57,282 bases of DNA, taken from contig NZ_CAJAXH010000276.1 in NCBI RefSeq assembly GCF_903946935.1, positions 1 through 57,282 of the forward strand. The letters run 5' to 3'. This DNA comes from an uncultured Thiodictyon sp. Lineage in GTDB: Bacteria; Pseudomonadota; Gammaproteobacteria; Chromatiales; Chromatiaceae. The stretch's first letter is position 1. Every line of letters starts with the position of its first letter. A program made the translations under genes and the position numbers. The notes under the pieces were generated by a model. That model saw only the letters and a list, made by a program, of their open reading frames with translations, had not been told where the DNA came from and ran no database searches. Positions 1-57,282 of the stretch are shown here, piece after piece.

Positions 1-333
1 CGCAAACCGACTTCAAGCGAAACACAGGTTTATATTGCATCCGGACGCTTGCTTCTTCGGCAGATCTGCAATAATCAAACGCCGTATTTATTAGCCGTTA
101 AGTAAGCCTCTATCTCAAAATGGTTCTTAGACAGCCTCTGAGGCAAAGGCATAGCGCCATGCTGGTCACATTTGAGTGCAAAGATGTTGAGAGTCGACGC
201 TGCGTACACACGGTATCACCTAAATGGTAACCGCTCCCTTGAGTGGCAGCGAGGTTCAAGCGCGCGAGCTGTTTGAACGAGGCAAGCGTGGAGTCGGCTT
301 TGATGGATTCGTCGAAGCGCACCACTGGCGGCC
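1..333. other. no recognisable gene
   Basis: I see no convincing gene here. A 75-codon minus-strand frame (337 to 110) has no recognisable motif and overlaps the end of the kinase gene. The stretch is AT-richer than its neighbours. Confidence 0.5.
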
Positions 334-1203
334 TCAAAGTTCTTTGCGGATGGCCTGCAATTCTTTCAGGCGCGCCTTATCGACGGTCGGATAACTCATC
401 CCGAGTTCCTTCATGGTGTCGAGGATGATCTGGGAAACGATCAGCCGCGCATTCTTCTTGTCGTCGGCGGGAACGACATACCAGGGCGCGTGAGCGGTGC
501 TGGTTGCGTTCAGACACGCCTCATACGCTTCCATGTAATCATCCCAGCGCTTGCGCTCGCGCACGTCCGCCAGGCTGAACTTCCAGTTCTTGTCCGGCTC
601 ATCGATTCGGTCCAGAAATCGTTCTCGTTGCTCTTCCTTCGACAGGTGGAGAAAGAATTTGATGATCCGGGTGCCGTTGCGGTGGAGATGCTCCTCGAAG
701 TCCACGATGGACTGATAGCGCTCCTCCCAAATGGCCTGCTTGGAGATTAACCCTTCCGGCAGCCCCTGGCTGCGCAGTATTTCCGGATGCACGCGAACGA
801 CGAGCACTTCTTCGTAATAGGACCGATTGAAAATACCGATCCGTCCGCGTTCCGGTAGGCGGCAGGTGGTACGCCAAAGAAAATCGTGTTCCAGTTCTTC
901 GGTGCTCGGTTGCTTAAAACTGAACACCTGGCAGCCCTGCGGATTGACGCCGGACATCACGTGCCGGATGGCCCCGTCCTTGCCGGCCGCGTCCATCGCC
1001 TGAAAGATGAGAAGGATCGCATAGCGGTTGGCGGCGTAGTGCTGGCGTTGCAGCTCGCTTAACTCCTGCGTGCCCGCATCGAGCCGTTTGTGGTAGTGTT
1101 TCTTCGACTTGAAGAATCGTTTCACCTGCGTCTGGCGCTCGCTGAGTTTGAACTCTTTTCCAGGCGACGCTTGGAAATCTTCTCGATCGATTTTCATAGT
1201 CAT
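334..1203 (-). CDS. ppk2: polyphosphate kinase 2 family protein (PPK2)
   Basis: 289-residue cytoplasmic kinase of the PPK2 family, which moves phosphate between polyphosphate and nucleotides. The family phosphate-binding loop is clear ([11 protein letters not shown], about residues 67-77). It is followed by the Walker-B-like NRSYYEE segment and an Arg-rich lid ([22 protein letters not shown]). The length is normal for single-domain PPK2 enzymes. The start [10 protein letters not shown] is plausible, with Met1 and Met3 both possible. It lies 68 bp downstream of an HPF-like gene on the same strand, so the pair probably forms a starvation or stress unit. Whether it prefers to make NDP or NTP cannot be read from the sequence. 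Confidence 0.9.
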
Positions 1204-1271
1204 GATCTATTAGCTGATGTTACGCAGCGGCCTTCAGGCGTCTGAGCTCACTGAAGGCATGCGCTCTGCCT

Positions 1272-1586
1272 TCAACGGTCACTCAACCGGCCAAGTGTGT
1301 GGTCGAGGGAGCTCCTCAGTTTTTTGGCCGCACCAGCAATCGCCTGGCCTATCGACGCCGCCTCATCCGAAACCGCAATGGGTTGGTGACCCGCGAGGCG
1401 TGCTTCCATCATGCAACGCTTGTCATGGCTCCCGCCCTTATCGCTGTTCTCATCGCTGAGATGCACTTCGACGCGCGTAATGTGCTCCGCCAAGTGGCCG
1501 AGCGTGCATTCCACTGTGGCTTCGGCATGTTCGGCCAGTGCTTCGCGACCTGAGATGTTATGGTCTGTGTTGATTTGGATTTTCAT
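1272..1586 (-). CDS. HPF/RaiA family ribosome-associated protein
   Basis: 104-residue protein resembling short hibernation-promoting factors (sigma-54 modulation protein/RaiA family), which bind the 30S decoding region in stationary phase. Visible features are the N-terminal strand MKIQINTDHNI, a helix (REALAEHAEATVECTLGHLAEHI), the strand TRVEVHLSDEN and a C-terminal helix (AIAGAAKKLRSSLDHTLGRL). This fits the beta-alpha-beta-beta-beta-alpha fold. There is no C-terminal dimerisation domain, so it is the short form. It is upstream of, and codirectional with, the PPK2 gene. The family call rests on overall pattern, because the family lacks a catalytic motif. Confidence 0.75.
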   Translation of the reverse strand: MKIQINTDHNISGREALAEHAEATVECTLGHLAEHITRVEVHLSDENSDKGGSHDKRCMMEARLAGHQPIAVSDEAASIGQAIAGAAKKLRSSLDHTLGRLSDR

Positions 1587-1696
1587 ATTCTGTTCTCTGT
1601 GTTCAACAACGGCAGGTCGCGGCGGCCCCCGTTTTCGTTGGCATTTGAGTGGACTGAACGACCACCAAATTACCGCCTTTGCCCGACACCAAGCCC

Positions 1697-1947
1697 CTAA
1701 ATCATAAAGCGAAGTGTTTTCACGCCGTGGCTGTGGCGCATGGCACTGCCCGAGTTCATGTCGCCGTGAGAGGAGACCGTTTGACGCGGTTCGGTCAAGT
1801 CATCGCTCAACGCATCGGTGATGGTACGCGGCACATCCGGCGCCAGCTCAATTTTATCGAGCGCGTCGCGGTTGCCCTCAAAAACATGCCAATGATCGCT
1901 CGCGGTTCTCTGAACTCTATGCCGAACGAACCCCGTCCTCAGTGCGC
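1697..1947 (-). other. unrecognised reading frame, probably a gene remnant
   Basis: An 84-codon minus-strand frame without an ATG near its beginning ends at a TAG at 1697-1699. Part of it reads HWHVFEGNRDALDKIELAP, with a His/Met-rich tail. The composition is protein-like, but I do not recognise the family and cannot place a start codon. It may be the 3' remnant of a gene whose 5' part was lost. The rest of 1587-2237 shows nothing I can name. Confidence 0.25.
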
Positions 1948-2237
1948 TAGCGAACTAAGAAGGTGCCCGTGCCATTTGTCGCCGGTGGACGGTCAGGGCG
2001 CAGCGGCTACTCGCCGATGAGGTCCGTTCAGTCATCCCAGATCACCGCGTCATGCTTCGTCGCCGAACACGGCGATGCTGGCATCGGTCGTGGTTTCAAG
2101 TGTGATCAGCAGGCGGCTCTCCTAATTCTGCTTCCGTTGTGGTTGGTCCGGACCAACGACACCGGCGCCGCGACGGATCATCTGTGGAGTGAGCCGCCCA
2201 AGATGAGGAGCCGCTTTCCACGCCGCGCTCCTGGCGC

Positions 2238-2396
2238 ATGCAGTCCGGCGCGCTGCATTCGTTCAGCGGAGCCATTGACAACACCTTGCTGGAGGCCTTG
2301 GACTTCGGTCTACTCAGCCCGCCCCACCTGCCGACCTGGTTCGCGGTGGAGGTGGCCCGCGGCTTGCCGCGCCTGGCCGGACACGACAAGGCCTGA
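2238..2396 (+). pseudogene. C-terminal fragment of an unknown protein upstream of the vWA-like remnant
   Basis: A 52-codon open frame (ending TWFAVEVARGLPRLAGHDKA) stops three bases before the ATG of the following vWA-like remnant. That spacing is typical of an operon junction, so this may be the 3' end of the gene that preceded it. Loci of DUF2201/vWA proteins often carry a MoxR-type ATPase upstream, but too little is left to identify it. Upstream sequence in this frame has no coherent protein. Confidence 0.3.
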
Positions 2397-2399
2397 GCC

Positions 2400-2880
2400 A
2401 TGGCCCGCCCGCGTCGCCCCGACCCGGCACAAGATGCCCGTGATGCCGGACTTGCCCTGCTGCGGGAGAAGGCGGTGCTGTTTCCCTTGCTCTGGAATGT
2501 CGCCGGCGATTTCCTCATCAACGCCTGGCTGATCGACATGGGTGTGGGTACGCCGCCCGCGCTGGGCCTGTTGCACGATGTCGCCTTGGCCGCGCGCGCA
2601 AACTCGCCACGCTGCGCGGCCCCGGCCAGCCGGATATCGGAATGCCTGCTGGAGCGCTTTACGCTCAATGGTCGGGGCGGCACCGTATTGCAACCTGGGG
2701 TGGACTGCCTGAGCCGCCTTGCCCAGCGCGGCGAATTCCCCCGGCAGGGGTCCCTTGCTATTGATTACGGATGGCGAGTGCGAAGACGCGGTGGAGATTG
2801 CCTTCGACCGCGCCTTTTTGCTGCCGGAGGGCCGGCGCCTGCCGTTCGTGCCCAAGGGGGAGGTGTTTGCCGTGAAATGA
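2400..2880 (+). pseudogene. decayed DUF2201-like metallopeptidase/vWA protein
   Basis: The N-terminal frame gives MARPRRPDPAQDARDAGLAL and then FPLLWNVAGDFLINAWLIDM, which resembles the WNiAgDyviNxWL helix of DUF2201 putative metallopeptidases. Later GRGGTVLQPGVD and, in another frame from 2752, PLLLITDGECED and LPFVPKGEVF match the C-terminal vWA-like half. The switch from RGEFP to PLLLITDG requires a frameshift near 2735-2750. The intact protein would be about 400 residues or more, so much of the middle is deleted, including any HExxH. It is a clear pseudogene. The family assignment is from memory of the motifs. Confidence 0.55.
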
Positions 2881-2932
2881 AAGGCATGACTCCAGGCGCG
2901 GGCCGGTGATCATCACCCTCGAACGAGCGGTT

Positions 2933-3064
2933 CTCACGCCAAGGCGCCAAGCTAGCCAAGGTCTGTCAAAATGCTATCGGCGTTCGGCGACTCACCCGCA
3001 GGGTGATGCCGATGCTGCGCACATCTTTTTGTTTCTTCGTGGCGTCTTGGCGCCTTGGCGTGAG
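2933..3064. repeat. CCAAGNCG inverted element, copy 1 (full length)
   Basis: About 132 bp bounded by CTCACGCCAAGGCGCCAAG at the left and its inverse (CTTGGCGCCTTGGCGTGAG) at the right. The interior contains ACTCACCCGCAGGGTGATGC, a small palindrome shared with the copy at 17547-17686. It is directly followed by CAACTGCCGGATTTAGGATC, which recurs beside the copies at 12193 and 17547. It has no coding capacity and fits a MITE-like non-autonomous element. The rest of 3065-3336 holds no gene that I can see. Confidence 0.8.
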
Positions 3065-3336
3065 CAACTGCCGGATTTAGGATCACCGACCGCGGTCTCC
3101 CGGTGTATGTCTTCTTGACCATTGAGCCCGTAGGGCGGAGCGCGCAGCGGTTCCGCCATCTTCGGCCTCGGCGTCGGCGCCATGGCGGATCGCCCTGGGG
3201 GCATCCGCCCGACGGCCCTGAGCTGGACTGTTCGACCCCGTTGGGGCCGGTCTGCAACTAGGACTTGCCCCCACGCTTGTGGGAGAATCGGGCTTCGCAG
3301 TCTGTCAACTGAAATCCACGCGGGTGTCGGAGTCCT

Positions 3337-5802
3337 ATGACCGTCAGCAAGAAGACCCTGAGCGAAGACGACATCAGCGTCAAATTCATCGCTCCGGCCC
3401 TGCTCCTGGCCGGTTGGGACGAGCTCACCCAGATCCGCCGCCAGATCTATTTCACCAAGGGCCGGATCATCGTGCGCGGCAAGCTGGTCACCCGCGGCCA
3501 GGGCAAGCGCGCCGACTACATCCTCTACTACGGCGGCATCCCGATCGCGGTGATCGAGGTCAAGGACAATAACCACCCCGTGGCCGCCGGGATGCAACAG
3601 GCGCTCGACTACGCCCTGACGCTCGATGTGCCCTTTGTCTTCGCGACCAACGGCGATGCCTTCGTCTTCCATGACCGCACCGGCCGCAGTGCCCAGCTTG
3701 AGACCCGGCTCGCCCTGAACGCCTTCCCCAGCCCCGCCACACTCTGGGCGCAATACTGCACCTGGAAGGGGCTGGCCCCCGCCCAGCAAGCCATCGTCCT
3801 GCAACCCTACTTTGACGACGGCAGCGGTAAGGAGCCGCGTTACTACCAGCGCACCGCCATCAACCTGACGGTCGAGGCCATCGCCCAGGGCCAGGAGCGC
3901 ATCCTGCTGGTGATGGCCACCGGCACCGGCAAGACCTACACCGCCTTCCAGATTATCTGGCGGCTATGGAAGGCCGGGCGCAAGCAGCGCATCCTGTTTC
4001 TGGCCGACCGCAACGTGCTGATCGACCAGACCATGGTCAACGACTTTCGACCCTTCGGGCCGGTCATGGCAAAACTCAGCACCGATGCCAAGACCATCGA
4101 GCGCGCGGATGGGACGCGCACCCGGCTACCCATCGCGGTGGATAAACACCGGCGCATCGACACCGCCTACGAGGTCTATCTGGGCCTCTACCAGGCCCTC
4201 ACCGGCCCCGAGGAGCGGCAGAAGCTCTTCCGGGAATTCTCCCCCGGCTTCTTCGACCTCATCGTCATCGACGAGTGCCATCGGGGCAGCGCCGCCGAGG
4301 ATTCCGCCTGGCGCGAGATCCTCGACTACTTCAGCAGCGCCACCCAGATCGGCCTCACCGCCACCCCCAAGGAGACCGAGTACGTCTCAAACATCAGCTA
4401 CTTCGGTGAGCCGCTCTTCAGCTACTCACTCAAGCAAGGCATCCGTGACGGCTTTCTGGCCCCTTATAAGGTCATCAAGGTCCACCTGGATGTCGATGTG
4501 GAGGGGTATCGCCCGCGGCCCGATGAGACCGATCTCAACGGCCATGCGATCGAAGACCGTCACTACAACCAAAAGGACTTCGACCGCACGCTGGTCATCG
4601 ACGAGCGCACCCGGCGCGTCGCCAAGTGGGTCTCGGACTATTTGAAGCAAAGCGGCGACCGCTTCCAGAAGACCATCGTCTTCTGCGTCGATACCGAGCA
4701 CGCCGCCCGCATGCGTCAGGCCCTGATCAATGAGAATGCGGACCTGGCCGTGCAGAACAGCCGCTATGTCATGCGCATCACCGGCAACGATCCCGACGGT
4801 CAGGCCCAGCTCGACAACTTCATCGACCCGGAGTCCATCTATCCGGTGATTGTCACCACCTCGCGCCTGCTCTCCACCGGGGTGGATGCCCAGACCTGCC
4901 GCCTGATCGTACTGGATCGGGAGGTCGGCTCCATGACCGAGTTCAAACAGATCCTCGGGCGCGGCGCGCGGGTGCATGAGGACAGCAAGAAATACTATTT
5001 CACCCTGGTCGATTTCCGCAAGGCGACCAATCACTTTGCGGACCCCGACTTCGACGGCGAGCCGGTGCAGATCTACGAGCCCGGCGAGGACGATCCGCCC
5101 CTACCGCCGGATGATGTGCCGCCGGTGGACGAGGGCGAGGACCCCATTCCCCCGCAGCCCGGCGAGGACGAGACGGTGGTGGACAACCCGCAGCCACCGG
5201 ATATCACCCTGCCGCCCGGAGTCGCCGAACCGCCCGCCAAGTATTACATCCAGGGCCGACCGGTCACGGTCCTGGCCGAGCGCGTGGAGTATCTGGACGA
5301 AGACGGTCAACTCGTCACCGAGAGCCTGCGCGACTATTCGCGGCGCGCCATCCGCGGCCAGTATGCGAGTCTCGACCAATTCCTGCGCCGCTGGCGCTCC
5401 ACGCAGCGCAAGGAGGTCATCATCGCTGAACTGGCCGCGGAAGGGCTGTTGCTCGACCCCTTGATGGACGAGGTGGGCCGCGAGCTGGACCCCTTCGACC
5501 TGATCTGTCACATCGCCTTCGACCAGCCCCCGCTCACCCGCCGCGAGCGCGCCGGCAAGCTCAAACAGGGCAGCGTGTTCACCAAGTACGGCCCCCAGGC
5601 CCGCGCCGTGCTGGAGGCGCTGCTGGCCAAGTACCAGGATGAAGGGATCGTCGGCGGGCTCGACAACGTTCGCGTACTGGAGATCCCCCCCTTCAGCGCG
5701 ATGGGCACACCGTTGCAACTCGTCAAGCAATTCGGCAACAAGGCCGGCTTTGAGCAAGCCGTCCATGAACTACAGGCCGCGCTCTATGCGGATGTGGCAT
5801 GA
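3337..5802 (+). CDS. hsdR: type I restriction enzyme R subunit (EcoEI-like HsdR)
   Basis: 821-residue ATP-dependent translocase/nuclease of a type I R-M system. The N-terminal HSDR_N nuclease has RADYILYYGGIPIAVIEVKD with the D...ExK residues near 58-76. Superfamily 2 helicase motifs follow: Walker A ATGTGKT about residue 194, DECH about 311 and LTATPKE. The C-terminal region (RPVTVLAERVEYLDEDG through RRWRSTQRKEVI) resembles the EcoEI_R_C domain, placing it with type IB-like enzymes. A GGAG sits 7 bases before the ATG. Residues about 585-640 form a Pro/Glu/Asp-rich linker. It appears intact. It begins the locus with hsdM (6544) and hsdS (10406), separated by accessory genes and repeats. Confidence 0.95.
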   Translation: MTVSKKTLSEDDISVKFIAPALLLAGWDELTQIRRQIYFTKGRIIVRGKLVTRGQGKRADYILYYGGIPIAVIEVKDNNHPVAAGMQQALDYALTLDVPFVFATNGDAFVFHDRTGRSAQLETRLALNAFPSPATLWAQYCTWKGLAPAQQAIVLQPYFDDGSGKEPRYYQRTAINLTVEAIAQGQERILLVMATGTGKTYTAFQIIWRLWKAGRKQRILFLADRNVLIDQTMVNDFRPFGPVMAKLSTDAKTIERADGTRTRLPIAVDKHRRIDTAYEVYLGLYQALTGPEERQKLFREFSPGFFDLIVIDECHRGSAAEDSAWREILDYFSSATQIGLTATPKETEYVSNISYFGEPLFSYSLKQGIRDGFLAPYKVIKVHLDVDVEGYRPRPDETDLNGHAIEDRHYNQKDFDRTLVIDERTRRVAKWVSDYLKQSGDRFQKTIVFCVDTEHAARMRQALINENADLAVQNSRYVMRITGNDPDGQAQLDNFIDPESIYPVIVTTSRLLSTGVDAQTCRLIVLDREVGSMTEFKQILGRGARVHEDSKKYYFTLVDFRKATNHFADPDFDGEPVQIYEPGEDDPPLPPDDVPPVDEGEDPIPPQPGEDETVVDNPQPPDITLPPGVAEPPAKYYIQGRPVTVLAERVEYLDEDGQLVTESLRDYSRRAIRGQYASLDQFLRRWRSTQRKEVIIAELAAEGLLLDPLMDEVGRELDPFDLICHIAFDQPPLTRRERAGKLKQGSVFTKYGPQARAVLEALLAKYQDEGIVGGLDNVRVLEIPPFSAMGTPLQLVKQFGNKAGFEQAVHELQAALYADVA

Positions 5803-5811
5803 AGAAAGAGT

Positions 5812-5885
5812 CTCACGCCAGGGCGCAAAGAGGTCTCACGCCAAGGCGTAAAGAAAGTCTCACGCCAAGGCGCCAAGACGCCAAG
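5812..5885. repeat. CCAAGNCG element, tandem left-end fragments
   Basis: Three successive left-end units (CTCACGCCAGGGCGCAAAG, CTCACGCCAAGGCGTAAAG, CTCACGCCAAGGCGCCAAG) lie directly after the hsdR stop codon, followed by an AAGAAAG-rich tail. No matching right end is nearby. This looks like repeated insertion or slippage of the same element family. Confidence 0.7.
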
Positions 5886-5963
5886 AAAGAAAGAAGGAAA
5901 GAAGGAATCGAATGAAAATGCACCCACGAAAGCTGTTATCGCTCAGATCATTGGTGATCGCCC

Positions 5964-6314
5964 GTGTTAACAAGGCAGGCATTTGCATTCTTGGCGCCTG
6001 GGCTTCTGGAAAGCGTTTATGAGCGGGTGCTCGCTTACGAGTTGGAGCGACGTGGATGTTTCGTGCAGACACAGGTAGGCATGCCGATCATTTATGAGGA
6101 GATGGTTTTTGAGGAGGGCTTCCGTGCGGACCTGATCGCCGGCCGGCGCGTGATTGTCGAAATAAAATCGGTCGAGCACCTGCTGCCAGTTCACAGCAAG
6201 CAACTGCTGACCTACTTGCGAATATCCGGCCTACGGGTTGGCCTGCTGGTCAACTTCGGGGAAGCGCTCATGAAAACTGGCATCCATCGGATCATCAACA
6301 ATCGCGCGGGTTAG
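5964..6314 (+). CDS. GxxExxY protein (PD-(D/E)XK-like fold), N-terminus shortened
   Basis: 116-residue protein of the GxxExxY family (TIGR04256-type). The name motif is in APGLLESVYERVLAYELERRG (residues about 11-31). The acidic core FRADLIAGRRVIVEIKSVE (D, then ExK) fits the PD-(D/E)XK nuclease superfamily, and HSKQLLTYLRISGLRVGLLVNFG is the family C-terminus. Usual members begin about 10-15 residues earlier with a helix containing AAF..H..LGPG. Here the codons before QAFAFLAP run into a stop, so the 5' end is probably damaged. Molecular role is unknown. It sits between hsdR and hsdM, with repeats on both sides, and may simply be a passenger. Confidence 0.7.
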   Translation: MLTRQAFAFLAPGLLESVYERVLAYELERRGCFVQTQVGMPIIYEEMVFEEGFRADLIAGRRVIVEIKSVEHLLPVHSKQLLTYLRISGLRVGLLVNFGEALMKTGIHRIINNRAG

Positions 6315-6396
6315 GAGGAAGATGGTCTCACGCCAAGCAGCCAATAAGCCAAGACCCAGATAAAGAGAAGATATGTGGACTTACATCGGGAAATTG

Positions 6397-6526
6397 CTCA
6401 CGCCAAGACGCCAAGGCGCCAAGAAATACAATAGGCTAGACCCACTGTCCGGATTGCCCGCCGGGTGATGATTCCAGCGCGGATAACGCACTGAAAAACC
6501 TTGGCGTCTTGGCGTCTTGGCGTGAG
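6397..6526. repeat. CCAAGNCG inverted element, copy 2 (full length)
   Basis: About 130 bp with left end CTCACGCCAAGACGCCAAGG and right end CTTGGCGTCTTGGCGTGAG. The interior has GCCCGCCGGGTGATGATTCC, comparable to the interior hairpins of the other full copies. A further partial left end (CTCACGCCAAGCAGCCAA) lies at about 6327. The right end stops about 17 bases before the hsdM start, so it separates hsdM from any upstream promoter. Confidence 0.8.
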
Positions 6527-6543
6527 ACTCTTAATTTGACCCA

Positions 6544-8013
6544 GTGACACACTCTATGTCAGCAAGAACGACCGTTAAATCCATTCAGGACATCATGCGC
6601 CAGGATGTCGGCGTCGATGGCGACGCCCAGCGCCTCTCCCAGCTCTGCTGGATGTTCTTTCTCAAGATCATCGACGACCAGGACCAGGAACTGGAGATGA
6701 TGCGCGACGACTACCGCTCGCCCATCCCCGAGCGCCTGCAATGGCGCGCCTGGGCGGCCGACCCGGAGGGGCGCACCGGCGATGCGCTGCTCGGCTTTAT
6801 CAACGACGACCTCTTTCCCTCACTCAAGGGACTCCCCGCGCTAGGCGCCTATGCCAACCGCGCCCGGGTGGTGCGGGCGGTCTTCGAGGACGCCTACAAC
6901 TATATGAAGTCGGGCCAACTCCTGCGCCAGGTGGTCAACAAGATCAGTGGCGTGGACTTCAACGACCTGTTCGAGCGTAAGCATTTCGGCGACATCTACG
7001 AGCAGTTGCTCAACGACCTGCAAAGCGCCGGCAATGCCGGTGAGTATTACACCCCCCGTGCCGTCACCGGCTTCGTCGTCGGCCGTATCGACCCCCGGCC
7101 GGGCGAGATTCTCTATGATCCCGCCTGCGGCACCGGCGGCTTTCTGACCTGCGCCATTCGCCATATGCGTGAGCACTATGTGAAGCGACCCGAGGACGAG
7201 CAGGCACTGCAAGCCGGGTTGCGCGCCATGGAGAAGAAGCAACTGCCGCACATGCTCTGCGTCACCAACCTGCTGCTGCACGGTATCGAGGACCCGAGCT
7301 TCGTGCGCCACGACAACACATTGGCCCGGCCCTATATCAGCTATGGTAAGGACGACCGGGTTGACATCATCGTCTCCAATTCCCCCTTCGGCGGTAAAGA
7401 GGAGGACGGCATCGAGTCCAACTTCCCGGCCCAGTTCCGCACCAAAGAGACCGCGGACCTCTTCCTTGCATTATTCATCCGGCTACTCAAGCCGGGCGGT
7501 CGCGCCGGCATCGTCCTGCCCGACGGCAGCCTGTTCGGCGAGGGGGTCAAGACCAGGCTGAAAGAGCACCTGCTTGAAGAATGCAACCTGCACACCATCG
7601 TGCGCCTGCCCAACAGCGTCTTCAAACCCTACGCCAGCATCGGCACCAATCTGCTCTTCTTCGAGAAGGGTGAGCCGACGCGGGAGGTCTGGTTCTATGA
7701 GCACCCGATCCCCGCCGGTCAGAAGGCCTATTCCATGACGCGCCCCATCAGGGTGGAGCACTTCCAGGGCTGTGTGGACTGGTGGGGCGGCGCCGAGCGG
7801 ATCGGCCGGCAGGAGACCGAGCAGGCCTGGCGGGTAGACATCGACGCGATCAAGGCGCGCGGTTATAACCTGGACTGCAAAAACCCGCATACCGTGGCCG
7901 ACGACCACGGCGACCCGGAGGAACTGCTGGCCAAGCTGGAGCAGGATGAACAAAGGGCCGCCGGGCTGCGCGATCAGTTGAAGGGCATATTGGCCGAGGC
8001 GTTGTTGCGATGA
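6544..8013 (+). CDS. hsdM: type I DNA methyltransferase M subunit (HsdM)
   Basis: 489-residue N6-adenine methyltransferase subunit. The N-terminal helical bundle (MRQDVGVDGDAQRLSQLCWMFFLKIID) is typical of HsdM. The SAM-binding motif I is DPACGTGGF (about residues 192-200), and YEQLLNDLQSAGNAGEYYTPRAV is the family region before it. Catalytic motif IV reads NSPFGG (about 279-284) rather than the canonical NPPFGG. GTG at 6544 or ATG at 6556 could start translation, and neither has a strong ribosome site. The stop overlaps the fic start (ATGA), implying coupling. A partial, frameshifted copy of its last 288 bases lies at 9452-9729. Confidence 0.93.
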   Translation: MTHSMSARTTVKSIQDIMRQDVGVDGDAQRLSQLCWMFFLKIIDDQDQELEMMRDDYRSPIPERLQWRAWAADPEGRTGDALLGFINDDLFPSLKGLPALGAYANRARVVRAVFEDAYNYMKSGQLLRQVVNKISGVDFNDLFERKHFGDIYEQLLNDLQSAGNAGEYYTPRAVTGFVVGRIDPRPGEILYDPACGTGGFLTCAIRHMREHYVKRPEDEQALQAGLRAMEKKQLPHMLCVTNLLLHGIEDPSFVRHDNTLARPYISYGKDDRVDIIVSNSPFGGKEEDGIESNFPAQFRTKETADLFLALFIRLLKPGGRAGIVLPDGSLFGEGVKTRLKEHLLEECNLHTIVRLPNSVFKPYASIGTNLLFFEKGEPTREVWFYEHPIPAGQKAYSMTRPIRVEHFQGCVDWWGGAERIGRQETEQAWRVDIDAIKARGYNLDCKNPHTVADDHGDPEELLAKLEQDEQRAAGLRDQLKGILAEALLR

Positions 8014-9047
8014 GCCCGTACCGGCCGCCGCTGACCATCACGCCGGAGATCCTGGCGTTGGTGGAGCAGATCGGCGAGACACTCGGGCGTTGGTCCGTGA
8101 CCGCAGAGCCCGACTTGCCTCTGCATCTGCGGCGAGACAATCGCATCCGCACCATCCACGCCTCCTTGGCCATCGAGAACAACAGCCTGAGTCTTGAACA
8201 GGTGTCAGCAATATTGGACGGCAAGCGGGTATTGGGCCTGCCGCGTGAGATCCAGGAGGTGAGAAACGCCTTCGCGGCCTTCGACCATCTGCCCGGCTGG
8301 AGCCCGACCTCGCTCGATGATCTCCTGGCTGCACACGCCATCTTGATGGGCGGGCTCATGGATGACGCCGGGCGCTTTCGGACCGGTGGTGTAGGTATCT
8401 ATCGCGGCGAGACGCTGATCCACATGGCCCCACCCGCCAGCCGGGTCGCAACCTTGATGCAGGACCTGCTGGCCTGGCTTGCGCGTGGCGAACTGCATCC
8501 ATTGGTCGCCAGTTGCGTGTTTCATTATGAGTTCGAGTTCATCCACCCCTTCGCGGACGGAAACGGGCGCCTGGGGCGTTTTTGGCAAACCCGGATATTG
8601 AGTGCATGGCGACCGATTCTGGCTTTCCTTCCGGTGGAGACCGTCGTCCACGACCGGCAGGATGACTATTACCAGTCCTTGGCCGAGGCCGATCAGTGCG
8701 CCGAGTCCACGCCCTTCGTGGCCTTCATGCTGCAAGCCCTGCTCACGGCCATGGCGCAAGCCGTCGTTGCCGATCTGCCGACCGATCAAGTCACCGATCA
8801 GGCCAGCGACCAGGCCAGCGACCAGGTTCGTCAATTGCTGGCGGTCTTCCGGGGCGATGAATCGCTCAAGACCAGCCAACTGCTGGAGCGGCTCGGCCTC
8901 CAGCACCGCCCGACCTTCAGAAAGAACTATCTCGGCCCCGCGCTGGCCGGCGGCTGGATCAGCATGACCCAGCCGGAGGCCCCCAGCAGCCCGACCCAGA
9001 AATATCGCCTGACGGCCTTGGGACTGAAGGTGTCCGGGGTGGTATGA
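8010..9047 (+). CDS. Fic family protein (AMP-transferase fold) with winged-helix tail
   Basis: 345-residue Fic-domain protein. The catalytic motif IHPFADGNGRLGRFW (about residues 177-191) matches HxFx(D/E)GNGRxxR exactly, so it should be competent to AMPylate or otherwise modify a target hydroxyl. An N-terminal SLAIENN (about 53-59) matches the (S/T)xxxE(G/N) self-inhibitory helix of class II Fic proteins, so no separate antitoxin is needed. A short repeated spacer (TDQVTDQASDQASDQ, about 252-266) precedes a C-terminal winged-helix-like region. It overlaps hsdM by 4 bases. Fic genes are common in type I R-M loci. The target is unknown. Confidence 0.9.
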   Translation: MSPYRPPLTITPEILALVEQIGETLGRWSVTAEPDLPLHLRRDNRIRTIHASLAIENNSLSLEQVSAILDGKRVLGLPREIQEVRNAFAAFDHLPGWSPTSLDDLLAAHAILMGGLMDDAGRFRTGGVGIYRGETLIHMAPPASRVATLMQDLLAWLARGELHPLVASCVFHYEFEFIHPFADGNGRLGRFWQTRILSAWRPILAFLPVETVVHDRQDDYYQSLAEADQCAESTPFVAFMLQALLTAMAQAVVADLPTDQVTDQASDQASDQVRQLLAVFRGDESLKTSQLLERLGLQHRPTFRKNYLGPALAGGWISMTQPEAPSSPTQKYRLTALGLKVSGVV

Positions 9048-9056
9048 AGATGTTTT

Positions 9057-9088
9057 TCACGCCAAGGCGCCAAGTACGCCAAGAAGAC
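9057..9088. repeat. CCAAGNCG element, left-end fragment
   Basis: TCACGCCAAGGCGCCAAGTA followed by CGCCAAGAAGACAAAG, immediately after the fic stop codon. No right end is found before the next gene remnant. Between here and 9345 I see no gene. Confidence 0.65.
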
Positions 9089-9344
9089 AAAGAAATGGGG
9101 GCGTGGGCAGGCACCCCACCGAGCTGTGCGCCAGGGTTGACGCGAGGGGCGTCTGGGATCATTGTTCGGTCAACAATACCCCCCACGCCTCTCAACGATG
9201 CGCACCAGGGGGGTTACTTTTTCGTCTCGGGTTGCAGGCATCGAACATCGTTGCGGCCACTGATCCATGCGGCACAAGGCTCCGCGACTCTGGGGGCGCC
9301 GCACCCCAGTGAGATTGGGCAAGTATTCGGCGGAGCGGTTTCCT

Positions 9345-9451
9345 GTAGCCCGGATGTAGCGCAGCGGAATCCAGGGTTCTGCGGTAACCAACTGATGTTT
9401 TAGGTATACGCGAGGCCGCACCCGGATTCCGCTGCGCTCCATCCGGGCTAC
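9345..9451. repeat. REP-like inverted repeat abutting the hsdM fragment
   Basis: Two 32-base arms, 9345-9376 (starting GTAGCCCGGATGTAGCGCAG) and 9420-9451 (ending CGCTCCATCCGGGCTAC), are inverted copies with about three mismatches around a 43-base loop. Such GTAGCCCGGAT palindromes are dispersed in many gammaproteobacterial genomes. The right arm ends exactly where the duplicated hsdM sequence begins. Confidence 0.75.
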
Positions 9452-9729
9452 GCCTATTCCATGACGCGCCCTATCCGGGCCAGGGCTGTGTCGACTGGTG
9501 GGGCGGCGCCGAGGGGGCCAACCGGCAGGAGACCGAGCAGGCTTGGCGGGTGGACATCGACGCGATCAAGGTGCGCGGCTACAACCTGGACTTCAAGAAC
9601 CCGCATACCGTCGCCGACGACCATGGTGACCCTGAGGATCTGCAGGCCAAGCTGGAGCAGGATGAACAAGGGGCCGCGAGCCTGCGCGATCAGTTAAAGG
9701 CCATCCTGGCCGACGCGTTGCTGCGATAA
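9452..9729 (+). pseudogene. truncated, frameshifted copy of the hsdM 3' end
   Basis: From GCCTATTCCATGACGCGCCC onward this segment parallels 7726-8013 at high nucleotide identity, including the codons for TEQAWRVDIDAIK, RGYNLD, KNPHTVADDHGDPE and the terminal LLR-stop. It is 278 bases against 288: about 10 bases are missing just after the beginning, which shifts the frame. It therefore encodes no M-subunit activity. It lies between fic and mntA, so the fic gene is bracketed by two copies of the hsdM end. A recombination or insertion event that brought in one of the toxin-antitoxin cargoes would explain this. Confidence 0.9.
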
Positions 9730-9760
9730 TCGTCCCACCCTGTCATCCAGTCGACCCAGC

Positions 9761-10075
9761 ATGATCAATCCCGCCGTCCACCTGCCCCTCGCCGCTATCA
9801 GCCAGGTGTGCCAGACCCATCGGATCAAGACCCTGGCCCTGTTCGGTTCCGCCGTCCGTGAGGATTTCTGCGCCGACAGCGACGTGGATGTCCTGGTCGA
9901 GTTCTCCCCCGACGCTGCGCCCGATTTCGCCGAAGTCATCGCCATCCAAGAGGAACTGGAGCGGCTGATTGGACGCCCGGTGGACCTGCTGGAGCGCAAG
10001 TCCGTGGAGCACAGCCGTAATTACATTCGCCGCCGCGCCATCCTGGGCCAGATCGAGCCGATCTATGTGGCGTGA
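9761..10075 (+). CDS. mntA: MNT-type nucleotidyltransferase antitoxin (MntA-like)
   Basis: 104-residue minimal nucleotidyltransferase. The Pol-beta fold motif ALFGSAVREDFCADSDVDVLVEF contains GSxxR followed by SDxDxLV, so both metal-binding aspartates are present (about residues 42-46). In HEPN/MNT type VII toxin-antitoxin pairs the MntA enzyme neutralises HepT by AMPylation. The next gene, a HEPN RNase, overlaps its end by 11 bases. Length and order fit the pair well. It sits 31 bases after the hsdM fragment and before hsdS. Confidence 0.88.
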   Translation: MINPAVHLPLAAISQVCQTHRIKTLALFGSAVREDFCADSDVDVLVEFSPDAAPDFAEVIAIQEELERLIGRPVDLLERKSVEHSRNYIRRRAILGQIEPIYVA

Positions 10076-10418
10076 CCAGGCTTACTTGTTGGACATGCAA
10101 CTCGCGGCCGCGGATGCCCTGAGCTTCGCCGCCGGCCTGGATCAGGCAGGCTTCGAGGCCAGTAACCTGCACCAGAGCGCCATCCTGCGCAAACTGGAAA
10201 TCATCGGCGAGGCCGCCGGCCAGGTGTCCAGGGAATTCCAAGCCGCCCACCAGGAAATCCCCTGGTCCGCCATAATCAGCCTGCGCAACCGCCTGATCCA
10301 TGGCTATCGCGTCGTTCAACTCGACATCGTCTGGCGCGTCGTCTGCCAGGACCTCCCCGCCTTGATCGACGCGCTACGCCCACTGATCCCGGCCGAGGAC
10401 GATCCGTGCAACCCATGA
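10065..10418 (+). CDS. hepT: HEPN toxin (HepT-like, DUF86)
   Basis: 117-residue all-helical HEPN protein with the nuclease motif RNRLIHGY (RX4HXY) near residues 80-87. That is the active site of HepT-type RNases. The preceding IGEAAGQVSREFQ and WSAIISLRN segments are family features. I chose the ATG at 10065, inside the mntA end, because the overlap implies coupling and the sequence before it belongs to mntA. Its last 13 bases overlap the hsdS start. It should form the toxin of the MntA/HepT pair inside this R-M operon. Confidence 0.88.
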   Translation: MWRDQAYLLDMQLAAADALSFAAGLDQAGFEASNLHQSAILRKLEIIGEAAGQVSREFQAAHQEIPWSAIISLRNRLIHGYRVVQLDIVWRVVCQDLPALIDALRPLIPAEDDPCNP

Positions 10419-12166
10419 ACCCGGCGCAATTGCTGAAACATTTCGACCGCATCGCCGAGGCGCCCGACGCCGTACCGCGGCTGCGGCGGTTTATTCTTGA
10501 TCTGGCGGTGCGGGGGAAGTTGGTGGAGCAGAACCCCAGCGATGAGCCCGCGGCGGAATTATTTGCACGGATCCAGACGGAAAAAGCTAAGTTAGAGAAG
10601 AACACCAAATCTCGTGGAGTGGTCCTAAAGAAACCGGTGCCCCCAAGAATAGCGCCCTTCCAGATTCCGGTGTCTTGGGTATGGGTTACATTCGGGCAGG
10701 TCATGATTTCGCGTGACGGTGAGCGTGTTCCGGTATCGAAGGAAGAGCGAAATCAGCGTGAAAAGGTTTACGACTATTATGGGGCATCAGGTGCCATCGA
10801 CAAAATTGACGGCTATTTGTTCGATAAACCACTTCTTCTGATCGGCGAAGATGGCGCAAATCTCATTAACCGATCAACTCCTATTGCCTTCATGGCTCGA
10901 GGCAAGTACTGGGTAAATAACCACGCTCATGTGCTTGACGGAATTTCGGAACAGTTTCTGAAATTTGTCGAACTTTACATAAATTCGATTGATTTGAAGT
11001 CGTATGTCACTGGCACCGCTCAGCCGAAGATGAATCAATCGAAGATGAACGGTATCCTCATTGCGCTTCCGCCAGAAGCCGAACAAAAACGCATCGTCGC
11101 CAAGGTCGATGAGTTGATGGCGCTGTGTGATCAACTGGAGGCGGCGCAGAGCAAGCGGGAGCAGCGGCGCGACCGGCTCGTGACGGCGAGCCTGCGCCAG
11201 TTGCAGGATGAAGAAGGTCTCGCGCCAAGGCGCCAAGACGCCAAGGAAGAAAAGCAAGAAAGTCTCACGCCAAGGCGCCAAGCTCGCCAAGGAAATTGCT
11301 TGTCTTCCTTGGCGAGCTTGGCGCCTTGGCGTGAGCCTGTCTTCCTTCAAGATATCCCGCGCCTCACCACCCGACCCGAGCACATCAAGGCCCTGCGCCA
11401 GACTATCCTCAGCCTTGCCGTGCGCGGCCATTTGGTCGCCCAAGATTCCAACGATGAACCAGCAACCGACTTACTCAAGCAGATTCAGGCAGAGAAAGCG
11501 CAATTGCTGAAAGTCGGCGGGCGAAAACAGGAAACTGGGTTACCTGTGGTGGATCTGAAAAAGGCCCCCTTTAATCTCCCAACAGGTTGGGCGTGGGCGA
11601 GGTTTTCTGAGCTTGGGACTTTCGGCCGAGGAAAGTCGAAGCATCGGCCAAGGAATGACGCGATGCTATATGACGGCGGAACGCATTTGTTTATTCAGAC
11701 TGGCGATGTTGCTCGCTCGCAGGGCGTGATTCGAACCTATACGAAAAAATACAATGAGGCAGGTCTGGCGCAAAGTATGAAATGGCCTGCTGGAACACTC
11801 TGCATCACCATTGCCGCCAATATCGCCGATAGCGGGATACTGAGCTTTGACGCATGCTTTCCGGACAGTGTTGTCGGATTCATTCCCGCTTCTATGTTCC
11901 AGAGTGCGCGCTATTTTGAGTATTTTGTGCGGACTACGAAAGAGAATCTACTAGCGTTTGCTCCGGCCACGGCCCAAAAGAATATCAATCTCGAAATCCT
12001 GAATGCCGTCCTAATTCCTCTCCCGCCTCTTTCCGAACAACACCGCATCGTCGCCAAAGTCGATGAGCTGATGGCCATCTGCGATCAATTGGAAGCCAAC
12101 CTCACCACCACCCAAGCCGACAGCCGCCGCCTGCTTGAGGCCGTGCTGCGCGATGCGCTGGCATGA
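10406..12166 (+). CDS. hsdS: type I specificity subunit (HsdS) with element-derived insertion
   Basis: 586-residue DNA-recognition subunit with two target-recognition domains (about residues 70-235 and 385-550). Each is followed by a matching conserved helical spacer: EQKRIVAKVDELMALCDQLE and EQHRIVAKVDELMAICDQLE. The half-site repeats LRRFILDLAVRGKLV and LRQTILSLAVRGHLV are also visible. Between the halves, about residues 270-315 are encoded by CCAAGNCG mobile-repeat DNA and read as basic, Pro/Arg/Gln-rich sequence with APRRQDAKE and TPRRQARQG. The frame stays open through it. The TRD codons are AT-richer than the flanks, as expected for exchanged recognition domains. Whether the lengthened hinge still allows correct spacing of the two half-sites is unknown. 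Confidence 0.92.
   Translation: MQPMNPAQLLKHFDRIAEAPDAVPRLRRFILDLAVRGKLVEQNPSDEPAAELFARIQTEKAKLEKNTKSRGVVLKKPVPPRIAPFQIPVSWVWVTFGQVMISRDGERVPVSKEERNQREKVYDYYGASGAIDKIDGYLFDKPLLLIGEDGANLINRSTPIAFMARGKYWVNNHAHVLDGISEQFLKFVELYINSIDLKSYVTGTAQPKMNQSKMNGILIALPPEAEQKRIVAKVDELMALCDQLEAAQSKREQRRDRLVTASLRQLQDEEGLAPRRQDAKEEKQESLTPRRQARQGNCLSSLASLAPWREPVFLQDIPRLTTRPEHIKALRQTILSLAVRGHLVAQDSNDEPATDLLKQIQAEKAQLLKVGGRKQETGLPVVDLKKAPFNLPTGWAWARFSELGTFGRGKSKHRPRNDAMLYDGGTHLFIQTGDVARSQGVIRTYTKKYNEAGLAQSMKWPAGTLCITIAANIADSGILSFDACFPDSVVGFIPASMFQSARYFEYFVRTTKENLLAFAPATAQKNINLEILNAVLIPLPPLSEQHRIVAKVDELMAICDQLEANLTTTQADSRRLLEAVLRDALA
11219..11335. repeat. CCAAGNCG elements inside hsdS, with a perfect 31-bp palindrome
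   Basis: A left-end unit at 11219-11246 is followed by arms 11264-11294 and 11305-11335, exact inverted copies (31 of 31) around a 10-base loop. The arms start CTCACGCCAAGGCGCCAAGC and end in the reverse complement. The whole block is read in frame in hsdS. In RNA it would form a very stable hairpin within the coding region. Confidence 0.9.
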
Positions 12167-12188
12167 GCATCCATTCCATATTCATTTC

Positions 12189-13499
12189 TTACCTTGGCGT
12201 CTTGGCGTCTTGGCGTGAGCAACTTCCGGATTTAGGATCAAGGGCGTAGCCGGTGAGCCAGAGGTCGCGTAGCCGCTCCACATAGAGTGCCCGGGCGACC
12301 AGATTGGGGACCTTGAGCGCGAGCTTGCCGAGTGGCCCCTGACCGGCCAGGGTCATGACCCCGAAATAATAGAGCAGCGAGGCCATGAAGGGCTGGTCCT
12401 TGACCGCTCCCAGCATGTCTTCCACCCCGAAGCGCCGCGCCAGTTCGGGAATGACCACCTGGGCGTCGCCGCTCATGGCCGCGATCAGCAGGTCCTCGCC
12501 ATGGGGCAGGCGTGCAATGTAGGCCAGCTTGTGACGGTCCATCGCCAGGTTCTCATCCAGCAGTTGGTGCGGATACCGACCCTGTTGGCTTAGCGTTTTC
12601 AGAAAATAGAGACTCAGGGTCGGATTGTAGAGGCGCTGCGTGGCGTCCTCGCTGAAGCGATAGCCATTGTAAAAGATCCGCATGGTCTCGCGCGCCTCGG
12701 CGCCGGACCAGGTGGCGCCGGCCGTGGTCAGTTCGGCCAGTACGGTGGCGATCTCGGTCTCGGTGAATCCGCACAGGTCGTTGAATGACGCATCCAGATA
12801 GATGTTCTCTCCGACATTGTAGCCGCTGGTCAGGTCGCTCAGGACCACGGGTGAGACGCCGGTGATGAACGCCCGGTCCAGTCCCATGCCCCCCGCCGCC
12901 GCCTTCACCGCCTTGAAGACGGTCTTCAGCAGGCCCTCGCCGTATAAGAGCGATTCGTAGTGTCCCTGGCCCTGGCCGGCCATCAGTACCTCATTTGCGA
13001 AGTTGTCGTATTCGTCGATGAGTAGATAGAGCCGATGGGGGGTGGCGCGGATCGCGGCCAGTACCGATTCCAGCGAGGAGACGGCGTTGTCCTGGCAGAT
13101 GGCGATCGGGCGGGTCCAATAGGCCGCATAATCGGCCACGAAATTGGTCATACGGTCATTGAGATGCCGATGCAGTGCGGCCTCGATCTCGCGTACCTCC
13201 CCCTGGGCTTTGACCAGGGAGAAGTCCCACTTCATGACGAAAAACTGGTTATGCAGCGGTGTGGGGTCTCGCCCGATGGCCAGCCCGCCAAACAGTGCAG
13301 CGAAGTGCTCGGCGCGGTTGATGTCGTAATAATGTTCCAGCATCGACAGGAGCAGGCTCTTGCCGAAACGCCGCGGCCTTAGAAAGATGAGCTGACGGCC
13401 TCTGTCCTCCAGCAGCGGGAGCCGATCGGTACGATCTTGATACCAATAGCCCGCCTGGATGAGCGTGCCGAAATCGCTCAGGCCGTAGGGAAACTTCAT
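12189..13499 (-). CDS. AAA-ATPase-like protein (PF09820 type), C-terminally truncated
   Basis: 436 residues. Family members are usually over 500, with an AAA-ATPase-like domain and a C-terminal PD-(D/E)XK nuclease-like domain (DUF1703). Present here are the N-terminal MKFPYGLSDFGTLIQAGYWY, the phosphate loop LRPRRFGKSLLLSML (about 39-53) and the LYLLIDEYDNFANE Walker B region (about 158-171). The protein ends in PKSGSCSRQDAKTPR, which is encoded by the CCAAGNCG repeat at 12193-12219, so the nuclease domain is missing. The start overlaps the lon stop (ATGA). Its function is unknown, and it may be inactive. Confidence 0.8.
   Translation of the reverse strand: MKFPYGLSDFGTLIQAGYWYQDRTDRLPLLEDRGRQLIFLRPRRFGKSLLLSMLEHYYDINRAEHFAALFGGLAIGRDPTPLHNQFFVMKWDFSLVKAQGEVREIEAALHRHLNDRMTNFVADYAAYWTRPIAICQDNAVSSLESVLAAIRATPHRLYLLIDEYDNFANEVLMAGQGQGHYESLLYGEGLLKTVFKAVKAAAGGMGLDRAFITGVSPVVLSDLTSGYNVGENIYLDASFNDLCGFTETEIATVLAELTTAGATWSGAEARETMRIFYNGYRFSEDATQRLYNPTLSLYFLKTLSQQGRYPHQLLDENLAMDRHKLAYIARLPHGEDLLIAAMSGDAQVVIPELARRFGVEDMLGAVKDQPFMASLLYYFGVMTLAGQGPLGKLALKVPNLVARALYVERLRDLWLTGYALDPKSGSCSRQDAKTPR
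12193..12219. repeat. CCAAGNCG element, right-end fragment truncating the ATPase gene
   Basis: CTTGGCGTCTTGGCGTCTTG and GCGTGAG followed by CAACTTCCGGATTTAGGATC. The same flank lies beside copy 1 (3065-3084). It forms the last codons of the minus-strand ATPase gene. Confidence 0.8.
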
Positions 13500-15901
13500 G
13501 GCTTGAACAGTAAGGGCACCACATCTTCAAATCGCGTGGCGAAGTGGATCAGGAGCCCCTTGCGGACATGCTCCGGGACCTCTTCGAACTCGCCGCGGTT
13601 ATCCTCCGGCAGGATGATCTCCTTGATCCCGGCGCGGCGGGCGGCGATGAGTTTTTCGCGCACGCCGCCGATGGGGAAGACCTCGCCGGTGAGGGTGATC
13701 TCGCCGGTCATCGCGATCCGCCGTACCGGCTGGTTGCGGGCCAGCGACAGGAGTGCGGAGGCCATGGTGATGCCGGCGGAGGGGCCGTCCTTGGGGGTGG
13801 CCCCGGCGGGGACGTGCAGGTGGATGAAGGCCTTGTCGAAATAGGTGGACTCGGCGCCGAAGTCGCGGGCGTGGCTGGTGACATAGGTGTAGGCGATCTC
13901 GGCGGACTCCTTCATCACGTCGCCCAACTGGCCGGTCAGCTTGAAGCCGCGGGCCTGCTCGTGGGCGCGCACCGCCTCGATGGGTAGCGTCGTCCCGCCC
14001 ATGGTGGTCCAGGCGAGCCCGGTCACCACCCCGGGGCCGGAGAGTCGGCGCTCGTCGCGGAACACCGCGCTGCCCAGGTAGCCCTTCAGGTCTTCGGTGC
14101 CGATGGTGATGGGCAGCGTGGCCCCTTCCAGCATCTTTACCGCGACCTTACGCACGATTTTGGCGAGTTGTTTCTCCAGCCGGCGCACACCCGCATCGCG
14201 GGCGTAGCCGTCGATCAGTTCGCGCAGCGTGGTGGTGTCCAGTTTGATCCCGCCCTTGGGCAACCCGGCGCGGTCAATCTGGCGGGGCAGCAGGTATTTC
14301 TTCGCGATCTGGAGCTTCTCCTCGGCGATGTAGCCGGCGAGCGTGATCAGCTCCATGCGATCCAGCAGTGGCCCGGGGATGCTGTCGGTGGTGTTGGCGG
14401 TGCAGACGAACAGGACCTTGGACAGGTCGAAGCGCAGGTCCAGGTAATGGTCCAGGAAGTCCGAATTCTGCTCCGGGTCCAGGACCTCCAGCAGGGCCGA
14501 GGCGGGGTCGCCGTGGTAGGAGGCGCCGATCTTGTCGATCTCATCGAGCATGATCACCGGATTGGCCGTGCCGGCGTCCTTGATGGCCTGGAGGAACTTA
14601 CCCGGCATGGCGCCGATATAGGTGCGGCGGTGGCCTTTGATCTCGGCCTCGTCGCGAATGCCGCCCACCGAGAAGCGGTAGAAGCGCCGGCCCAGTGCAT
14701 CGGCGATCGAGTGCCCGATGGAGGTCTTGCCGACCCCTGGCGGGCCCACCAGCAGGATGATGGAGCCGGCGATCTCGCCCTTGTGGATGCCCACCGCCAG
14801 GAACTCCAGGATGCGCTCCTTCACGTCCTTGAGTCCGTAGTGGTCCCGGTCCAGTACCCGGCGGGCGCGTTTGAGGTCCAGCTTGTCCGGGGAGTGCTGA
14901 CCCCAGGGCAGCAGCGTGATCCAATCCAGATAGTTGCGGGTCACCGAGTACTCGGGCGAGCCGGTCTCCAGCATCCCCATCTTCTCCATCTCCTCGTCCA
15001 CCCGCTTCTGCGCCTGGGCCGACAGCGTGAGCTTGGTGAGGCGTTCCTTGAACTTGTCCAGTTCAGCGGTGCGGTCGTCCTTGGCGATCCCCAGTTCCTT
15101 TTGGATGGCCTTGAGCTGCTCCTTCAGCATGAACTCGCGTTGTTGCGTCTGCATCCGCTCCTCGACCGAGCGGCGGATCTTTTGCTGCGCCTTGGCCAGT
15201 TCCAGCTCGTTGTTGAGCAGCACCAAGACCTTTTCCATGCGCGGCAGTAGTTGCACCTCCTCCAGCACCTCCTGCAACTGTTCGCGCTTGGAGGTGGTGA
15301 GGCTGGCGGCGAAGTCTGAGAGATGGGAGGGGTCGTCCGGGCCGAAGCGGTCCAGGAACATGCGCAGCTCTTCCACATACAGCGGGTTGAGCGGCAGCAG
15401 CTCCTTGATGGTGTTGATCACCGCCATGGCATAGGCGCGGACCTGGTCGTCCGGCGCACCGGCCGGCTCCGGCAGATAGGAGACGCGGGCATTGAAGGGG
15501 ACCGTGTCGTGGACCCAGCCCTCGATGTGAAAGCGCTGCAGGCACTCGACGAGGACCTGGAGGTGCCCCTCCTGACGGTGGACCCGGTGGACCCGGCAGG
15601 CGGTGCCGACCGGGTAGAAGTCGGCGCTGGTCGCCTCCTCGGAGGTCTCGCTCCTGACCAGGACTACGCCCAGAATCTTGTGATCGGTCTCACCCACCGC
15701 GTGCAGCGTCGGCGACCAGTGCTCGGCGGCCATCATCAGCGGTACCGCCTGGCCCGGGAAGAAGGGCCGGGAGGCGACCGGCAGCAGATGGATCTGGCCG
15801 GGCAGCATGTCGTTGGCCCGCGCCAACGCGATGCCGCTGTCCTGCGTGTCCGGCGTGTCTTCGTCCGCCAACTCCACCGTCCCCATCTCCGTCTCTGTCA
15901 T
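13496..15901 (-). CDS. lon: ATP-dependent Lon protease
   Basis: 801-residue cytoplasmic AAA+ serine protease that degrades misfolded and regulatory proteins. The N-terminal substrate domain begins LPVASRPFFPGQAVPL. Walker A is GPPGVGKTS (about residue 389) and Walker B VIMLDEIDKI. The protease domain has the catalytic Ser in DGPSAG (about 707) and Lys in GGVREKLIAARRAG (about 750). Length and domain order are normal for LonA. It begins 60 bases after rsmA and is followed by an overlapping AAA-ATPase gene. The N-terminus carries about 35 extra acidic residues before the conserved part. Confidence 0.97.
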   Translation of the reverse strand: MTETEMGTVELADEDTPDTQDSGIALARANDMLPGQIHLLPVASRPFFPGQAVPLMMAAEHWSPTLHAVGETDHKILGVVLVRSETSEEATSADFYPVGTACRVHRVHRQEGHLQVLVECLQRFHIEGWVHDTVPFNARVSYLPEPAGAPDDQVRAYAMAVINTIKELLPLNPLYVEELRMFLDRFGPDDPSHLSDFAASLTTSKREQLQEVLEEVQLLPRMEKVLVLLNNELELAKAQQKIRRSVEERMQTQQREFMLKEQLKAIQKELGIAKDDRTAELDKFKERLTKLTLSAQAQKRVDEEMEKMGMLETGSPEYSVTRNYLDWITLLPWGQHSPDKLDLKRARRVLDRDHYGLKDVKERILEFLAVGIHKGEIAGSIILLVGPPGVGKTSIGHSIADALGRRFYRFSVGGIRDEAEIKGHRRTYIGAMPGKFLQAIKDAGTANPVIMLDEIDKIGASYHGDPASALLEVLDPEQNSDFLDHYLDLRFDLSKVLFVCTANTTDSIPGPLLDRMELITLAGYIAEEKLQIAKKYLLPRQIDRAGLPKGGIKLDTTTLRELIDGYARDAGVRRLEKQLAKIVRKVAVKMLEGATLPITIGTEDLKGYLGSAVFRDERRLSGPGVVTGLAWTTMGGTTLPIEAVRAHEQARGFKLTGQLGDVMKESAEIAYTYVTSHARDFGAESTYFDKAFIHLHVPAGATPKDGPSAGITMASALLSLARNQPVRRIAMTGEITLTGEVFPIGGVREKLIAARRAGIKEIILPEDNRGEFEEVPEHVRKGLLIHFATRFEDVVPLLFKP

Positions 15902-15961
15902 TCAGTCGCTCCCGGGCTAATACCCTGTTGTTGTATGCATTGCGGGCCGTCGCGTGGCGGC

Positions 15962-16741
15962 TCAGTCCGGCGCCCGGTAATTGGCGAGTCGGATGAAGCC
16001 CGCCACGTCCAGGTTCTCCGCCCGCAGCACTGGATCGATCCCGGTCGCGGCGAAGGCCGCGGCGTCGGCGAACCCGGCCAGGCTGTTGCGCAGGGTCTTG
16101 CGTCGCTGGGAGAAGGCCGCGGCCACCAGGCGGGCGTGGTGGGCCGGGTCGTCCGGCCGATGCGGCAGGGGTCGCCGCGGGCGCAGGCGCAGGAAGGCCG
16201 ATTCTACCTTGGGGGCCGGGGTGAAGGCCCCAGGGCCGATGCGAAACAGCGTCTCCGCCTCGCACCAGGTCTGCACCATGACCGACAGCCGGCCATAGAC
16301 CTTGCTCCCGGGGTCCGCGCTAATGCGCTCGGCCACCTCCCGTTGCAACATCAGGTGCAGGTCCAGTAGGCAGTCGGCCTGCTCCAGGAAGCGGAACAGC
16401 AGCGGGGTGGAGAGGTTGTAGGGCAGGTTGCCGACGATGCGCAGCGATGCGGGTACGGTGGCCAGCGAGCACAGATCGAAGCGCAGGGCATCCGCGCTGT
16501 GGATGCGTAAATCGCCCAGGCCCTGCAGGCGCTCCCGCAAGGGCTCGATCAGGTCGCGATCCAGTTCAATGGCGTCCAGGGACCCTGCCAGTTCCAGCAG
16601 TCCCCGGGTGATGGCCCCTTGGCCCGGGCCAATTTCTACCAGACGTTCCCCGGGGCGCGGACGGACGGCATCCAGGATGCGCCGGATGGTCACGGGGTCG
16701 TGCAGGAAGTTTTGACCGAAACGTTTGCGTGGTTGATGCAT
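15962..16741 (-). CDS. rsmA: 16S rRNA adenine dimethyltransferase RsmA (KsgA)
   Basis: 259 residues. It dimethylates two adjacent adenosines in the 3'-terminal helix 45 loop of 16S rRNA during 30S maturation. Visible are the N-terminal RKRFGQNFLHDP signature, SAM motif I VEIGPGQGAITRGLLE (about 35-50), the acidic IELDRDL and the catalytic NLPYNLSTPLLF. The FTPAPKVESAFLRLRP segment and a C-terminal helical domain complete it. It is codirectional with and upstream of lon. In many relatives rsmA lies with pdxA or surA, so this context is unusual but not suspicious. Confidence 0.97.
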   Translation of the reverse strand: MHQPRKRFGQNFLHDPVTIRRILDAVRPRPGERLVEIGPGQGAITRGLLELAGSLDAIELDRDLIEPLRERLQGLGDLRIHSADALRFDLCSLATVPASLRIVGNLPYNLSTPLLFRFLEQADCLLDLHLMLQREVAERISADPGSKVYGRLSVMVQTWCEAETLFRIGPGAFTPAPKVESAFLRLRPRRPLPHRPDDPAHHARLVAAAFSQRRKTLRNSLAGFADAAAFAATGIDPVLRAENLDVAGFIRLANYRAPD

Positions 16742-16837
16742 AGTCGCCAGTGTGGCCTAACCGGCGGCAGGATTCGAGCCCTATCCGATGCGGTGAGTGA
16801 AATTTTTACCGCGTCTGTAACCGGGTTTGAGTGCTGC

Positions 16838-17359
16838 TCAATAGACCCAGGGGACGAACTTCTTCACCCGGGCCGCGTAAGCCGGGTAATCGGGGTGACG
16901 CTCGGTCAACCACAGCTCCTCCTTGCCGGCCTTGTAGTCGAAGAACAGTCCGCCGACGACTAGCAGGGCCAGGTGGCTGAGGCTCAGGGTGTAGCAGATC
17001 CAGCCCAGGGCGGAGAACAACAGCGCGCTGTAGAGGGGGTGGCGCACGATGGCGTAGACCCCGTCGGTGACCAGTTGGCTGTGGTCCACCGGATAGGGCA
17101 GCGGGGTGATGTAGGGCTTTAGCGCGTGCGATCCGAGCCCGCCGAAGGCCAGCGCGATCAGTGCGGAGACCGCCAGCACCGCCCAGCGCGGCACCGCGGT
17201 CGCATCAAGCAGGTCCGGCGTGAGCCAGGGGTTCCAGCGGGGCAAGAGGGCGAAGGCGAGGAACAGGACGAACTGGGCGACGACCAGCAGTTCACCGCGG
17301 CGGCCGTGCCAGGCGGCGGCCGGCTCGTTGCGGTTGCTGGGGGTTTGATCGGGGGGCAT
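16838..17359 (-). CDS. isoprenylcysteine carboxyl methyltransferase-like membrane protein
   Basis: 173-residue inner-membrane protein with about four hydrophobic segments (residues about 23-40, 58-78, 115-150). The ICMT/PEMT-type motif YAIVRHPLYSALLFSALGW (RHPxY) is followed by the C-terminal EELWLTERHPDYPAYAARVKKFVPWVY (E and Y...Y). These are the cofactor-binding features of the family. Bacterial members act on unknown small or lipid substrates. It lies upstream of rsmA, 96 bases away. The substrate cannot be predicted. Confidence 0.8.
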   Translation of the reverse strand: MPPDQTPSNRNEPAAAWHGRRGELLVVAQFVLFLAFALLPRWNPWLTPDLLDATAVPRWAVLAVSALIALAFGGLGSHALKPYITPLPYPVDHSQLVTDGVYAIVRHPLYSALLFSALGWICYTLSLSHLALLVVGGLFFDYKAGKEELWLTERHPDYPAYAARVKKFVPWVY

Positions 17360-17439
17360 GGCGGCTCCTTAGGTAAGATTGCCCGGTGGCACCCCAAGAT
17401 GCGGTCGAAGCGCCGGGAGGCAAGGCCGTTAGGCCATTG

Positions 17440-17470
17440 CTCACGCCAAGGCGCCAAGACGCCAAGCAAA
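17440..17470. repeat. CCAAGNCG element, left-end fragment
   Basis: CTCACGCCAAGGCGCCAAGA followed by CGCCAAGCAAA. Downstream are GCGGGCGAGTCACCCGCGCG and AACCTAAATCCGG, leading directly into the full copy at 17547. Both match interior or flanking parts of other copies, so this may be an older, partly overwritten element. Confidence 0.7.
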
Positions 17471-17546
17471 ACAACGCAGTTCCTGCGCGGGCGAGTCACC
17501 CGCGCGGTGCCTGAGCAATGCGGTTAACGCATCAACCTAAATCCGG

Positions 17547-17686
17547 CTCACGCCAAGGCGCCAAGACGCCAAGAAGAAACAACGAGATGTGCGCAGCATC
17601 GGCATCACCCTGCGGGTGAGTCGCCGAACGCCAATTGCGTCTTGAAAAACCTTGGCGAGCTTGGCGTCTTGGCGCCTTGGCGTGAG
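17547..17686. repeat. CCAAGNCG inverted element, copy 3 (full length)
   Basis: About 140 bp with left end CTCACGCCAAGGCGCCAAGA and right end TTGGCGTCTTGGCGCCTTGG plus CGTGAG. The interior ATCACCCTGCGGGTGAGTCG is the reverse-complement form of the interior of copy 1, and the flank CCTAAATCCGG is shared in inverse with copies at 3065 and 12220. It lies between the ICMT-like and penicillin acylase genes. Confidence 0.85.
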
Positions 17687-17711
17687 AACTGCTTTTTCTT
17701 AGGTTCCAGGG

Positions 17712-20159
17712 TCAGCCGCCCGGCCGCAGCACCAGGAGCGTTGCGGTCTGCGGTTGCGACGGCCCATTCCAGGGCCAGGGGTGGCCGCGGCCATTGCGCC
17801 AATCCGCGAGCTGGTCGGTGCGATAGGGCGAGAGCCAATGTCCGGACTGGCCGAGCGGCAGGGTACCCCGGGTCAGCCGCCAGTCCGCCGGGGTTTGGAC
17901 CACCCGCATGGACGGGACGACGAAGGCCTGCCGCGGATCGCCGAGTGAGGGCTTCGCTACATCGATCGTATCCGCGGCACCGCCGATCCCGATGGGCCCC
18001 ACGTCGAACAGCCGCCCGAGCAGCGGCAGGCGGTGAAAGGCATGTGGAAAGGTCAGGGTGCGCAGCCGGTCCAGCCGCTGGTCCGCGGGGCGCGGCAGGG
18101 TCGAGTCGAGTTCGGCGGCGGCCGCGCGCAGGGCGCGTCCCCAGACTTGGGCGGGCGACTCGGGCTCCGGGGTGGTCACGTCGTCCCAGAAGCTGGACTC
18201 ACCCGTGAGCAGGGTCTCCTGCAATGAGTTATACGAGATGGTGGCCAGGGACATCAGCGGCTCCAGGTCCTCGCCCAATTCGTCCCCATAGATGGCCCGC
18301 CACAGGGCCGGTTCCAGCAGGGCGTAGAGTGCGGCCGCGCGGCTGGACCCCTCCATGACGCAGTCCCAGGGGAGCAGGTCGCGCTCGGCGATGGCCCAGG
18401 CCGCCGGGTCCGCGGCGCGTAGTTCGGGTTCGATTCGGCGCAATGCCCGCTGCGTCAGCCGCGCCTGGATGCTGAGTCGATCGGACTGGATGGCGGCCAT
18501 GCCGGCGGGGTCGATTGGCCCGGCCTGCGCCAGCCGCTCATTGATGCGTTGGGCGCGGTAGGGTGCCAGCCAGGAATGGCTGACGTTCACGCCGTAGTCC
18601 AGCGGGATGGTGCGGTTGTTGGCGGTGACGATCGTCCCATCCGGGGGATCGGTCAGGGTCGGGTTGCGGTCCTGGGGTACCTGCGCATCCCAACCATAGC
18701 CCGCCACCCAGCCGGGGGCGGGGAAGGTCCCGGCGCCCCGGCCGCGGTGTGGCAGCCGTCCGGTTACCTGCCAGGCGATGCCGCCGTCGCGATGGGCCAG
18801 CATCAGGTTCTGAGAGACGGCGTAGAAGTTGAGCCCCGCGGCGCGCGCCGCCGTCAGGGTGGATGCCCGGGCGAGCGCCCAGAGCGCCGGGAGGCTGCGA
18901 TCCGGCGGCTCGGTCACCTGGCTCAGGGCGATCAGGTAGGGGCTCGCCAGCGCCGGAAACCAGTCCTGTTCAGCCCGCCGCGGGCCGGGTCCGGGTGCCA
19001 GCAGGTCATTGAGGATGACCCCATGGCTGGTGCTGCGCACGGCGAGCTCCACCGCTGGCGCGCCCTTCACCTCGATGCGTTGCACCCGGGTGCGGATGGC
19101 CTCCGGCGCCCCGTCGGCCCGCTCGACGTGCTCGCCGTCCGCGGTGGGCCGTTCCAGAAACAGGTCCTGGTTATCGGCGATGCTGCTGGTCAGGCCCCAG
19201 GCCAGGTCCGCATTGTGGCCGATCAGGACCAGCGGCACCCCGGGCAGCGCCAGACCGGCCTCGTGCAGGTCCGGCCCGATCAGCTCTAACTCGTACCAGG
19301 TTCCTGGCACCGACGGCGGCAGATGGGGGTCGTTGGCGAGCAGGGCCGCGCCGTCCTTGGTGCGCGCCCCGCTGACCACCCAGGCGTTGCTGGCCGGTGT
19401 CGGGACCGGCAGGCCGAAGCGCGCGGGCAGGTCCAGGAGGGCGGCCAGTGCCGCGGCCGTCGTGCCGGTGCCGGTCAGGGGCCGCTCCGGCAGTTCGGGC
19501 GGCACCGGCGGGGCCGGCACGCCCTCGTCGGTCGGGAAGAGTTCCCGCGCCCGTTCCTTGCCGAGGCGCTGCGCCATCCGCAGATAGGTGAGCTCCTCCT
19601 TGAGGTTGAACGACTGCGTAAACGCCATATAGGCGCCGACCAACAGGCTGTCCTCCGGCCGCCAGGGTTCCGGCGCAAACCCGGCGACTCGATATTCAAG
19701 CGGCAGCCGGCCCGCCGCCTGGGCGCGATAGGTATTCACCCCGTCCGCGTAGGCGGTCAGCAGTGCGCGCTCGGGTGCCGTCAGCTCCGCCAATGCGCGC
19801 CGCGCCGCGGTGTTGAGCCCCAGGGTGCGGAACAGCCGATCGGCGTCCAGTGCGTCCGGCCCGAAGACCTCCGCCAGGCGCCCGTCCGCCAGCCGGCGCA
19901 TCAGGTCCATCTGCCACATCCGCTCCCCGGCCACCACATAGCCCTGGGCGAACAGCAGGTCATGGGTGGAGTCCGCCTGGATGCTGGGCACCGCGTGGGG
20001 TCCGAAGCGCACCCGCACCGGTGCGGCGAGGCCGGGCAGCGCGATCTCGCCGGCATAGAGCGGCTGCGCGCGTTTGGCGATCCACCAGAGTGCGGCTGCG
20101 CACACGAGGGCCAGGGTTAGCAAGAGGGCGGCAGCGGCGATCAGGAGGCGTTTGACCAT
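17712..20159 (-). CDS. penicillin acylase family N-terminal nucleophile hydrolase
   Basis: 815 residues, exported. A hydrophobic N-terminal segment (LLIAAAALLLTLALVCAAAL) is a signal peptide or anchor. The alpha-chain part contains GYVVAGERMWQMDLMRR. The beta chain should begin at Ser257 in TPASNAWVVSGARTKDG, the nucleophile exposed by self-cleavage. Later features are ANDPHL, HNADLAWGLTSS and TANNRTIPLDYG. The family hydrolyses amides such as penicillins or acyl-homoserine lactones, and the substrate here is not predictable. I placed the start at 20159 because the hydrophobic signal follows it directly. A start at 20261 would add 34 polar residues. Confidence 0.88.
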   Translation of the reverse strand: MVKRLLIAAAALLLTLALVCAAALWWIAKRAQPLYAGEIALPGLAAPVRVRFGPHAVPSIQADSTHDLLFAQGYVVAGERMWQMDLMRRLADGRLAEVFGPDALDADRLFRTLGLNTAARRALAELTAPERALLTAYADGVNTYRAQAAGRLPLEYRVAGFAPEPWRPEDSLLVGAYMAFTQSFNLKEELTYLRMAQRLGKERARELFPTDEGVPAPPVPPELPERPLTGTGTTAAALAALLDLPARFGLPVPTPASNAWVVSGARTKDGAALLANDPHLPPSVPGTWYELELIGPDLHEAGLALPGVPLVLIGHNADLAWGLTSSIADNQDLFLERPTADGEHVERADGAPEAIRTRVQRIEVKGAPAVELAVRSTSHGVILNDLLAPGPGPRRAEQDWFPALASPYLIALSQVTEPPDRSLPALWALARASTLTAARAAGLNFYAVSQNLMLAHRDGGIAWQVTGRLPHRGRGAGTFPAPGWVAGYGWDAQVPQDRNPTLTDPPDGTIVTANNRTIPLDYGVNVSHSWLAPYRAQRINERLAQAGPIDPAGMAAIQSDRLSIQARLTQRALRRIEPELRAADPAAWAIAERDLLPWDCVMEGSSRAAALYALLEPALWRAIYGDELGEDLEPLMSLATISYNSLQETLLTGESSFWDDVTTPEPESPAQVWGRALRAAAAELDSTLPRPADQRLDRLRTLTFPHAFHRLPLLGRLFDVGPIGIGGAADTIDVAKPSLGDPRQAFVVPSMRVVQTPADWRLTRGTLPLGQSGHWLSPYRTDQLADWRNGRGHPWPWNGPSQPQTATLLVLRPGG

Positions 20160-20183
20160 GATGAGACCCGTGGCGAGGAGCGG

Positions 20184-20516
20184 GTGCAGAGAGAAACACG
20201 CGCCACGCGGCTTGTCCAGTGGGTGGCGCGGCTCCGTGTGGTGGAGGCGATCGAGCTGCATCTGGAAGGGCTGGCCGAGGAGGGCCAGGACATCCCCCAG
20301 CCGCGCCCGCTCGCCGAGCGGCGCGCCGATCCCGACTTGGCCGGCGGCGTGTGGGCCATCGTCGCGGTGGATGTGTCGCGTTTCGAGGGTCGTGCCGAAA
20401 AGGTCAACATCACCCTACCCGGCCACCTGCTGGCCAAGATCGACCGCTACGCGAAGGCCCATGGCGCGACACGCTCGGGTTTTCTGGCGGAGGCAGCGCG
20501 GGCAGCGATGCGATAA
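20184..20516 (+). pseudogene. HicB-type antitoxin fragment without HicA
   Basis: The C-terminal two thirds of a HicB antitoxin are recognisable: VEAIELHLEGLAEEGQDIPQP, then WAIVAVDVSRFEGRAEKVNIT, LPGHLLAKIDRYAKAHGATR and a ribbon-helix-helix-like end SGFLAEAARAAM. The N-terminal partial RNase-H-like strands (DLPGC...GDT) are missing, and the preceding codons do not fit. No hicA is adjacent on either strand. It lies 24 bases from the penicillin acylase start, divergently, and is best read as a 5'-truncated relic. Confidence 0.7.
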
Positions 20517-20970
20517 CGAAGCAACGCGACGTTGGCCATTTTCGATGGGCTTGATGGCCGTTCCCGCGACGACCGGTCACCCGAGCGCACGGTGGACTTT
20601 ATGGGGCACAGAACCAACCCCCGTCCAGGGTCTCCTGCACAACCGCACGCGGCGAGCCGAAACATCGCGCAACGCCGATCGGGCGGTTGCGGCCAGTGAC
20701 ATGAGCGCGAGGGATCTAATGCGCGCCCCCCCCACGAAGCCCGAGTTTTGCTGCGACGGTGAGGGTGCGCTTTGTTCTTAGCCGGGTTAGGGCATTGTTT
20801 TGACACTGTAATTGAGCCTGGCCCCTTTAGCTCCTTTAGCTTAAACTCCACGGGCACCTCAGCAAGGCTAAGTGAAAGGGCATGGAAATGCATCGAGTCG
20901 CCACGCATAACAGAATGATTTACATTGAGAACTTGCTTAAGTCAGTGCCATTCGAGCCTGGTCCCTTTTC
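20517..20970. other. intergenic stretch without a gene
   Basis: No coding region that I can support. Two imperfect copies of a GAGCCTGGCCCCTTT-like motif occur near 20815 and 20955, perhaps remains of insertion sequences. Otherwise I see nothing. Confidence 0.4.
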
Positions 20971-21094
20971 CCTAGCAGGCTGTCGGACTTAGTGATGCAA
21001 CCGATTGAATGCAAAGAGTTTCCTCTTTTGCGCCAAAAAGTCGTTTTCCTGTTTAATCAATCGGTTACGCCATCAAGTCCGACAGGCTGCTAGG
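20971..21094. repeat. MITE-like element with 20-bp terminal inverted repeats
   Basis: The ends CCTAGCAGGCTGTCGGACTT (20971-20990) and AAGTCCGACAGGCTGCTAGG (21075-21094) are inverted copies with one mismatch. An inner pair, CCGATTGA and TCAATCGG, extends the symmetry. The 124-bp element is non-coding. GCAGGCTGTCGGACTT-type ends are common on insertion sequences, so it is probably a non-autonomous derivative. Confidence 0.75.
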
Positions 21095-21097
21095 CTT

Positions 21098-21367
21098 TCA
21101 TTCATAGCCGAGCCAATTGGGTAAACTGTCACCGGAACTGAGCTCCAGAGCGGGAGGCGGGGCAAATGGAATTGCCAATCTGACGAAGAAATCGTTGTCC
21201 GTCCCCGTTTTTCCGTTGTCCGTCCCCGTTTTTCCGATGAAGCTCCACGCGGTCTCGCCGTCGGCGGCTTGGGCGAGGAGTGCGATGTCGGACTCTGCAT
21301 GGAGCAGTGCGGCGAGCCCTTGTCGGACCATCGCCTGGCCCTCGGCGAGGATGAGGTTTATCGACAC
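21098..21367 (-). pseudogene. response-regulator receiver fragment (NarL/LuxR-like), truncated
   Basis: The first 43 codons look like a receiver domain of the NarL/FixJ type: MSINLILAEGQAMVRQGLAA, then ESDIALLAQAADGETAWSFI. The usual early acidic pair is replaced by A-E-G, and the sequence turns into repeat-encoded GKTGTDNGKTGTDN and unrelated residues before the phosphorylated Asp. The DNA-binding half is absent. It ends next to the 20971-21094 element. No function is expected. Confidence 0.6.
21193..21234. repeat. two exact tandem 21-bp repeats
   Basis: Two adjacent perfect copies of a 21-bp unit containing GTTGTCCGTCCCCGTTTTT lie at 21193-21213 and 21214-21234. They sit where the receiver similarity of the response-regulator relic ends, so insertion or slippage here probably destroyed it. 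From 21368 to 21732 I see no gene. Confidence 0.85.
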
Positions 21368-21732
21368 GGGCCGGACTCCCGGCCGAGTGCGGCCGTGCGA
21401 CGCAGCGGGGCCGTGGCGATGGCGATGGCGACGCGATCCGGGGAGCGGACGCGCAGGGGCGCCCAGGCGGCGGGGGTTTCGAACCAGTCAAAATCCATCG
21501 AACGTGTCCCTAAGTCGAGGTGGTGCGGCTGACTCTGCTCAGTGCCGAACGGTTTGCCGCTAACCTGTTCGGCCTGAGTATGGTAAGTCAGCTTCCGCTC
21601 GCGTTATAGAGAATTTATGTTTGCTTTTCTTAGCACTTGCCGAGGCCGATGCCGCGGCGGGGGGCGAGCCTTGTGTCCCCTCGCACCGGGCGCTATTTTA
21701 GAAGCCCGTACCGCCGCAGAAGTTGAGAAACG

Positions 21733-23130
<1,398 letters not shown>

Positions 23131-23186
23131 TGGGTCGCGGCGGCGGCTGCGCGGGCTCCCGCCGGCCCGTCGGACTGCCCCCGCAC

Positions 23187-23214
23187 TTGACAGGGCCAGC
23201 CAACGCATTATGCT
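23187..23214 (+). promoter_or_regulatory. sigma-70-like promoter of HiPIP gene 1
   Basis: TTGACA at 23187-23192 and TATGCT at 23209-23214 with a 16-bp spacer, about 110 bases before the ATG. The same arrangement and much of the surrounding leader (GGGCCAGC, CCGCAAGCGCC, GGCGAGTGCGTC) recur before the second HiPIP gene. Confidence 0.7.
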
Positions 23215-23324
23215 TCGACCCCGCAAGCGCCCACGGCGAGTGCGTCAAGAGACCGACCGGCCCGTCAAGCGCACCACTGCGGTGCGTCTGCCGAGCCACT
23301 GACATCAACCTTGAGGAAATCGAG

Positions 23325-23600
23325 ATGACTGACCTGAACAAATCCACCCGCCGCCAGTTCCTGAAGGTTGGTGGTGCGGCCCTGGTTGCGCTCCCGATCA
23401 TCGGCATGAGCGGTACCGCCACGGCTGCCACGAATGCAGCGGTGCGTGCCGCCCTGCAGTACCAGACCACCCCCAAGGACGGCAAGCAGTGCTCCACCTG
23501 CGCGAACTTCCAACCCGCGACCAAGGGTTGCACCCTCTACCCCGGCGATACCGAGATCGCCCCGGAAGGCTATTGCAGCGCCTGGGTCATCAAGAAGTAG
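23325..23600 (+). CDS. high-potential iron-sulfur protein 1 (HiPIP)
   Basis: 91-residue periplasmic electron carrier. A Tat signal with RRQFLK (residues 9-14) and a hydrophobic stretch ending TATAA precedes a mature part of about 55 residues. Four cysteines, C56, C59, C69 and C84, in a CX2CX9CX14C pattern should bind a [4Fe-4S] cluster, and YQTTPKDGKQCSTC and GCTLYPGDTEI are family features. In purple bacteria HiPIPs reduce the photosynthetic reaction centre or serve in respiration. I chose the ATG after GAGGAAATCGAG because the Tat motif follows it. It is near-identical to the gene at 24194. Confidence 0.93.
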   Translation: MTDLNKSTRRQFLKVGGAALVALPIIGMSGTATAATNAAVRAALQYQTTPKDGKQCSTCANFQPATKGCTLYPGDTEIAPEGYCSAWVIKK

Positions 23601-23658
23601 TCCGATCCCATGGGGCGCCCGCGGGCGCTCCGGGACTCCCTGGACCCTCGGGTCCCCC

Positions 23659-23685
23659 TGGTTACCAAGCTCCGCTTGGTAACCA
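23659..23685 (+). terminator. hairpin after HiPIP gene 1
   Basis: TGGTTACCAAGC, loop TCC, then the exact complement: a 12-bp stem 58 bases after the stop codon. It is not followed by a T-run, so it may act as a weak terminator, an mRNA-stabilising end or a dispersed palindrome. A matching hairpin follows HiPIP gene 2. Confidence 0.55.
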
Positions 23686-24039
23686 CTCCCCCCAAGCCCC
23701 CCCCGCTTTCCCCGCACGCACTCGCATAAGCCCAATCTCCGCGTCCCGACGCGACTGTCGTTTCGCTCATGGCGGCGCCTTGTCCAGGGCCATCGCATTA
23801 AGATTTTCTAATGCACGCCCCGGCATCGGCTTGCCATCGCTCACCATGCCACGAAGCTCGGCATGAAGAGCAAGCGCCTGAAGACGCCTGGGGACGATCG
23901 CTATTTTGGGGCGCTTGCTCTTTCAGTCATCCGTCTCCAGTCCCGCTCCGTGCTATATCAGACGCGCCGAATATTAGCGATGGTTAATGCAATTGCCCTG
24001 GCGGCTCGGCCGTTTCCAGAAGGCTCGCGCCACGCCCGC
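23686..24039. other. intergenic stretch between the two HiPIP units
   Basis: No gene that I can support. The only structure noted is a short palindrome around 23797-23816 (GCATTA...TAATGC). The second HiPIP promoter follows. Confidence 0.4.
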
Positions 24040-24067
24040 TTGACAGGGCCAGCAAACCTATTATGCT
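24040..24067 (+). promoter_or_regulatory. sigma-70-like promoter of HiPIP gene 2
   Basis: TTGACA at 24040-24045 and TATGCT at 24062-24067, 16-bp spacer, embedded in a leader that is a copy of the one before HiPIP gene 1. Conservation of both hexamers between the duplicates supports function. Confidence 0.7.
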
Positions 24068-24193
24068 GTCACTCCGCAAGCGCCGTTGGCGAGTGCGTCC
24101 GACCGAGAGTCAATAACGAAATCGATCGGCCCGAGCAACGCCCCGCCGTGGTGCGGCTCCGGACCATCAACAAAATTGCCTGAGGACATCCTG

Positions 24194-24469
24194 ATGACCG
24201 ATCTGAACAAGCCCTCCCGCCGCCAGTTTCTGAAGGTCGGCGGTGCCGCCCTGGTCGCGCTCCCGATCATCGCCATGAGCGGTAACGCCCTGGCTGCCAA
24301 GAATGAGTCGGTGCGTGCCGCCCTGCAGTACCAGACCAGCCCCAAGGACGGCAAGCAGTGCAGTACCTGTCAGAATTACCAGGCCGCGACCAAGGGCTGT
24401 ACCCTCTACCCCGGCGATACCGAGATCGTCCCGACGGGGTATTGCTCCGGCTATATCGCCAAGAAGTAG
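24194..24469 (+). CDS. high-potential iron-sulfur protein 2 (HiPIP)
   Basis: 91-residue paralogue of the preceding HiPIP, with the same RRQFLK Tat signal and the same CX2CX9CX14C cluster ligands. Differences are concentrated in the signal end (GNALAAKNES for GTATAATNAA) and around the last cysteine (VPTGYCSGYIAKK for APEGYCSAWVIKK). The latter replaces a Trp near the cluster, which could shift redox potential or partner choice. It has its own promoter and hairpin, so the whole transcription unit was duplicated. Confidence 0.93.
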   Translation: MTDLNKPSRRQFLKVGGAALVALPIIAMSGNALAAKNESVRAALQYQTSPKDGKQCSTCQNYQAATKGCTLYPGDTEIVPTGYCSGYIAKK

Positions 24470-24512
24470 TCCCGATCGTCGCGAGGGACGTCTAAAGGCG
24501 CCCCTTCCCCCT

Positions 24513-24537
24513 GGTTACCAAGCTCCGCTTGGTAACC
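24513..24537 (+). terminator. hairpin after HiPIP gene 2
   Basis: GGTTACCAAGC, loop TCC, GCTTGGTAACC: the same 11-bp stem as after gene 1. A degenerate further copy of its right half (CTCCGCTTCGTAACCGG) follows at about 24547. There is no T-run. Confidence 0.55.
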
Positions 24538-24670
24538 GGTTCACCAGCTCCGCTTCGTAACCGGTCCCGCTTCCCGTTGTTCGACCTGCCCCGCGTGCGA
24601 CGCGCAATCGCCGCGTCCCCCCGCGCACTGCCGCAACCTGACGACCTTCACCCGTGCCGAGACGGGACCC

Positions 24671-25858
24671 ATGCCGATTCGCCCGTCATTGCTCATTACC
24701 CTGGCGCTGCTCTCCGGGCTGACGCCCTTTGCCATCGATCTGTATCTGCCGAGCCTCCCGGCCATCGCCCGCGACCTGGGCTCGAGCATCGAACTCGCCC
24801 AGCTCACGGTCACTGTCTATCTCGGGGTCTTTGCCCTGGCCCAATTGTTCCTGGGGCCGCTGTCCGACATGCTCGGCCGACGCCCGACCATCGGCAGCGG
24901 CCTGCTCCTGTTCTGCCTGGGGGCGCTGGGCTGCGCACTGGCTGGCCAGATGGGGACCCTGATCGGGGCGCGCGTCGTCCAGGCCTTGGGCGGGGCGGCC
25001 ATCGCGGTGACGGTACCGGCCCTGGTCCGCGACCTCTTTGAGCGCGATCATTACGCCCGGGTGATCGGCCTGGTGATGCTCACCATGTCCCTGGCCCCCC
25101 TGCTGGCGCCCTCCATCGGCGGGTTGATCGTGACCCACGCCAGTTGGCATTGGGTCTTCATCGCGCTCTTGGGCATCGCGGTCCTGGCCAGCGCGCTCTT
25201 CTTCTGGCTGATCCCGGAGTCACTGCCGCCGGCCCGCCGTCACCCGCCGGAAGTGGGCCGGGTCCTGCGCAATTATTTCAAACTGCTGCGCCACGGGGTG
25301 GGCATGGGCTATCTGCTCACCGGGGCCTTTTCATTCGGCGGGATGATGACCTTTATCGTCGGCTCGCCCTATGTCTATATCATGCTCTATGGGGTGCCGA
25401 CCGCCTGGTTCGGGGTCTTGTTTGGCGGCAACGTCGCGGCGGCCATGGTGATGACCTGGCTCAATACCCGTTTGGTCACGCGCCTGGGGATGGTGCGCCT
25501 GTTGCGTCTGGGTCTCTGGGTCCAGGTGGGTGCGGCACTCGCTCTGCTCGCGCTTGCCTTTATCGGCAAACCGCCCCTGTGGGCGATCGTGCTGGCTGCA
25601 CTGCTGTATCTGGGGATGGCCGGGGTGGTGCTCGGTAACGCCATGGCCGGCTATATGGGTTATTTTGCGCCGATGGCCGGGACCGCCTCGGCCTTCTCGG
25701 GGGCGGCCCGCTTCGGCACCGGGGCGGTCATCGGCTCGCTGGTGAGCCTGGCCCATGACGGCACGGCGCGCCCCCTGTTGCTCGGGATGGCCCTGTGCGG
25801 GCTGCTGGCGGGCGCGAGCTATTGGCTCCTGTGTACAGCGCGGCCCGAACACGAATGA
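24671..25858 (+). CDS. Bcr/CflA family multidrug efflux MFS transporter
   Basis: 395-residue inner-membrane transporter with about 12 hydrophobic segments. The N-terminal GLTPFAIDLYLPSLPAIARDLG and the loop-2/3 motif LGPLSDMLGRRPTIG (GxLaDrxGrkxxl type) are typical of Bcr/CflA proton antiporters. PALVRDLFERDHYARVIG is the family region in helix 4. Substrate is unknown. Length is normal. It is monocistronic here, downstream of the HiPIP hairpin and followed by a CCAAGNCG element. Confidence 0.9.
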   Translation: MPIRPSLLITLALLSGLTPFAIDLYLPSLPAIARDLGSSIELAQLTVTVYLGVFALAQLFLGPLSDMLGRRPTIGSGLLLFCLGALGCALAGQMGTLIGARVVQALGGAAIAVTVPALVRDLFERDHYARVIGLVMLTMSLAPLLAPSIGGLIVTHASWHWVFIALLGIAVLASALFFWLIPESLPPARRHPPEVGRVLRNYFKLLRHGVGMGYLLTGAFSFGGMMTFIVGSPYVYIMLYGVPTAWFGVLFGGNVAAAMVMTWLNTRLVTRLGMVRLLRLGLWVQVGAALALLALAFIGKPPLWAIVLAALLYLGMAGVVLGNAMAGYMGYFAPMAGTASAFSGAARFGTGAVIGSLVSLAHDGTARPLLLGMALCGLLAGASYWLLCTARPEHE

Positions 25859-25875
25859 ACCAAGAAGCAAGATGT

Positions 25876-25999
25876 CTCACGCCAAGGCGCCAAGCTCGCC
25901 AAGGCTTTTCAGCCCCTTATCGGTGATTCGCCCGATGGGTGAGCTGAACACTCGAGACATCGTCTTGTCTTTCTTGGCTAGCTTGGCGCCTTGGCGTGA
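25876..25999. repeat. CCAAGNCG inverted element, copy 4 (full length)
   Basis: About 124 bp with left end CTCACGCCAAGGCGCCAAGC and right end GCTTGGCGCCTTGGCGTGA. The interior GATTCGCCCGATGGGTGAGC resembles the interior palindromes of the other copies. It lies between two convergent genes. Confidence 0.85.
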
Positions 26000-26027
26000 T
26001 AACTCTTTTCAGGCTCAACCGACCCAG

Positions 26028-26885
26028 CTACCGCGCCCCGCCGCTGGAGATACGGGTCAGCACCCAATCCATCGCCCGGTTGCTCAATACCCGCCGCAGT
26101 AGGCCGAACAGGTGGGTGGGGAAGGTCACGTAGTAGCGCGGCCGGGGTCGCGGGTGCTCCAGGGCGTGGATCACCTTCTTCAGCACGGCCTCCGGCGGCA
26201 GGGTGAAGGGCTGGGCGGCGCCTTCCTTGGTGAGTCGCGCCTCGGCCAGCCGGTAGGCCTCGCGGTGGACGCTATGCTCGGTGTCGATCCGCGCCTTGAA
26301 CGCGCGGTGGGCGTTTTCCCTGAAGCGCGAGAGGATCGGCCCCGGTTCGATCAGACAGACCTGGATGCCGCTCCCGGCCAGCTCCAGGCGCAGGGTGTCG
26401 GTCAGCCCCTCCAGGGCGAACTTGCTGGCCACATAGGCACCGCGGTAGGGCAGCGGGATCAGACCCAGGAGTGAACTGTTCTGCACGATGCGCCCGTGCC
26501 CCTGACGGCGCATGATGGGGATCACTCGGCAGGTGAGGTCGTGCGTACCGAGCAGGTTGGTCTCCAACTGGGCGCGTAGCGCCGCCCGGGACAGGTCTTC
26601 CACCGCGCCGGGCAGACCGTAGGCGCCGTTGTTGAAGAGTGCGTCCAGGGTGCCGCCGGTGATGGTCAGGGTCGCCGCGACGGCTGCCGCGATCGAGTCC
26701 GGGTCGTCCAGGTCCAACTGCACCGCCGTGAGCCCTTCGGCCTGGAGCCGCGCCACGTCCGCCGTCTGGCGCGCCGCGGCGATGACCCGCCAGCCCCGCC
26801 GTGCGAGCCCTTGGGCGCAGGTGTAACCGATGCCGCTGGAGCAGCCGGTGATGAGCACTGAGCGGGCGGGGGCGCTGATCGTCAT
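26028..26885 (-). CDS. SDR family NAD(P)-dependent oxidoreductase
   Basis: 285-residue short-chain dehydrogenase. The cofactor motif is ITGCSSGIGYTCAQGLARRGW (TGxxxGIG), the NNGAYG structural motif follows, and the catalytic Ser and YxxxK are in NSSLLGLIPLPYRGAYVASKFALEG. The C-terminal segment (CLIEPGPILSRF) is typical of classical SDRs. I start at the ATG at 26885, preceded by GAGGAC, rather than 12 codons earlier. Substrate is unknown. Confidence 0.88.
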   Translation of the reverse strand: MTISAPARSVLITGCSSGIGYTCAQGLARRGWRVIAAARQTADVARLQAEGLTAVQLDLDDPDSIAAAVAATLTITGGTLDALFNNGAYGLPGAVEDLSRAALRAQLETNLLGTHDLTCRVIPIMRRQGHGRIVQNSSLLGLIPLPYRGAYVASKFALEGLTDTLRLELAGSGIQVCLIEPGPILSRFRENAHRAFKARIDTEHSVHREAYRLAEARLTKEGAAQPFTLPPEAVLKKVIHALEHPRPRPRYYVTFPTHLFGLLRRVLSNRAMDWVLTRISSGGAR

Positions 26886-27019
26886 GGGGTCCTCGGTGGT
26901 TGGCGGGCACAAGCGCTGCATTTAGGCCCAAGGAGCGCGCCGGTGCAAGGTCCGCGGATTTGACTTCGCGCCCGAAACCCCTATAACTGCGGCCCATTCA
27001 CACTGAAGAGGAACCTGAT

Positions 27020-27361
27020 ATGCCAATCTACGAATACCGCTGCGAGGCCTGTGGACATGAGCTTGAGAAGCTCCAGAAGCTGGCCGATGCCCCCCTGACC
27101 GACTGCCCGGCCTGCGGCCAGCCGACCCTGAAAAAGCAGATCTCCGCCGCCGGCTTCCGGCTCAAGGGCAGCGGCTGGTACGAAACCGACTTCAAGCAGG
27201 GCGACAAGAAGAAAAACCTCCACACCGACGGCGAGAAGACCGGCGGTGGGGGAGGGGGCGGCGCGGCGAAGGCGGACAAGAAGGCGGACGCCCCCAAGGC
27301 CGCGGAAAGCACCGCCAAGCCTGCGGAAAGCAAGCCTGCCGCCAAGTCGGACGCGAGCTGA
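27020..27361 (+). CDS. FmdB family zinc-ribbon regulatory protein
   Basis: 113-residue protein with the FmdB/putative regulatory zinc ribbon MPIYEYRCEACGHELEKLQK...CPACGQPTLKKQISAAGFRLKG, giving two CxxC knuckles. The tail is low-complexity, rich in Gly, Lys, Ala and Pro, and probably disordered. GAGGAA precedes the ATG. Genes of this family very often sit directly upstream of aspS in Proteobacteria, as here. Molecular role is not established. Confidence 0.88.
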   Translation: MPIYEYRCEACGHELEKLQKLADAPLTDCPACGQPTLKKQISAAGFRLKGSGWYETDFKQGDKKKNLHTDGEKTGGGGGGGAAKADKKADAPKAAESTAKPAESKPAAKSDAS

Positions 27362-27399
27362 GCGTAAGCCGGGGAGTCGCGTCCCGCCGCGAGGTTCAG

Positions 27400-27422
27400 T
27401 CGCGGCCGGGGGCCGCTCCTAC
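27400..27422. repeat. REP-like palindrome, copy A
   Basis: TCGCGGCCGGGGGCCGCTCC plus TAC is the inverse of the sequence at 29921-29944, with one base inserted or deleted. Both are followed by an ACGGGGC...CCCCG hairpin. Such GTAGGAGCGGCC units are common between gammaproteobacterial genes. Confidence 0.65.
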
Positions 27423-27552
27423 GGGGCCTTTGTCCCCGGCCTGCGCCAATTACCGCATCGCAACTTGCGCGACCGGTAAGGGGCCAGTATCTTGGAGCGT
27501 TTTATCCGGGGCCAAGCGGGGCCCCGGATCAGGCTAACAAGGCGATCGGCTC

Positions 27553-29331
<1,779 letters not shown>

Positions 29332-29458
29332 GGTGGCGGCCGTGGCGCTGGAGATCGCAACACGGGTGCCGGCGCAGGCCGCGCCCGGCCCGGGGGACGA
29401 CGCGGCCGGGGTGACTGGGTGCGCGCTGGACCCGGCAATCGATGAGGAGGCAGAGCCC

Positions 29459-29899
29459 ATGTCCCGCAGCGGCTTCAAGCGGCCCCAATCCGTCCTGGTG
29501 GTCATCTGCACCCGGGGCGGTGAGTTCCTGATGATGAGGCGCACCCGCCCCGGCCAATTCTGGCAATCGGTAACCGGCAGTCTCGCCCCCGGCGAGAGCC
29601 CGCGCCTGGCGGCCCTGCGCGAGGTGCGTGAGGAGACCGGGCTGCGGGCCGGCTCCGCACTGATTGATCTGCGCCGCTCGGTGCTCTTTCCCATCGTGCG
29701 CGCCTGGCGGGAGCGCTATGCCCCCAACGTGTGCTTCAACCGCGAATATTGGTTCGCCCTGGTGCTGGAGACCCGTCGCATCATCAAGTTGGACCCGCAC
29801 GAGCACCAGGACTACCGCTGGCTCCCGGGCTTTCGGGCCGCCGCCCTGGCCGGTTCCTGGACCAACCGGGATGCCATCCTGGCACTCTCAGGCGGCTGA
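29459..29899 (+). CDS. nudB: dihydroneopterin triphosphate diphosphatase (NudB-like Nudix)
   Basis: 146-residue Nudix hydrolase. The Nudix box GSLAPGESPRLAALREVREETGL fits GX5EX7REUXEEXGU fully. MSRSGFKRPQSVLVVICTRGGEFLMMRR and FWQSVTGSL are NudB features, as is its position right after aspS, seen in many Gammaproteobacteria. The enzyme removes pyrophosphate from dihydroneopterin triphosphate in folate synthesis. I start at 29459, where GAGGAGG lies 8 bases upstream. The frame is open to 29333, but that part is not Nudix-like. Confidence 0.88.
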   Translation: MSRSGFKRPQSVLVVICTRGGEFLMMRRTRPGQFWQSVTGSLAPGESPRLAALREVREETGLRAGSALIDLRRSVLFPIVRAWRERYAPNVCFNREYWFALVLETRRIIKLDPHEHQDYRWLPGFRAAALAGSWTNRDAILALSGG

Positions 29900-29920
29900 A
29901 GCGGGGCTTGGTCCCGCCTT

Positions 29921-29944
29921 GTAGGAGCGGCCCCCAGGCCGCGA
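29921..29944. repeat. REP-like palindrome, copy B
   Basis: GTAGGAGCGGCCCCCAGGCC plus GCGA, inverted relative to 27400-27422. Together they bracket aspS-nudB in opposite orientation. Confidence 0.65.
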
Positions 29945-29950
29945 CGCCCC

Positions 29951-29969
29951 CACGGGGCTTTGCCCCGTG
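29951..29969 (+). terminator. hairpin after nudB
   Basis: CACGGGGC, loop TTT, GCCCCGTG: an 8-bp GC-rich stem about 50 bases after the nudB stop. It is part of the REP-like cluster and has no T-run. Confidence 0.45.
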
Positions 29970-30033
29970 CGTGGGAGCGGCGTCCCGCCGCGCCGATGCT
30001 TGCTCAAAGACCGCCAACCCAGGTACGTCCAGC

Positions 30034-30519
30034 GTGAACATCATTGCCCTCCTTTTGCTGATCGTCTCTCTGGCAGGATGCGCCACTGCGCCAGCGCCAG
30101 TGGCATCGCCGGTCGCGTTTTCTGCGGCCGAATATGCGGCGCTGCCAACAAGCGGAAATTCCACGATCGCCGGCCAGGCGTTTCTGACGACACGCAATGG
30201 TACTGTCAAGGCTGCGGCCGGAAATGAAGTCCGGTTGAATCCGGTGACGTCTTATTCGCTGTATGTCTACAATAATGCCGCCTCATTGCAGCAAACGCTG
30301 GACCCGCGCTGTTTGCAATATCGACGCACGACGCTTGCGGACCGTAGCGGTCGCTTTAGGTTCAAGAATATCCCGGCCGGAGACTATTTCGTCAGTGCCG
30401 CAGTCAAATCAGCGGCCGCGACCGGCGGCCAAAATCCCTCTGATAGCCACGCCAGTAAAGTGATCAAGCGGGTGACTGTGCGCCCTGGGGAAAGGGCCGA
30501 AGTCATTGTCAGGGAATGA
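30034..30519 (+). CDS. putative lipoprotein with a carboxypeptidase-regulatory-like fold
   Basis: 161 residues from a GTG start. The N-terminus NIIALLLLIVSLAGC is a lipoprotein signal with lipobox LAGC. The mature part contains the beta-rich YRRTTLADRSGRFRFKNIPAGDYFVSAAV, which resembles transthyretin/carboxypeptidase-regulatory-like domains. The end is KRVTVRPGERAEVIVRE. It probably sits at the outer membrane, with unknown function. Upstream codons in frame do not encode a signal and belong to the REP cluster, hence the GTG choice. It overlaps the convergent metallopeptidase gene by 11 bases. Confidence 0.65.
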   Translation: MNIIALLLLIVSLAGCATAPAPVASPVAFSAAEYAALPTSGNSTIAGQAFLTTRNGTVKAAAGNEVRLNPVTSYSLYVYNNAASLQQTLDPRCLQYRRTTLADRSGRFRFKNIPAGDYFVSAAVKSAAATGGQNPSDSHASKVIKRVTVRPGERAEVIVRE

Positions 30520-31309
30520 TGTCGGGGGCGACAGATGGTGCTGCCACAGCCGCGATACAGTCGGCCATGAGGAGCCGGTCGGCATTGGCCACCAGCCACT
30601 GCCGTGCACGCTCCGCACTCGGGCATAAGCTCTGCACTGTCAGCCAGAACCGCTGCGAATGGTCGGGGATGGCCAAGTGCACGACCTCGTGGGTGACGAT
30701 GTAGCGCAGCACGAAGTCGGGCGCCATCACCAGGCGCCAGTTGAACGACAGATTACCGAGCCCCGAGCAGTTCCCCCACTTGGTGCGCTGGTCCATGATG
30801 TAGACCTTGCCGGGCACGCGCTTCACGCGCTGGCTCAATTCGCTCACGTATGGCTCGATGTGCTCACGCGCCCGCTTGCGCAGCCAGTTCTCCAGGGACC
30901 GCGCGGGTGGAGTTCGCGACTGCGGCCCAGTGGTGACTTGAATCGCCCCGTCTTGGAGCGCGACCCGGTTCGGGGCCAGCCAGATATCGAGACGCACCAC
31001 TTGGACCGGGACCGTCTCCCCGCCCAGGAGCACCTCACCGAGCACCCGACGGTCTGGCCGCCGCAACGCCAGCCGGCGTTGCGCGCGCTCCAGTTGCTCC
31101 AGCACCCAAGCCGCATTGGCGGTGAGAAAGGCCAGTCCTTCGTCGTCGGTGCGGCTGTCCGGTACGATTAACTCCACCTCGTCGGGCTTGCTGACCTTGA
31201 TCCGGAGCCGGGTGGCTGCCTTGGATCGCACCAGCCGACACGCCAGTTCCTGCCCGCCGAGCGCGACCTGGTGCAAGACACTGGGGCGGATTGCCTCAGC
31301 GGGCGGCAT
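30509..31309 (-). CDS. YgjP-like metallopeptidase (DUF45/M48-like)
   Basis: 266-residue cytoplasmic protein with the zinc site THEVVHLAIPDHSQRFW (HExxH plus downstream His) and the family motif QRTKWGNCSGLGNLSFNWRLVMAP. It matches YgjP/DUF45 metallopeptidases, which are frequently encoded beside type I hsdR genes, as here. Its start overlaps the hsdR end by 14 bases, so the two are translationally coupled. Its role in restriction is not established, and substrates are unknown. Confidence 0.88.
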   Translation of the reverse strand: MPPAEAIRPSVLHQVALGGQELACRLVRSKAATRLRIKVSKPDEVELIVPDSRTDDEGLAFLTANAAWVLEQLERAQRRLALRRPDRRVLGEVLLGGETVPVQVVRLDIWLAPNRVALQDGAIQVTTGPQSRTPPARSLENWLRKRAREHIEPYVSELSQRVKRVPGKVYIMDQRTKWGNCSGLGNLSFNWRLVMAPDFVLRYIVTHEVVHLAIPDHSQRFWLTVQSLCPSAERARQWLVANADRLLMADCIAAVAAPSVAPDIIP

Positions 31310-34300
31310 CGATAGTCACCAATTCATTGAGGGCCGGCCCCAGGAATGGCGGGTCGGTATCGGCCGGGTCGAAGCCCAGCGCGGCATAGCTCGGGTTCCA
31401 GGACTCGGCCAGGAGCGAGTCCTCCACCCGCATCCGCCCACCCTTGGAACTACTCCAGCCCGGCAGCAATAGCTGGTTGTCGCGCAGATGGGCCAGCATC
31501 TGCCGGGCGCAAGTCGCCAGATAGGCCGTATCCTTGCTGGCAGCAAACTGGCGCAGGACCACGAACAAGGCGTATTCGCCGGGCAGGGTGAGGTACAGCG
31601 CGCCCGGCTCCTCGACGCGTTTGACGGCTTCGTCGGCGATGTCCCGCAGGACCTTCAGCCGCTCTTCAGCCGCCTTGTCCGCCGCGTCCTTGTTGGCCTT
31701 GATCCGCGCCAGCCGTTCGCCCAACTGCCGATAGGTGAAGCCGCCACTGGCGTCCTCGGCAAGCTCTGCCGTCAGCATCGCCTCCAGCGCCGCGGCCTTG
31801 TCGGCAGCGCTGGGCAGTTCATCGAGCTTGCCCAGGTAATCCTTGTCGATCTTGAAGACCGGCAACGCCATGGCCGTATCCATAAAGGTGGTGTTCTGCT
31901 CGATCAACTCGCGGGTCTTGGCCGAGAGTTCGCCATAGGTGGCACTTTTGGCCGCGCCGCGTTGGCGCCGACGGTGGGCGATATAGATGCCGCACAGCCA
32001 GCCGTAGACATCACGGTGCTCATAGAGGCACGGGTCGGGCGATACCGCCTCCCACAGGCGCTCCAGACTCTTGAAATTGACCTCGAACACCTTAGCCGCA
32101 TCAGGGTCCTTAAGGGCGCGCAGGGCGGCCAGCAGGCAGTCGCGGGTGTCGCTGATCCGGATGCCTTTGAAGGTCTCCAGGCAGCGCGCCACCTCCCCCG
32201 GCACCGTGGCCTTCAGCGCCTCCCAGTCGATCAGCGCCTCCTCGCGGATGTTCTCATCGAAGTTGAGCGCCTTGGCCAGGTTGGCGAACACGCCGAAATA
32301 GTCCACCACCAGGCCGGTGCGCTTGTCCATGGTCGGCAGCGGCCGGTTGGTGCGGGCGATGGCTTGCAGCAGGTTGTGGTCGCGCAACGGTTTATCGAGG
32401 TACATCACCTGCTCCACCGGGGCATCGAAGCCCGTCAGTAGCCGGTCGCAGACGATCAGGATCTTGAGCGGTGGGCGCCACTGGTCACGCGCCTCGCCGT
32501 AGCGATCCCGGTTCCACTCCTCCCACTGAGCCGGTGTCAGCTTGAAGTAGTCGATCAAGTCGTCCTGCTTCTGCTTGCCGTAATGGAAGCGGGTCAGGTC
32601 ATCGCCGTCGTTCTGGCCCTCGGAGATGATCACGTCCGACCACTCGGGCGGCAAGCCGCGCGCCTTGAGCTTGGAGTCCAGCGCGTCCTTGAAGCGGGCG
32701 CAGGCGATGCGGTCCACACCCACCAGTTGCGCCTTGAAGCCGCTCGGGTCGGGGTAGGCGAGGAAGTGCTCCAGCATCTTGGTCGTGACGATCTCCACCC
32801 GATCCGGATGGCGGGCCAGCTCTTTCCACTGCGAACGCTGGCGCTGGATCAGGTCCTTCGCCTCTTCGTCTTCGACTTCCATGTCCTTACACATCTGCTC
32901 GAAGCCGACATTCAGTGCCTTCTCATCGACGATGAAGGGCACCTTGTCCCGCAGGTAATGCACCTCCAGGGTGGCGCCATCCTTGATTGCGCGCTTGATG
33001 CCGTAGTAGCTGAGATAACGCTCTTGCTGGCCGTCGAACACCGGGCCGAAGTCGCGATGAGTGTTGGTCATCGCCCGGTCGATAGGCGTCCCGGTGAGGC
33101 CGAAGCGGAAGGCATTGGGCAGCTTCACGCGCATGGTGATCGCGTAGCTGTCCGCGGTGCCGCCCTTTTGGGAGCGGTGGCACTCGTCGACCAGGGTGAC
33201 GATGTTGTCCTCGTCCAGCGGTGTCAGGTCCCCCATCTGCTGGAAGGACTGAAGGGTGGTGACGAAGGTGCCGCGCTGGGGCTTGCCGCTCGGGTTACGC
33301 AGGATGCCCTTCAAGCCCTGGACGCCCATTGCCTTCTGCACACCGGGGAAGTCACAGGCGTCGAAGTCGTCGGCGATCTGGGTCTTCAGGTCGCGCCGGT
33401 CCACCACGATCAGGATGGTTGGATTGTTCAACCCCAGGAGTCGGGCGAGCTTGTAGGCGGCGAAGATCATCGTCAGGCTCTTGCCCGACCCCTGGGTATG
33501 CCACACCAGACCGGTGCGGTCCTGGGCGCTGACTGGCTTACCGATCAGGGCCAGCACGCGGTCCACGATGTCGTTCACCGCCTCGAACTGCTGATAGCGC
33601 GCCACCTTCTTGATGGTGCGCCCCTTCTTGGTCTCGAAGACGATGAAGTGTTGCAGAAAGTCCAGCACATGGCAGGGCGCCAGCCGCAACAGACTCTTGA
33701 CCGGCAACTCCAGCGGATCGTCCGGGTCGTCCGCCGCCGGATCGTTCCACCAGCCTTTCGCGTCCGGGTACTTGGAGAGCCAGGGACCCCAGGTGTCCAG
33801 GTGGCGCTCGATCGCGTCCTTTCCGGCATCGTGAAGCAGGACAGCGCCGTAGCGGAAGGCGTCCTCATCGGCAGCCACGCAGAACACATTGGGCGCCAGC
33901 ATCAGCGGCGCTTGTCGCTGGTACCGGTGCAGTTGGTGCACCGCCTCGGTCCAGTCCTTGCCGCTGCTGACATAGCTCTTGTACTCGGCGATCACCAGCG
34001 GGATGCCGTTGACCAGCAATACCGTATCGTCCCGGCACTGCTTCACCCCGGCCACCCGGTATTGGTTGGTGGCGGTGAAGTCGTTCCGGTGTTGGTGCTC
34101 CGGCTCGAAGGCGATGAACTGGACCGTGGTCGCATCCGCGCCGGGCGCGAGCGGCACCCGTGCCCCGTCGCGCAGCAGGTCCAGCGTCTCACGGTTGGCG
34201 GTCAACCCGTCCGGCTTGCCCATCGCCTGGCGCAGGGCCTGCACGGCGAGCAGGGCTTGCGCGTCCGTGGCGACCTGCGGGTTGATCCGCCGGATGGCCG

Positions 34301-34466
34301 CGACCAGCAGGGACTCCACCAGCGGGTCCGGCAGCGGGCGCTCGAAGGCCGCCATCGCCGACTCGTCGCGGTAGGTCCAGCCCAGGCCCTGATTGCCGGG
34401 GGTGGCGCTGCCGTGGCCGGAGAGCCAGGCGATGACGGGGAGCTCGACGTAGCCGGATTCGCTCAT
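31296..34466 (-). CDS. hsdR: type I restriction enzyme R subunit (second system)
   Basis: 1056-residue HsdR, of a different subfamily from that at 3337. The nuclease core reads NDFTATNQYR...DTVLLVNGIPLVIAEYKSY (D...ExK, about residues 128-167). Translocase motifs are TQGSGKS (Walker A, about 328), LVDECHRSQKGG (DECH, about 424) and GLTGTPID, with CDRLLTGFDAPVEQVMYLDKPL and QAIARTNRPL as later motifs. Length and order fit the EcoR124-like group. GGACC lies before the ATG. It appears intact. Its hsdS and hsdM partners lie upstream, separated by toxin-antitoxin genes. Confidence 0.95.
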   Translation of the reverse strand: MSESGYVELPVIAWLSGHGSATPGNQGLGWTYRDESAMAAFERPLPDPLVESLLVAAIRRINPQVATDAQALLAVQALRQAMGKPDGLTANRETLDLLRDGARVPLAPGADATTVQFIAFEPEHQHRNDFTATNQYRVAGVKQCRDDTVLLVNGIPLVIAEYKSYVSSGKDWTEAVHQLHRYQRQAPLMLAPNVFCVAADEDAFRYGAVLLHDAGKDAIERHLDTWGPWLSKYPDAKGWWNDPAADDPDDPLELPVKSLLRLAPCHVLDFLQHFIVFETKKGRTIKKVARYQQFEAVNDIVDRVLALIGKPVSAQDRTGLVWHTQGSGKSLTMIFAAYKLARLLGLNNPTILIVVDRRDLKTQIADDFDACDFPGVQKAMGVQGLKGILRNPSGKPQRGTFVTTLQSFQQMGDLTPLDEDNIVTLVDECHRSQKGGTADSYAITMRVKLPNAFRFGLTGTPIDRAMTNTHRDFGPVFDGQQERYLSYYGIKRAIKDGATLEVHYLRDKVPFIVDEKALNVGFEQMCKDMEVEDEEAKDLIQRQRSQWKELARHPDRVEIVTTKMLEHFLAYPDPSGFKAQLVGVDRIACARFKDALDSKLKARGLPPEWSDVIISEGQNDGDDLTRFHYGKQKQDDLIDYFKLTPAQWEEWNRDRYGEARDQWRPPLKILIVCDRLLTGFDAPVEQVMYLDKPLRDHNLLQAIARTNRPLPTMDKRTGLVVDYFGVFANLAKALNFDENIREEALIDWEALKATVPGEVARCLETFKGIRISDTRDCLLAALRALKDPDAAKVFEVNFKSLERLWEAVSPDPCLYEHRDVYGWLCGIYIAHRRRQRGAAKSATYGELSAKTRELIEQNTTFMDTAMALPVFKIDKDYLGKLDELPSAADKAAALEAMLTAELAEDASGGFTYRQLGERLARIKANKDAADKAAEERLKVLRDIADEAVKRVEEPGALYLTLPGEYALFVVLRQFAASKDTAYLATCARQMLAHLRDNQLLLPGWSSSKGGRMRVEDSLLAESWNPSYAALGFDPADTDPPFLGPALNELVTIDAAR

Positions 34467-34512
34467 GGGAGGGTCCTTTCTGGTTCGATTTCTTGATTGG
34501 CAAGCAATGTGA

Positions 34513-34899
34513 TCACCAAATCGTCCTGACAGGGTACTGGATGATCACTCTGTCGGCGGACAGGATCGTCAAGTTATGTGCGATGGCTTGGCAAATCAGC
34601 ATCCGATCGAATGGGTCGCGGTGATGATTTGGCAAACCGCTCAAGCAATAGACCGACCTGCTATCCAGCGGCAGGGTTTCGATTGAATGTAATTGGCATT
34701 GCCGTTGGATGAAGGTCTCCGCATCGGTCGGCAGCGGCAATTTCCCCAGTTGGTGCTTGACGACGATCTCCCAGACGGAAACGCTGCTGAGATAGACCCG
34801 GTTGCCGATGTCGCGAAAGAGCGTCTTGGCGGTTTCGCTCAACTCGGGGGCGTCGGTGGTAAGCCAGAGAAAGGCGCAAGTATCCAGCAGGATGTTCAC
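34513..34899 (-). CDS. PIN-domain toxin (VapC-like)
   Basis: 128-residue PIN-domain RNase. Conserved acidic residues appear in LLDTCAFLWL (Asp6), VSVWEIVVKHQLGKL (Glu about 43) and RDPFDRMLICQAIAHNLTILSAD (Asp about 97 and 115). The spacing matches type II VapC-like toxins that cleave tRNA or rRNA. Its start overlaps the upstream antitoxin stop (ATGA). It lies between hsdS and hsdR of the second R-M locus. Confidence 0.9.
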   Translation of the reverse strand: MNILLDTCAFLWLTTDAPELSETAKTLFRDIGNRVYLSSVSVWEIVVKHQLGKLPLPTDAETFIQRQCQLHSIETLPLDSRSVYCLSGLPNHHRDPFDRMLICQAIAHNLTILSADRVIIQYPVRTIW

Positions 34900-35129
34900 G
34901 ACTTGCCCTCGAACGCATCCAACAGCTCATCCGGGAGCGGTTCAAAAAAACTCGCCGGCACTTGCAACAACCCTTTGGCCAAGCCGATCGGGCGTTGTGT
35001 CGGTGATGGTTCTTGGTCGGCGGCTAATACAATCACCTTGACCTGCTGGCCTTCATGCCAATCCTGGTAAGCAAACGGCAGTTGAATGGCACCGTCCTGA
35101 ACCTGGGCTTCAAATTCGATGGCTTGCAT
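34896..35129 (-). CDS. antitoxin partner of the PIN toxin
   Basis: 77-residue protein reading MQAIEFEAQVQDGAIQLPFA...VKVIVLAAD and ending PLPDELLDAFEGKS. This is like small antitoxins paired with PIN toxins, whose C-terminal LPDELLDAFEG helix wraps the toxin. I start at 35129 because the family begins at MQA(I/L)EFEA. A start at 35195 would add 22 atypical residues. It overlaps the toxin by 4 bases. Confidence 0.8.
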   Translation of the reverse strand: MQAIEFEAQVQDGAIQLPFAYQDWHEGQQVKVIVLAADQEPSPTQRPIGLAKGLLQVPASFFEPLPDELLDAFEGKS

Positions 35130-35285
35130 GGGTATGGTTGCCTCTATAGACAATGACTTTGAACAACCCTGTCCGGTGGGTTCGCTATCCGGCATTGTGC
35201 CTGGGATGGGCGAGCCGCTGGATCACGCGGTATCCACTGACCCCGATCGGGCGGCGAATCCGCTACGCTTCTCCATCCCAGGTAA

Positions 35286-35555
35286 TCAAGCGGGCCAGCC
35301 TTTTTCGGCGTAACCGACGATCTCGTCCGCGCTTCGCGGGTCGAACTCCGGTAATGCGGCACAGCGTTGGCTGATGTCCATGATCGCCGCAAATCGCTCC
35401 TCGGATGACTGCGGGGCCGGTGCGGCGCCCTTTGCCAGAAGCTGCTCCAACAGGAGAATGACCTCTTGGTCGATGGGCCAATGGTGTATGGACGCCCGCT
35501 GCTTTAACCGTTGATGGAGCGTTTCCGGGACATCGTGCAGGGTGATTGTGGGCAT
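35286..35555 (-). CDS. orphan ribbon-helix-helix antitoxin (FitA-like)
   Basis: 89 residues. The N-terminus MPTITLHDVPETLHQRLKQRA followed by WPIDQEVILLLEQLL is an Arc/FitA-type ribbon-helix-helix DNA-binding unit. The C-terminal part (FDPRSADEIVGYAEKGWP) resembles the toxin-binding tail. No PIN toxin follows: the 156 bases to the next antitoxin gene carry only a stop-rich frame. It is therefore an orphan whose toxin was lost. It starts 16 bases after hsdS. Confidence 0.75.
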   Translation of the reverse strand: MPTITLHDVPETLHQRLKQRASIHHWPIDQEVILLLEQLLAKGAAPAPQSSEERFAAIMDISQRCAALPEFDPRSADEIVGYAEKGWPA

Positions 35556-35571
35556 GGTCGCTCTTGCCTGT

Positions 35572-36897
35572 TCATGGGGATGAAGTAAAGTCACAATCGG
35601 TGACGCGCACGGTGCCGGTGAGCAGGTCGTGCATCAGGGATTTCTTGAGGGCGGTGAGGGCGAATCGCTTGGCCTCCAACGCATCGAGCATTCGGTCAGC
35701 CGCCAATGTTAAGCTGACAATCTCCTCCTGTCGCTCTATTGGCGGCACTGGGACGACGATCTGCTTCACATCCCGGTTATTGATCTTGAGTGTCCCATTC
35801 GATGTCTTGGCGCGGCGCAGGATTTGGTTATGGACGATGGGGTGATTCCAAGCGAAGACGGCGAATTCGGGAAGCAGGCGATGGTCGCCGCTATCGCGGA
35901 GTATGACGCGCTTGGCAATGTCGGGATAGATGCAGTCATCGGGGAAGTCTGTGACCCGACCGGCCTTGCCGACAAGGTCCGGGTTAGCATTACCACGCAC
36001 GATCAATATGTCGCCCTTCGATATTCTGAACTTATCCAGAACCTTGGGGTGAACTTCGGCGTATTTCAGGTTCTCGCCATTCGCCAGATCAACCCTGCCA
36101 CCTCGAATTGCGGCAATGCTGAATGTGGGTGATCCTGGTGGCTGAGACGAGCACTTCGGAGATACTCCATTCTTCGGTTCGCCAACAATGAGTGCTTCCA
36201 TGGGAGAAAGCACCCAACCGTTCGGCAGTTTCCGCGATGGCCGGTCGGCGTATGCAGTCACGCCCAAGGCTGCATAGAAGAACTCTTGCACCAAAGCGTT
36301 CTTGAATTGGGCGGCAAGTCTAATTGCATCCCGTGCCCGCTCAATCGCGGTATCCACAGAATCCAGGATGCGGGCGATGGCGGCTTGTTCGCCGGGTGAC
36401 GGAGCAGGAATAGTAAGCTGGCGTATATCACGCTCATTGACCGCCGGATAGTTTGTGCCGCACTGCCACGCAACCATTTGCCTGGTTACCTGCTCTGCAA
36501 ATGGCAGGTACTTCAAGAACTCCGGTTTCATGCCCGCAGCAGCCCGAATTACTGCGAAACCGGTAGAGCAGACGATTGGCCCGCGAAAATCGCACGACGC
36601 AAAGGCATGTGATCCCAGCAAGGGCCGGACAGTGCACAGCAGGACATCACCATTTCGGACCACGCGTCTCGCCCGACTGGGTGCGTCGGCAAATCGGATT
36701 ATAGGTACTGCATTCCAGCTTACTGACCCTGCGTCAACACTGCTGATATCTAGATAGCGAAACTGAAAATCCCCGTCTGTCTGTGCTCCAAGCGTTTCAG
36801 GATTGACAACAGCAAAGCGAGGCGAGTCGAACTGCACCCTGATCCAATCGGCTCTGTAGGTTGCGACAGCGCGCTCAACAGGAGTGTTAAAGTGCAT
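35572..36897 (-). CDS. hsdS: type I specificity subunit (HsdS, second system)
   Basis: 441 residues with two recognition domains. Conserved spacers are PGEQAAIARILDSVDTAIERARDAIRLAAQFKNALVQEFFYA and IERQEEIVSLTLAADRMLDALEAKRFALTALKKSLMHDLLTG, typical of this HsdS group. I start at the ATG at 36897 (MHFNTPVERAVATY). The frame is open further upstream, but only as the shadow of hsdM. The start overlaps the hsdM end by 11 bases. The TRD sequence is AT-richer than hsdM, consistent with exchange of recognition domains. Confidence 0.92.
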   Translation of the reverse strand: MHFNTPVERAVATYRADWIRVQFDSPRFAVVNPETLGAQTDGDFQFRYLDISSVDAGSVSWNAVPIIRFADAPSRARRVVRNGDVLLCTVRPLLGSHAFASCDFRGPIVCSTGFAVIRAAAGMKPEFLKYLPFAEQVTRQMVAWQCGTNYPAVNERDIRQLTIPAPSPGEQAAIARILDSVDTAIERARDAIRLAAQFKNALVQEFFYAALGVTAYADRPSRKLPNGWVLSPMEALIVGEPKNGVSPKCSSQPPGSPTFSIAAIRGGRVDLANGENLKYAEVHPKVLDKFRISKGDILIVRGNANPDLVGKAGRVTDFPDDCIYPDIAKRVILRDSGDHRLLPEFAVFAWNHPIVHNQILRRAKTSNGTLKINNRDVKQIVVPVPPIERQEEIVSLTLAADRMLDALEAKRFALTALKKSLMHDLLTGTVRVTDCDFTSSP

Positions 36898-38923
36898 ATC
36901 CGATTTTACCGAGGAGCTCATGTAGCTCACTACGAGCGTCAAAGAAAATCTGTTCAGCTTTCTGAAGTGCGGCCATTGCATCGGCGACTTCAACCCTCGG
37001 TTCCGGCTCAAACGTATCGACATACCGCGGAATATTGAGATTGAATTCGTTCTCCTCAATCTCATCGATCCCGACGACCCGGGCATGCTTGAGCAATTCA
37101 TCGGGGTCACCGTAGATTGCGCCCAACTCGGCGCCGACCACTTCAACATCGCGCCGGTCGTCCTCGGCGCGGCGGCGGGCCGCGGCGATCTTCTCGTCGC
37201 GCTCGGCCACCTTGGCGGCGGCCCGGTCGCGCTGGGCCTGGAGCCGGACGAGCGCGGTCTGCGCCTTATCCCTGATAGCCCCGGCGGTGAGCCTGGCCAG
37301 CGCCGCACTGTCCTTGGTCAGTTGGGTCTCCAGCCGGGTGAGCGTGTCGGCCCAGTCGGCGTATTCGGCCTCCAGACGTTCCACCTCGTCGGTTTCGCGG
37401 GCGTCGATCTGTTTGCCGATACGAAGGCGGTGCCGGGCCACCAGGTCCGGCACCTTGGCCGGGTCGCCATAGGCGTGTGCATGCACCAGAATGCGCATCA
37501 CGTCCTGCGGGCGGAGTTCGTTCTGATTGGAGAGCTCGCGGTAGTGGCGGGCGGCATAGACCAGCAACACCTGTTCGTGCCGCGCGGGCGGGCGCTGCTT
37601 CTTGAGGATCAGCAGGCAGGCCGGCACGCCCGCGCCGTAGAAGCAATTGAGCGGCAGCGAGATCACTGCGTCGATGAGCCGAGATTCCAGCAGTGCGCGG
37701 CGGATCAGGTGCTCGTCGTCGGCCTTGCGGCGTTTGATCTTGGGGTTGCCCTCGTCATCGAACTCGCCGGTCTCCTCCTCCACCTCGGGCTGACCGCGAA
37801 ACAGGACCCCCTGCGGGCAGACGACACCGGCGCGGCCCGTGTCGGTGAGCGAGGCGAGGCAGTGCAGGATGAAGGCATAGTCCCCATAGCCGGCGGGCGG
37901 GGCCTTGAAGGCGGTGCCGCGCCCGAAGCGCCCGAAGGGGTCTTTGTAGCCTTCTTTGCCGAAGGTCTCCTTTTTCAGCTTGTCCTTCTTTTTCTTGTCG
38001 TCCGTCTGGAATTCGGGCTTGAGCCACCAGAACTCGTCGGAAAAGGGGAAATTGGCCAGTACCAGCGAGAACTTGCGCACCTTGCCCGCGGCCCGAAAGG
38101 CGGGGTCGGTGATGGTACTGGCGCCCGCGACAATCTGCGCCTCCAGCCCGTGCAGCACTGAGTTGATCTTGCCGATGGCGGCGTTGCTCCAGTTCATCTC
38201 CTGGCCGAAATACTGGGCCGAGGTGGGTCGGTGACCCTGCTCGCGCAGGAAGTCGGCCGAATGGACCAGCATGCCGCCGCTGCCGCAGGTGGGGTCATAG
38301 ATGGTGTCGCCGGGCTGTGGCTCCAGGATATGCACCAGGGTGTCCACGACCTCGGGCGGGGTGAAGAATTCGCCGGCCTTGGCCCCGGCATCGTCGGCGA
38401 ATTTCTTCAGCAGATATTGGTAGGCGCCGCCCAGCACGTCGGGGGGCACGCTGGCGTTGGACAGATCGTGGCTGTTGAAGTGCTGGATCAGGGCGTGGAC
38501 CACCTCGTTGGGGATGAGCGGGCGGCCAGACCCGTCGGGGGCCGGCTGGTTCCAGTCCACGGTGAAGACGCCTTTGAGTTCCTCGTTGGCGTCGGCGACG
38601 GCGCGCATGGCCAGGGTGAGTTCTTCGCCCAGGTTGACCGACACGGCCAGGATGTCGCCCCAGCGACAGTCCGCGGGGATGAAAAATCGGTGTGCGCCGC
38701 GGGCGCGGAAGACGGCCTTCTGTTGCTCGGTGAAGGCGCGCCCTTGCTGGCGCTCAAGCTCCGCGATGGCCTCGTCCGCCTCGTTCTCCCACTGATCGCA
38801 CAGGCGCTTATAGAACATCAGCGAGAGGATGTAGTTCTTGTAGTCCTGGCCGGCGGTCTTGCCGCGCAGGATGTTGGCCGCGCCCCAGAGGTGGGCTTCG
38901 AGTTGTCGTTGGGTGAGTCTCAT
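36887..38923 (-). CDS. hsdM: type I DNA methyltransferase M subunit (second system)
   Basis: 678-residue HsdM. The N-terminal domain starts MRLTQRQLEAHLWGAANILRG...YKNYILSLMFYKRLCDQW. AGEFFTPPEVVDTLV precedes motif I DPTCGSGGM (about 207-215), and motif IV reads ANFPFSDEFWW (about 290), a variant of NPPF. The C-terminal 180 residues contain a long charged helical region (about residues 520-600, LTRLETQLTKDSAALARL and RAAAKVAERDEKIAAARRRAEDD) that probably contacts HsdS. It appears complete and overlaps hsdS. Confidence 0.93.
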   Translation of the reverse strand: MRLTQRQLEAHLWGAANILRGKTAGQDYKNYILSLMFYKRLCDQWENEADEAIAELERQQGRAFTEQQKAVFRARGAHRFFIPADCRWGDILAVSVNLGEELTLAMRAVADANEELKGVFTVDWNQPAPDGSGRPLIPNEVVHALIQHFNSHDLSNASVPPDVLGGAYQYLLKKFADDAGAKAGEFFTPPEVVDTLVHILEPQPGDTIYDPTCGSGGMLVHSADFLREQGHRPTSAQYFGQEMNWSNAAIGKINSVLHGLEAQIVAGASTITDPAFRAAGKVRKFSLVLANFPFSDEFWWLKPEFQTDDKKKKDKLKKETFGKEGYKDPFGRFGRGTAFKAPPAGYGDYAFILHCLASLTDTGRAGVVCPQGVLFRGQPEVEEETGEFDDEGNPKIKRRKADDEHLIRRALLESRLIDAVISLPLNCFYGAGVPACLLILKKQRPPARHEQVLLVYAARHYRELSNQNELRPQDVMRILVHAHAYGDPAKVPDLVARHRLRIGKQIDARETDEVERLEAEYADWADTLTRLETQLTKDSAALARLTAGAIRDKAQTALVRLQAQRDRAAAKVAERDEKIAAARRRAEDDRRDVEVVGAELGAIYGDPDELLKHARVVGIDEIEENEFNLNIPRYVDTFEPEPRVEVADAMAALQKAEQIFFDARSELHELLGKIGYAL

Positions 38924-38941
38924 CTGCGGCGGGGGTGTCCT

Positions 38942-39136
38942 TCAGGGTTCAGCGTGCGGGTTTCCATTGTGCAGGTCGCTGCCGTGGTCGGCAACGACCT
39001 GCACCGCCGTCGCGAACTTGTCGCGGCTCACCTCCTGGCCGCCGACGCGCAGCGTGGCGCGCGCCAGATCGCCGGCCGTCAGCCGGGGAGCCTCGTCAGA
39101 CGCTGGCACCTGTTTGGAAGAAGAGGTCTGTTTCAT
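38942..39136 (-). CDS. small hypothetical protein between P-type ATPase and hsdM
   Basis: 64 residues, [20 protein letters not shown] through HAEP, with a middle helix-prone segment (AGDLARATLRVGGQEVSRDKFATAVQVV). The start shares one base with the ATPase stop, and the end is 18 bases before hsdM, so it is co-transcribed with both. Size and position recall small antitoxin-like proteins of R-M loci, but I recognise no family. Confidence 0.5.
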   Translation of the reverse strand: MKQTSSSKQVPASDEAPRLTAGDLARATLRVGGQEVSRDKFATAVQVVADHGSDLHNGNPHAEP

Positions 39137-42100
39137 CACGGTTTGCCTTGCGCAGAGGTCCCAGCGCTGCCGCCGCCAGTTCCCACGGGCTTGAGCCACC
39201 GCAGCAGCGCCTTCTCCAACTCGACCACCAGGAAGACCCCGGCGCCGACGCCGAGTGGCAATAGCCAATCATGGGCGGTTACCGGGGTGGTTTTGAACCA
39301 GCCGTTCATGAAGGGCACATAGACGAACAGCAGTTGCAGTGACATGAGTACTGTGACTGTCAGCCAGGCGACCGGGTTGGTGAACCAGCGGCGCGGGTTG
39401 AGGCTGGAGGCATAGAGAAGGCGGCAGTTGAAGAGGAAGAACACCTGCCCCAGCACCAGGGTGTTGACCGCCATGGTCTGGGCAGCAGCGAGCGTCTGGC
39501 CCTGACCCTGCTCATAGAGGAAGACGGCGATGGTGGCGGCGCCGATCAGGCAGGAGACCAGCACGATGCGCCAGATAAACCAGCCATTGAGTATGGGCGC
39601 ATCCGGCCGGCGCGGGGGGCGCTGCATGACGCCCGGCTCGCCGGGCTCGAAGGCGAGCGCGAGCGCGAGCGTGACCGCGACCACCATGTTGACCCAGAGG
39701 ATCTGCACCGGGGTGAGCGGCAGGGTGAAGCCGAAGACCACCGCCACCAGGATGACCAGCGCCTGGGCGCCATTGGTGGGTAGCAGGAACAGGATGGATT
39801 TCTGGAGGTTGTCATAGATGGCGCGGCCTTGCTCCACCGCGCGCTCGATGGTGGTGAAGTTGTCATCCGCCAACACGATGGCCGCCGCCTCCTTGGTCGC
39901 CTCGGTGCCCTTGATGCCCATGGCCACGCCTACGTCGGCGCGCTTGAGCGCGGGGGCGTCGTTGACCCCGTCGCCGGTCATGGCGACCACCTCGCCATTG
40001 GCCTGGAGCGCCTGCACTAGCCGCAGTTTGTGCTCCGGGCTGGTGCGGGCGAAGACATCGTATTCGCCGACGATGCGGCGCAACTCATCATCGCTGGCGG
40101 CCTCCAACTCGGCCCCGCTGATGGCGCGCTCGCCAATGCCCATCTCCCGACCGATCGCACCGGCGGTGCCGATGTGGTCGCCGGTGATCATCTTGACGCG
40201 GATCCCGGCCTGACGGAAGGCGGCGATGGCCGCAATCGCCTCCGGGCGCGGCGGGTCGAGGATGCCGACCACGCCCAGGAAGGTGAGCCCGGCCAGATCG
40301 GCGGGCGTGAGCTCGGTTTGGCCGTCCGGCGCCGCACCCACCGCGGCGGCCAGCACTCGCAGCCCTTGGGCGCTGAGGGTGTCGATCTGCCCCTCCCAGA
40401 AGGCTGGGTCGAGCGGCTCGTCGCGCCCGTCGGCCGCGCGCTGGGTGGTGCAGCGCTCCAGCAAGGCGCCCGGCGCGCCCTTCATCAGCCGCTCGACCCC
40501 GCCGGCCCCCGGCACCTCCTGGAGCGTGGCCATGAACTTGTGTTCCGAGTCGAAGGGGATGACCGCCAGCCGCTTGCCATCCCCTCGCGTGAAGCCGAGC
40601 TTGCGCGCGAGGGTGCGCAGCGCACCCTCGGTGGGCTCGCCGACCAGCGTCCACTGGCCATCCTCCAGGGCGATCTCGGCATCGTTGCAGCGGGCCATGA
40701 CCGCGACCAAGTCGGCCAGGTCCGGGGCCTGCGCCAGTTCGACACGGCTGCCGTCGCGGGTGACCTCGCCGTCCGGGGCATAACCGATCCCCGCGACCGC
40801 GTACTCGCCGGCGCGGGTGACGACCTGACGCGCGGTCATCTCGTTGCGGGTAAGGGTGCCGGTCTTATCGGTGCAGATCACCGTGACCGAGCCCAGGGTC
40901 TCCACCGCGGGCAGGCGCCGCGTGATGGCGTTACGCCGCGCCATTTGCTGGACGCCGAGCGCCAGCGTAATGGTTAGGACCGCCGGCAGCCCCTCCGGGA
41001 TGGCGGCGACGGCAAAGCCGATGGCGGCCATGACCAGATCGCCGAGCGGGAAGTCGTGCAACTGCCAGCCGATGAGGAGCATCCCGACCGCCATGGCGAG
41101 GATGACGAATGAGAGTATCCGCCCGAAGGCGGCCATCTGCCGGGTGAGCGGGGTGGCCAGTGGCTCGACCCCGGCGATCAACCGATCGATGTGGCCCAGC
41201 TCGGTCGTGGGTCCGGTGCCGGTGACGACACCCAACCCGGTGCCGCGGGCGACCAGGGTGCCGGCATAGGCCATGCCGTGCCGATCGCCGATCCCCGCCG
41301 TCGCCTCCACCGCGTCGGTGTCCTTGTCGGCGGGTACTGACTCGCCGGTGAGTGCGGACTCGTCGATGCTCAGGTTGGCCGTCTCGCGCAGCCGCAGGTC
41401 GGCCGGGACCCGGTCGCCGGCACGCAGTCGCACGCAGTCCCCCGGTACCAGGTCGGCCGCGTCGAGCTCCAGCCATTGGCCGTCGCGCCGGCAATGGGCG
41501 CGCGCGGCGAGCAGCTTGCGGATGCCCGCCAGGGCCTGCTCGGCCTTGCCCTCCTGGATGAAGCCGATGGTGGCATTGATGACCGTCACTGCGAGGATTA
41601 CACAGGTGTCGACCCAATGTGCCATCAGGGCCGTCACCACCGCGCCGCCCAGCAGGACATAGATCAGGCTGTCATTGAATTTAAGCAGGTAGCGCTTGAT
41701 CGGGCCGTCCCGCGGCGGGGTTGGGAGCCGATTGGGGCCCACTGCGGCCAGCCGCTTGGCCGCCTCGGCGGCGGTGAGTCCGTCCGCGCGACTGTGCAGG
41801 GTGGTGAGGATTGCCGCGGCCGTCAGTGCGTGCGCTTCGGCCACGCCCGCGCCGCTATTCGGCCCGGTCGCGTCAGTCATGGCCGCCTGGGTCAGGTCGG
41901 GGTCGTCGTGGAAGTCGAAGCGATAGAGCAATACCAATGCGATCAGTGTGCCACCCAGGAACCAGTCGGGGCCGATCAGCCATAAGACGAATGGCATGGC
42001 CAGGAGAAAGACCCGGGTGCCGCGATTGTAGTGACCGCCGGCACGATTGAGTGTGTCGGCGACCAGGTCGAGCGCCACCCCTCTAAAGTAATTGGCCGGG

Positions 42101-42567
42101 AGATTGATCAGGAAGCCGGTGTGGTTGTAATAGCGCAGCGCCAGCACAAAGTGCATAAAGCTGCTGAAAAAGATGGCGGCTAACAGCAACAACTTGATGC
42201 GCATCAACCCGGTTCCGCTGGGTGCCCAACTGAGCGTTTGTGACAGGTCGGTGAGGTCCAGGTCGCGGAAGGCGACGCCGATGAAGCCCAGGCCGATCAG
42301 GACCGAGGTGGAGGCAAAGAGGGTGGCGGACATCACCCAATTGCGCAGGGTCTGGACCGCCAAGATGTCTTTGTTACCGGTGCGTATCGTTTCGACCCAG
42401 GCCCGGCGCAGCCGATTGGAGCGGCCACGGTGGGTCAGCTCCGGCTGGTGGCGGAACATCCAACCCTGATATAGCTGGTAGCCGATCAGTAGCGTGACAC
42501 CCAAGGCATCGATGCCCCAGGTCCAGGGCGCCCGGGTGAGCCCGGTAAGTAATAGGTCAATCGACAT
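39136..42567 (-). CDS. DUF599-P-type cation ATPase fusion
   Basis: 1143 residues. Residues about 1-230 form a four-helix membrane region with [40 protein letters not shown] and a [10 protein letters not shown] segment, which I recognise as DUF599-like. From about 250 a complete P2-type (SERCA/PMR1-like) ATPase follows: [13 protein letters not shown] (actuator TGES, about 405), [11 protein letters not shown] (phosphorylated Asp, about 563) and [21 protein letters not shown] (hinge, about 862). About ten transport helices are present. The ion is probably Ca2+ or another cation. The DUF599 fusion is unusual, and its role is unknown. Confidence 0.85.
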
Positions 42568-42615
42568 AGTGGTTTCTCACCTCTGGGTGACAGAGGAGCT
42601 GCAATTAGATAACGA

Positions 42616-43305
42616 TTAAGCCGGTCGCCAGTCGGCATCGATTCGGCCATCGACGATCCCGATCCGGCGGTCGGCGGCGGCGGCGAATACGGGATCGTGC
42701 GTCACGGCCACTACCGTCTTGCCCATGGCGTGCGCCAGGTCGCGCAGGATCTGACGCACCGTGCCGCCCGCGACCGAATCGAGATTGCCGGTCGGCTCAT
42801 CGGCCAGGATCACCAGCGGGTCGTTGGCCAGTGCCCGGGCGATGGCCACCCGCTGGCGCTGACCGCCCGAGAGCTGATGCGGGTGTTTGGTGCCCTGATC
42901 GGCGACGCCGAGTCGCTCCAACAACTCCATGCCGCGCGTGCGGGCGGCGGTCTCTTTGAGTCGGCCGAGACGGCGGATCGGCAGGGTGACATTGTCGAGC
43001 ACCGAGAACTCGGCGAGCAGGAAATGGAACTGGAAGACGAACCCGAGCTTCTCCAGCCGCCGGTTCGCGAGCTCCTCCTCGCCATAGGCACAGGTGTCCT
43101 CGCCGTCGAGCCAGACCCGTCCGGCGGTCGGCACATCGAGCAGGCCCAGCAAATAGAGCAGCGAGGACTTGCCCGAACCCGAGGGGCCCATGATGCAGAT
43201 GAACTCACCCCGCTCGATGGTGAGACTGACATCCTCCACCAGGGTCACGGGGACCTCGCCCGGGAGCGTGCGGGTGAGGTTATCGGCGCGCAGGATGGTC
43301 GTCAC
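42616..43305 (-). CDS. ABC transporter ATP-binding protein (LolD/MacB type)
   Basis: 229 residues. Walker A is MGPSGSGKSSLLYLLGLLD, the Q-loop FVFQFHFLLAEFSVLDNV, the signature LSGGQRQRVAIARAL and Walker B VILADEPTGNLDS, with the switch His in VTHDP. These place it in the LolD/MacB/FtsE group. I start at GTG 43305, overlapping the permease stop (GTGA), because sequence upstream belongs to the permease. It works with the permease and adaptor encoded upstream. Confidence 0.92.
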   Translation of the reverse strand: MTTILRADNLTRTLPGEVPVTLVEDVSLTIERGEFICIMGPSGSGKSSLLYLLGLLDVPTAGRVWLDGEDTCAYGEEELANRRLEKLGFVFQFHFLLAEFSVLDNVTLPIRRLGRLKETAARTRGMELLERLGVADQGTKHPHQLSGGQRQRVAIARALANDPLVILADEPTGNLDSVAGGTVRQILRDLAHAMGKTVVAVTHDPVFAAAADRRIGIVDGRIDADWRPA

Positions 43306-44546
43306 GCGGCGCCCCGCAGGATCTCGACCGGGTGTACGCTGCCCGCGCGGCGGGCCGGGAGATAGGCGGCGAGGATGCAGGAGGCCATGGCAAAGGCGGT
43401 GGCCAGCGCGAATTGTTCCGGTCCCCACCAGATCGGCAGAAAGACCTTCTCCGAGACGCCCGGCGGCTTGATCTGGACGATCGACAGCAACTGCATCAGT
43501 CCGGCCCCCAAGGCCATCCCGAAGACGCTCCCGATCATGCCGATGATGACGCCTTCGGACAGAAAGATGAGCCGGATATCGCGGGCGTGAAAGCCGATCG
43601 ACTTGAGGATGGCGATGTCGTGGGTCTTCTCCAGTACGATGGTCGAGAGGGTATTGTAGATGCCGAATGAGGCGACGATCAGGATGGCGGCCACCACGCT
43701 ATACATGATGATGTTGCGCACGATGAGTACACTCAGGATATCCTCGGACGCCTCGACCCACGAGGTCGCCTTATAGCCGACCACCGCCTCGATCTGGCGG
43801 GCGACCTCGCGGGCGGCATAGGGGTCGTCGAGCTGGATCAGTAAGCGGTTGGCCCGGTTGGAGCGGTCGAACAGGACCTGGGCGCGCTTGAGCAGGGTAA
43901 AGGTCTGGTTCTCGTCATAGGCGGCATTGCCGGTGCGAAAGATACCGACCACCTTCATGGCGCGACTGCCGCCGCTGGCGGCCACCACGCTGAGGTTGCG
44001 GCCGAGGGTGAGATTGAACTTTTCGGCCAGCCCGGTGCCGATGATGATCCCATTGGGATTGGCCTCGAGCGCGTCGATCGAGCCCTTGATCATCTTTTCC
44101 GGCAGGGTCGAGATCGTTTTCATCACCTTGGGCACGATGCCCGACAGGGTCACGCCCTGCTCACGGCCGGCAAAGGTGAGTACCGCCGAGCCGAGGAGTA
44201 TCGGCGCCACCCGCAGCCCCGGGAGCGATTCGACGAAGGCCAGCCGCTCGCGGTAGCCGCGGATGCCCCGGGTCTCGGTCTGCGGTTTGACGTTGCTGAT
44301 GTGTACCGCTGCATTCGTCCAGCGCAGTTCGGCCGGCTGGGTGCGGGGGTGGCGGTAGTCGTCCGAGACGGTGATATGGGGGCTGTTGTCGACCAGGCGC
44401 TTGATGAAGTCCTTCTCCGAGCCGCGCATCAGCGAGGAGACCGCCAGAAAGAAGGCGACCCCGAGCACCACCCCGGTGAGCGATACCAGGGTCTGGCGCC
44501 GCCGCCCGGTCAGGTGCGTGACTGCGACCTCGAGCTGGAGCAACAT
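43302..44546 (-). CDS. ABC transporter permease (FtsX/MacB type)
   Basis: 414-residue inner-membrane protein with one N-terminal helix (QTLVSLTGVVLGVAFFLAVSSL), a large periplasmic domain (about 45-270) and three C-terminal helices. These include IIMYSVVAAILIVASFGIYNTLSTIVLEKTHDIAILKSIGF, the conserved FtsX-domain coupling region. This is the MacB/LolC-like mechanotransmission topology. It forms a three-gene export system with the ATPase and adaptor. The substrate is unknown. Confidence 0.9.
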   Translation of the reverse strand: MLLQLEVAVTHLTGRRRQTLVSLTGVVLGVAFFLAVSSLMRGSEKDFIKRLVDNSPHITVSDDYRHPRTQPAELRWTNAAVHISNVKPQTETRGIRGYRERLAFVESLPGLRVAPILLGSAVLTFAGREQGVTLSGIVPKVMKTISTLPEKMIKGSIDALEANPNGIIIGTGLAEKFNLTLGRNLSVVAASGGSRAMKVVGIFRTGNAAYDENQTFTLLKRAQVLFDRSNRANRLLIQLDDPYAAREVARQIEAVVGYKATSWVEASEDILSVLIVRNIIMYSVVAAILIVASFGIYNTLSTIVLEKTHDIAILKSIGFHARDIRLIFLSEGVIIGMIGSVFGMALGAGLMQLLSIVQIKPPGVSEKVFLPIWWGPEQFALATAFAMASCILAAYLPARRAGSVHPVEILRGAA

Positions 44547-45565
44547 CAGGGCGATACGGCGGGGGCGGGCGGACGCGCGCGGGCTGCGGCGCCCTCGCGC
44601 AGGGTTTCGGTTGGTGTGGCAACGATCTGGGCGGTCGGCCCCAGCCCCTCCAGGACCTCGGTGCGCACGGCCCCGGTCACCCCGGTCTTGACCGGTTGAC
44701 GGTGCAGTCGCCCGTCGGCCAGGACCCAGACCGCGCCGTTGGTGAGCGCGCCCGAGGGCACCAGCAGGGCGTCGGCCCGCTCGGTGACGATCAGGTTGGC
44801 ATCGACCGTCATGCCCACCCGCAGGCGCGCCGGGTCGGTGAGCCGGATGCGCACGCGAAAGCTGCGGGCGATCGGGTCGCCCTTGGGGGTGATCTCGCTC
44901 ACCGTGCCGTCAAACACCACGCCCGGTAAGGCGTCGGCGTGCAACACGGCGGGCTGCCCGACCCGCACCCGGGTGATGTCCTCCTCGTCCACCTCTGCGG
45001 TGACGCGCAGCGGTGCGCAGCAGGAGAACCAGAACACCGTCTGGCCGGACGGGATGAACTGGCCGACCTCGCCGTCGCGGCGCAGGATCAGCCCGTCGGC
45101 CGGGGCCGTCAGGGTCATGAAGCCGCGCAGGGCGGTGGCGCGCTTAAGACCCGCCTCGGCCATTTCCAGGTCGCTGCGGGCCTGATCCAGGTCGGCCTTG
45201 GCCAGCATTTTGCGGCCGGACAAGTCCTCCTTGCGTTGCAGATTGAGCCGGGCGAAGCGCAGGCGCGACTCCAGTTCGTCCACCGTATTGTCGAGGTCCG
45301 CGTCGTCCAGCCGGGCCAGCGTCTGGCCTTTCTTGACCAGCGCACCTTCATCGACCTTGACCTCGGCCAGTTTTGCGCCCTGGCGCGGGGCGATCGGCAG
45401 CATCACCGTGGGTTCCACGGTGCCGGTGGCATAGATCGCCTCCACCGCCGGGCCGCGGGTGGGCGTGACCACCGCGACCGCGAGCGGACCCGCGCGCCAC
45501 CACCACAGTCCGCCAGCGAGCGCGGCGCCGCCGATGACGAGGATCCAGACCCATTTTTTTCGCAT
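44546..45565 (-). CDS. periplasmic adaptor subunit (HlyD/MacA family)
   Basis: 339 residues with an N-terminal membrane anchor (VWILVIGGAALAGGLWWW), a biotinyl-lipoyl-like part (APRQGAKLAEVKVDEGALVKKGQTLARLDD), an alpha-hairpin (about 85-145) and beta-barrel segments. The end is proline-rich. It begins the operon, and its last base is shared with the permease start. With MacB-like partners it should link the inner-membrane pump to an outer-membrane channel encoded elsewhere. Confidence 0.9.
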   Translation of the reverse strand: MRKKWVWILVIGGAALAGGLWWWRAGPLAVAVVTPTRGPAVEAIYATGTVEPTVMLPIAPRQGAKLAEVKVDEGALVKKGQTLARLDDADLDNTVDELESRLRFARLNLQRKEDLSGRKMLAKADLDQARSDLEMAEAGLKRATALRGFMTLTAPADGLILRRDGEVGQFIPSGQTVFWFSCCAPLRVTAEVDEEDITRVRVGQPAVLHADALPGVVFDGTVSEITPKGDPIARSFRVRIRLTDPARLRVGMTVDANLIVTERADALLVPSGALTNGAVWVLADGRLHRQPVKTGVTGAVRTEVLEGLGPTAQIVATPTETLREGAAARARPPAPAVSP

Positions 45566-46031
45566 TGGTCAGTCAGTTCAGATCAATTGGGCCGGTCGCC
45601 GCGGCATGTTAAGGCGGGCGGCCCGGCATCGACCAGGGGCGAACCGTGTTCGCGACACGGCGCTGCATCCTCCGGGCACCGCTCAACTACATTGGGGCTC
45701 GCCACGCCCACCCCAACTTAGCTTACGGATGAAGGCATTCAAGAGGCCGTGCGGCGCACTTGCCCGTGTATATTTCTACACGGCCAGTCGGGCGCGTGGC
45801 CGCAAATGCGCTATTCAGCAAGTCCCTGGGCATAAGCTTCAACTGCCACTTCTTAGGTCTTCGAGTGCCGGTGCCCCTTGTTGAAGCCATGGGGCTATAC
45901 TTGCCCCCCCGCTCCGGCTTATACTTAGGCCGACTGCGGGTTCTGCCCTGGGCCACCGGAAGCGCCGATTCTGGTGACCGCAACGGTCGGGCCTTTGTCT
46001 TGCCGTTGCCGGTCAACCCAGAGGGATACAC
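45566..46031. other. intergenic region before the ZorAB-like operon
   Basis: No intact gene. It holds the DUF4276-like fossil at 45781-45830. Two TATACT hexamers (45896-45901 and 45920-45925) could be -10 elements, but neither has a good -35 partner at normal spacing. AGAGGG lies 7 bases before the ATG at 46032. The promoter of the operon must lie here or be shared from further upstream. Confidence 0.5.
45781..45830 (-). repeat. 50-bp fossil matching the DUF4276-like gene, left of the operon
   Basis: About 43 of 50 bases match 55864-55913 in the same orientation, including the 17-base core GCGTGGCCGCAAATGCG. Read on the minus strand it encodes PRDLLNSAFAATRPTGR, against PKDWLNHAFAATHPTGR in the DUF4276-like protein. 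The similarity is therefore a coding remnant. It lies 0.2 kb before the five-gene operon, while the other copy lies 1.0 kb after it. Confidence 0.7.
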
Positions 46032-46787
46032 ATGACCTACTTCGACTCGCTAAACTTCGTGTACCAGCTTGTGTCCGCCAGGCTGGACCTCGTGGTGGTG
46101 CTCTGGGCCTTGATCGCCCTGGTGCTGTCCTTGGTTCTTCTGCACTGGCTGTGGGGTCTGGCCTGGAACACCAGCTGGGGTCTGTTTACCCGCCCGAGCC
46201 TGGCGGCCTTCGGCACCGTCGCGGCGCTGGTCATCGGCAGCTCGGCGCTGTTCTGGCTCGGTGCCGAGCGTGTCGGCACCTGGCTGCAACTGCAGGCCGC
46301 GACGCTGCCGAAACAGATGGCGAGCGATCCCGCGTTACGATACGACATCTTCGTAACCGCCCAGCAACAGTTGGCATTGACCTCTGGCGCGGCCGACAAC
46401 GAGATGGCCCTGCGCAATCGGCGCGACCTGGAGACCCTGGCGCAGACGGCCGCATCGCTGGTGCGCTGCCCGCTGACCCGCTCCGGCCCCCTGGGCCCCG
46501 GCGCCCCCTGTCAGATGCGTAATCCGGACGAGGTGGCCCAGGAGACCCTGCAAGAGATCCCGCCGAAGGCCTTTCCGCTTACCGTGACGGACGACAACCC
46601 CTGGGTGGCCTACGCGGTCACGACCCAGATCCAGGCGGCGTTGAGCGACGCGACCCCCAAGCTGACCGCCGGTGCGGCCGAGTTGCGGATCGTGTTGGCC
46701 GCGCTCTTCTGGATCTTCATTGGCCTGCAGGTCCTGATCGTGCCCATCGCGGCCGTCAGTGACATCCGCGTCCATCCCCAGGTTTGA
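46032..46787 (+). CDS. three-helix membrane protein, first gene of the ZorAB-like operon
   Basis: 251 residues, no recognised family. Predicted membrane helices are about 19-45 (LDLVVVLWALIALVLSLVLL), 58-77 (FGTVAALVIGSSALFWLG) and 219-242 (IVLAALFWIFIGLQVLIVPI). The 140-residue region between helices 2 and 3 is soluble and probably periplasmic. It carries two cysteines (CPLTRSGPLGPGAPC) that could pair. AGAGGG precedes the ATG. The next gene starts 15 bases later, so it should be part of the same membrane complex as the tubulin-like and ZorAB-like proteins. Confidence 0.75.
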   Translation: MTYFDSLNFVYQLVSARLDLVVVLWALIALVLSLVLLHWLWGLAWNTSWGLFTRPSLAAFGTVAALVIGSSALFWLGAERVGTWLQLQAATLPKQMASDPALRYDIFVTAQQQLALTSGAADNEMALRNRRDLETLAQTAASLVRCPLTRSGPLGPGAPCQMRNPDEVAQETLQEIPPKAFPLTVTDDNPWVAYAVTTQIQAALSDATPKLTAGAAELRIVLAALFWIFIGLQVLIVPIAAVSDIRVHPQV

Positions 46788-46802
46788 GAGCAGGGACTGA
46801 CA

Positions 46803-49748
46803 ATGAGAAATCATTTATTCATCGGTTTGGGTGGCCAGGGCGGAAGGACCTTGGGAGAACTGCGCAAGGTTATGGAGCAGCGGGCGAAAGATACGGCGAT
46901 ACTCCGCCGGCAGGGCGTGGGAACGGCGTTTCTCGCGATCGACTCCAGCAATGATGTGCAGAACCACCGGCGCTCCTGGACCGTCTTCGGGACGGATCTG
47001 GCCTTGGACCCGAGAGAATGGCTTATTCTCAAGCGTCCGGGGGCGGCTACCATTGGTGGACTGGCGTTGCGGCCCGACATTGCCCCATGGATCGGAGATA
47101 AGGCACGGGTCGAAGGTTTCCTCAGTCAGCAGAACATTGAGGGCGAGGGCGCCAATCAACTTCGGCGCTTTGGTCGGCTGCTATTTGCCGAAAAGGCGAA
47201 TACGGTGCGCGATGCAGTGATTCAAAAGGTCAATGCCCTGAACACCATAGGCCAGTTCCAGTGTGCCTTCCATCTTTTTGCAACGCTGGCCGGTGGCACC
47301 GGCAGCGGTGGTCTGATCGATCTGGTCACACTGATCCGAACCAAGTATCCCGGCAGCGGTGCTAATCAGTTCCCAATTTACGTTTATGTGTATGTGACCG
47401 ATGCCGATGAACAAGGCGCCAATATCGGCTATTTCTTCCAGAACCAGTTCACGGGACTGCGTGATCTGAACGCGTTGATCTGCGGTCGGCTGCGCCCGCA
47501 CTTGCTCGGCGACGGCATGAACGGCGCCCAGTTCTCCGGCGTGGAACCGATCAACCAGGCCACCATCACTGCCCCATTCAACAGCGCCGGGCATAAGGTT
47601 CTGCTGGATACTCAGATCCGGATTGTCGCCGAGGCATGTTTTGAGCGCATCGTTGCCTGGTCTTCCGGGCAGCTGAGCCCGGCCGGTCAGGCTAGCCTGA
47701 CCGGCCAGGATACTCTGGCGACGTTCCCGGCCGAGCCGTCTGGCCGTCCGGAGCGCAGTTACCGCTTTAGCGCGCTAGGGATGCGCCGTTGGGAGGTGCC
47801 GACCGAACAGATCAAGACCCTGCTGGCGTTGGATCTGCTGGCGAGTGCGCTAAGGCAGATGATATTCAACCACTGGCGCGAGACCAGCGGCTATGTCGAC
47901 CTGCTGCCGGATAGCTCCAGCGCGGCGACTGCCGGCGTGGTGGCTATCCTGCTGGCTGCGATCGAAGATCAGCGGCGACCAGTGCCGAGGGTCGAGGACC
48001 TTACGCAGCGGTTGCGCACGGCCCTCGCCCAATTGGCCGCCGGGCGCGCCCGAGCGCCCGGCGCAGTCCCACCGACCTTGCAGGACATCGAGCGGGCCTT
48101 CAGACAGTTCTACCTGAGCCAGTTCGAGCAAGGCGGAGTCGATGCCCTGATTAGGCAGCGCCGGGGCGACCAGCCGGGCCGGGTGGCCGAGGCAGTACGT
48201 CGGATAGAGGCGATCCTGACGGGGCTTTGGTGGAACCAACCCCTTGCGCTGGCTTGCATTCCGCAGGTGCTTGCGGAATTAGGCGCGCAACTACGCCGCG
48301 ATGGGGAAGAGCCTCCCGTAGCGGATCAGGCTAGCGGGGACCGCCTGCAGCGGATCATTGAGGCTCGCCGCATGGAGTGGGACAAGCTCACTTGGCTCAG
48401 CGCCGGGCTCACCGGCCGGCGCAAGGCGCTGATTACCGCGCATGCGAACGATTGCGGGGGGGTGCATGAGGCGGATCTGCGTCGACGGCTGGCTGAATTG
48501 GACCGCGAGTTCGTCCGAGAACTTGCGGACCGACTGCCGCAGGTGCAGACCCGCTTTCTGTCCGTCCAGCAGGATCTGATGGGGCTGCTTCAGACCGTGG
48601 TGCAGGACCGGGATCAGATCGATCAGGAATTGCGTGCGCTCGCACAGAACGTCACCGCGAACCGGTATGAGTTCGACCCGGCGGCACTGGACACCTTCCT
48701 GACCTGGATGCGCTGCCACAAGCATCATCAGCAAACCGCGGCGGCCCTGATGCGTGCTGAGGTCGTGACGGTCATCGGCAGTCAACAAACCCTCGCATCC
48801 ATGAGTAATACTAGGGACGCACTGACCACCATTGAAGACGCGTTGCGGCCCCTCGCCAGGCAGCAGGCGGAACAGATCCATCTGGACTACGCGGCCAATG
48901 GGCAGGGGCAGCCGATTCTCGAGGACTCTGTGCTCGACATCCTGCAAGGACGCTATACGGCGAATCGTCCAGCGTTTCTCGCTGAATTGCAGGTTTTTCT
49001 CGGCCAGGCCGCGGTCGCGCTGCTTCTGCGCAACGATATCCAGCCGATGCAATTGCTCGGCGCGGGGACCGGAGTCCCGCACATGCCACGGCGGCTGCTG
49101 GTGATCGGCCTGCCACGCCACCCGTTCGGGCCGACCTTGGAACAGGAATTCATCAGGGCCCTGCCCGCGGGCGATAACCGCCTGCTTGAGGTCTTTGACC
49201 ATGACGACCCGGGACAGATCCGCCTGTTGACGATCGACTACTGGCTCGCCGCCCGCTTTGCCACGGTGGTCAAGGCCCTCGGTGATCGCTATCAGGAGAC
49301 CACCCAAGGCGCGCGCAATCCGGACACGATTTACTTCTGTAATATCGATCCACCCGGCGAGCAGGGTCTTCGGCCAGACGTGTTCCTTCCCGATGACGCG
49401 ACGTTGCGGTTGCGCTACGCGGCCGAACTCTGGCTCGGGCAGCACTCCGATATCGGCGCCGTTCTGGTCGATGAGCACGGCGTGTTCCTGATCTACGAGG
49501 ACACCGACGGGCGCCATGCCGAACCGCTCGGTTTGACTCTGGAGGATGCCATCGCCGGTCCGGACTACGGCAAGATGTTCATGCTGCATGCGCGTCTTGG
49601 GCAGGCCCTCGCTGGCATCGGCCGGCAACGGCTGGCCGACATGCTCAATCAACAACGTCTGGAGATGGACAAGCAGCACGGCCTGACCTCGCCCGAATAT
49701 CAGCGCTGGGACCGGATGCTGACGCTGCTAAAACCACTGGCGGACTGA
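46803..49748 (+). CDS. tubulin/FtsZ-like GTPase (Tubulin_2 type), large
   Basis: 981-residue protein. The N-terminal strand and loop HLFIGLGGQGGRTLGELRK (GLGGQGGR at 8-15) and the tubulin-type signature LAGGTGSGG (G164-G170, as in tubulin GGGTGSG) mark a GTP-binding tubulin-superfamily domain in about the first 400 residues. They match the bacterial Tubulin_2 group. The remaining 550 residues are mostly helical, with coiled-coil-like stretches (about 530-640), and have no family I know. It has no membrane helix and is thus cytoplasmic. Gene 3 starts one base after its stop. It may assemble filaments or act as a nucleotide switch for the membrane complex. Nucleotide type and polymerisation are inferred. 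Confidence 0.85.
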   Translation: MRNHLFIGLGGQGGRTLGELRKVMEQRAKDTAILRRQGVGTAFLAIDSSNDVQNHRRSWTVFGTDLALDPREWLILKRPGAATIGGLALRPDIAPWIGDKARVEGFLSQQNIEGEGANQLRRFGRLLFAEKANTVRDAVIQKVNALNTIGQFQCAFHLFATLAGGTGSGGLIDLVTLIRTKYPGSGANQFPIYVYVYVTDADEQGANIGYFFQNQFTGLRDLNALICGRLRPHLLGDGMNGAQFSGVEPINQATITAPFNSAGHKVLLDTQIRIVAEACFERIVAWSSGQLSPAGQASLTGQDTLATFPAEPSGRPERSYRFSALGMRRWEVPTEQIKTLLALDLLASALRQMIFNHWRETSGYVDLLPDSSSAATAGVVAILLAAIEDQRRPVPRVEDLTQRLRTALAQLAAGRARAPGAVPPTLQDIERAFRQFYLSQFEQGGVDALIRQRRGDQPGRVAEAVRRIEAILTGLWWNQPLALACIPQVLAELGAQLRRDGEEPPVADQASGDRLQRIIEARRMEWDKLTWLSAGLTGRRKALITAHANDCGGVHEADLRRRLAELDREFVRELADRLPQVQTRFLSVQQDLMGLLQTVVQDRDQIDQELRALAQNVTANRYEFDPAALDTFLTWMRCHKHHQQTAAALMRAEVVTVIGSQQTLASMSNTRDALTTIEDALRPLARQQAEQIHLDYAANGQGQPILEDSVLDILQGRYTANRPAFLAELQVFLGQAAVALLLRNDIQPMQLLGAGTGVPHMPRRLLVIGLPRHPFGPTLEQEFIRALPAGDNRLLEVFDHDDPGQIRLLTIDYWLAARFATVVKALGDRYQETTQGARNPDTIYFCNIDPPGEQGLRPDVFLPDDATLRLRYAAELWLGQHSDIGAVLVDEHGVFLIYEDTDGRHAEPLGLTLEDAIAGPDYGKMFMLHARLGQALAGIGRQRLADMLNQQRLEMDKQHGLTSPEYQRWDRMLTLLKPLAD

Positions 49749-49749
49749 C

Positions 49750-51705
49750 ATGGGCCACTACTTCCGCTGCGAGGAGCCGAGCGGCCAATGTGAACATGCG
49801 CGTACCCGCGCGGTGCTGGTCGACGAGCCCGGAGTGTGTCCCCGGGGCCATCCGGATTGCGCGCAATGGCGCCGGCCGGTACCGCTGCTGACGGCACTAC
49901 GAGAGCGCTATCCGGCGCCGTTCTGGGCCATGGCCGGGCTGGTCGGACTGCTCATGATGGCGCTGTTGCTGTCGTTGTTGTTCGGTGGTAATCGCTGGCG
50001 CGACGACCACGACCGACTGCACGCGGAACTTACCGGGCTTAATGACCGGTTGAAGGGGTTGGAGGCGCCGATCCCCAAACGGCCTGGTCCGGGTCAGGGT
50101 TGGGACGAAATGCGGCGTACTGCCCAAGACCTGCGGGACGATGCGACCAAGGCGGTCACTGCCCGGGATACGACGAAGGCATCCGAGTTGCGGGCGCGCT
50201 TGGAAGACCTGGAGCAGCAACGGCAGGCACTGCTCGGAGCCGCTGGACCGAGTGCCAAAAGCGCTGGGGTACAGGCGATAGCCAAGCGATTGGTCGGGGA
50301 CTACCAGACCTTGAAGACCGGCCTTGCAGCCGCCGAGGCCGCCGCGCCACCCGATGATGCGGATGCACGACACGCCTTCCGAACCCTGTTGGTGGACGTG
50401 GATAGGGGCCTCAAACGGGCACAGCGTTTGGCGGGGCCCGCACCCCCTCCACCGGCACCAGATCCCCAATTGATCGACACCTTGAATGGCGCGCTGGCCG
50501 CCGCCCGGGATGGTGTCGATACCCTGTCGGCCTCGGCGATCATCGCCACCAGCCCGGTGCTGGCCCAGGCACTGGTGCTACCCTTGCTGGAGGCCCATGC
50601 CCCCGGCAGCACCATCCGAACGGCGTCGGACGCCCAACACTGGTTCGTTGCGAGTCACGACCCGGTGATCGCCCCCGGCGTTTTGGTCAGTGTTGCGGAC
50701 CCCGATCCCTATCGCCCACTGCTCGCCGGGCGTGCCGATCTGGTCATTGCCGACCAAGCCCCAGACAAGCAGACCCAGGCAGAGTTCAGCGCACGCTTTC
50801 CTGGTCAGGCGATGACCGCGCGCGACCACGCCGCGGTCATCGCGCTGGACGCCGTTGCGCTGCTGGGACATCCCGCGCGCGCCAATACCCCGGTGACGAA
50901 CCTGCGCCTGAGCAGTTGGGGCACGGACGCCGCATCCGCGCCGGTGATTGCGCGGCTCGCGCCGTCCCTGGCCCTGAGCGTCGTCGCGGACCCTTTCACA
51001 GCGGTACAGTCGGACCCTGGTGCCCTGAGCGCCGTGCTCCATCACCAATGGCAACGGCACCCGGCTGGCCAATTGCTCGCCTACCAACCATCGCGAGAAG
51101 CCCCGGCACTGAAGCCCAGCGACTTCTCCATCGGCACCGAGAACTACCCGCTGTGCTATCGCGTGTTGGCGACGTGCTCTCCTGGTTCGCGACAGTCCGC
51201 CAGGGACCTGATGACCTGGATTGCGTCCGACGTCGGGCAGTCTGCGGTGAAGGCCGCGGGTTTCGTCGACCGGCGTCTGCTGACTTCCCCAGGTGGCTCG
51301 CCGACAAACCCGCTGATCCTCTCGGCCTTGGGGAGTGCGGTCGGGCACAAGGTGGCCAGCGCGGAGCAGTATCCGACCAATCTGCGTTTTGCGTTTGACG
51401 TGGCGGAACTGGATCTCAAGGCCCAGGCAGACGTGGAACGTCTTAGCGGGCCATTGCAGTCCAGGACCGCACACGGGGCCAAGGTTGTTATTCTGGGCTT
51501 TGCCGACGCCATCGGCGATGAGCAGGAGAACTTTTCGCTGTCCGTCAAGCGCGCCCGGACGGTCGCCGAACGACTGGCGACACTCGGCGTGCAGACCGTC
51601 ACCACCGGGCTCGGCGAGGAACTGCCCGTGGATACCAATGACACCGAGGCGGGCCGGGCGCGCAACCGACGCGCCGAGGTCTGGGTGGTGGAGCCTGGAC
51701 AGTAG
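49750..51705 (+). CDS. Cys4-TM-coiled coil-binding protein-like-OmpA protein
   Basis: 651 residues with an unusual order. C7-X6-C14 and C30-X6-C37 may form a zinc cluster at the cytoplasmic N-terminus. One membrane helix follows (about 58-78), then a helical, coiled-coil-like part (about 84-200) and a proline-rich hinge (APPPPAPDPQ). A periplasmic-binding-protein-like domain (about 245-510, with IIATSPVLAQALVLPLLEA and SFSIGTENYPL-type features) comes next. Last is an OmpA-like peptidoglycan-binding domain (about 545-645: VVILGFADAIGDEQENFSLSVKRARTV then GRARNRRAEVWV). PstS-like/OmpA combinations exist, but the Cys4 end plus TM is new to me. It could relay a periplasmic signal to the tubulin-like protein. 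Confidence 0.82.
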   Translation: MGHYFRCEEPSGQCEHARTRAVLVDEPGVCPRGHPDCAQWRRPVPLLTALRERYPAPFWAMAGLVGLLMMALLLSLLFGGNRWRDDHDRLHAELTGLNDRLKGLEAPIPKRPGPGQGWDEMRRTAQDLRDDATKAVTARDTTKASELRARLEDLEQQRQALLGAAGPSAKSAGVQAIAKRLVGDYQTLKTGLAAAEAAAPPDDADARHAFRTLLVDVDRGLKRAQRLAGPAPPPPAPDPQLIDTLNGALAAARDGVDTLSASAIIATSPVLAQALVLPLLEAHAPGSTIRTASDAQHWFVASHDPVIAPGVLVSVADPDPYRPLLAGRADLVIADQAPDKQTQAEFSARFPGQAMTARDHAAVIALDAVALLGHPARANTPVTNLRLSSWGTDAASAPVIARLAPSLALSVVADPFTAVQSDPGALSAVLHHQWQRHPAGQLLAYQPSREAPALKPSDFSIGTENYPLCYRVLATCSPGSRQSARDLMTWIASDVGQSAVKAAGFVDRRLLTSPGGSPTNPLILSALGSAVGHKVASAEQYPTNLRFAFDVAELDLKAQADVERLSGPLQSRTAHGAKVVILGFADAIGDEQENFSLSVKRARTVAERLATLGVQTVTTGLGEELPVDTNDTEAGRARNRRAEVWVVEPGQ

Positions 51706-51719
51706 CGGAGCAGCGCAGC

Positions 51720-53834
51720 ATGGATCAGTCAGCATTGGGAGCCTTGCCGATCTCCCTGTCAATTTTGGTTGGCGCTATCGGTCTGGTTGGCATCGTCGCC
51801 GCTTGGCTGGCGTATAAGGGTATCGATGCGGAACGGGATGCACTGCGTCGCGGAAGCCTTGGGCTAGAGGATGTACCCGATTCTGATGAGAAATACGATT
51901 ACCGCGGATGGCTGAAGGAGCGGCGCCTCGACGACTCCCACTTCGGGGACCACGTGCGTGCCGCCGCGGATGCGCGCCGCTCTAGTCGTGCTATTTCCCT
52001 GCAGGAGTTGCATCAGGTCTCCGCACGCCGTGAGGCGCGACGGGGCTCGGCGCGGGTGTCAGGTGGGATTGCCGGGTTGCTTCTGGTCTGCGGAATCGCA
52101 GGCACCCTGTTCTGTATCAAGCCGGTCTTGAGAGATTTCGACATCACGGCTGACCAAAGAAATGGGGAGACCCAACAGGCAATCAAAGCGAGTTCGGCTG
52201 TCGGTAAGGCCGAGGGCGGACAGTCATCCTCTGGACCAGGCGGCATTAATAATGCCAAAAATCTGATCCATGACCTGAGCCAGGCCTTCCTTCCGAGCCT
52301 CTGGGCACTGGTGCTGACCGTCATCGTCGCCATGGTACGTGGGCTCTATACCCACAACCGCGGCACCCTCGCTGGGGAATTGGACCAACTGGACTTGGAA
52401 GACTTGTTCGCGCGCTTCCCGCCCCCGTCGCTCAGTCGGGAGCTCGATGGCGTCAGGGCTCAACTGGCGGACCTGACGGCCCAGATGCTCGCCAGTCAGC
52501 GCAACCTCGATGGCTTCGTACAGCGGCTCACCGACGCGGCGCAGGGCTTCCAGAATAACGCACCGCCGTTGCAGGAGGCATCGAATCGCTTTGTCGGGGG
52601 CGTCAAGCATCTCGCCCCCAGGCTCGATATCCTCAGCAAGACCATCGCTGATCATCTGGGACCGACGGCGCCCGTGGTCAGCCGGTTCGATGGCCTGCTC
52701 GCTGTGGCCACTGATGTGAACAAGGCGGCGGCGCAGATGCAGACGGCCGGAGCGATACTGTCCGAACACCTGTCAGCGTCTCATCGGCTGCTGAAGGACA
52801 CGACGGATGCGCTGCCGGCACAGTTCCAGGCCGCCTGTCAGTCCGCGAGCGGTGTGATTGCACAGGCGGCGAGTCATGCATTGGCGACGGCCTGTCAGGA
52901 CGCGGTGGCGCGCCTGGATGCCGCCGCACTGCCATTGCGTGATGCAGCGCAGTCGGTTGCGGCCGAAAACCGCGCGCTGAAGGCCGATACCAGCCAGACA
53001 ATCGCCAATCTGACCCGCTCGGTCGAGGCCCTGTGCGATGCCACCACCAAGGGTATGCGGACCGACCTGAATACGGGCCTTGATGCCGCCACCGGGCGCG
53101 TGGACAGCCTGCTGACGGCGACGGCGAGCCAGGTTCGTGCCAGCCTGAACGACGCTCAACAGGGGTTCCGCGAGGCCCTTCATGTGGCGCTGGCGGCTAT
53201 CACGAACCTTCACAGCAGCGCCAACGACGCGATCACGCGGGTCGCCGACTCGGTGGGTCGGCTGGAACAGGTCCAGACTCGGATCGATGCCGCACTTCAG
53301 GCGTCCTCGCAGACCCGGGATGTGATGGTCGAGGCGCGCGGTGACATCGTTGCCGCCAGCGACCTGACCACGGAACAACTCGCCAACGCTCAACAGGGCC
53401 TGGCCGACATGCAGCAGACCGCCGCCGTAACCGCCGAGCGACTCGCCGGGCTCACCGCCCACATCGGCAAGCTCACCAACGACACTAACACGTTGCGCCC
53501 GGCCGTCGAGACCCTGTTGCGCGCCCAGCAGGAGACCAGCGCCCACATTGAGACCCTGCTGAAGCGCGCGGAGCAGGTCAGTGCCGATTGGCAGCATTGG
53601 CTACCCGAGACGACCCGGCTGCATGAGGCCGGCGCCGCGCTGCATGGCGACCTCGACCGGCTACTGGAGCAGGGCCGCTCGGTCGCCGCGGAACTGGGCG
53701 GCGCGGCCATCGCGGCCGCGGATCAGCAACAACGGCTGGCCCGGGATCTCGAGACCCTGAACGGGGCACTGGAAGGACTCGGCCGACTGGCGGGCCGTGG
53801 GCTGTTCGGACGCATCTTCGGCAGCAGCGAATGA
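51720..53834 (+). CDS. ZorA-like MotA/TolQ/ExbB-class protein with long tail
   Basis: 704 residues. Three membrane helices are predicted: about 10-32 (LPISLSILVGAIGLVGIVAAWL), 113-138 (GGIAGLLLVCGIAGTLFCIK) and 190-211 (FLPSLWALVLTVIVAMVRGL). The G-(I/L)-x-GT(L/F) turn in helix 2 is typical of ZorA/ExbB-type stators. The last helix runs into RGLYTHNRGTLAGELDQLDLEDL and then about 460 residues of Ala/Thr/Gln-rich helix resembling a long coiled coil. ZorA in Zorya anti-phage systems has the same plan: a short channel part with a long cytoplasmic tail. GGAG precedes the start. Partner: the ZorB-like gene 28 bases downstream. Confidence 0.85.
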   Translation: MDQSALGALPISLSILVGAIGLVGIVAAWLAYKGIDAERDALRRGSLGLEDVPDSDEKYDYRGWLKERRLDDSHFGDHVRAAADARRSSRAISLQELHQVSARREARRGSARVSGGIAGLLLVCGIAGTLFCIKPVLRDFDITADQRNGETQQAIKASSAVGKAEGGQSSSGPGGINNAKNLIHDLSQAFLPSLWALVLTVIVAMVRGLYTHNRGTLAGELDQLDLEDLFARFPPPSLSRELDGVRAQLADLTAQMLASQRNLDGFVQRLTDAAQGFQNNAPPLQEASNRFVGGVKHLAPRLDILSKTIADHLGPTAPVVSRFDGLLAVATDVNKAAAQMQTAGAILSEHLSASHRLLKDTTDALPAQFQAACQSASGVIAQAASHALATACQDAVARLDAAALPLRDAAQSVAAENRALKADTSQTIANLTRSVEALCDATTKGMRTDLNTGLDAATGRVDSLLTATASQVRASLNDAQQGFREALHVALAAITNLHSSANDAITRVADSVGRLEQVQTRIDAALQASSQTRDVMVEARGDIVAASDLTTEQLANAQQGLADMQQTAAVTAERLAGLTAHIGKLTNDTNTLRPAVETLLRAQQETSAHIETLLKRAEQVSADWQHWLPETTRLHEAGAALHGDLDRLLEQGRSVAAELGGAAIAAADQQQRLARDLETLNGALEGLGRLAGRGLFGRIFGSSE

Positions 53835-53862
53835 CTGATGCACGGGCAGGGAGACCTGAACC

Positions 53863-54849
53863 ATGATCAGCGACGACGAGGCCGGCCATCAGGTCTCCTA
53901 TTGGCCCAGCGTCAGCGATCTCTTCATGACACTGTTCATCACCGCCATTGCGCTGGTGGCCGTGGTGATGTTCGTGTTTCTGGTAAACCCACGCCCCGGA
54001 GATGTGTTCAAAGGGAGGATCATCGAACTGCGCACGTTGTTGGGCATGGGCTCACTGCCACCTGAGAACGATGAGAAATACAAGGATGCCCTTGCGGAGA
54101 CGCTCAGTCGAGCAATCGCCGAAATCAAGGCATGCGAACAATTTAGAAAGGATGTCGCCGCGCTGGCGATCTGTCAAACGGAGAAGCAGCGGCTAGCGGA
54201 CGAGAACCAGGCACTCAAAGAGCGGCTAATCCAATGTATGAAAGGCCCGGGGAGCCGTTGTGAGGAAGACTTGGCCGATTGCAATAAGCAGCGCCAGGAC
54301 CTTGAGAGGAAGGTCGCAGAGCTTAACGACAAGCCGCCGATCATTACCATTCCCTCGGACGTGCTGTTCCCATCCGGCGGGGCGACGGTGACCGCCGTTG
54401 CCACCGAAAGCCTGCGGACAGGCGGCTTCCAGGAGATCGCCGCTGCAATCGTCAAGCGCAACGCCAATGCCTTGCAGAATGTCAATACGCTGGAGATCAT
54501 CGGGCACACCGACAGCATGCCGATGAAAGCCAACTGTGGCAACCTGGATGGGGGGCTGTCGGCAGTGATCGCCGGTACGGCACCCATCGCCAGCTTGCGA
54601 CCGGGTTCCAACAATGACCTAGGCCTGCTACGTGCGCTTGCCATCAAGCAGACCTGGCAGGCGTTCGTCGCGCAGCATTCCGACCACGCGGCCTTGGAAC
54701 AGATACAGGTACGCACCTACTCCGCCGGTCAAACGATTCCGGTTCATCCCACCGGTCCCGCAGACGACGCCGATTCGCGCCGCATCGAACTGCGCCTGAC
54801 CAAGCTCGCCGACCAGAGCGCAAGCAGCGAGGCGTCCCCTGGTCCATGA
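53863..54849 (+). CDS. ZorB-like MotB/OmpA-class protein
   Basis: 328 residues. A single membrane helix (about 18-40) starts SVSDLFMTLFITAIALVAVV. Asp19 sits where MotB and ZorB carry the essential proton-binding Asp. A periplasmic helical linker with six cysteines (for instance IQCMKGPGSRCEEDLADC) leads to an OmpA-like peptidoglycan-binding domain: IPSDVLFPSG, IIGHTDSMPM (G214-D217), NNDLGLLRALAI and ADSRRIELRLT. This should form the ion-conducting stator with the ZorA-like protein. It is the last gene of the operon. No ZorC, ZorD or ZorE follows. Confidence 0.87.
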   Translation: MISDDEAGHQVSYWPSVSDLFMTLFITAIALVAVVMFVFLVNPRPGDVFKGRIIELRTLLGMGSLPPENDEKYKDALAETLSRAIAEIKACEQFRKDVAALAICQTEKQRLADENQALKERLIQCMKGPGSRCEEDLADCNKQRQDLERKVAELNDKPPIITIPSDVLFPSGGATVTAVATESLRTGGFQEIAAAIVKRNANALQNVNTLEIIGHTDSMPMKANCGNLDGGLSAVIAGTAPIASLRPGSNNDLGLLRALAIKQTWQAFVAQHSDHAALEQIQVRTYSAGQTIPVHPTGPADDADSRRIELRLTKLADQSASSEASPGP

Positions 54850-54888
54850 GTCCTCTGTCCGCTTGTTGAGCACGCAGTCTATGGCTTG

Positions 54889-55296
54889 TCAATCCAACTC
54901 CGGAACGCAATGCAATCCGTAGGCGCGAAAGTCTCCATCAATGGCAAGGCATAACGCTATACCAGCCCGTTTGACGAATGCAAAGCTGGTACAATCGGTG
55001 AAGCTGAATGATTTGTCCCGATAGCGAGAGAAGATCGTCCAGGCGGTATCTTCATCCTGCGGTGTGATGGGTTCCATCTGCGCGACCCGGTTTGCTCGTA
55101 ACTGGTCGCCGAGGCGACTGGCCACTTCCCAACCCAAGCGATAGCGGGTTAGCGTGATGATTTCATCGAAGACGTAATTGCTGGTAACCAGTCGCCCTCG
55201 GTACTCGCGAAAACAGGTGGCAACGCGCGCGTGGTCCGGGTCGTCAGCATCGACGAGGGCGTACCAGGCGCCGGTATCGACGAAGACCCGTTTCAC
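54889..55296 (-). CDS. PIN-domain toxin
   Basis: 135-residue PIN-domain RNase. Acidic residues are seen in VFVDTGAWYALVDADDPDH (Asp7), SNYVFDEIITLTRYR (Glu about 46) and SFSFTDCTSFAFVKRAGIALCLAIDGDF (Asp about 100 and 119). The VFVDTGAWYAL-type start is common in chromosomal VapC-like toxins. The start overlaps the antitoxin stop by 4 bases. It converges with the ZorB-like gene. Confidence 0.9.
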   Translation of the reverse strand: MKRVFVDTGAWYALVDADDPDHARVATCFREYRGRLVTSNYVFDEIITLTRYRLGWEVASRLGDQLRANRVAQMEPITPQDEDTAWTIFSRYRDKSFSFTDCTSFAFVKRAGIALCLAIDGDFRAYGLHCVPELD

Positions 55297-55529
55297 GAAC
55301 GATCGCGGCCATAGAGATAATGGTTATGTTCGCGACCGATGGGCTCTCCGCCTCCGTGTGCGATGCCGGTAATGGCAGCGAGCGGGTCCTCGGGCTCCGG
55401 GGTGGGGCACCGGAGGTAATCGTCAACCAACTGCCGGATCAGCGCCGACGCGCTGATCCCGAGTCGTTGTGCCTCCTGTCCTAATTTGCGGTATTGGTCT
55501 GGTTCGAGTGAAATCTGTGTGCGGTGCAT
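55293..55529 (-). CDS. ribbon-helix-helix antitoxin of the PIN toxin
   Basis: 78 residues. MHRTQISLEPDQYRKLGQEAQRLGISASALIRQLVDDYL is a CopG/RHH DNA-binding unit, and the C-terminal tail (HGGGEPIGREHNHYLYGRDRS) probably binds the toxin. GGAGC lies 11 bases before the ATG at 55529, which supports this start over a longer frame. It likely represses its own operon. Confidence 0.88.
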   Translation of the reverse strand: MHRTQISLEPDQYRKLGQEAQRLGISASALIRQLVDDYLRCPTPEPEDPLAAITGIAHGGGEPIGREHNHYLYGRDRS

Positions 55530-55721
55530 CGAAATGTGCTCCTTAGGCTCTTGTCTCGCGAACGCTACTGCTTCGCGTCGCTTGGTGCAAGCGGGATACG
55601 CCAGTCGGGAGCGCCTCCCCAGGCCTCCCAAGAGCCGCATCCACCACACGAAACTGCCGAGCTAGGGCGCTCGTACGGGCTGTGGAGGAAGTTCCAGACC
55701 TTCGGATCACCGAGGTGGCAC

Positions 55722-56090
55722 TCATGGCAGAATCCGCAGTTGTCGCAGGGCCTCCCCTAACTCGTCCTCCAGCGCAGCGAAGGCGGTGAGTCGGCGCAGC
55801 AGTGGCAGGGACACGTGTTCTGCCAAGGCATTTAATAGGGGCGAGATGCCCTGTTTGCGAGGGCGGCCGGTCGGATGCGTGGCCGCAAATGCGTGATTCA
55901 GCCAGTCCTTGGGATCCGATACTGCCTCAACAGCGCTGGCCGACGGCGGCAATCCCAAGGCGGTATCCGTCAGCGTGCTCCCCAAGACGTTGGATAGAGC
56001 ATTGCCATCGACCAGTGCCCACGCCTCGGTTTCGCGAATAGGGATGACAGCCACCCCGCTACCGGTTTCCGAAAATTCCAAATAATGCAT
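55722..56090 (-). pseudogene. DUF4276-like protein, N-terminally truncated
   Basis: 122 residues. VAVIPIRETEAWALVDGNAL and SDPKDWLNHAFAATHPTGRPRKQ resemble the middle and C-terminal parts of DUF4276/TOPRIM-like proteins (P-RxTEAWLLxD; DPK). These are often encoded after an AAA-ATPase, as here: the ATG is two bases after the ATPase frame ends. Family members are usually near 200 residues, with an N-terminal acidic TOPRIM motif, which is missing. The ORF is therefore probably non-functional, though it could be a short variant. Confidence 0.55.
55864..55913 (-). repeat. 50-bp match to the fossil left of the operon
   Basis: Partner of 45781-45830, same orientation, about 43 of 50 identical. It lies within the DUF4276-like gene, encoding PKDWLNHAFAATHPTGR. 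Confidence 0.7.
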
Positions 56091-56092
56091 AG

Positions 56093-57040
56093 TCAGCCCT
56101 CCGTGTTCACGGTTTTCAGCACCCTCTTAACCTCAAAGTCGGAGACGAAACTCTGTGACACAGTATTGTCGCTAAACAGGGTGAGTTGGTTCGCCGATGC
56201 CAGCGGGCGCAGACGGGTTCAGCGCCGTTGTTCTTTCTTTTCGGGATCGCTGACGGTGGCGGTGTCCGCAAACAGGATGGAGCCCTGGATTGGGCTGAGG
56301 GTCTTGTCGATCAATGCGGATCGCACCACTGGCGAGTGGCTGTTCAGGAATAATTGGGTCAAAGGCAGCGTTTCGTCGCCTTCGGCAACCCCCTGGGGAT
56401 CGGTGACCAGGTCCCGCAGGCGCTGGATCAACTGCTTTATCCGCGCTGGGTGGACCCCGTTTTCGGGCTCTTCAAAGCAGATCAATCCCCGCTGCCGGGG
56501 GTCATGCAAGAGGGTCAGTAGGGCCAGCGCGCGCAAGGTGCCGTCGGAGATCACGCGCTAACTGAAGGGCAAGCCATCGCGCATGGTGAGTTCGATGCGG
56601 TATTCACGACTCGCCTCATGTAACTGCGCGTCCATTCGACCGATCCCGGGGATCAGGTTGTTCAAGTCGGCCGCGATGTCGGTGAGGATACCGCTGGGGT
56701 GGGCCTCGGTCGCCGTCTCGGCCTTCAATCGCGCCAGCACCGCCGCCAGGTTGGAGCCGTCCGCGGCCAAGATATCGGCGGCCGTGGTCGGTACTGGTCG
56801 GCGCAGAAGGGCGGGATCGAGTTGTAGTAAATGCCAGTGGCGCAGCTCTTCGCGCAAGGCGAACAGGTGCGGAAACTCGGCATTGGTGATGCTGGAGAGC
56901 ACCCTTGCCTCTGCCGCACTGGCCGGACGAGTGCGGCCCGGCTTGCCGTCCTGATGCACACTGAAGGTCAGGTCCTCGTCGCGCTCTTCTGTGGTTCAGT
57001 CGACGCGTAAGGAGTGCGCCCCGTCCAGCAGCGACCGCGA
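56093..57040 (-). pseudogene. AAA-family ATPase (AAA_21 type) with in-frame stops
   Basis: One continuous minus-strand frame gives LLDGAHSLRVD-stop-TTEERDEDLTFSVHQDG, then FPHLFALREELRHWHLLQLDP, GLPFS-stop-RVISDGTLRALALL, GLICFEEPENGVHP (Walker B) and LNSHSPVVRS. It continues EQRR-stop-TRLRPLASANQ to a final stop at 56093-56095. The internal stops are TGA at 56996-56998, TAG at 56558-56560 and TGA at 56219-56221. No frameshift is seen between them. The Walker A half is absent: codons beyond about 57040 do not fit. Intact relatives are overcoming-lysogenisation-like or AriA-like ATPases of defence pairs. This copy cannot make a full protein without readthrough. Confidence 0.75.
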
Positions 57041-57057
57041 TCATGCGCTGTCGATCT

Positions 57058-57083
57058 GGTGGAGATGATCTGGTGGAGATGAT
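57058..57083. repeat. imperfect 14-bp tandem duplication
   Basis: TGGTGGAGATGATC occurs twice in succession (about 57057-57084). It lies just where similarity to the ATPase stops, so it may mark a rearrangement joint. Confidence 0.6.
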
Positions 57084-57183
57084 CGCATTGATCGCAGGTT
57101 CACGCGGGCGGGCCAGAATTTTCATCTTTGATGGACGGCTCGCCGGAATGTGTCAATGAAAATGAGACACCGGGGTGTCGAAT

Positions 57184-57282
57184 TTAGTGTTGCTCGGGAG
57201 GCTCTTGGATCTCGGTTAAGCCTGCGGCCGGCGGGTTGATCCAAACCTCTGCGGGAGGCAGCTTGGGTGTCGGCGGTGTGCC
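57184..57282 (-). CDS. C-terminus of an unidentified protein running off the window
   Basis: A minus-strand frame open from the window edge to TAA at 57184-57186 encodes 32 residues, PPTPKLPPAEVWINPPAAGL and so on, proline-rich. There is too little to identify. It may also be non-coding. Confidence 0.3.
   Translation of the reverse strand, partial: GTPPTPKLPPAEVWINPPAAGLTEIQEPPEQH

Follow-up and report, generated by a model that had tools for sequence, protein, structure and literature searches.

Five open reading frames, G1 to G5, occupy positions 46032..54849 on the forward strand of the window (the whole 57,282-nucleotide stretch of Thiodictyon DNA that was analysed), with gaps of 15, 1, 14, and 28 bases between them. 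An earlier note on this DNA had read them as one operon joining a tubulin-like GTPase to a ZorAB-like stator, and the coordinates, the single strand, and the spacings were all reproduced. Comparison with the nearest relative, L032, gives dN/dS values of 0.29 (G1), 0.28 (G2), 0.29 (G3), 0.26 (G4), and 0.37 (G5); all five genes are therefore under purifying selection, and a pseudogene operon is ruled out by the same range of 0.26-0.37.

The first gene, G1 (46032..46787, forward strand), encodes 251 residues with three transmembrane (TM) helices at 20-38, 56-74, and 220-238 and a middle part of about 145 residues that is probably periplasmic. In an alignment of the window with 10 relatives, a WG..WN..W pattern is conserved between TM1 and TM2, as is a short tail at the C terminus with the pattern DI(K/R)x(N/H)P. 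No family in Pfam, PADLOC, NCBIfam, or PHROG accommodates G1, and no known relative of it was found in them.

G2 (46803..49748, forward strand) is a predicted GTPase of 981 residues with a long C-terminal region. Its assignment to the tubulin superfamily, made earlier from two glycine-rich motifs, is borne out by a match to the Pfam Tubulin_2 model (PF13809, 107 bits against a cut-off of 27), which a passage of PMC9871819 links to FtsZl1, and by conservation of both loops. The T1-type nucleotide loop GLGGQGG (residues 8-14, 46824..46844, forward strand) is invariant among 11 aligned proteins; in the tubulin signature (T4) loop GGTGSGG (residues 164-170, 47292..47312, forward strand), which aligns with GGTGSG of beta-tubulin, G164 to G169 are invariant in 11 proteins. 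Searches of G2 profiles against the PDB recovered that beta-tubulin loop only, at a best E value of 0.0097, besides unrelated weak matches. FtsZl1 proteins are further characterised by a middle part of coiled-coil type and by a C-terminal domain made of helices. A von Willebrand A (vWA) protein accompanies FtsZl1 in the majority of published operons, though Pfam finds no vWA domain in the window's five proteins.

Third in order is G3 (49750..51705, forward strand), whose 651 residues were described in the earlier note much as we find them: a zinc-ribbon-like N terminus with four cysteines, a TM helix at 60-78, a helical stretch, a periplasmic-binding-protein (PBP)-like part, and an OmpA-like domain. 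Within residues 7-37 (49768..49860, forward strand), Cys 7, 14, and 37 are invariant and Cys 30 is kept in 9 of 10 proteins. The OmpA-like peptidoglycan-binding domain (residues 547-640, 51388..51669, forward strand; PF00691, 50.6 bits) is present in all 10 aligned G3 proteins. The middle part matches SBP_bac_11 in five of the 10 and PBP_like_2 in one, and in a distant G3 relative, from locus L018, the PBP_like_2 match is clear (154.5 bits).

The last two genes form a stator-like pair. G4 (51720..53834, forward strand; 704 residues) is a motor A subunit of the ZorA/TolQ/ExbB type, with a membrane part at 13-206 and a helical tail at 207-704 that is presumably cytoplasmic. Full-length G4 gave coiled-coil and helical-bundle matches among PDB sequences, with no motor protein among the 60 of 102 matches listed, and G5 gave three weak matches, among them MotB at an E value of 0.084; because these searches yielded no or weak motor matches, a fold model of G4 was made. 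The model is of moderate confidence (pLDDT 67, pTM 0.47), and its residues 1-255 adopt the TolQ/ExbB/ZorA fold. The best 18 of 50 structure matches are all TolQ/ExbB, ranked above ZorA; the other matches (designed bundles, Smac, spectrin, and others) were taken as common helical arrangements. At the level of sequence, PF01618 does not match G4, full-length G4 matches ZorA models in the tail only, and its membrane part aligns to one true ZorA across TM2-TM3. The G4 HMM matches four unnamed shorter membrane proteins (L057-L059, L061) no less strongly than it matches ZorA, and just three of 12 loci retrieved by a ZorA model. Compared with G4 individually, an ExbB-type protein of its own genome gave no match and a second ZorA-like protein matched in the tail only. 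Of the earlier label "ZorA-like," the motor A part stands as a predicted fold, and a specific tie to ZorA is possible.

G5 (53863..54849, forward strand; 328 residues) is a motor B subunit of the ZorB/MotB type, with one TM helix, a helical stalk, and an OmpA-like domain. ZorB is its best-scoring family (PADLOC ZorB1, 43.9 bits). PDLC00608 matches nine of 10 G5 proteins, and ZorB1 profiles cover parts of the OmpA-like domain (residues 192-303, 54436..54771, forward strand), for which the PF00691 score of 22.1 bits lies below cut-off. The membrane Asp19 that had been singled out as the stator aspartate (codon 53917..53919, forward strand) is invariant in 10 of 10 proteins and is present also in the divergent L052, L053, and L055. 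An A-type G4 and a B-type G5 would fit the class of 5:2 ion-driven motors, whose stoichiometry and ion flow are proposed for the pair. An ordinary flagellar or Tol/Ton locus was considered and ruled out, no such partners being recognised.

Conservation and origin of the gene set

Scanning genome contigs with the single G2 sequence returned nothing; scanning with an alignment of G2 proteins, which takes no account of the stator, found 21 loci. Eleven hold close full-length relatives of G2 (31-69% identical for the ten aligned, L045 being left out as a copy of L034). In ten of the eleven, the complete set of five is present in the window's order; the eleventh, L035, is cut by a contig end inside G3; since L034 and L045 give identical matches, the complete loci reduce to nine distinct ones. 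Among these close relatives the tubulin-like gene and the ZorAB-like genes are not the rare companions that the earlier note had named as evidence against its claim. The other ten loci form a sister group (G2 identity 19-23% in those aligned), in which, within the available DNA, G4 or G5 occurs in none of the ten, some of the contigs being short, and a G3 relative in four.

Searches with G4 profiles added the complete loci L099 and L100, the contig-cut L098 and L053, L054, which holds a piece of G4 at the end of its contig, and three loci of a divergent branch, L052, L055, and L101. Here the operon is elaborated: L052 carries a pair of G4-like genes and closes with an extra G1-like gene; L055, with a single G4, also has a second gene of the G1 type; and L101 (8531-17204) lines up four G4-like genes and two G5-like ones in tandem within one operon, which suggests hetero-oligomeric motors. 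The G3 position of L101 is filled by an 814-residue one-TM protein that the G3 model does not match, so that G3 is there by position only.

Collecting neighbourhoods, as had been proposed, thus shows the five genes recurring together in the same order in 15 complete operons (the window, the seven loci L028-L034, L036, L048, L052, L055, L099, L100, and L101) from Chromatiaceae and Verrucomicrobiota. This count is not free of selection, because five were found through G4 and one is the given window; nine were found blind to the stator. Because the set has been kept together in two distant bacterial groups, it is very probably a real, conserved machine.

The G2 tree, built from 31 proteins, puts all 15 stator-linked rows together with the cut L035 in one clade (UFBoot 100, SH-aLRT 99). 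The stator label requires one change on it, and a smaller tree gives an agreeing picture. Long branches are present, L055 and two outgroup rows among them. A single origin of the stator-linked G2 proteins is supported by this tree. It also places the three Chromatiaceae (the window, a Thiodictyon Loclat bin, and Thiocapsa imhoffii) inside the Verrucomicrobiota, with strong support, a position that indicates an exchange across phyla. Occurrence is sparse: a close G2 homologue is found in two of eight genomes of the window's genus, and G4 searches of two overlapping samples of Verrucomicrobiota gave any match in 12 of 387 and 14 of 384 genomes, some of these matches being other operons.

Nuclease neighbours and genomic context

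A secreted SNase-type nuclease, with signal peptides read by eye, adjoins six of the 15 operons. Its gene comes just ahead of G1 in L033 (17 bases between open reading frames), L055 (23 bases), and L048 and L034 (128 bases). In L032 it follows G5 at a distance of about 250 bases, and in L100 it is upstream in divergent orientation, 346 bases away; in L031 a 37-residue helix-hairpin-helix (HhH) remnant, 68% identical, occupies the nuclease position. Pfam recognises SNase in L033, L048, and L055 and HHH_3 in L033 and L048, while the L032 nuclease, with no Pfam match, was assigned because it resembles the other ones. In the L034 nuclease, the HhH part matches ComEA and ComE operon protein 1. A model built from five of these nucleases independently retrieves L100 and the L031 remnant and, among the loci then collected, weakly matches only L026 outside these operons. 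This association suggests a link to DNA crossing the envelope. The nuclease is at most accessory, since it was not found at eight of the 15 operons within the available flanking DNA, nor in the window's whole genome in a search run without a positive control.

Around the operon the earlier note had seen restriction-modification (R-M), toxin-antitoxin, and decayed ATPase genes, and these are there: a type I R-M system at 31296-38923 and a PIN/RHH pair at 54889-55649, followed at 55678-56976 by decayed-looking relatives of an AAA-type ATPase with a small partner gene. In the genus-mates G005 and G007, the counterparts of that ATPase and partner sit among genes read by eye as type I R-M-like. CHAT and caspase genes lie beside a relative in L014. 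A PADLOC scan of 47 flank proteins, 41 of them drawn from a list of 61 and six from further loci, included mREase_IV (2), PbeA (2), Hhe, Cas6, PDC-S37, DndA, SspA, and RT among the 25 of 65 families listed; it was uncontrolled, several matches may be housekeeping look-alikes, and it is not used as evidence.

Other copies have different neighbours. gyrA stands directly upstream of the operon in L029 (3064-5718) and L101 (3-2096), as identified by PDB search, and probably in L052 (18413-19000, by eye), loci that fall in two lineages of the G2 tree; in L101 the gene following the operon was read by eye as pnp. These gyrA-adjacent copies look like residents of a settled chromosomal place rather than of a defence island. 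On mobile elements, no close copy of G2 was found among 72,556 plasmid records (one distant match, 28% over a third of G2) and none among 50,697 phage records, and a scan of IMG/VR with two peptide patterns confirmed no copy.

Comparison of the flanks gave no clean empty site. On the left, similarity to G003 and G007 extends up to 45565; on the right, the matches lie at different places, in G004, G005, and G007. A 50-nucleotide direct repeat, 86% identical, flanks the operon (45781-45830 and 55864-55913, 10,083 bases apart), its right copy lying among the decayed genes; its 15-base core occurs in no other collected locus save copies of those two places, and it might mark an insertion. The last 140 or so bases of the window (57136-57282) recur at 98-100% identity at ten other places in the genome, some of them contig ends, and this repeat probably broke the assembly. 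A small vWA-like protein (about 225 residues, by eye) lies near three operons (L033, 7014-7697; L034, 1346-2011 and 3161-3835; L100, 1607-2278) and was not found elsewhere among the loci then collected.

Relationship to described systems

In 2010 Makarova and Koonin described operons in which FtsZl1 is accompanied by OmpA-domain and membrane proteins (PMC2875224). The window's operon shares with them the protein family as well as OmpA-domain, membrane, and, according to a reviewer's remark in the same paper, periplasmic-binding proteins, but the usual vWA, kinase, and GTPase partners reported there are not among its five proteins; the main text of that paper makes no mention of MotA, ExbB, TolQ, flagella, protons, or defense. 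Later work gives no tested function for FtsZl1 in the passages concerned (PMC5898192, PMC9871819, PMC7159879). Two FtsZl1 operons of the window's own genus, L022 (2-11318) and L023 (8113-18856), combine a three- or four-TM protein and FtsZl1 with vWA, FtsX-like permease, and formylglycine-enzyme-like proteins, to which L022 adds an ABC ATPase; the FtsX matches and the L023 vWA match are at or below the Pfam cut-off. Judging from gene content, a TM protein with FtsZl1 looks like the shared core, and the energy-using membrane part would differ, being ABC/FtsX-like in L022 and L023 and an ion-driven stator in the window.

With Zorya (PMC11890865; PDB 8qyd, 8vvn) the operon has in common motor A and B subunits, a TM aspartate, a wall-binding-type domain, and a long tail on the A subunit. 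Unlike Zorya, it has a tubulin-like protein, a PBP-OmpA arm, and a three-TM protein and, as claimed earlier, none of the usual effectors: PADLOC finds no ZorC, ZorD, or ZorE among the five proteins (ten window neighbours were covered by Pfam only), and full membership in Zorya is ruled out on this ground. It resembles TolQ/ExbB/MotA motors in the predicted fold of G4 residues 1-255 and differs from them in the long G4 tail and in having no recognised TonB, TolA, or flagellar partners in the operon. GTPase-centric conflict systems (Kaur et al. 2020, PMC7159879) also use a tubulin-family protein as an assembling component, but they are built on other GTPases, vWA, and HSP70, with no MotA/ExbB in the main text, and their role in conflict is there a prediction.

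The nearest G5 relatives met outside the clade, in L056 (6721-12275) and L060 (2216-8954), have E values of 3e-30 and 1.6e-37. Both loci set ZorAB-like genes beside vWA-, PP2C-, and Ser/Thr-kinase-type genes (PP2C and kinase of L056 by Pfam, its vWA genes and the L060 set by eye), with FtsZl1 absent, and possibly represent another use of such a stator.

Ion-driven motors (MotAB, TolQR, ExbBD, GldLM, ZorAB) act on flagella, outer-membrane partners, gliding, or defence effectors, and we know of none coupled to a tubulin-family protein. A paper on MotAB evolution has no mention of tubulin in the text available (PMC12505986), and no report of a tubulin-like protein with a ZorAB-like stator was found in a literature search that reached few subscription papers. 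The operon is a conserved stator-linked variant of FtsZl1 operons, and the union of FtsZl1 with a ZorAB-like stator did not appear in the literature searched. The earlier claim of an undescribed system is partly supported; the defence role claimed with it is possible but unproven.

Possible functions of the machine

Our leading interpretation, to which we give a probability of about 0.42, is an envelope-spanning machine of one evolutionary type, for which Zorya-like defence, with the tubulin-like protein as the cytoplasmic arm, would be the likeliest use. What follows on stoichiometry, ion flow, topology, contact between tail and G2, filament formation, trigger, and defence is our proposal. 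A G4 pentamer and a G5 dimer would make up an ion-driven 5:2 motor, with ions passing at G5 Asp19 between TM2 and TM3 of G4 and the OmpA-like domain of G5 anchoring the motor to the cell wall. G3 would be a second wall-bound arm, its PBP-like domain outside and its zinc ribbon inside, and G1 would link the assembly to the cytoplasmic G2. Disturbance of wall or membrane could cause the motor to turn or change state, the long G4 tail could relay the signal into the cytoplasm, and G2 could then assemble or disassemble at the membrane. Many relatives add the secreted SNase-type nuclease, and what the machine most plausibly answers to would be DNA or particles that pass through the envelope. It is this proposed disturbance-sensing machine, together with the nuclease in many relatives, that puts Zorya-like defence first among uses, at below even odds.

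Points in favour of defence are ZorA/ZorB among the nearest stator relatives, the exported nuclease, the patchy spread with transfer, and some defence-type neighbours; against it count the gyrA-adjacent copies, the lack of close copies among the plasmid and phage records searched, the at most accessory standing of the nuclease, and the moderate fold match of G4. A fuller version, in which the tail of a wall-anchored rotary motor powers or sets off the assembly of a GTPase of the tubulin family to guard the envelope, with an exported nuclease added in many relatives to cut DNA ahead of its arrival in the cytoplasm, strikes us as rather unlikely.

The strongest competitor, somewhat unlikely in our view, has no role in conflict: the tubulin-like protein would bend or organise the inner membrane while the stator pulls or twists on the wall. 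Makarova and Koonin read the FtsZl1 operons with OmpA-domain and membrane proteins in this way (PMC2875224), and the vWA, FtsX-like, and formylglycine-enzyme-like proteins of L022 and L023, with an ABC ATPase in one, agree with it. So do the wall-binding-type domains in two subunits and the settled look of copies beside gyrA, in L101 also before the pnp-like gene. The partners of such sister operons (vWA, ABC, FtsX-like) fit envelope work as well as defence. Membrane remodelling sits less well with the rare and patchy spread given above, in the window's genus as in Verrucomicrobiota, with transfer between phyla, and with the repeated link to an exported DNA nuclease.

Import or processing of DNA or a solute, with the stator powering the movement of a ligand that the PBP-like arm has captured, and with incoming DNA trimmed or bound by the SNase-HhH protein, would draw together the ComEA-like HhH part, the PBP-like domain of G3, and the TolQ/ExbB-like predicted fold of G4. 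We consider it improbable: in the five proteins Pfam recognises neither an outer-membrane receptor nor a permease nor an arm of the TonB/TolA kind, and eight of the 15 operons have no nuclease that was found. MotB and ZorB have an OmpA-like domain, and ExbD and TolR do not; in this respect G5 resembles the former. A mere side-by-side placement of an FtsZl1 pair and a Zorya-like pair in the window, for which one could cite G4/G5-like genes beside other partners (L056, L060) and FtsZl1 without a stator in ten of 21 loci within the available DNA, is refuted by the conserved gene order, shared by 15 loci of two phyla whose stator-linked rows form one clade, and has almost no probability left.

If the fuller version, with its tail-driven GTPase assembly, is true, the operon would provide a direct link between a stator and the bacterial tubulin-like cytoskeleton. 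The motor aspartate, the GTP loop, and the presence of the genes in named strains (Thiocapsa imhoffii DSM 21303 and Rubritalea profundi SAORIC-165) make it directly testable what this part of the tubulin superfamily does.
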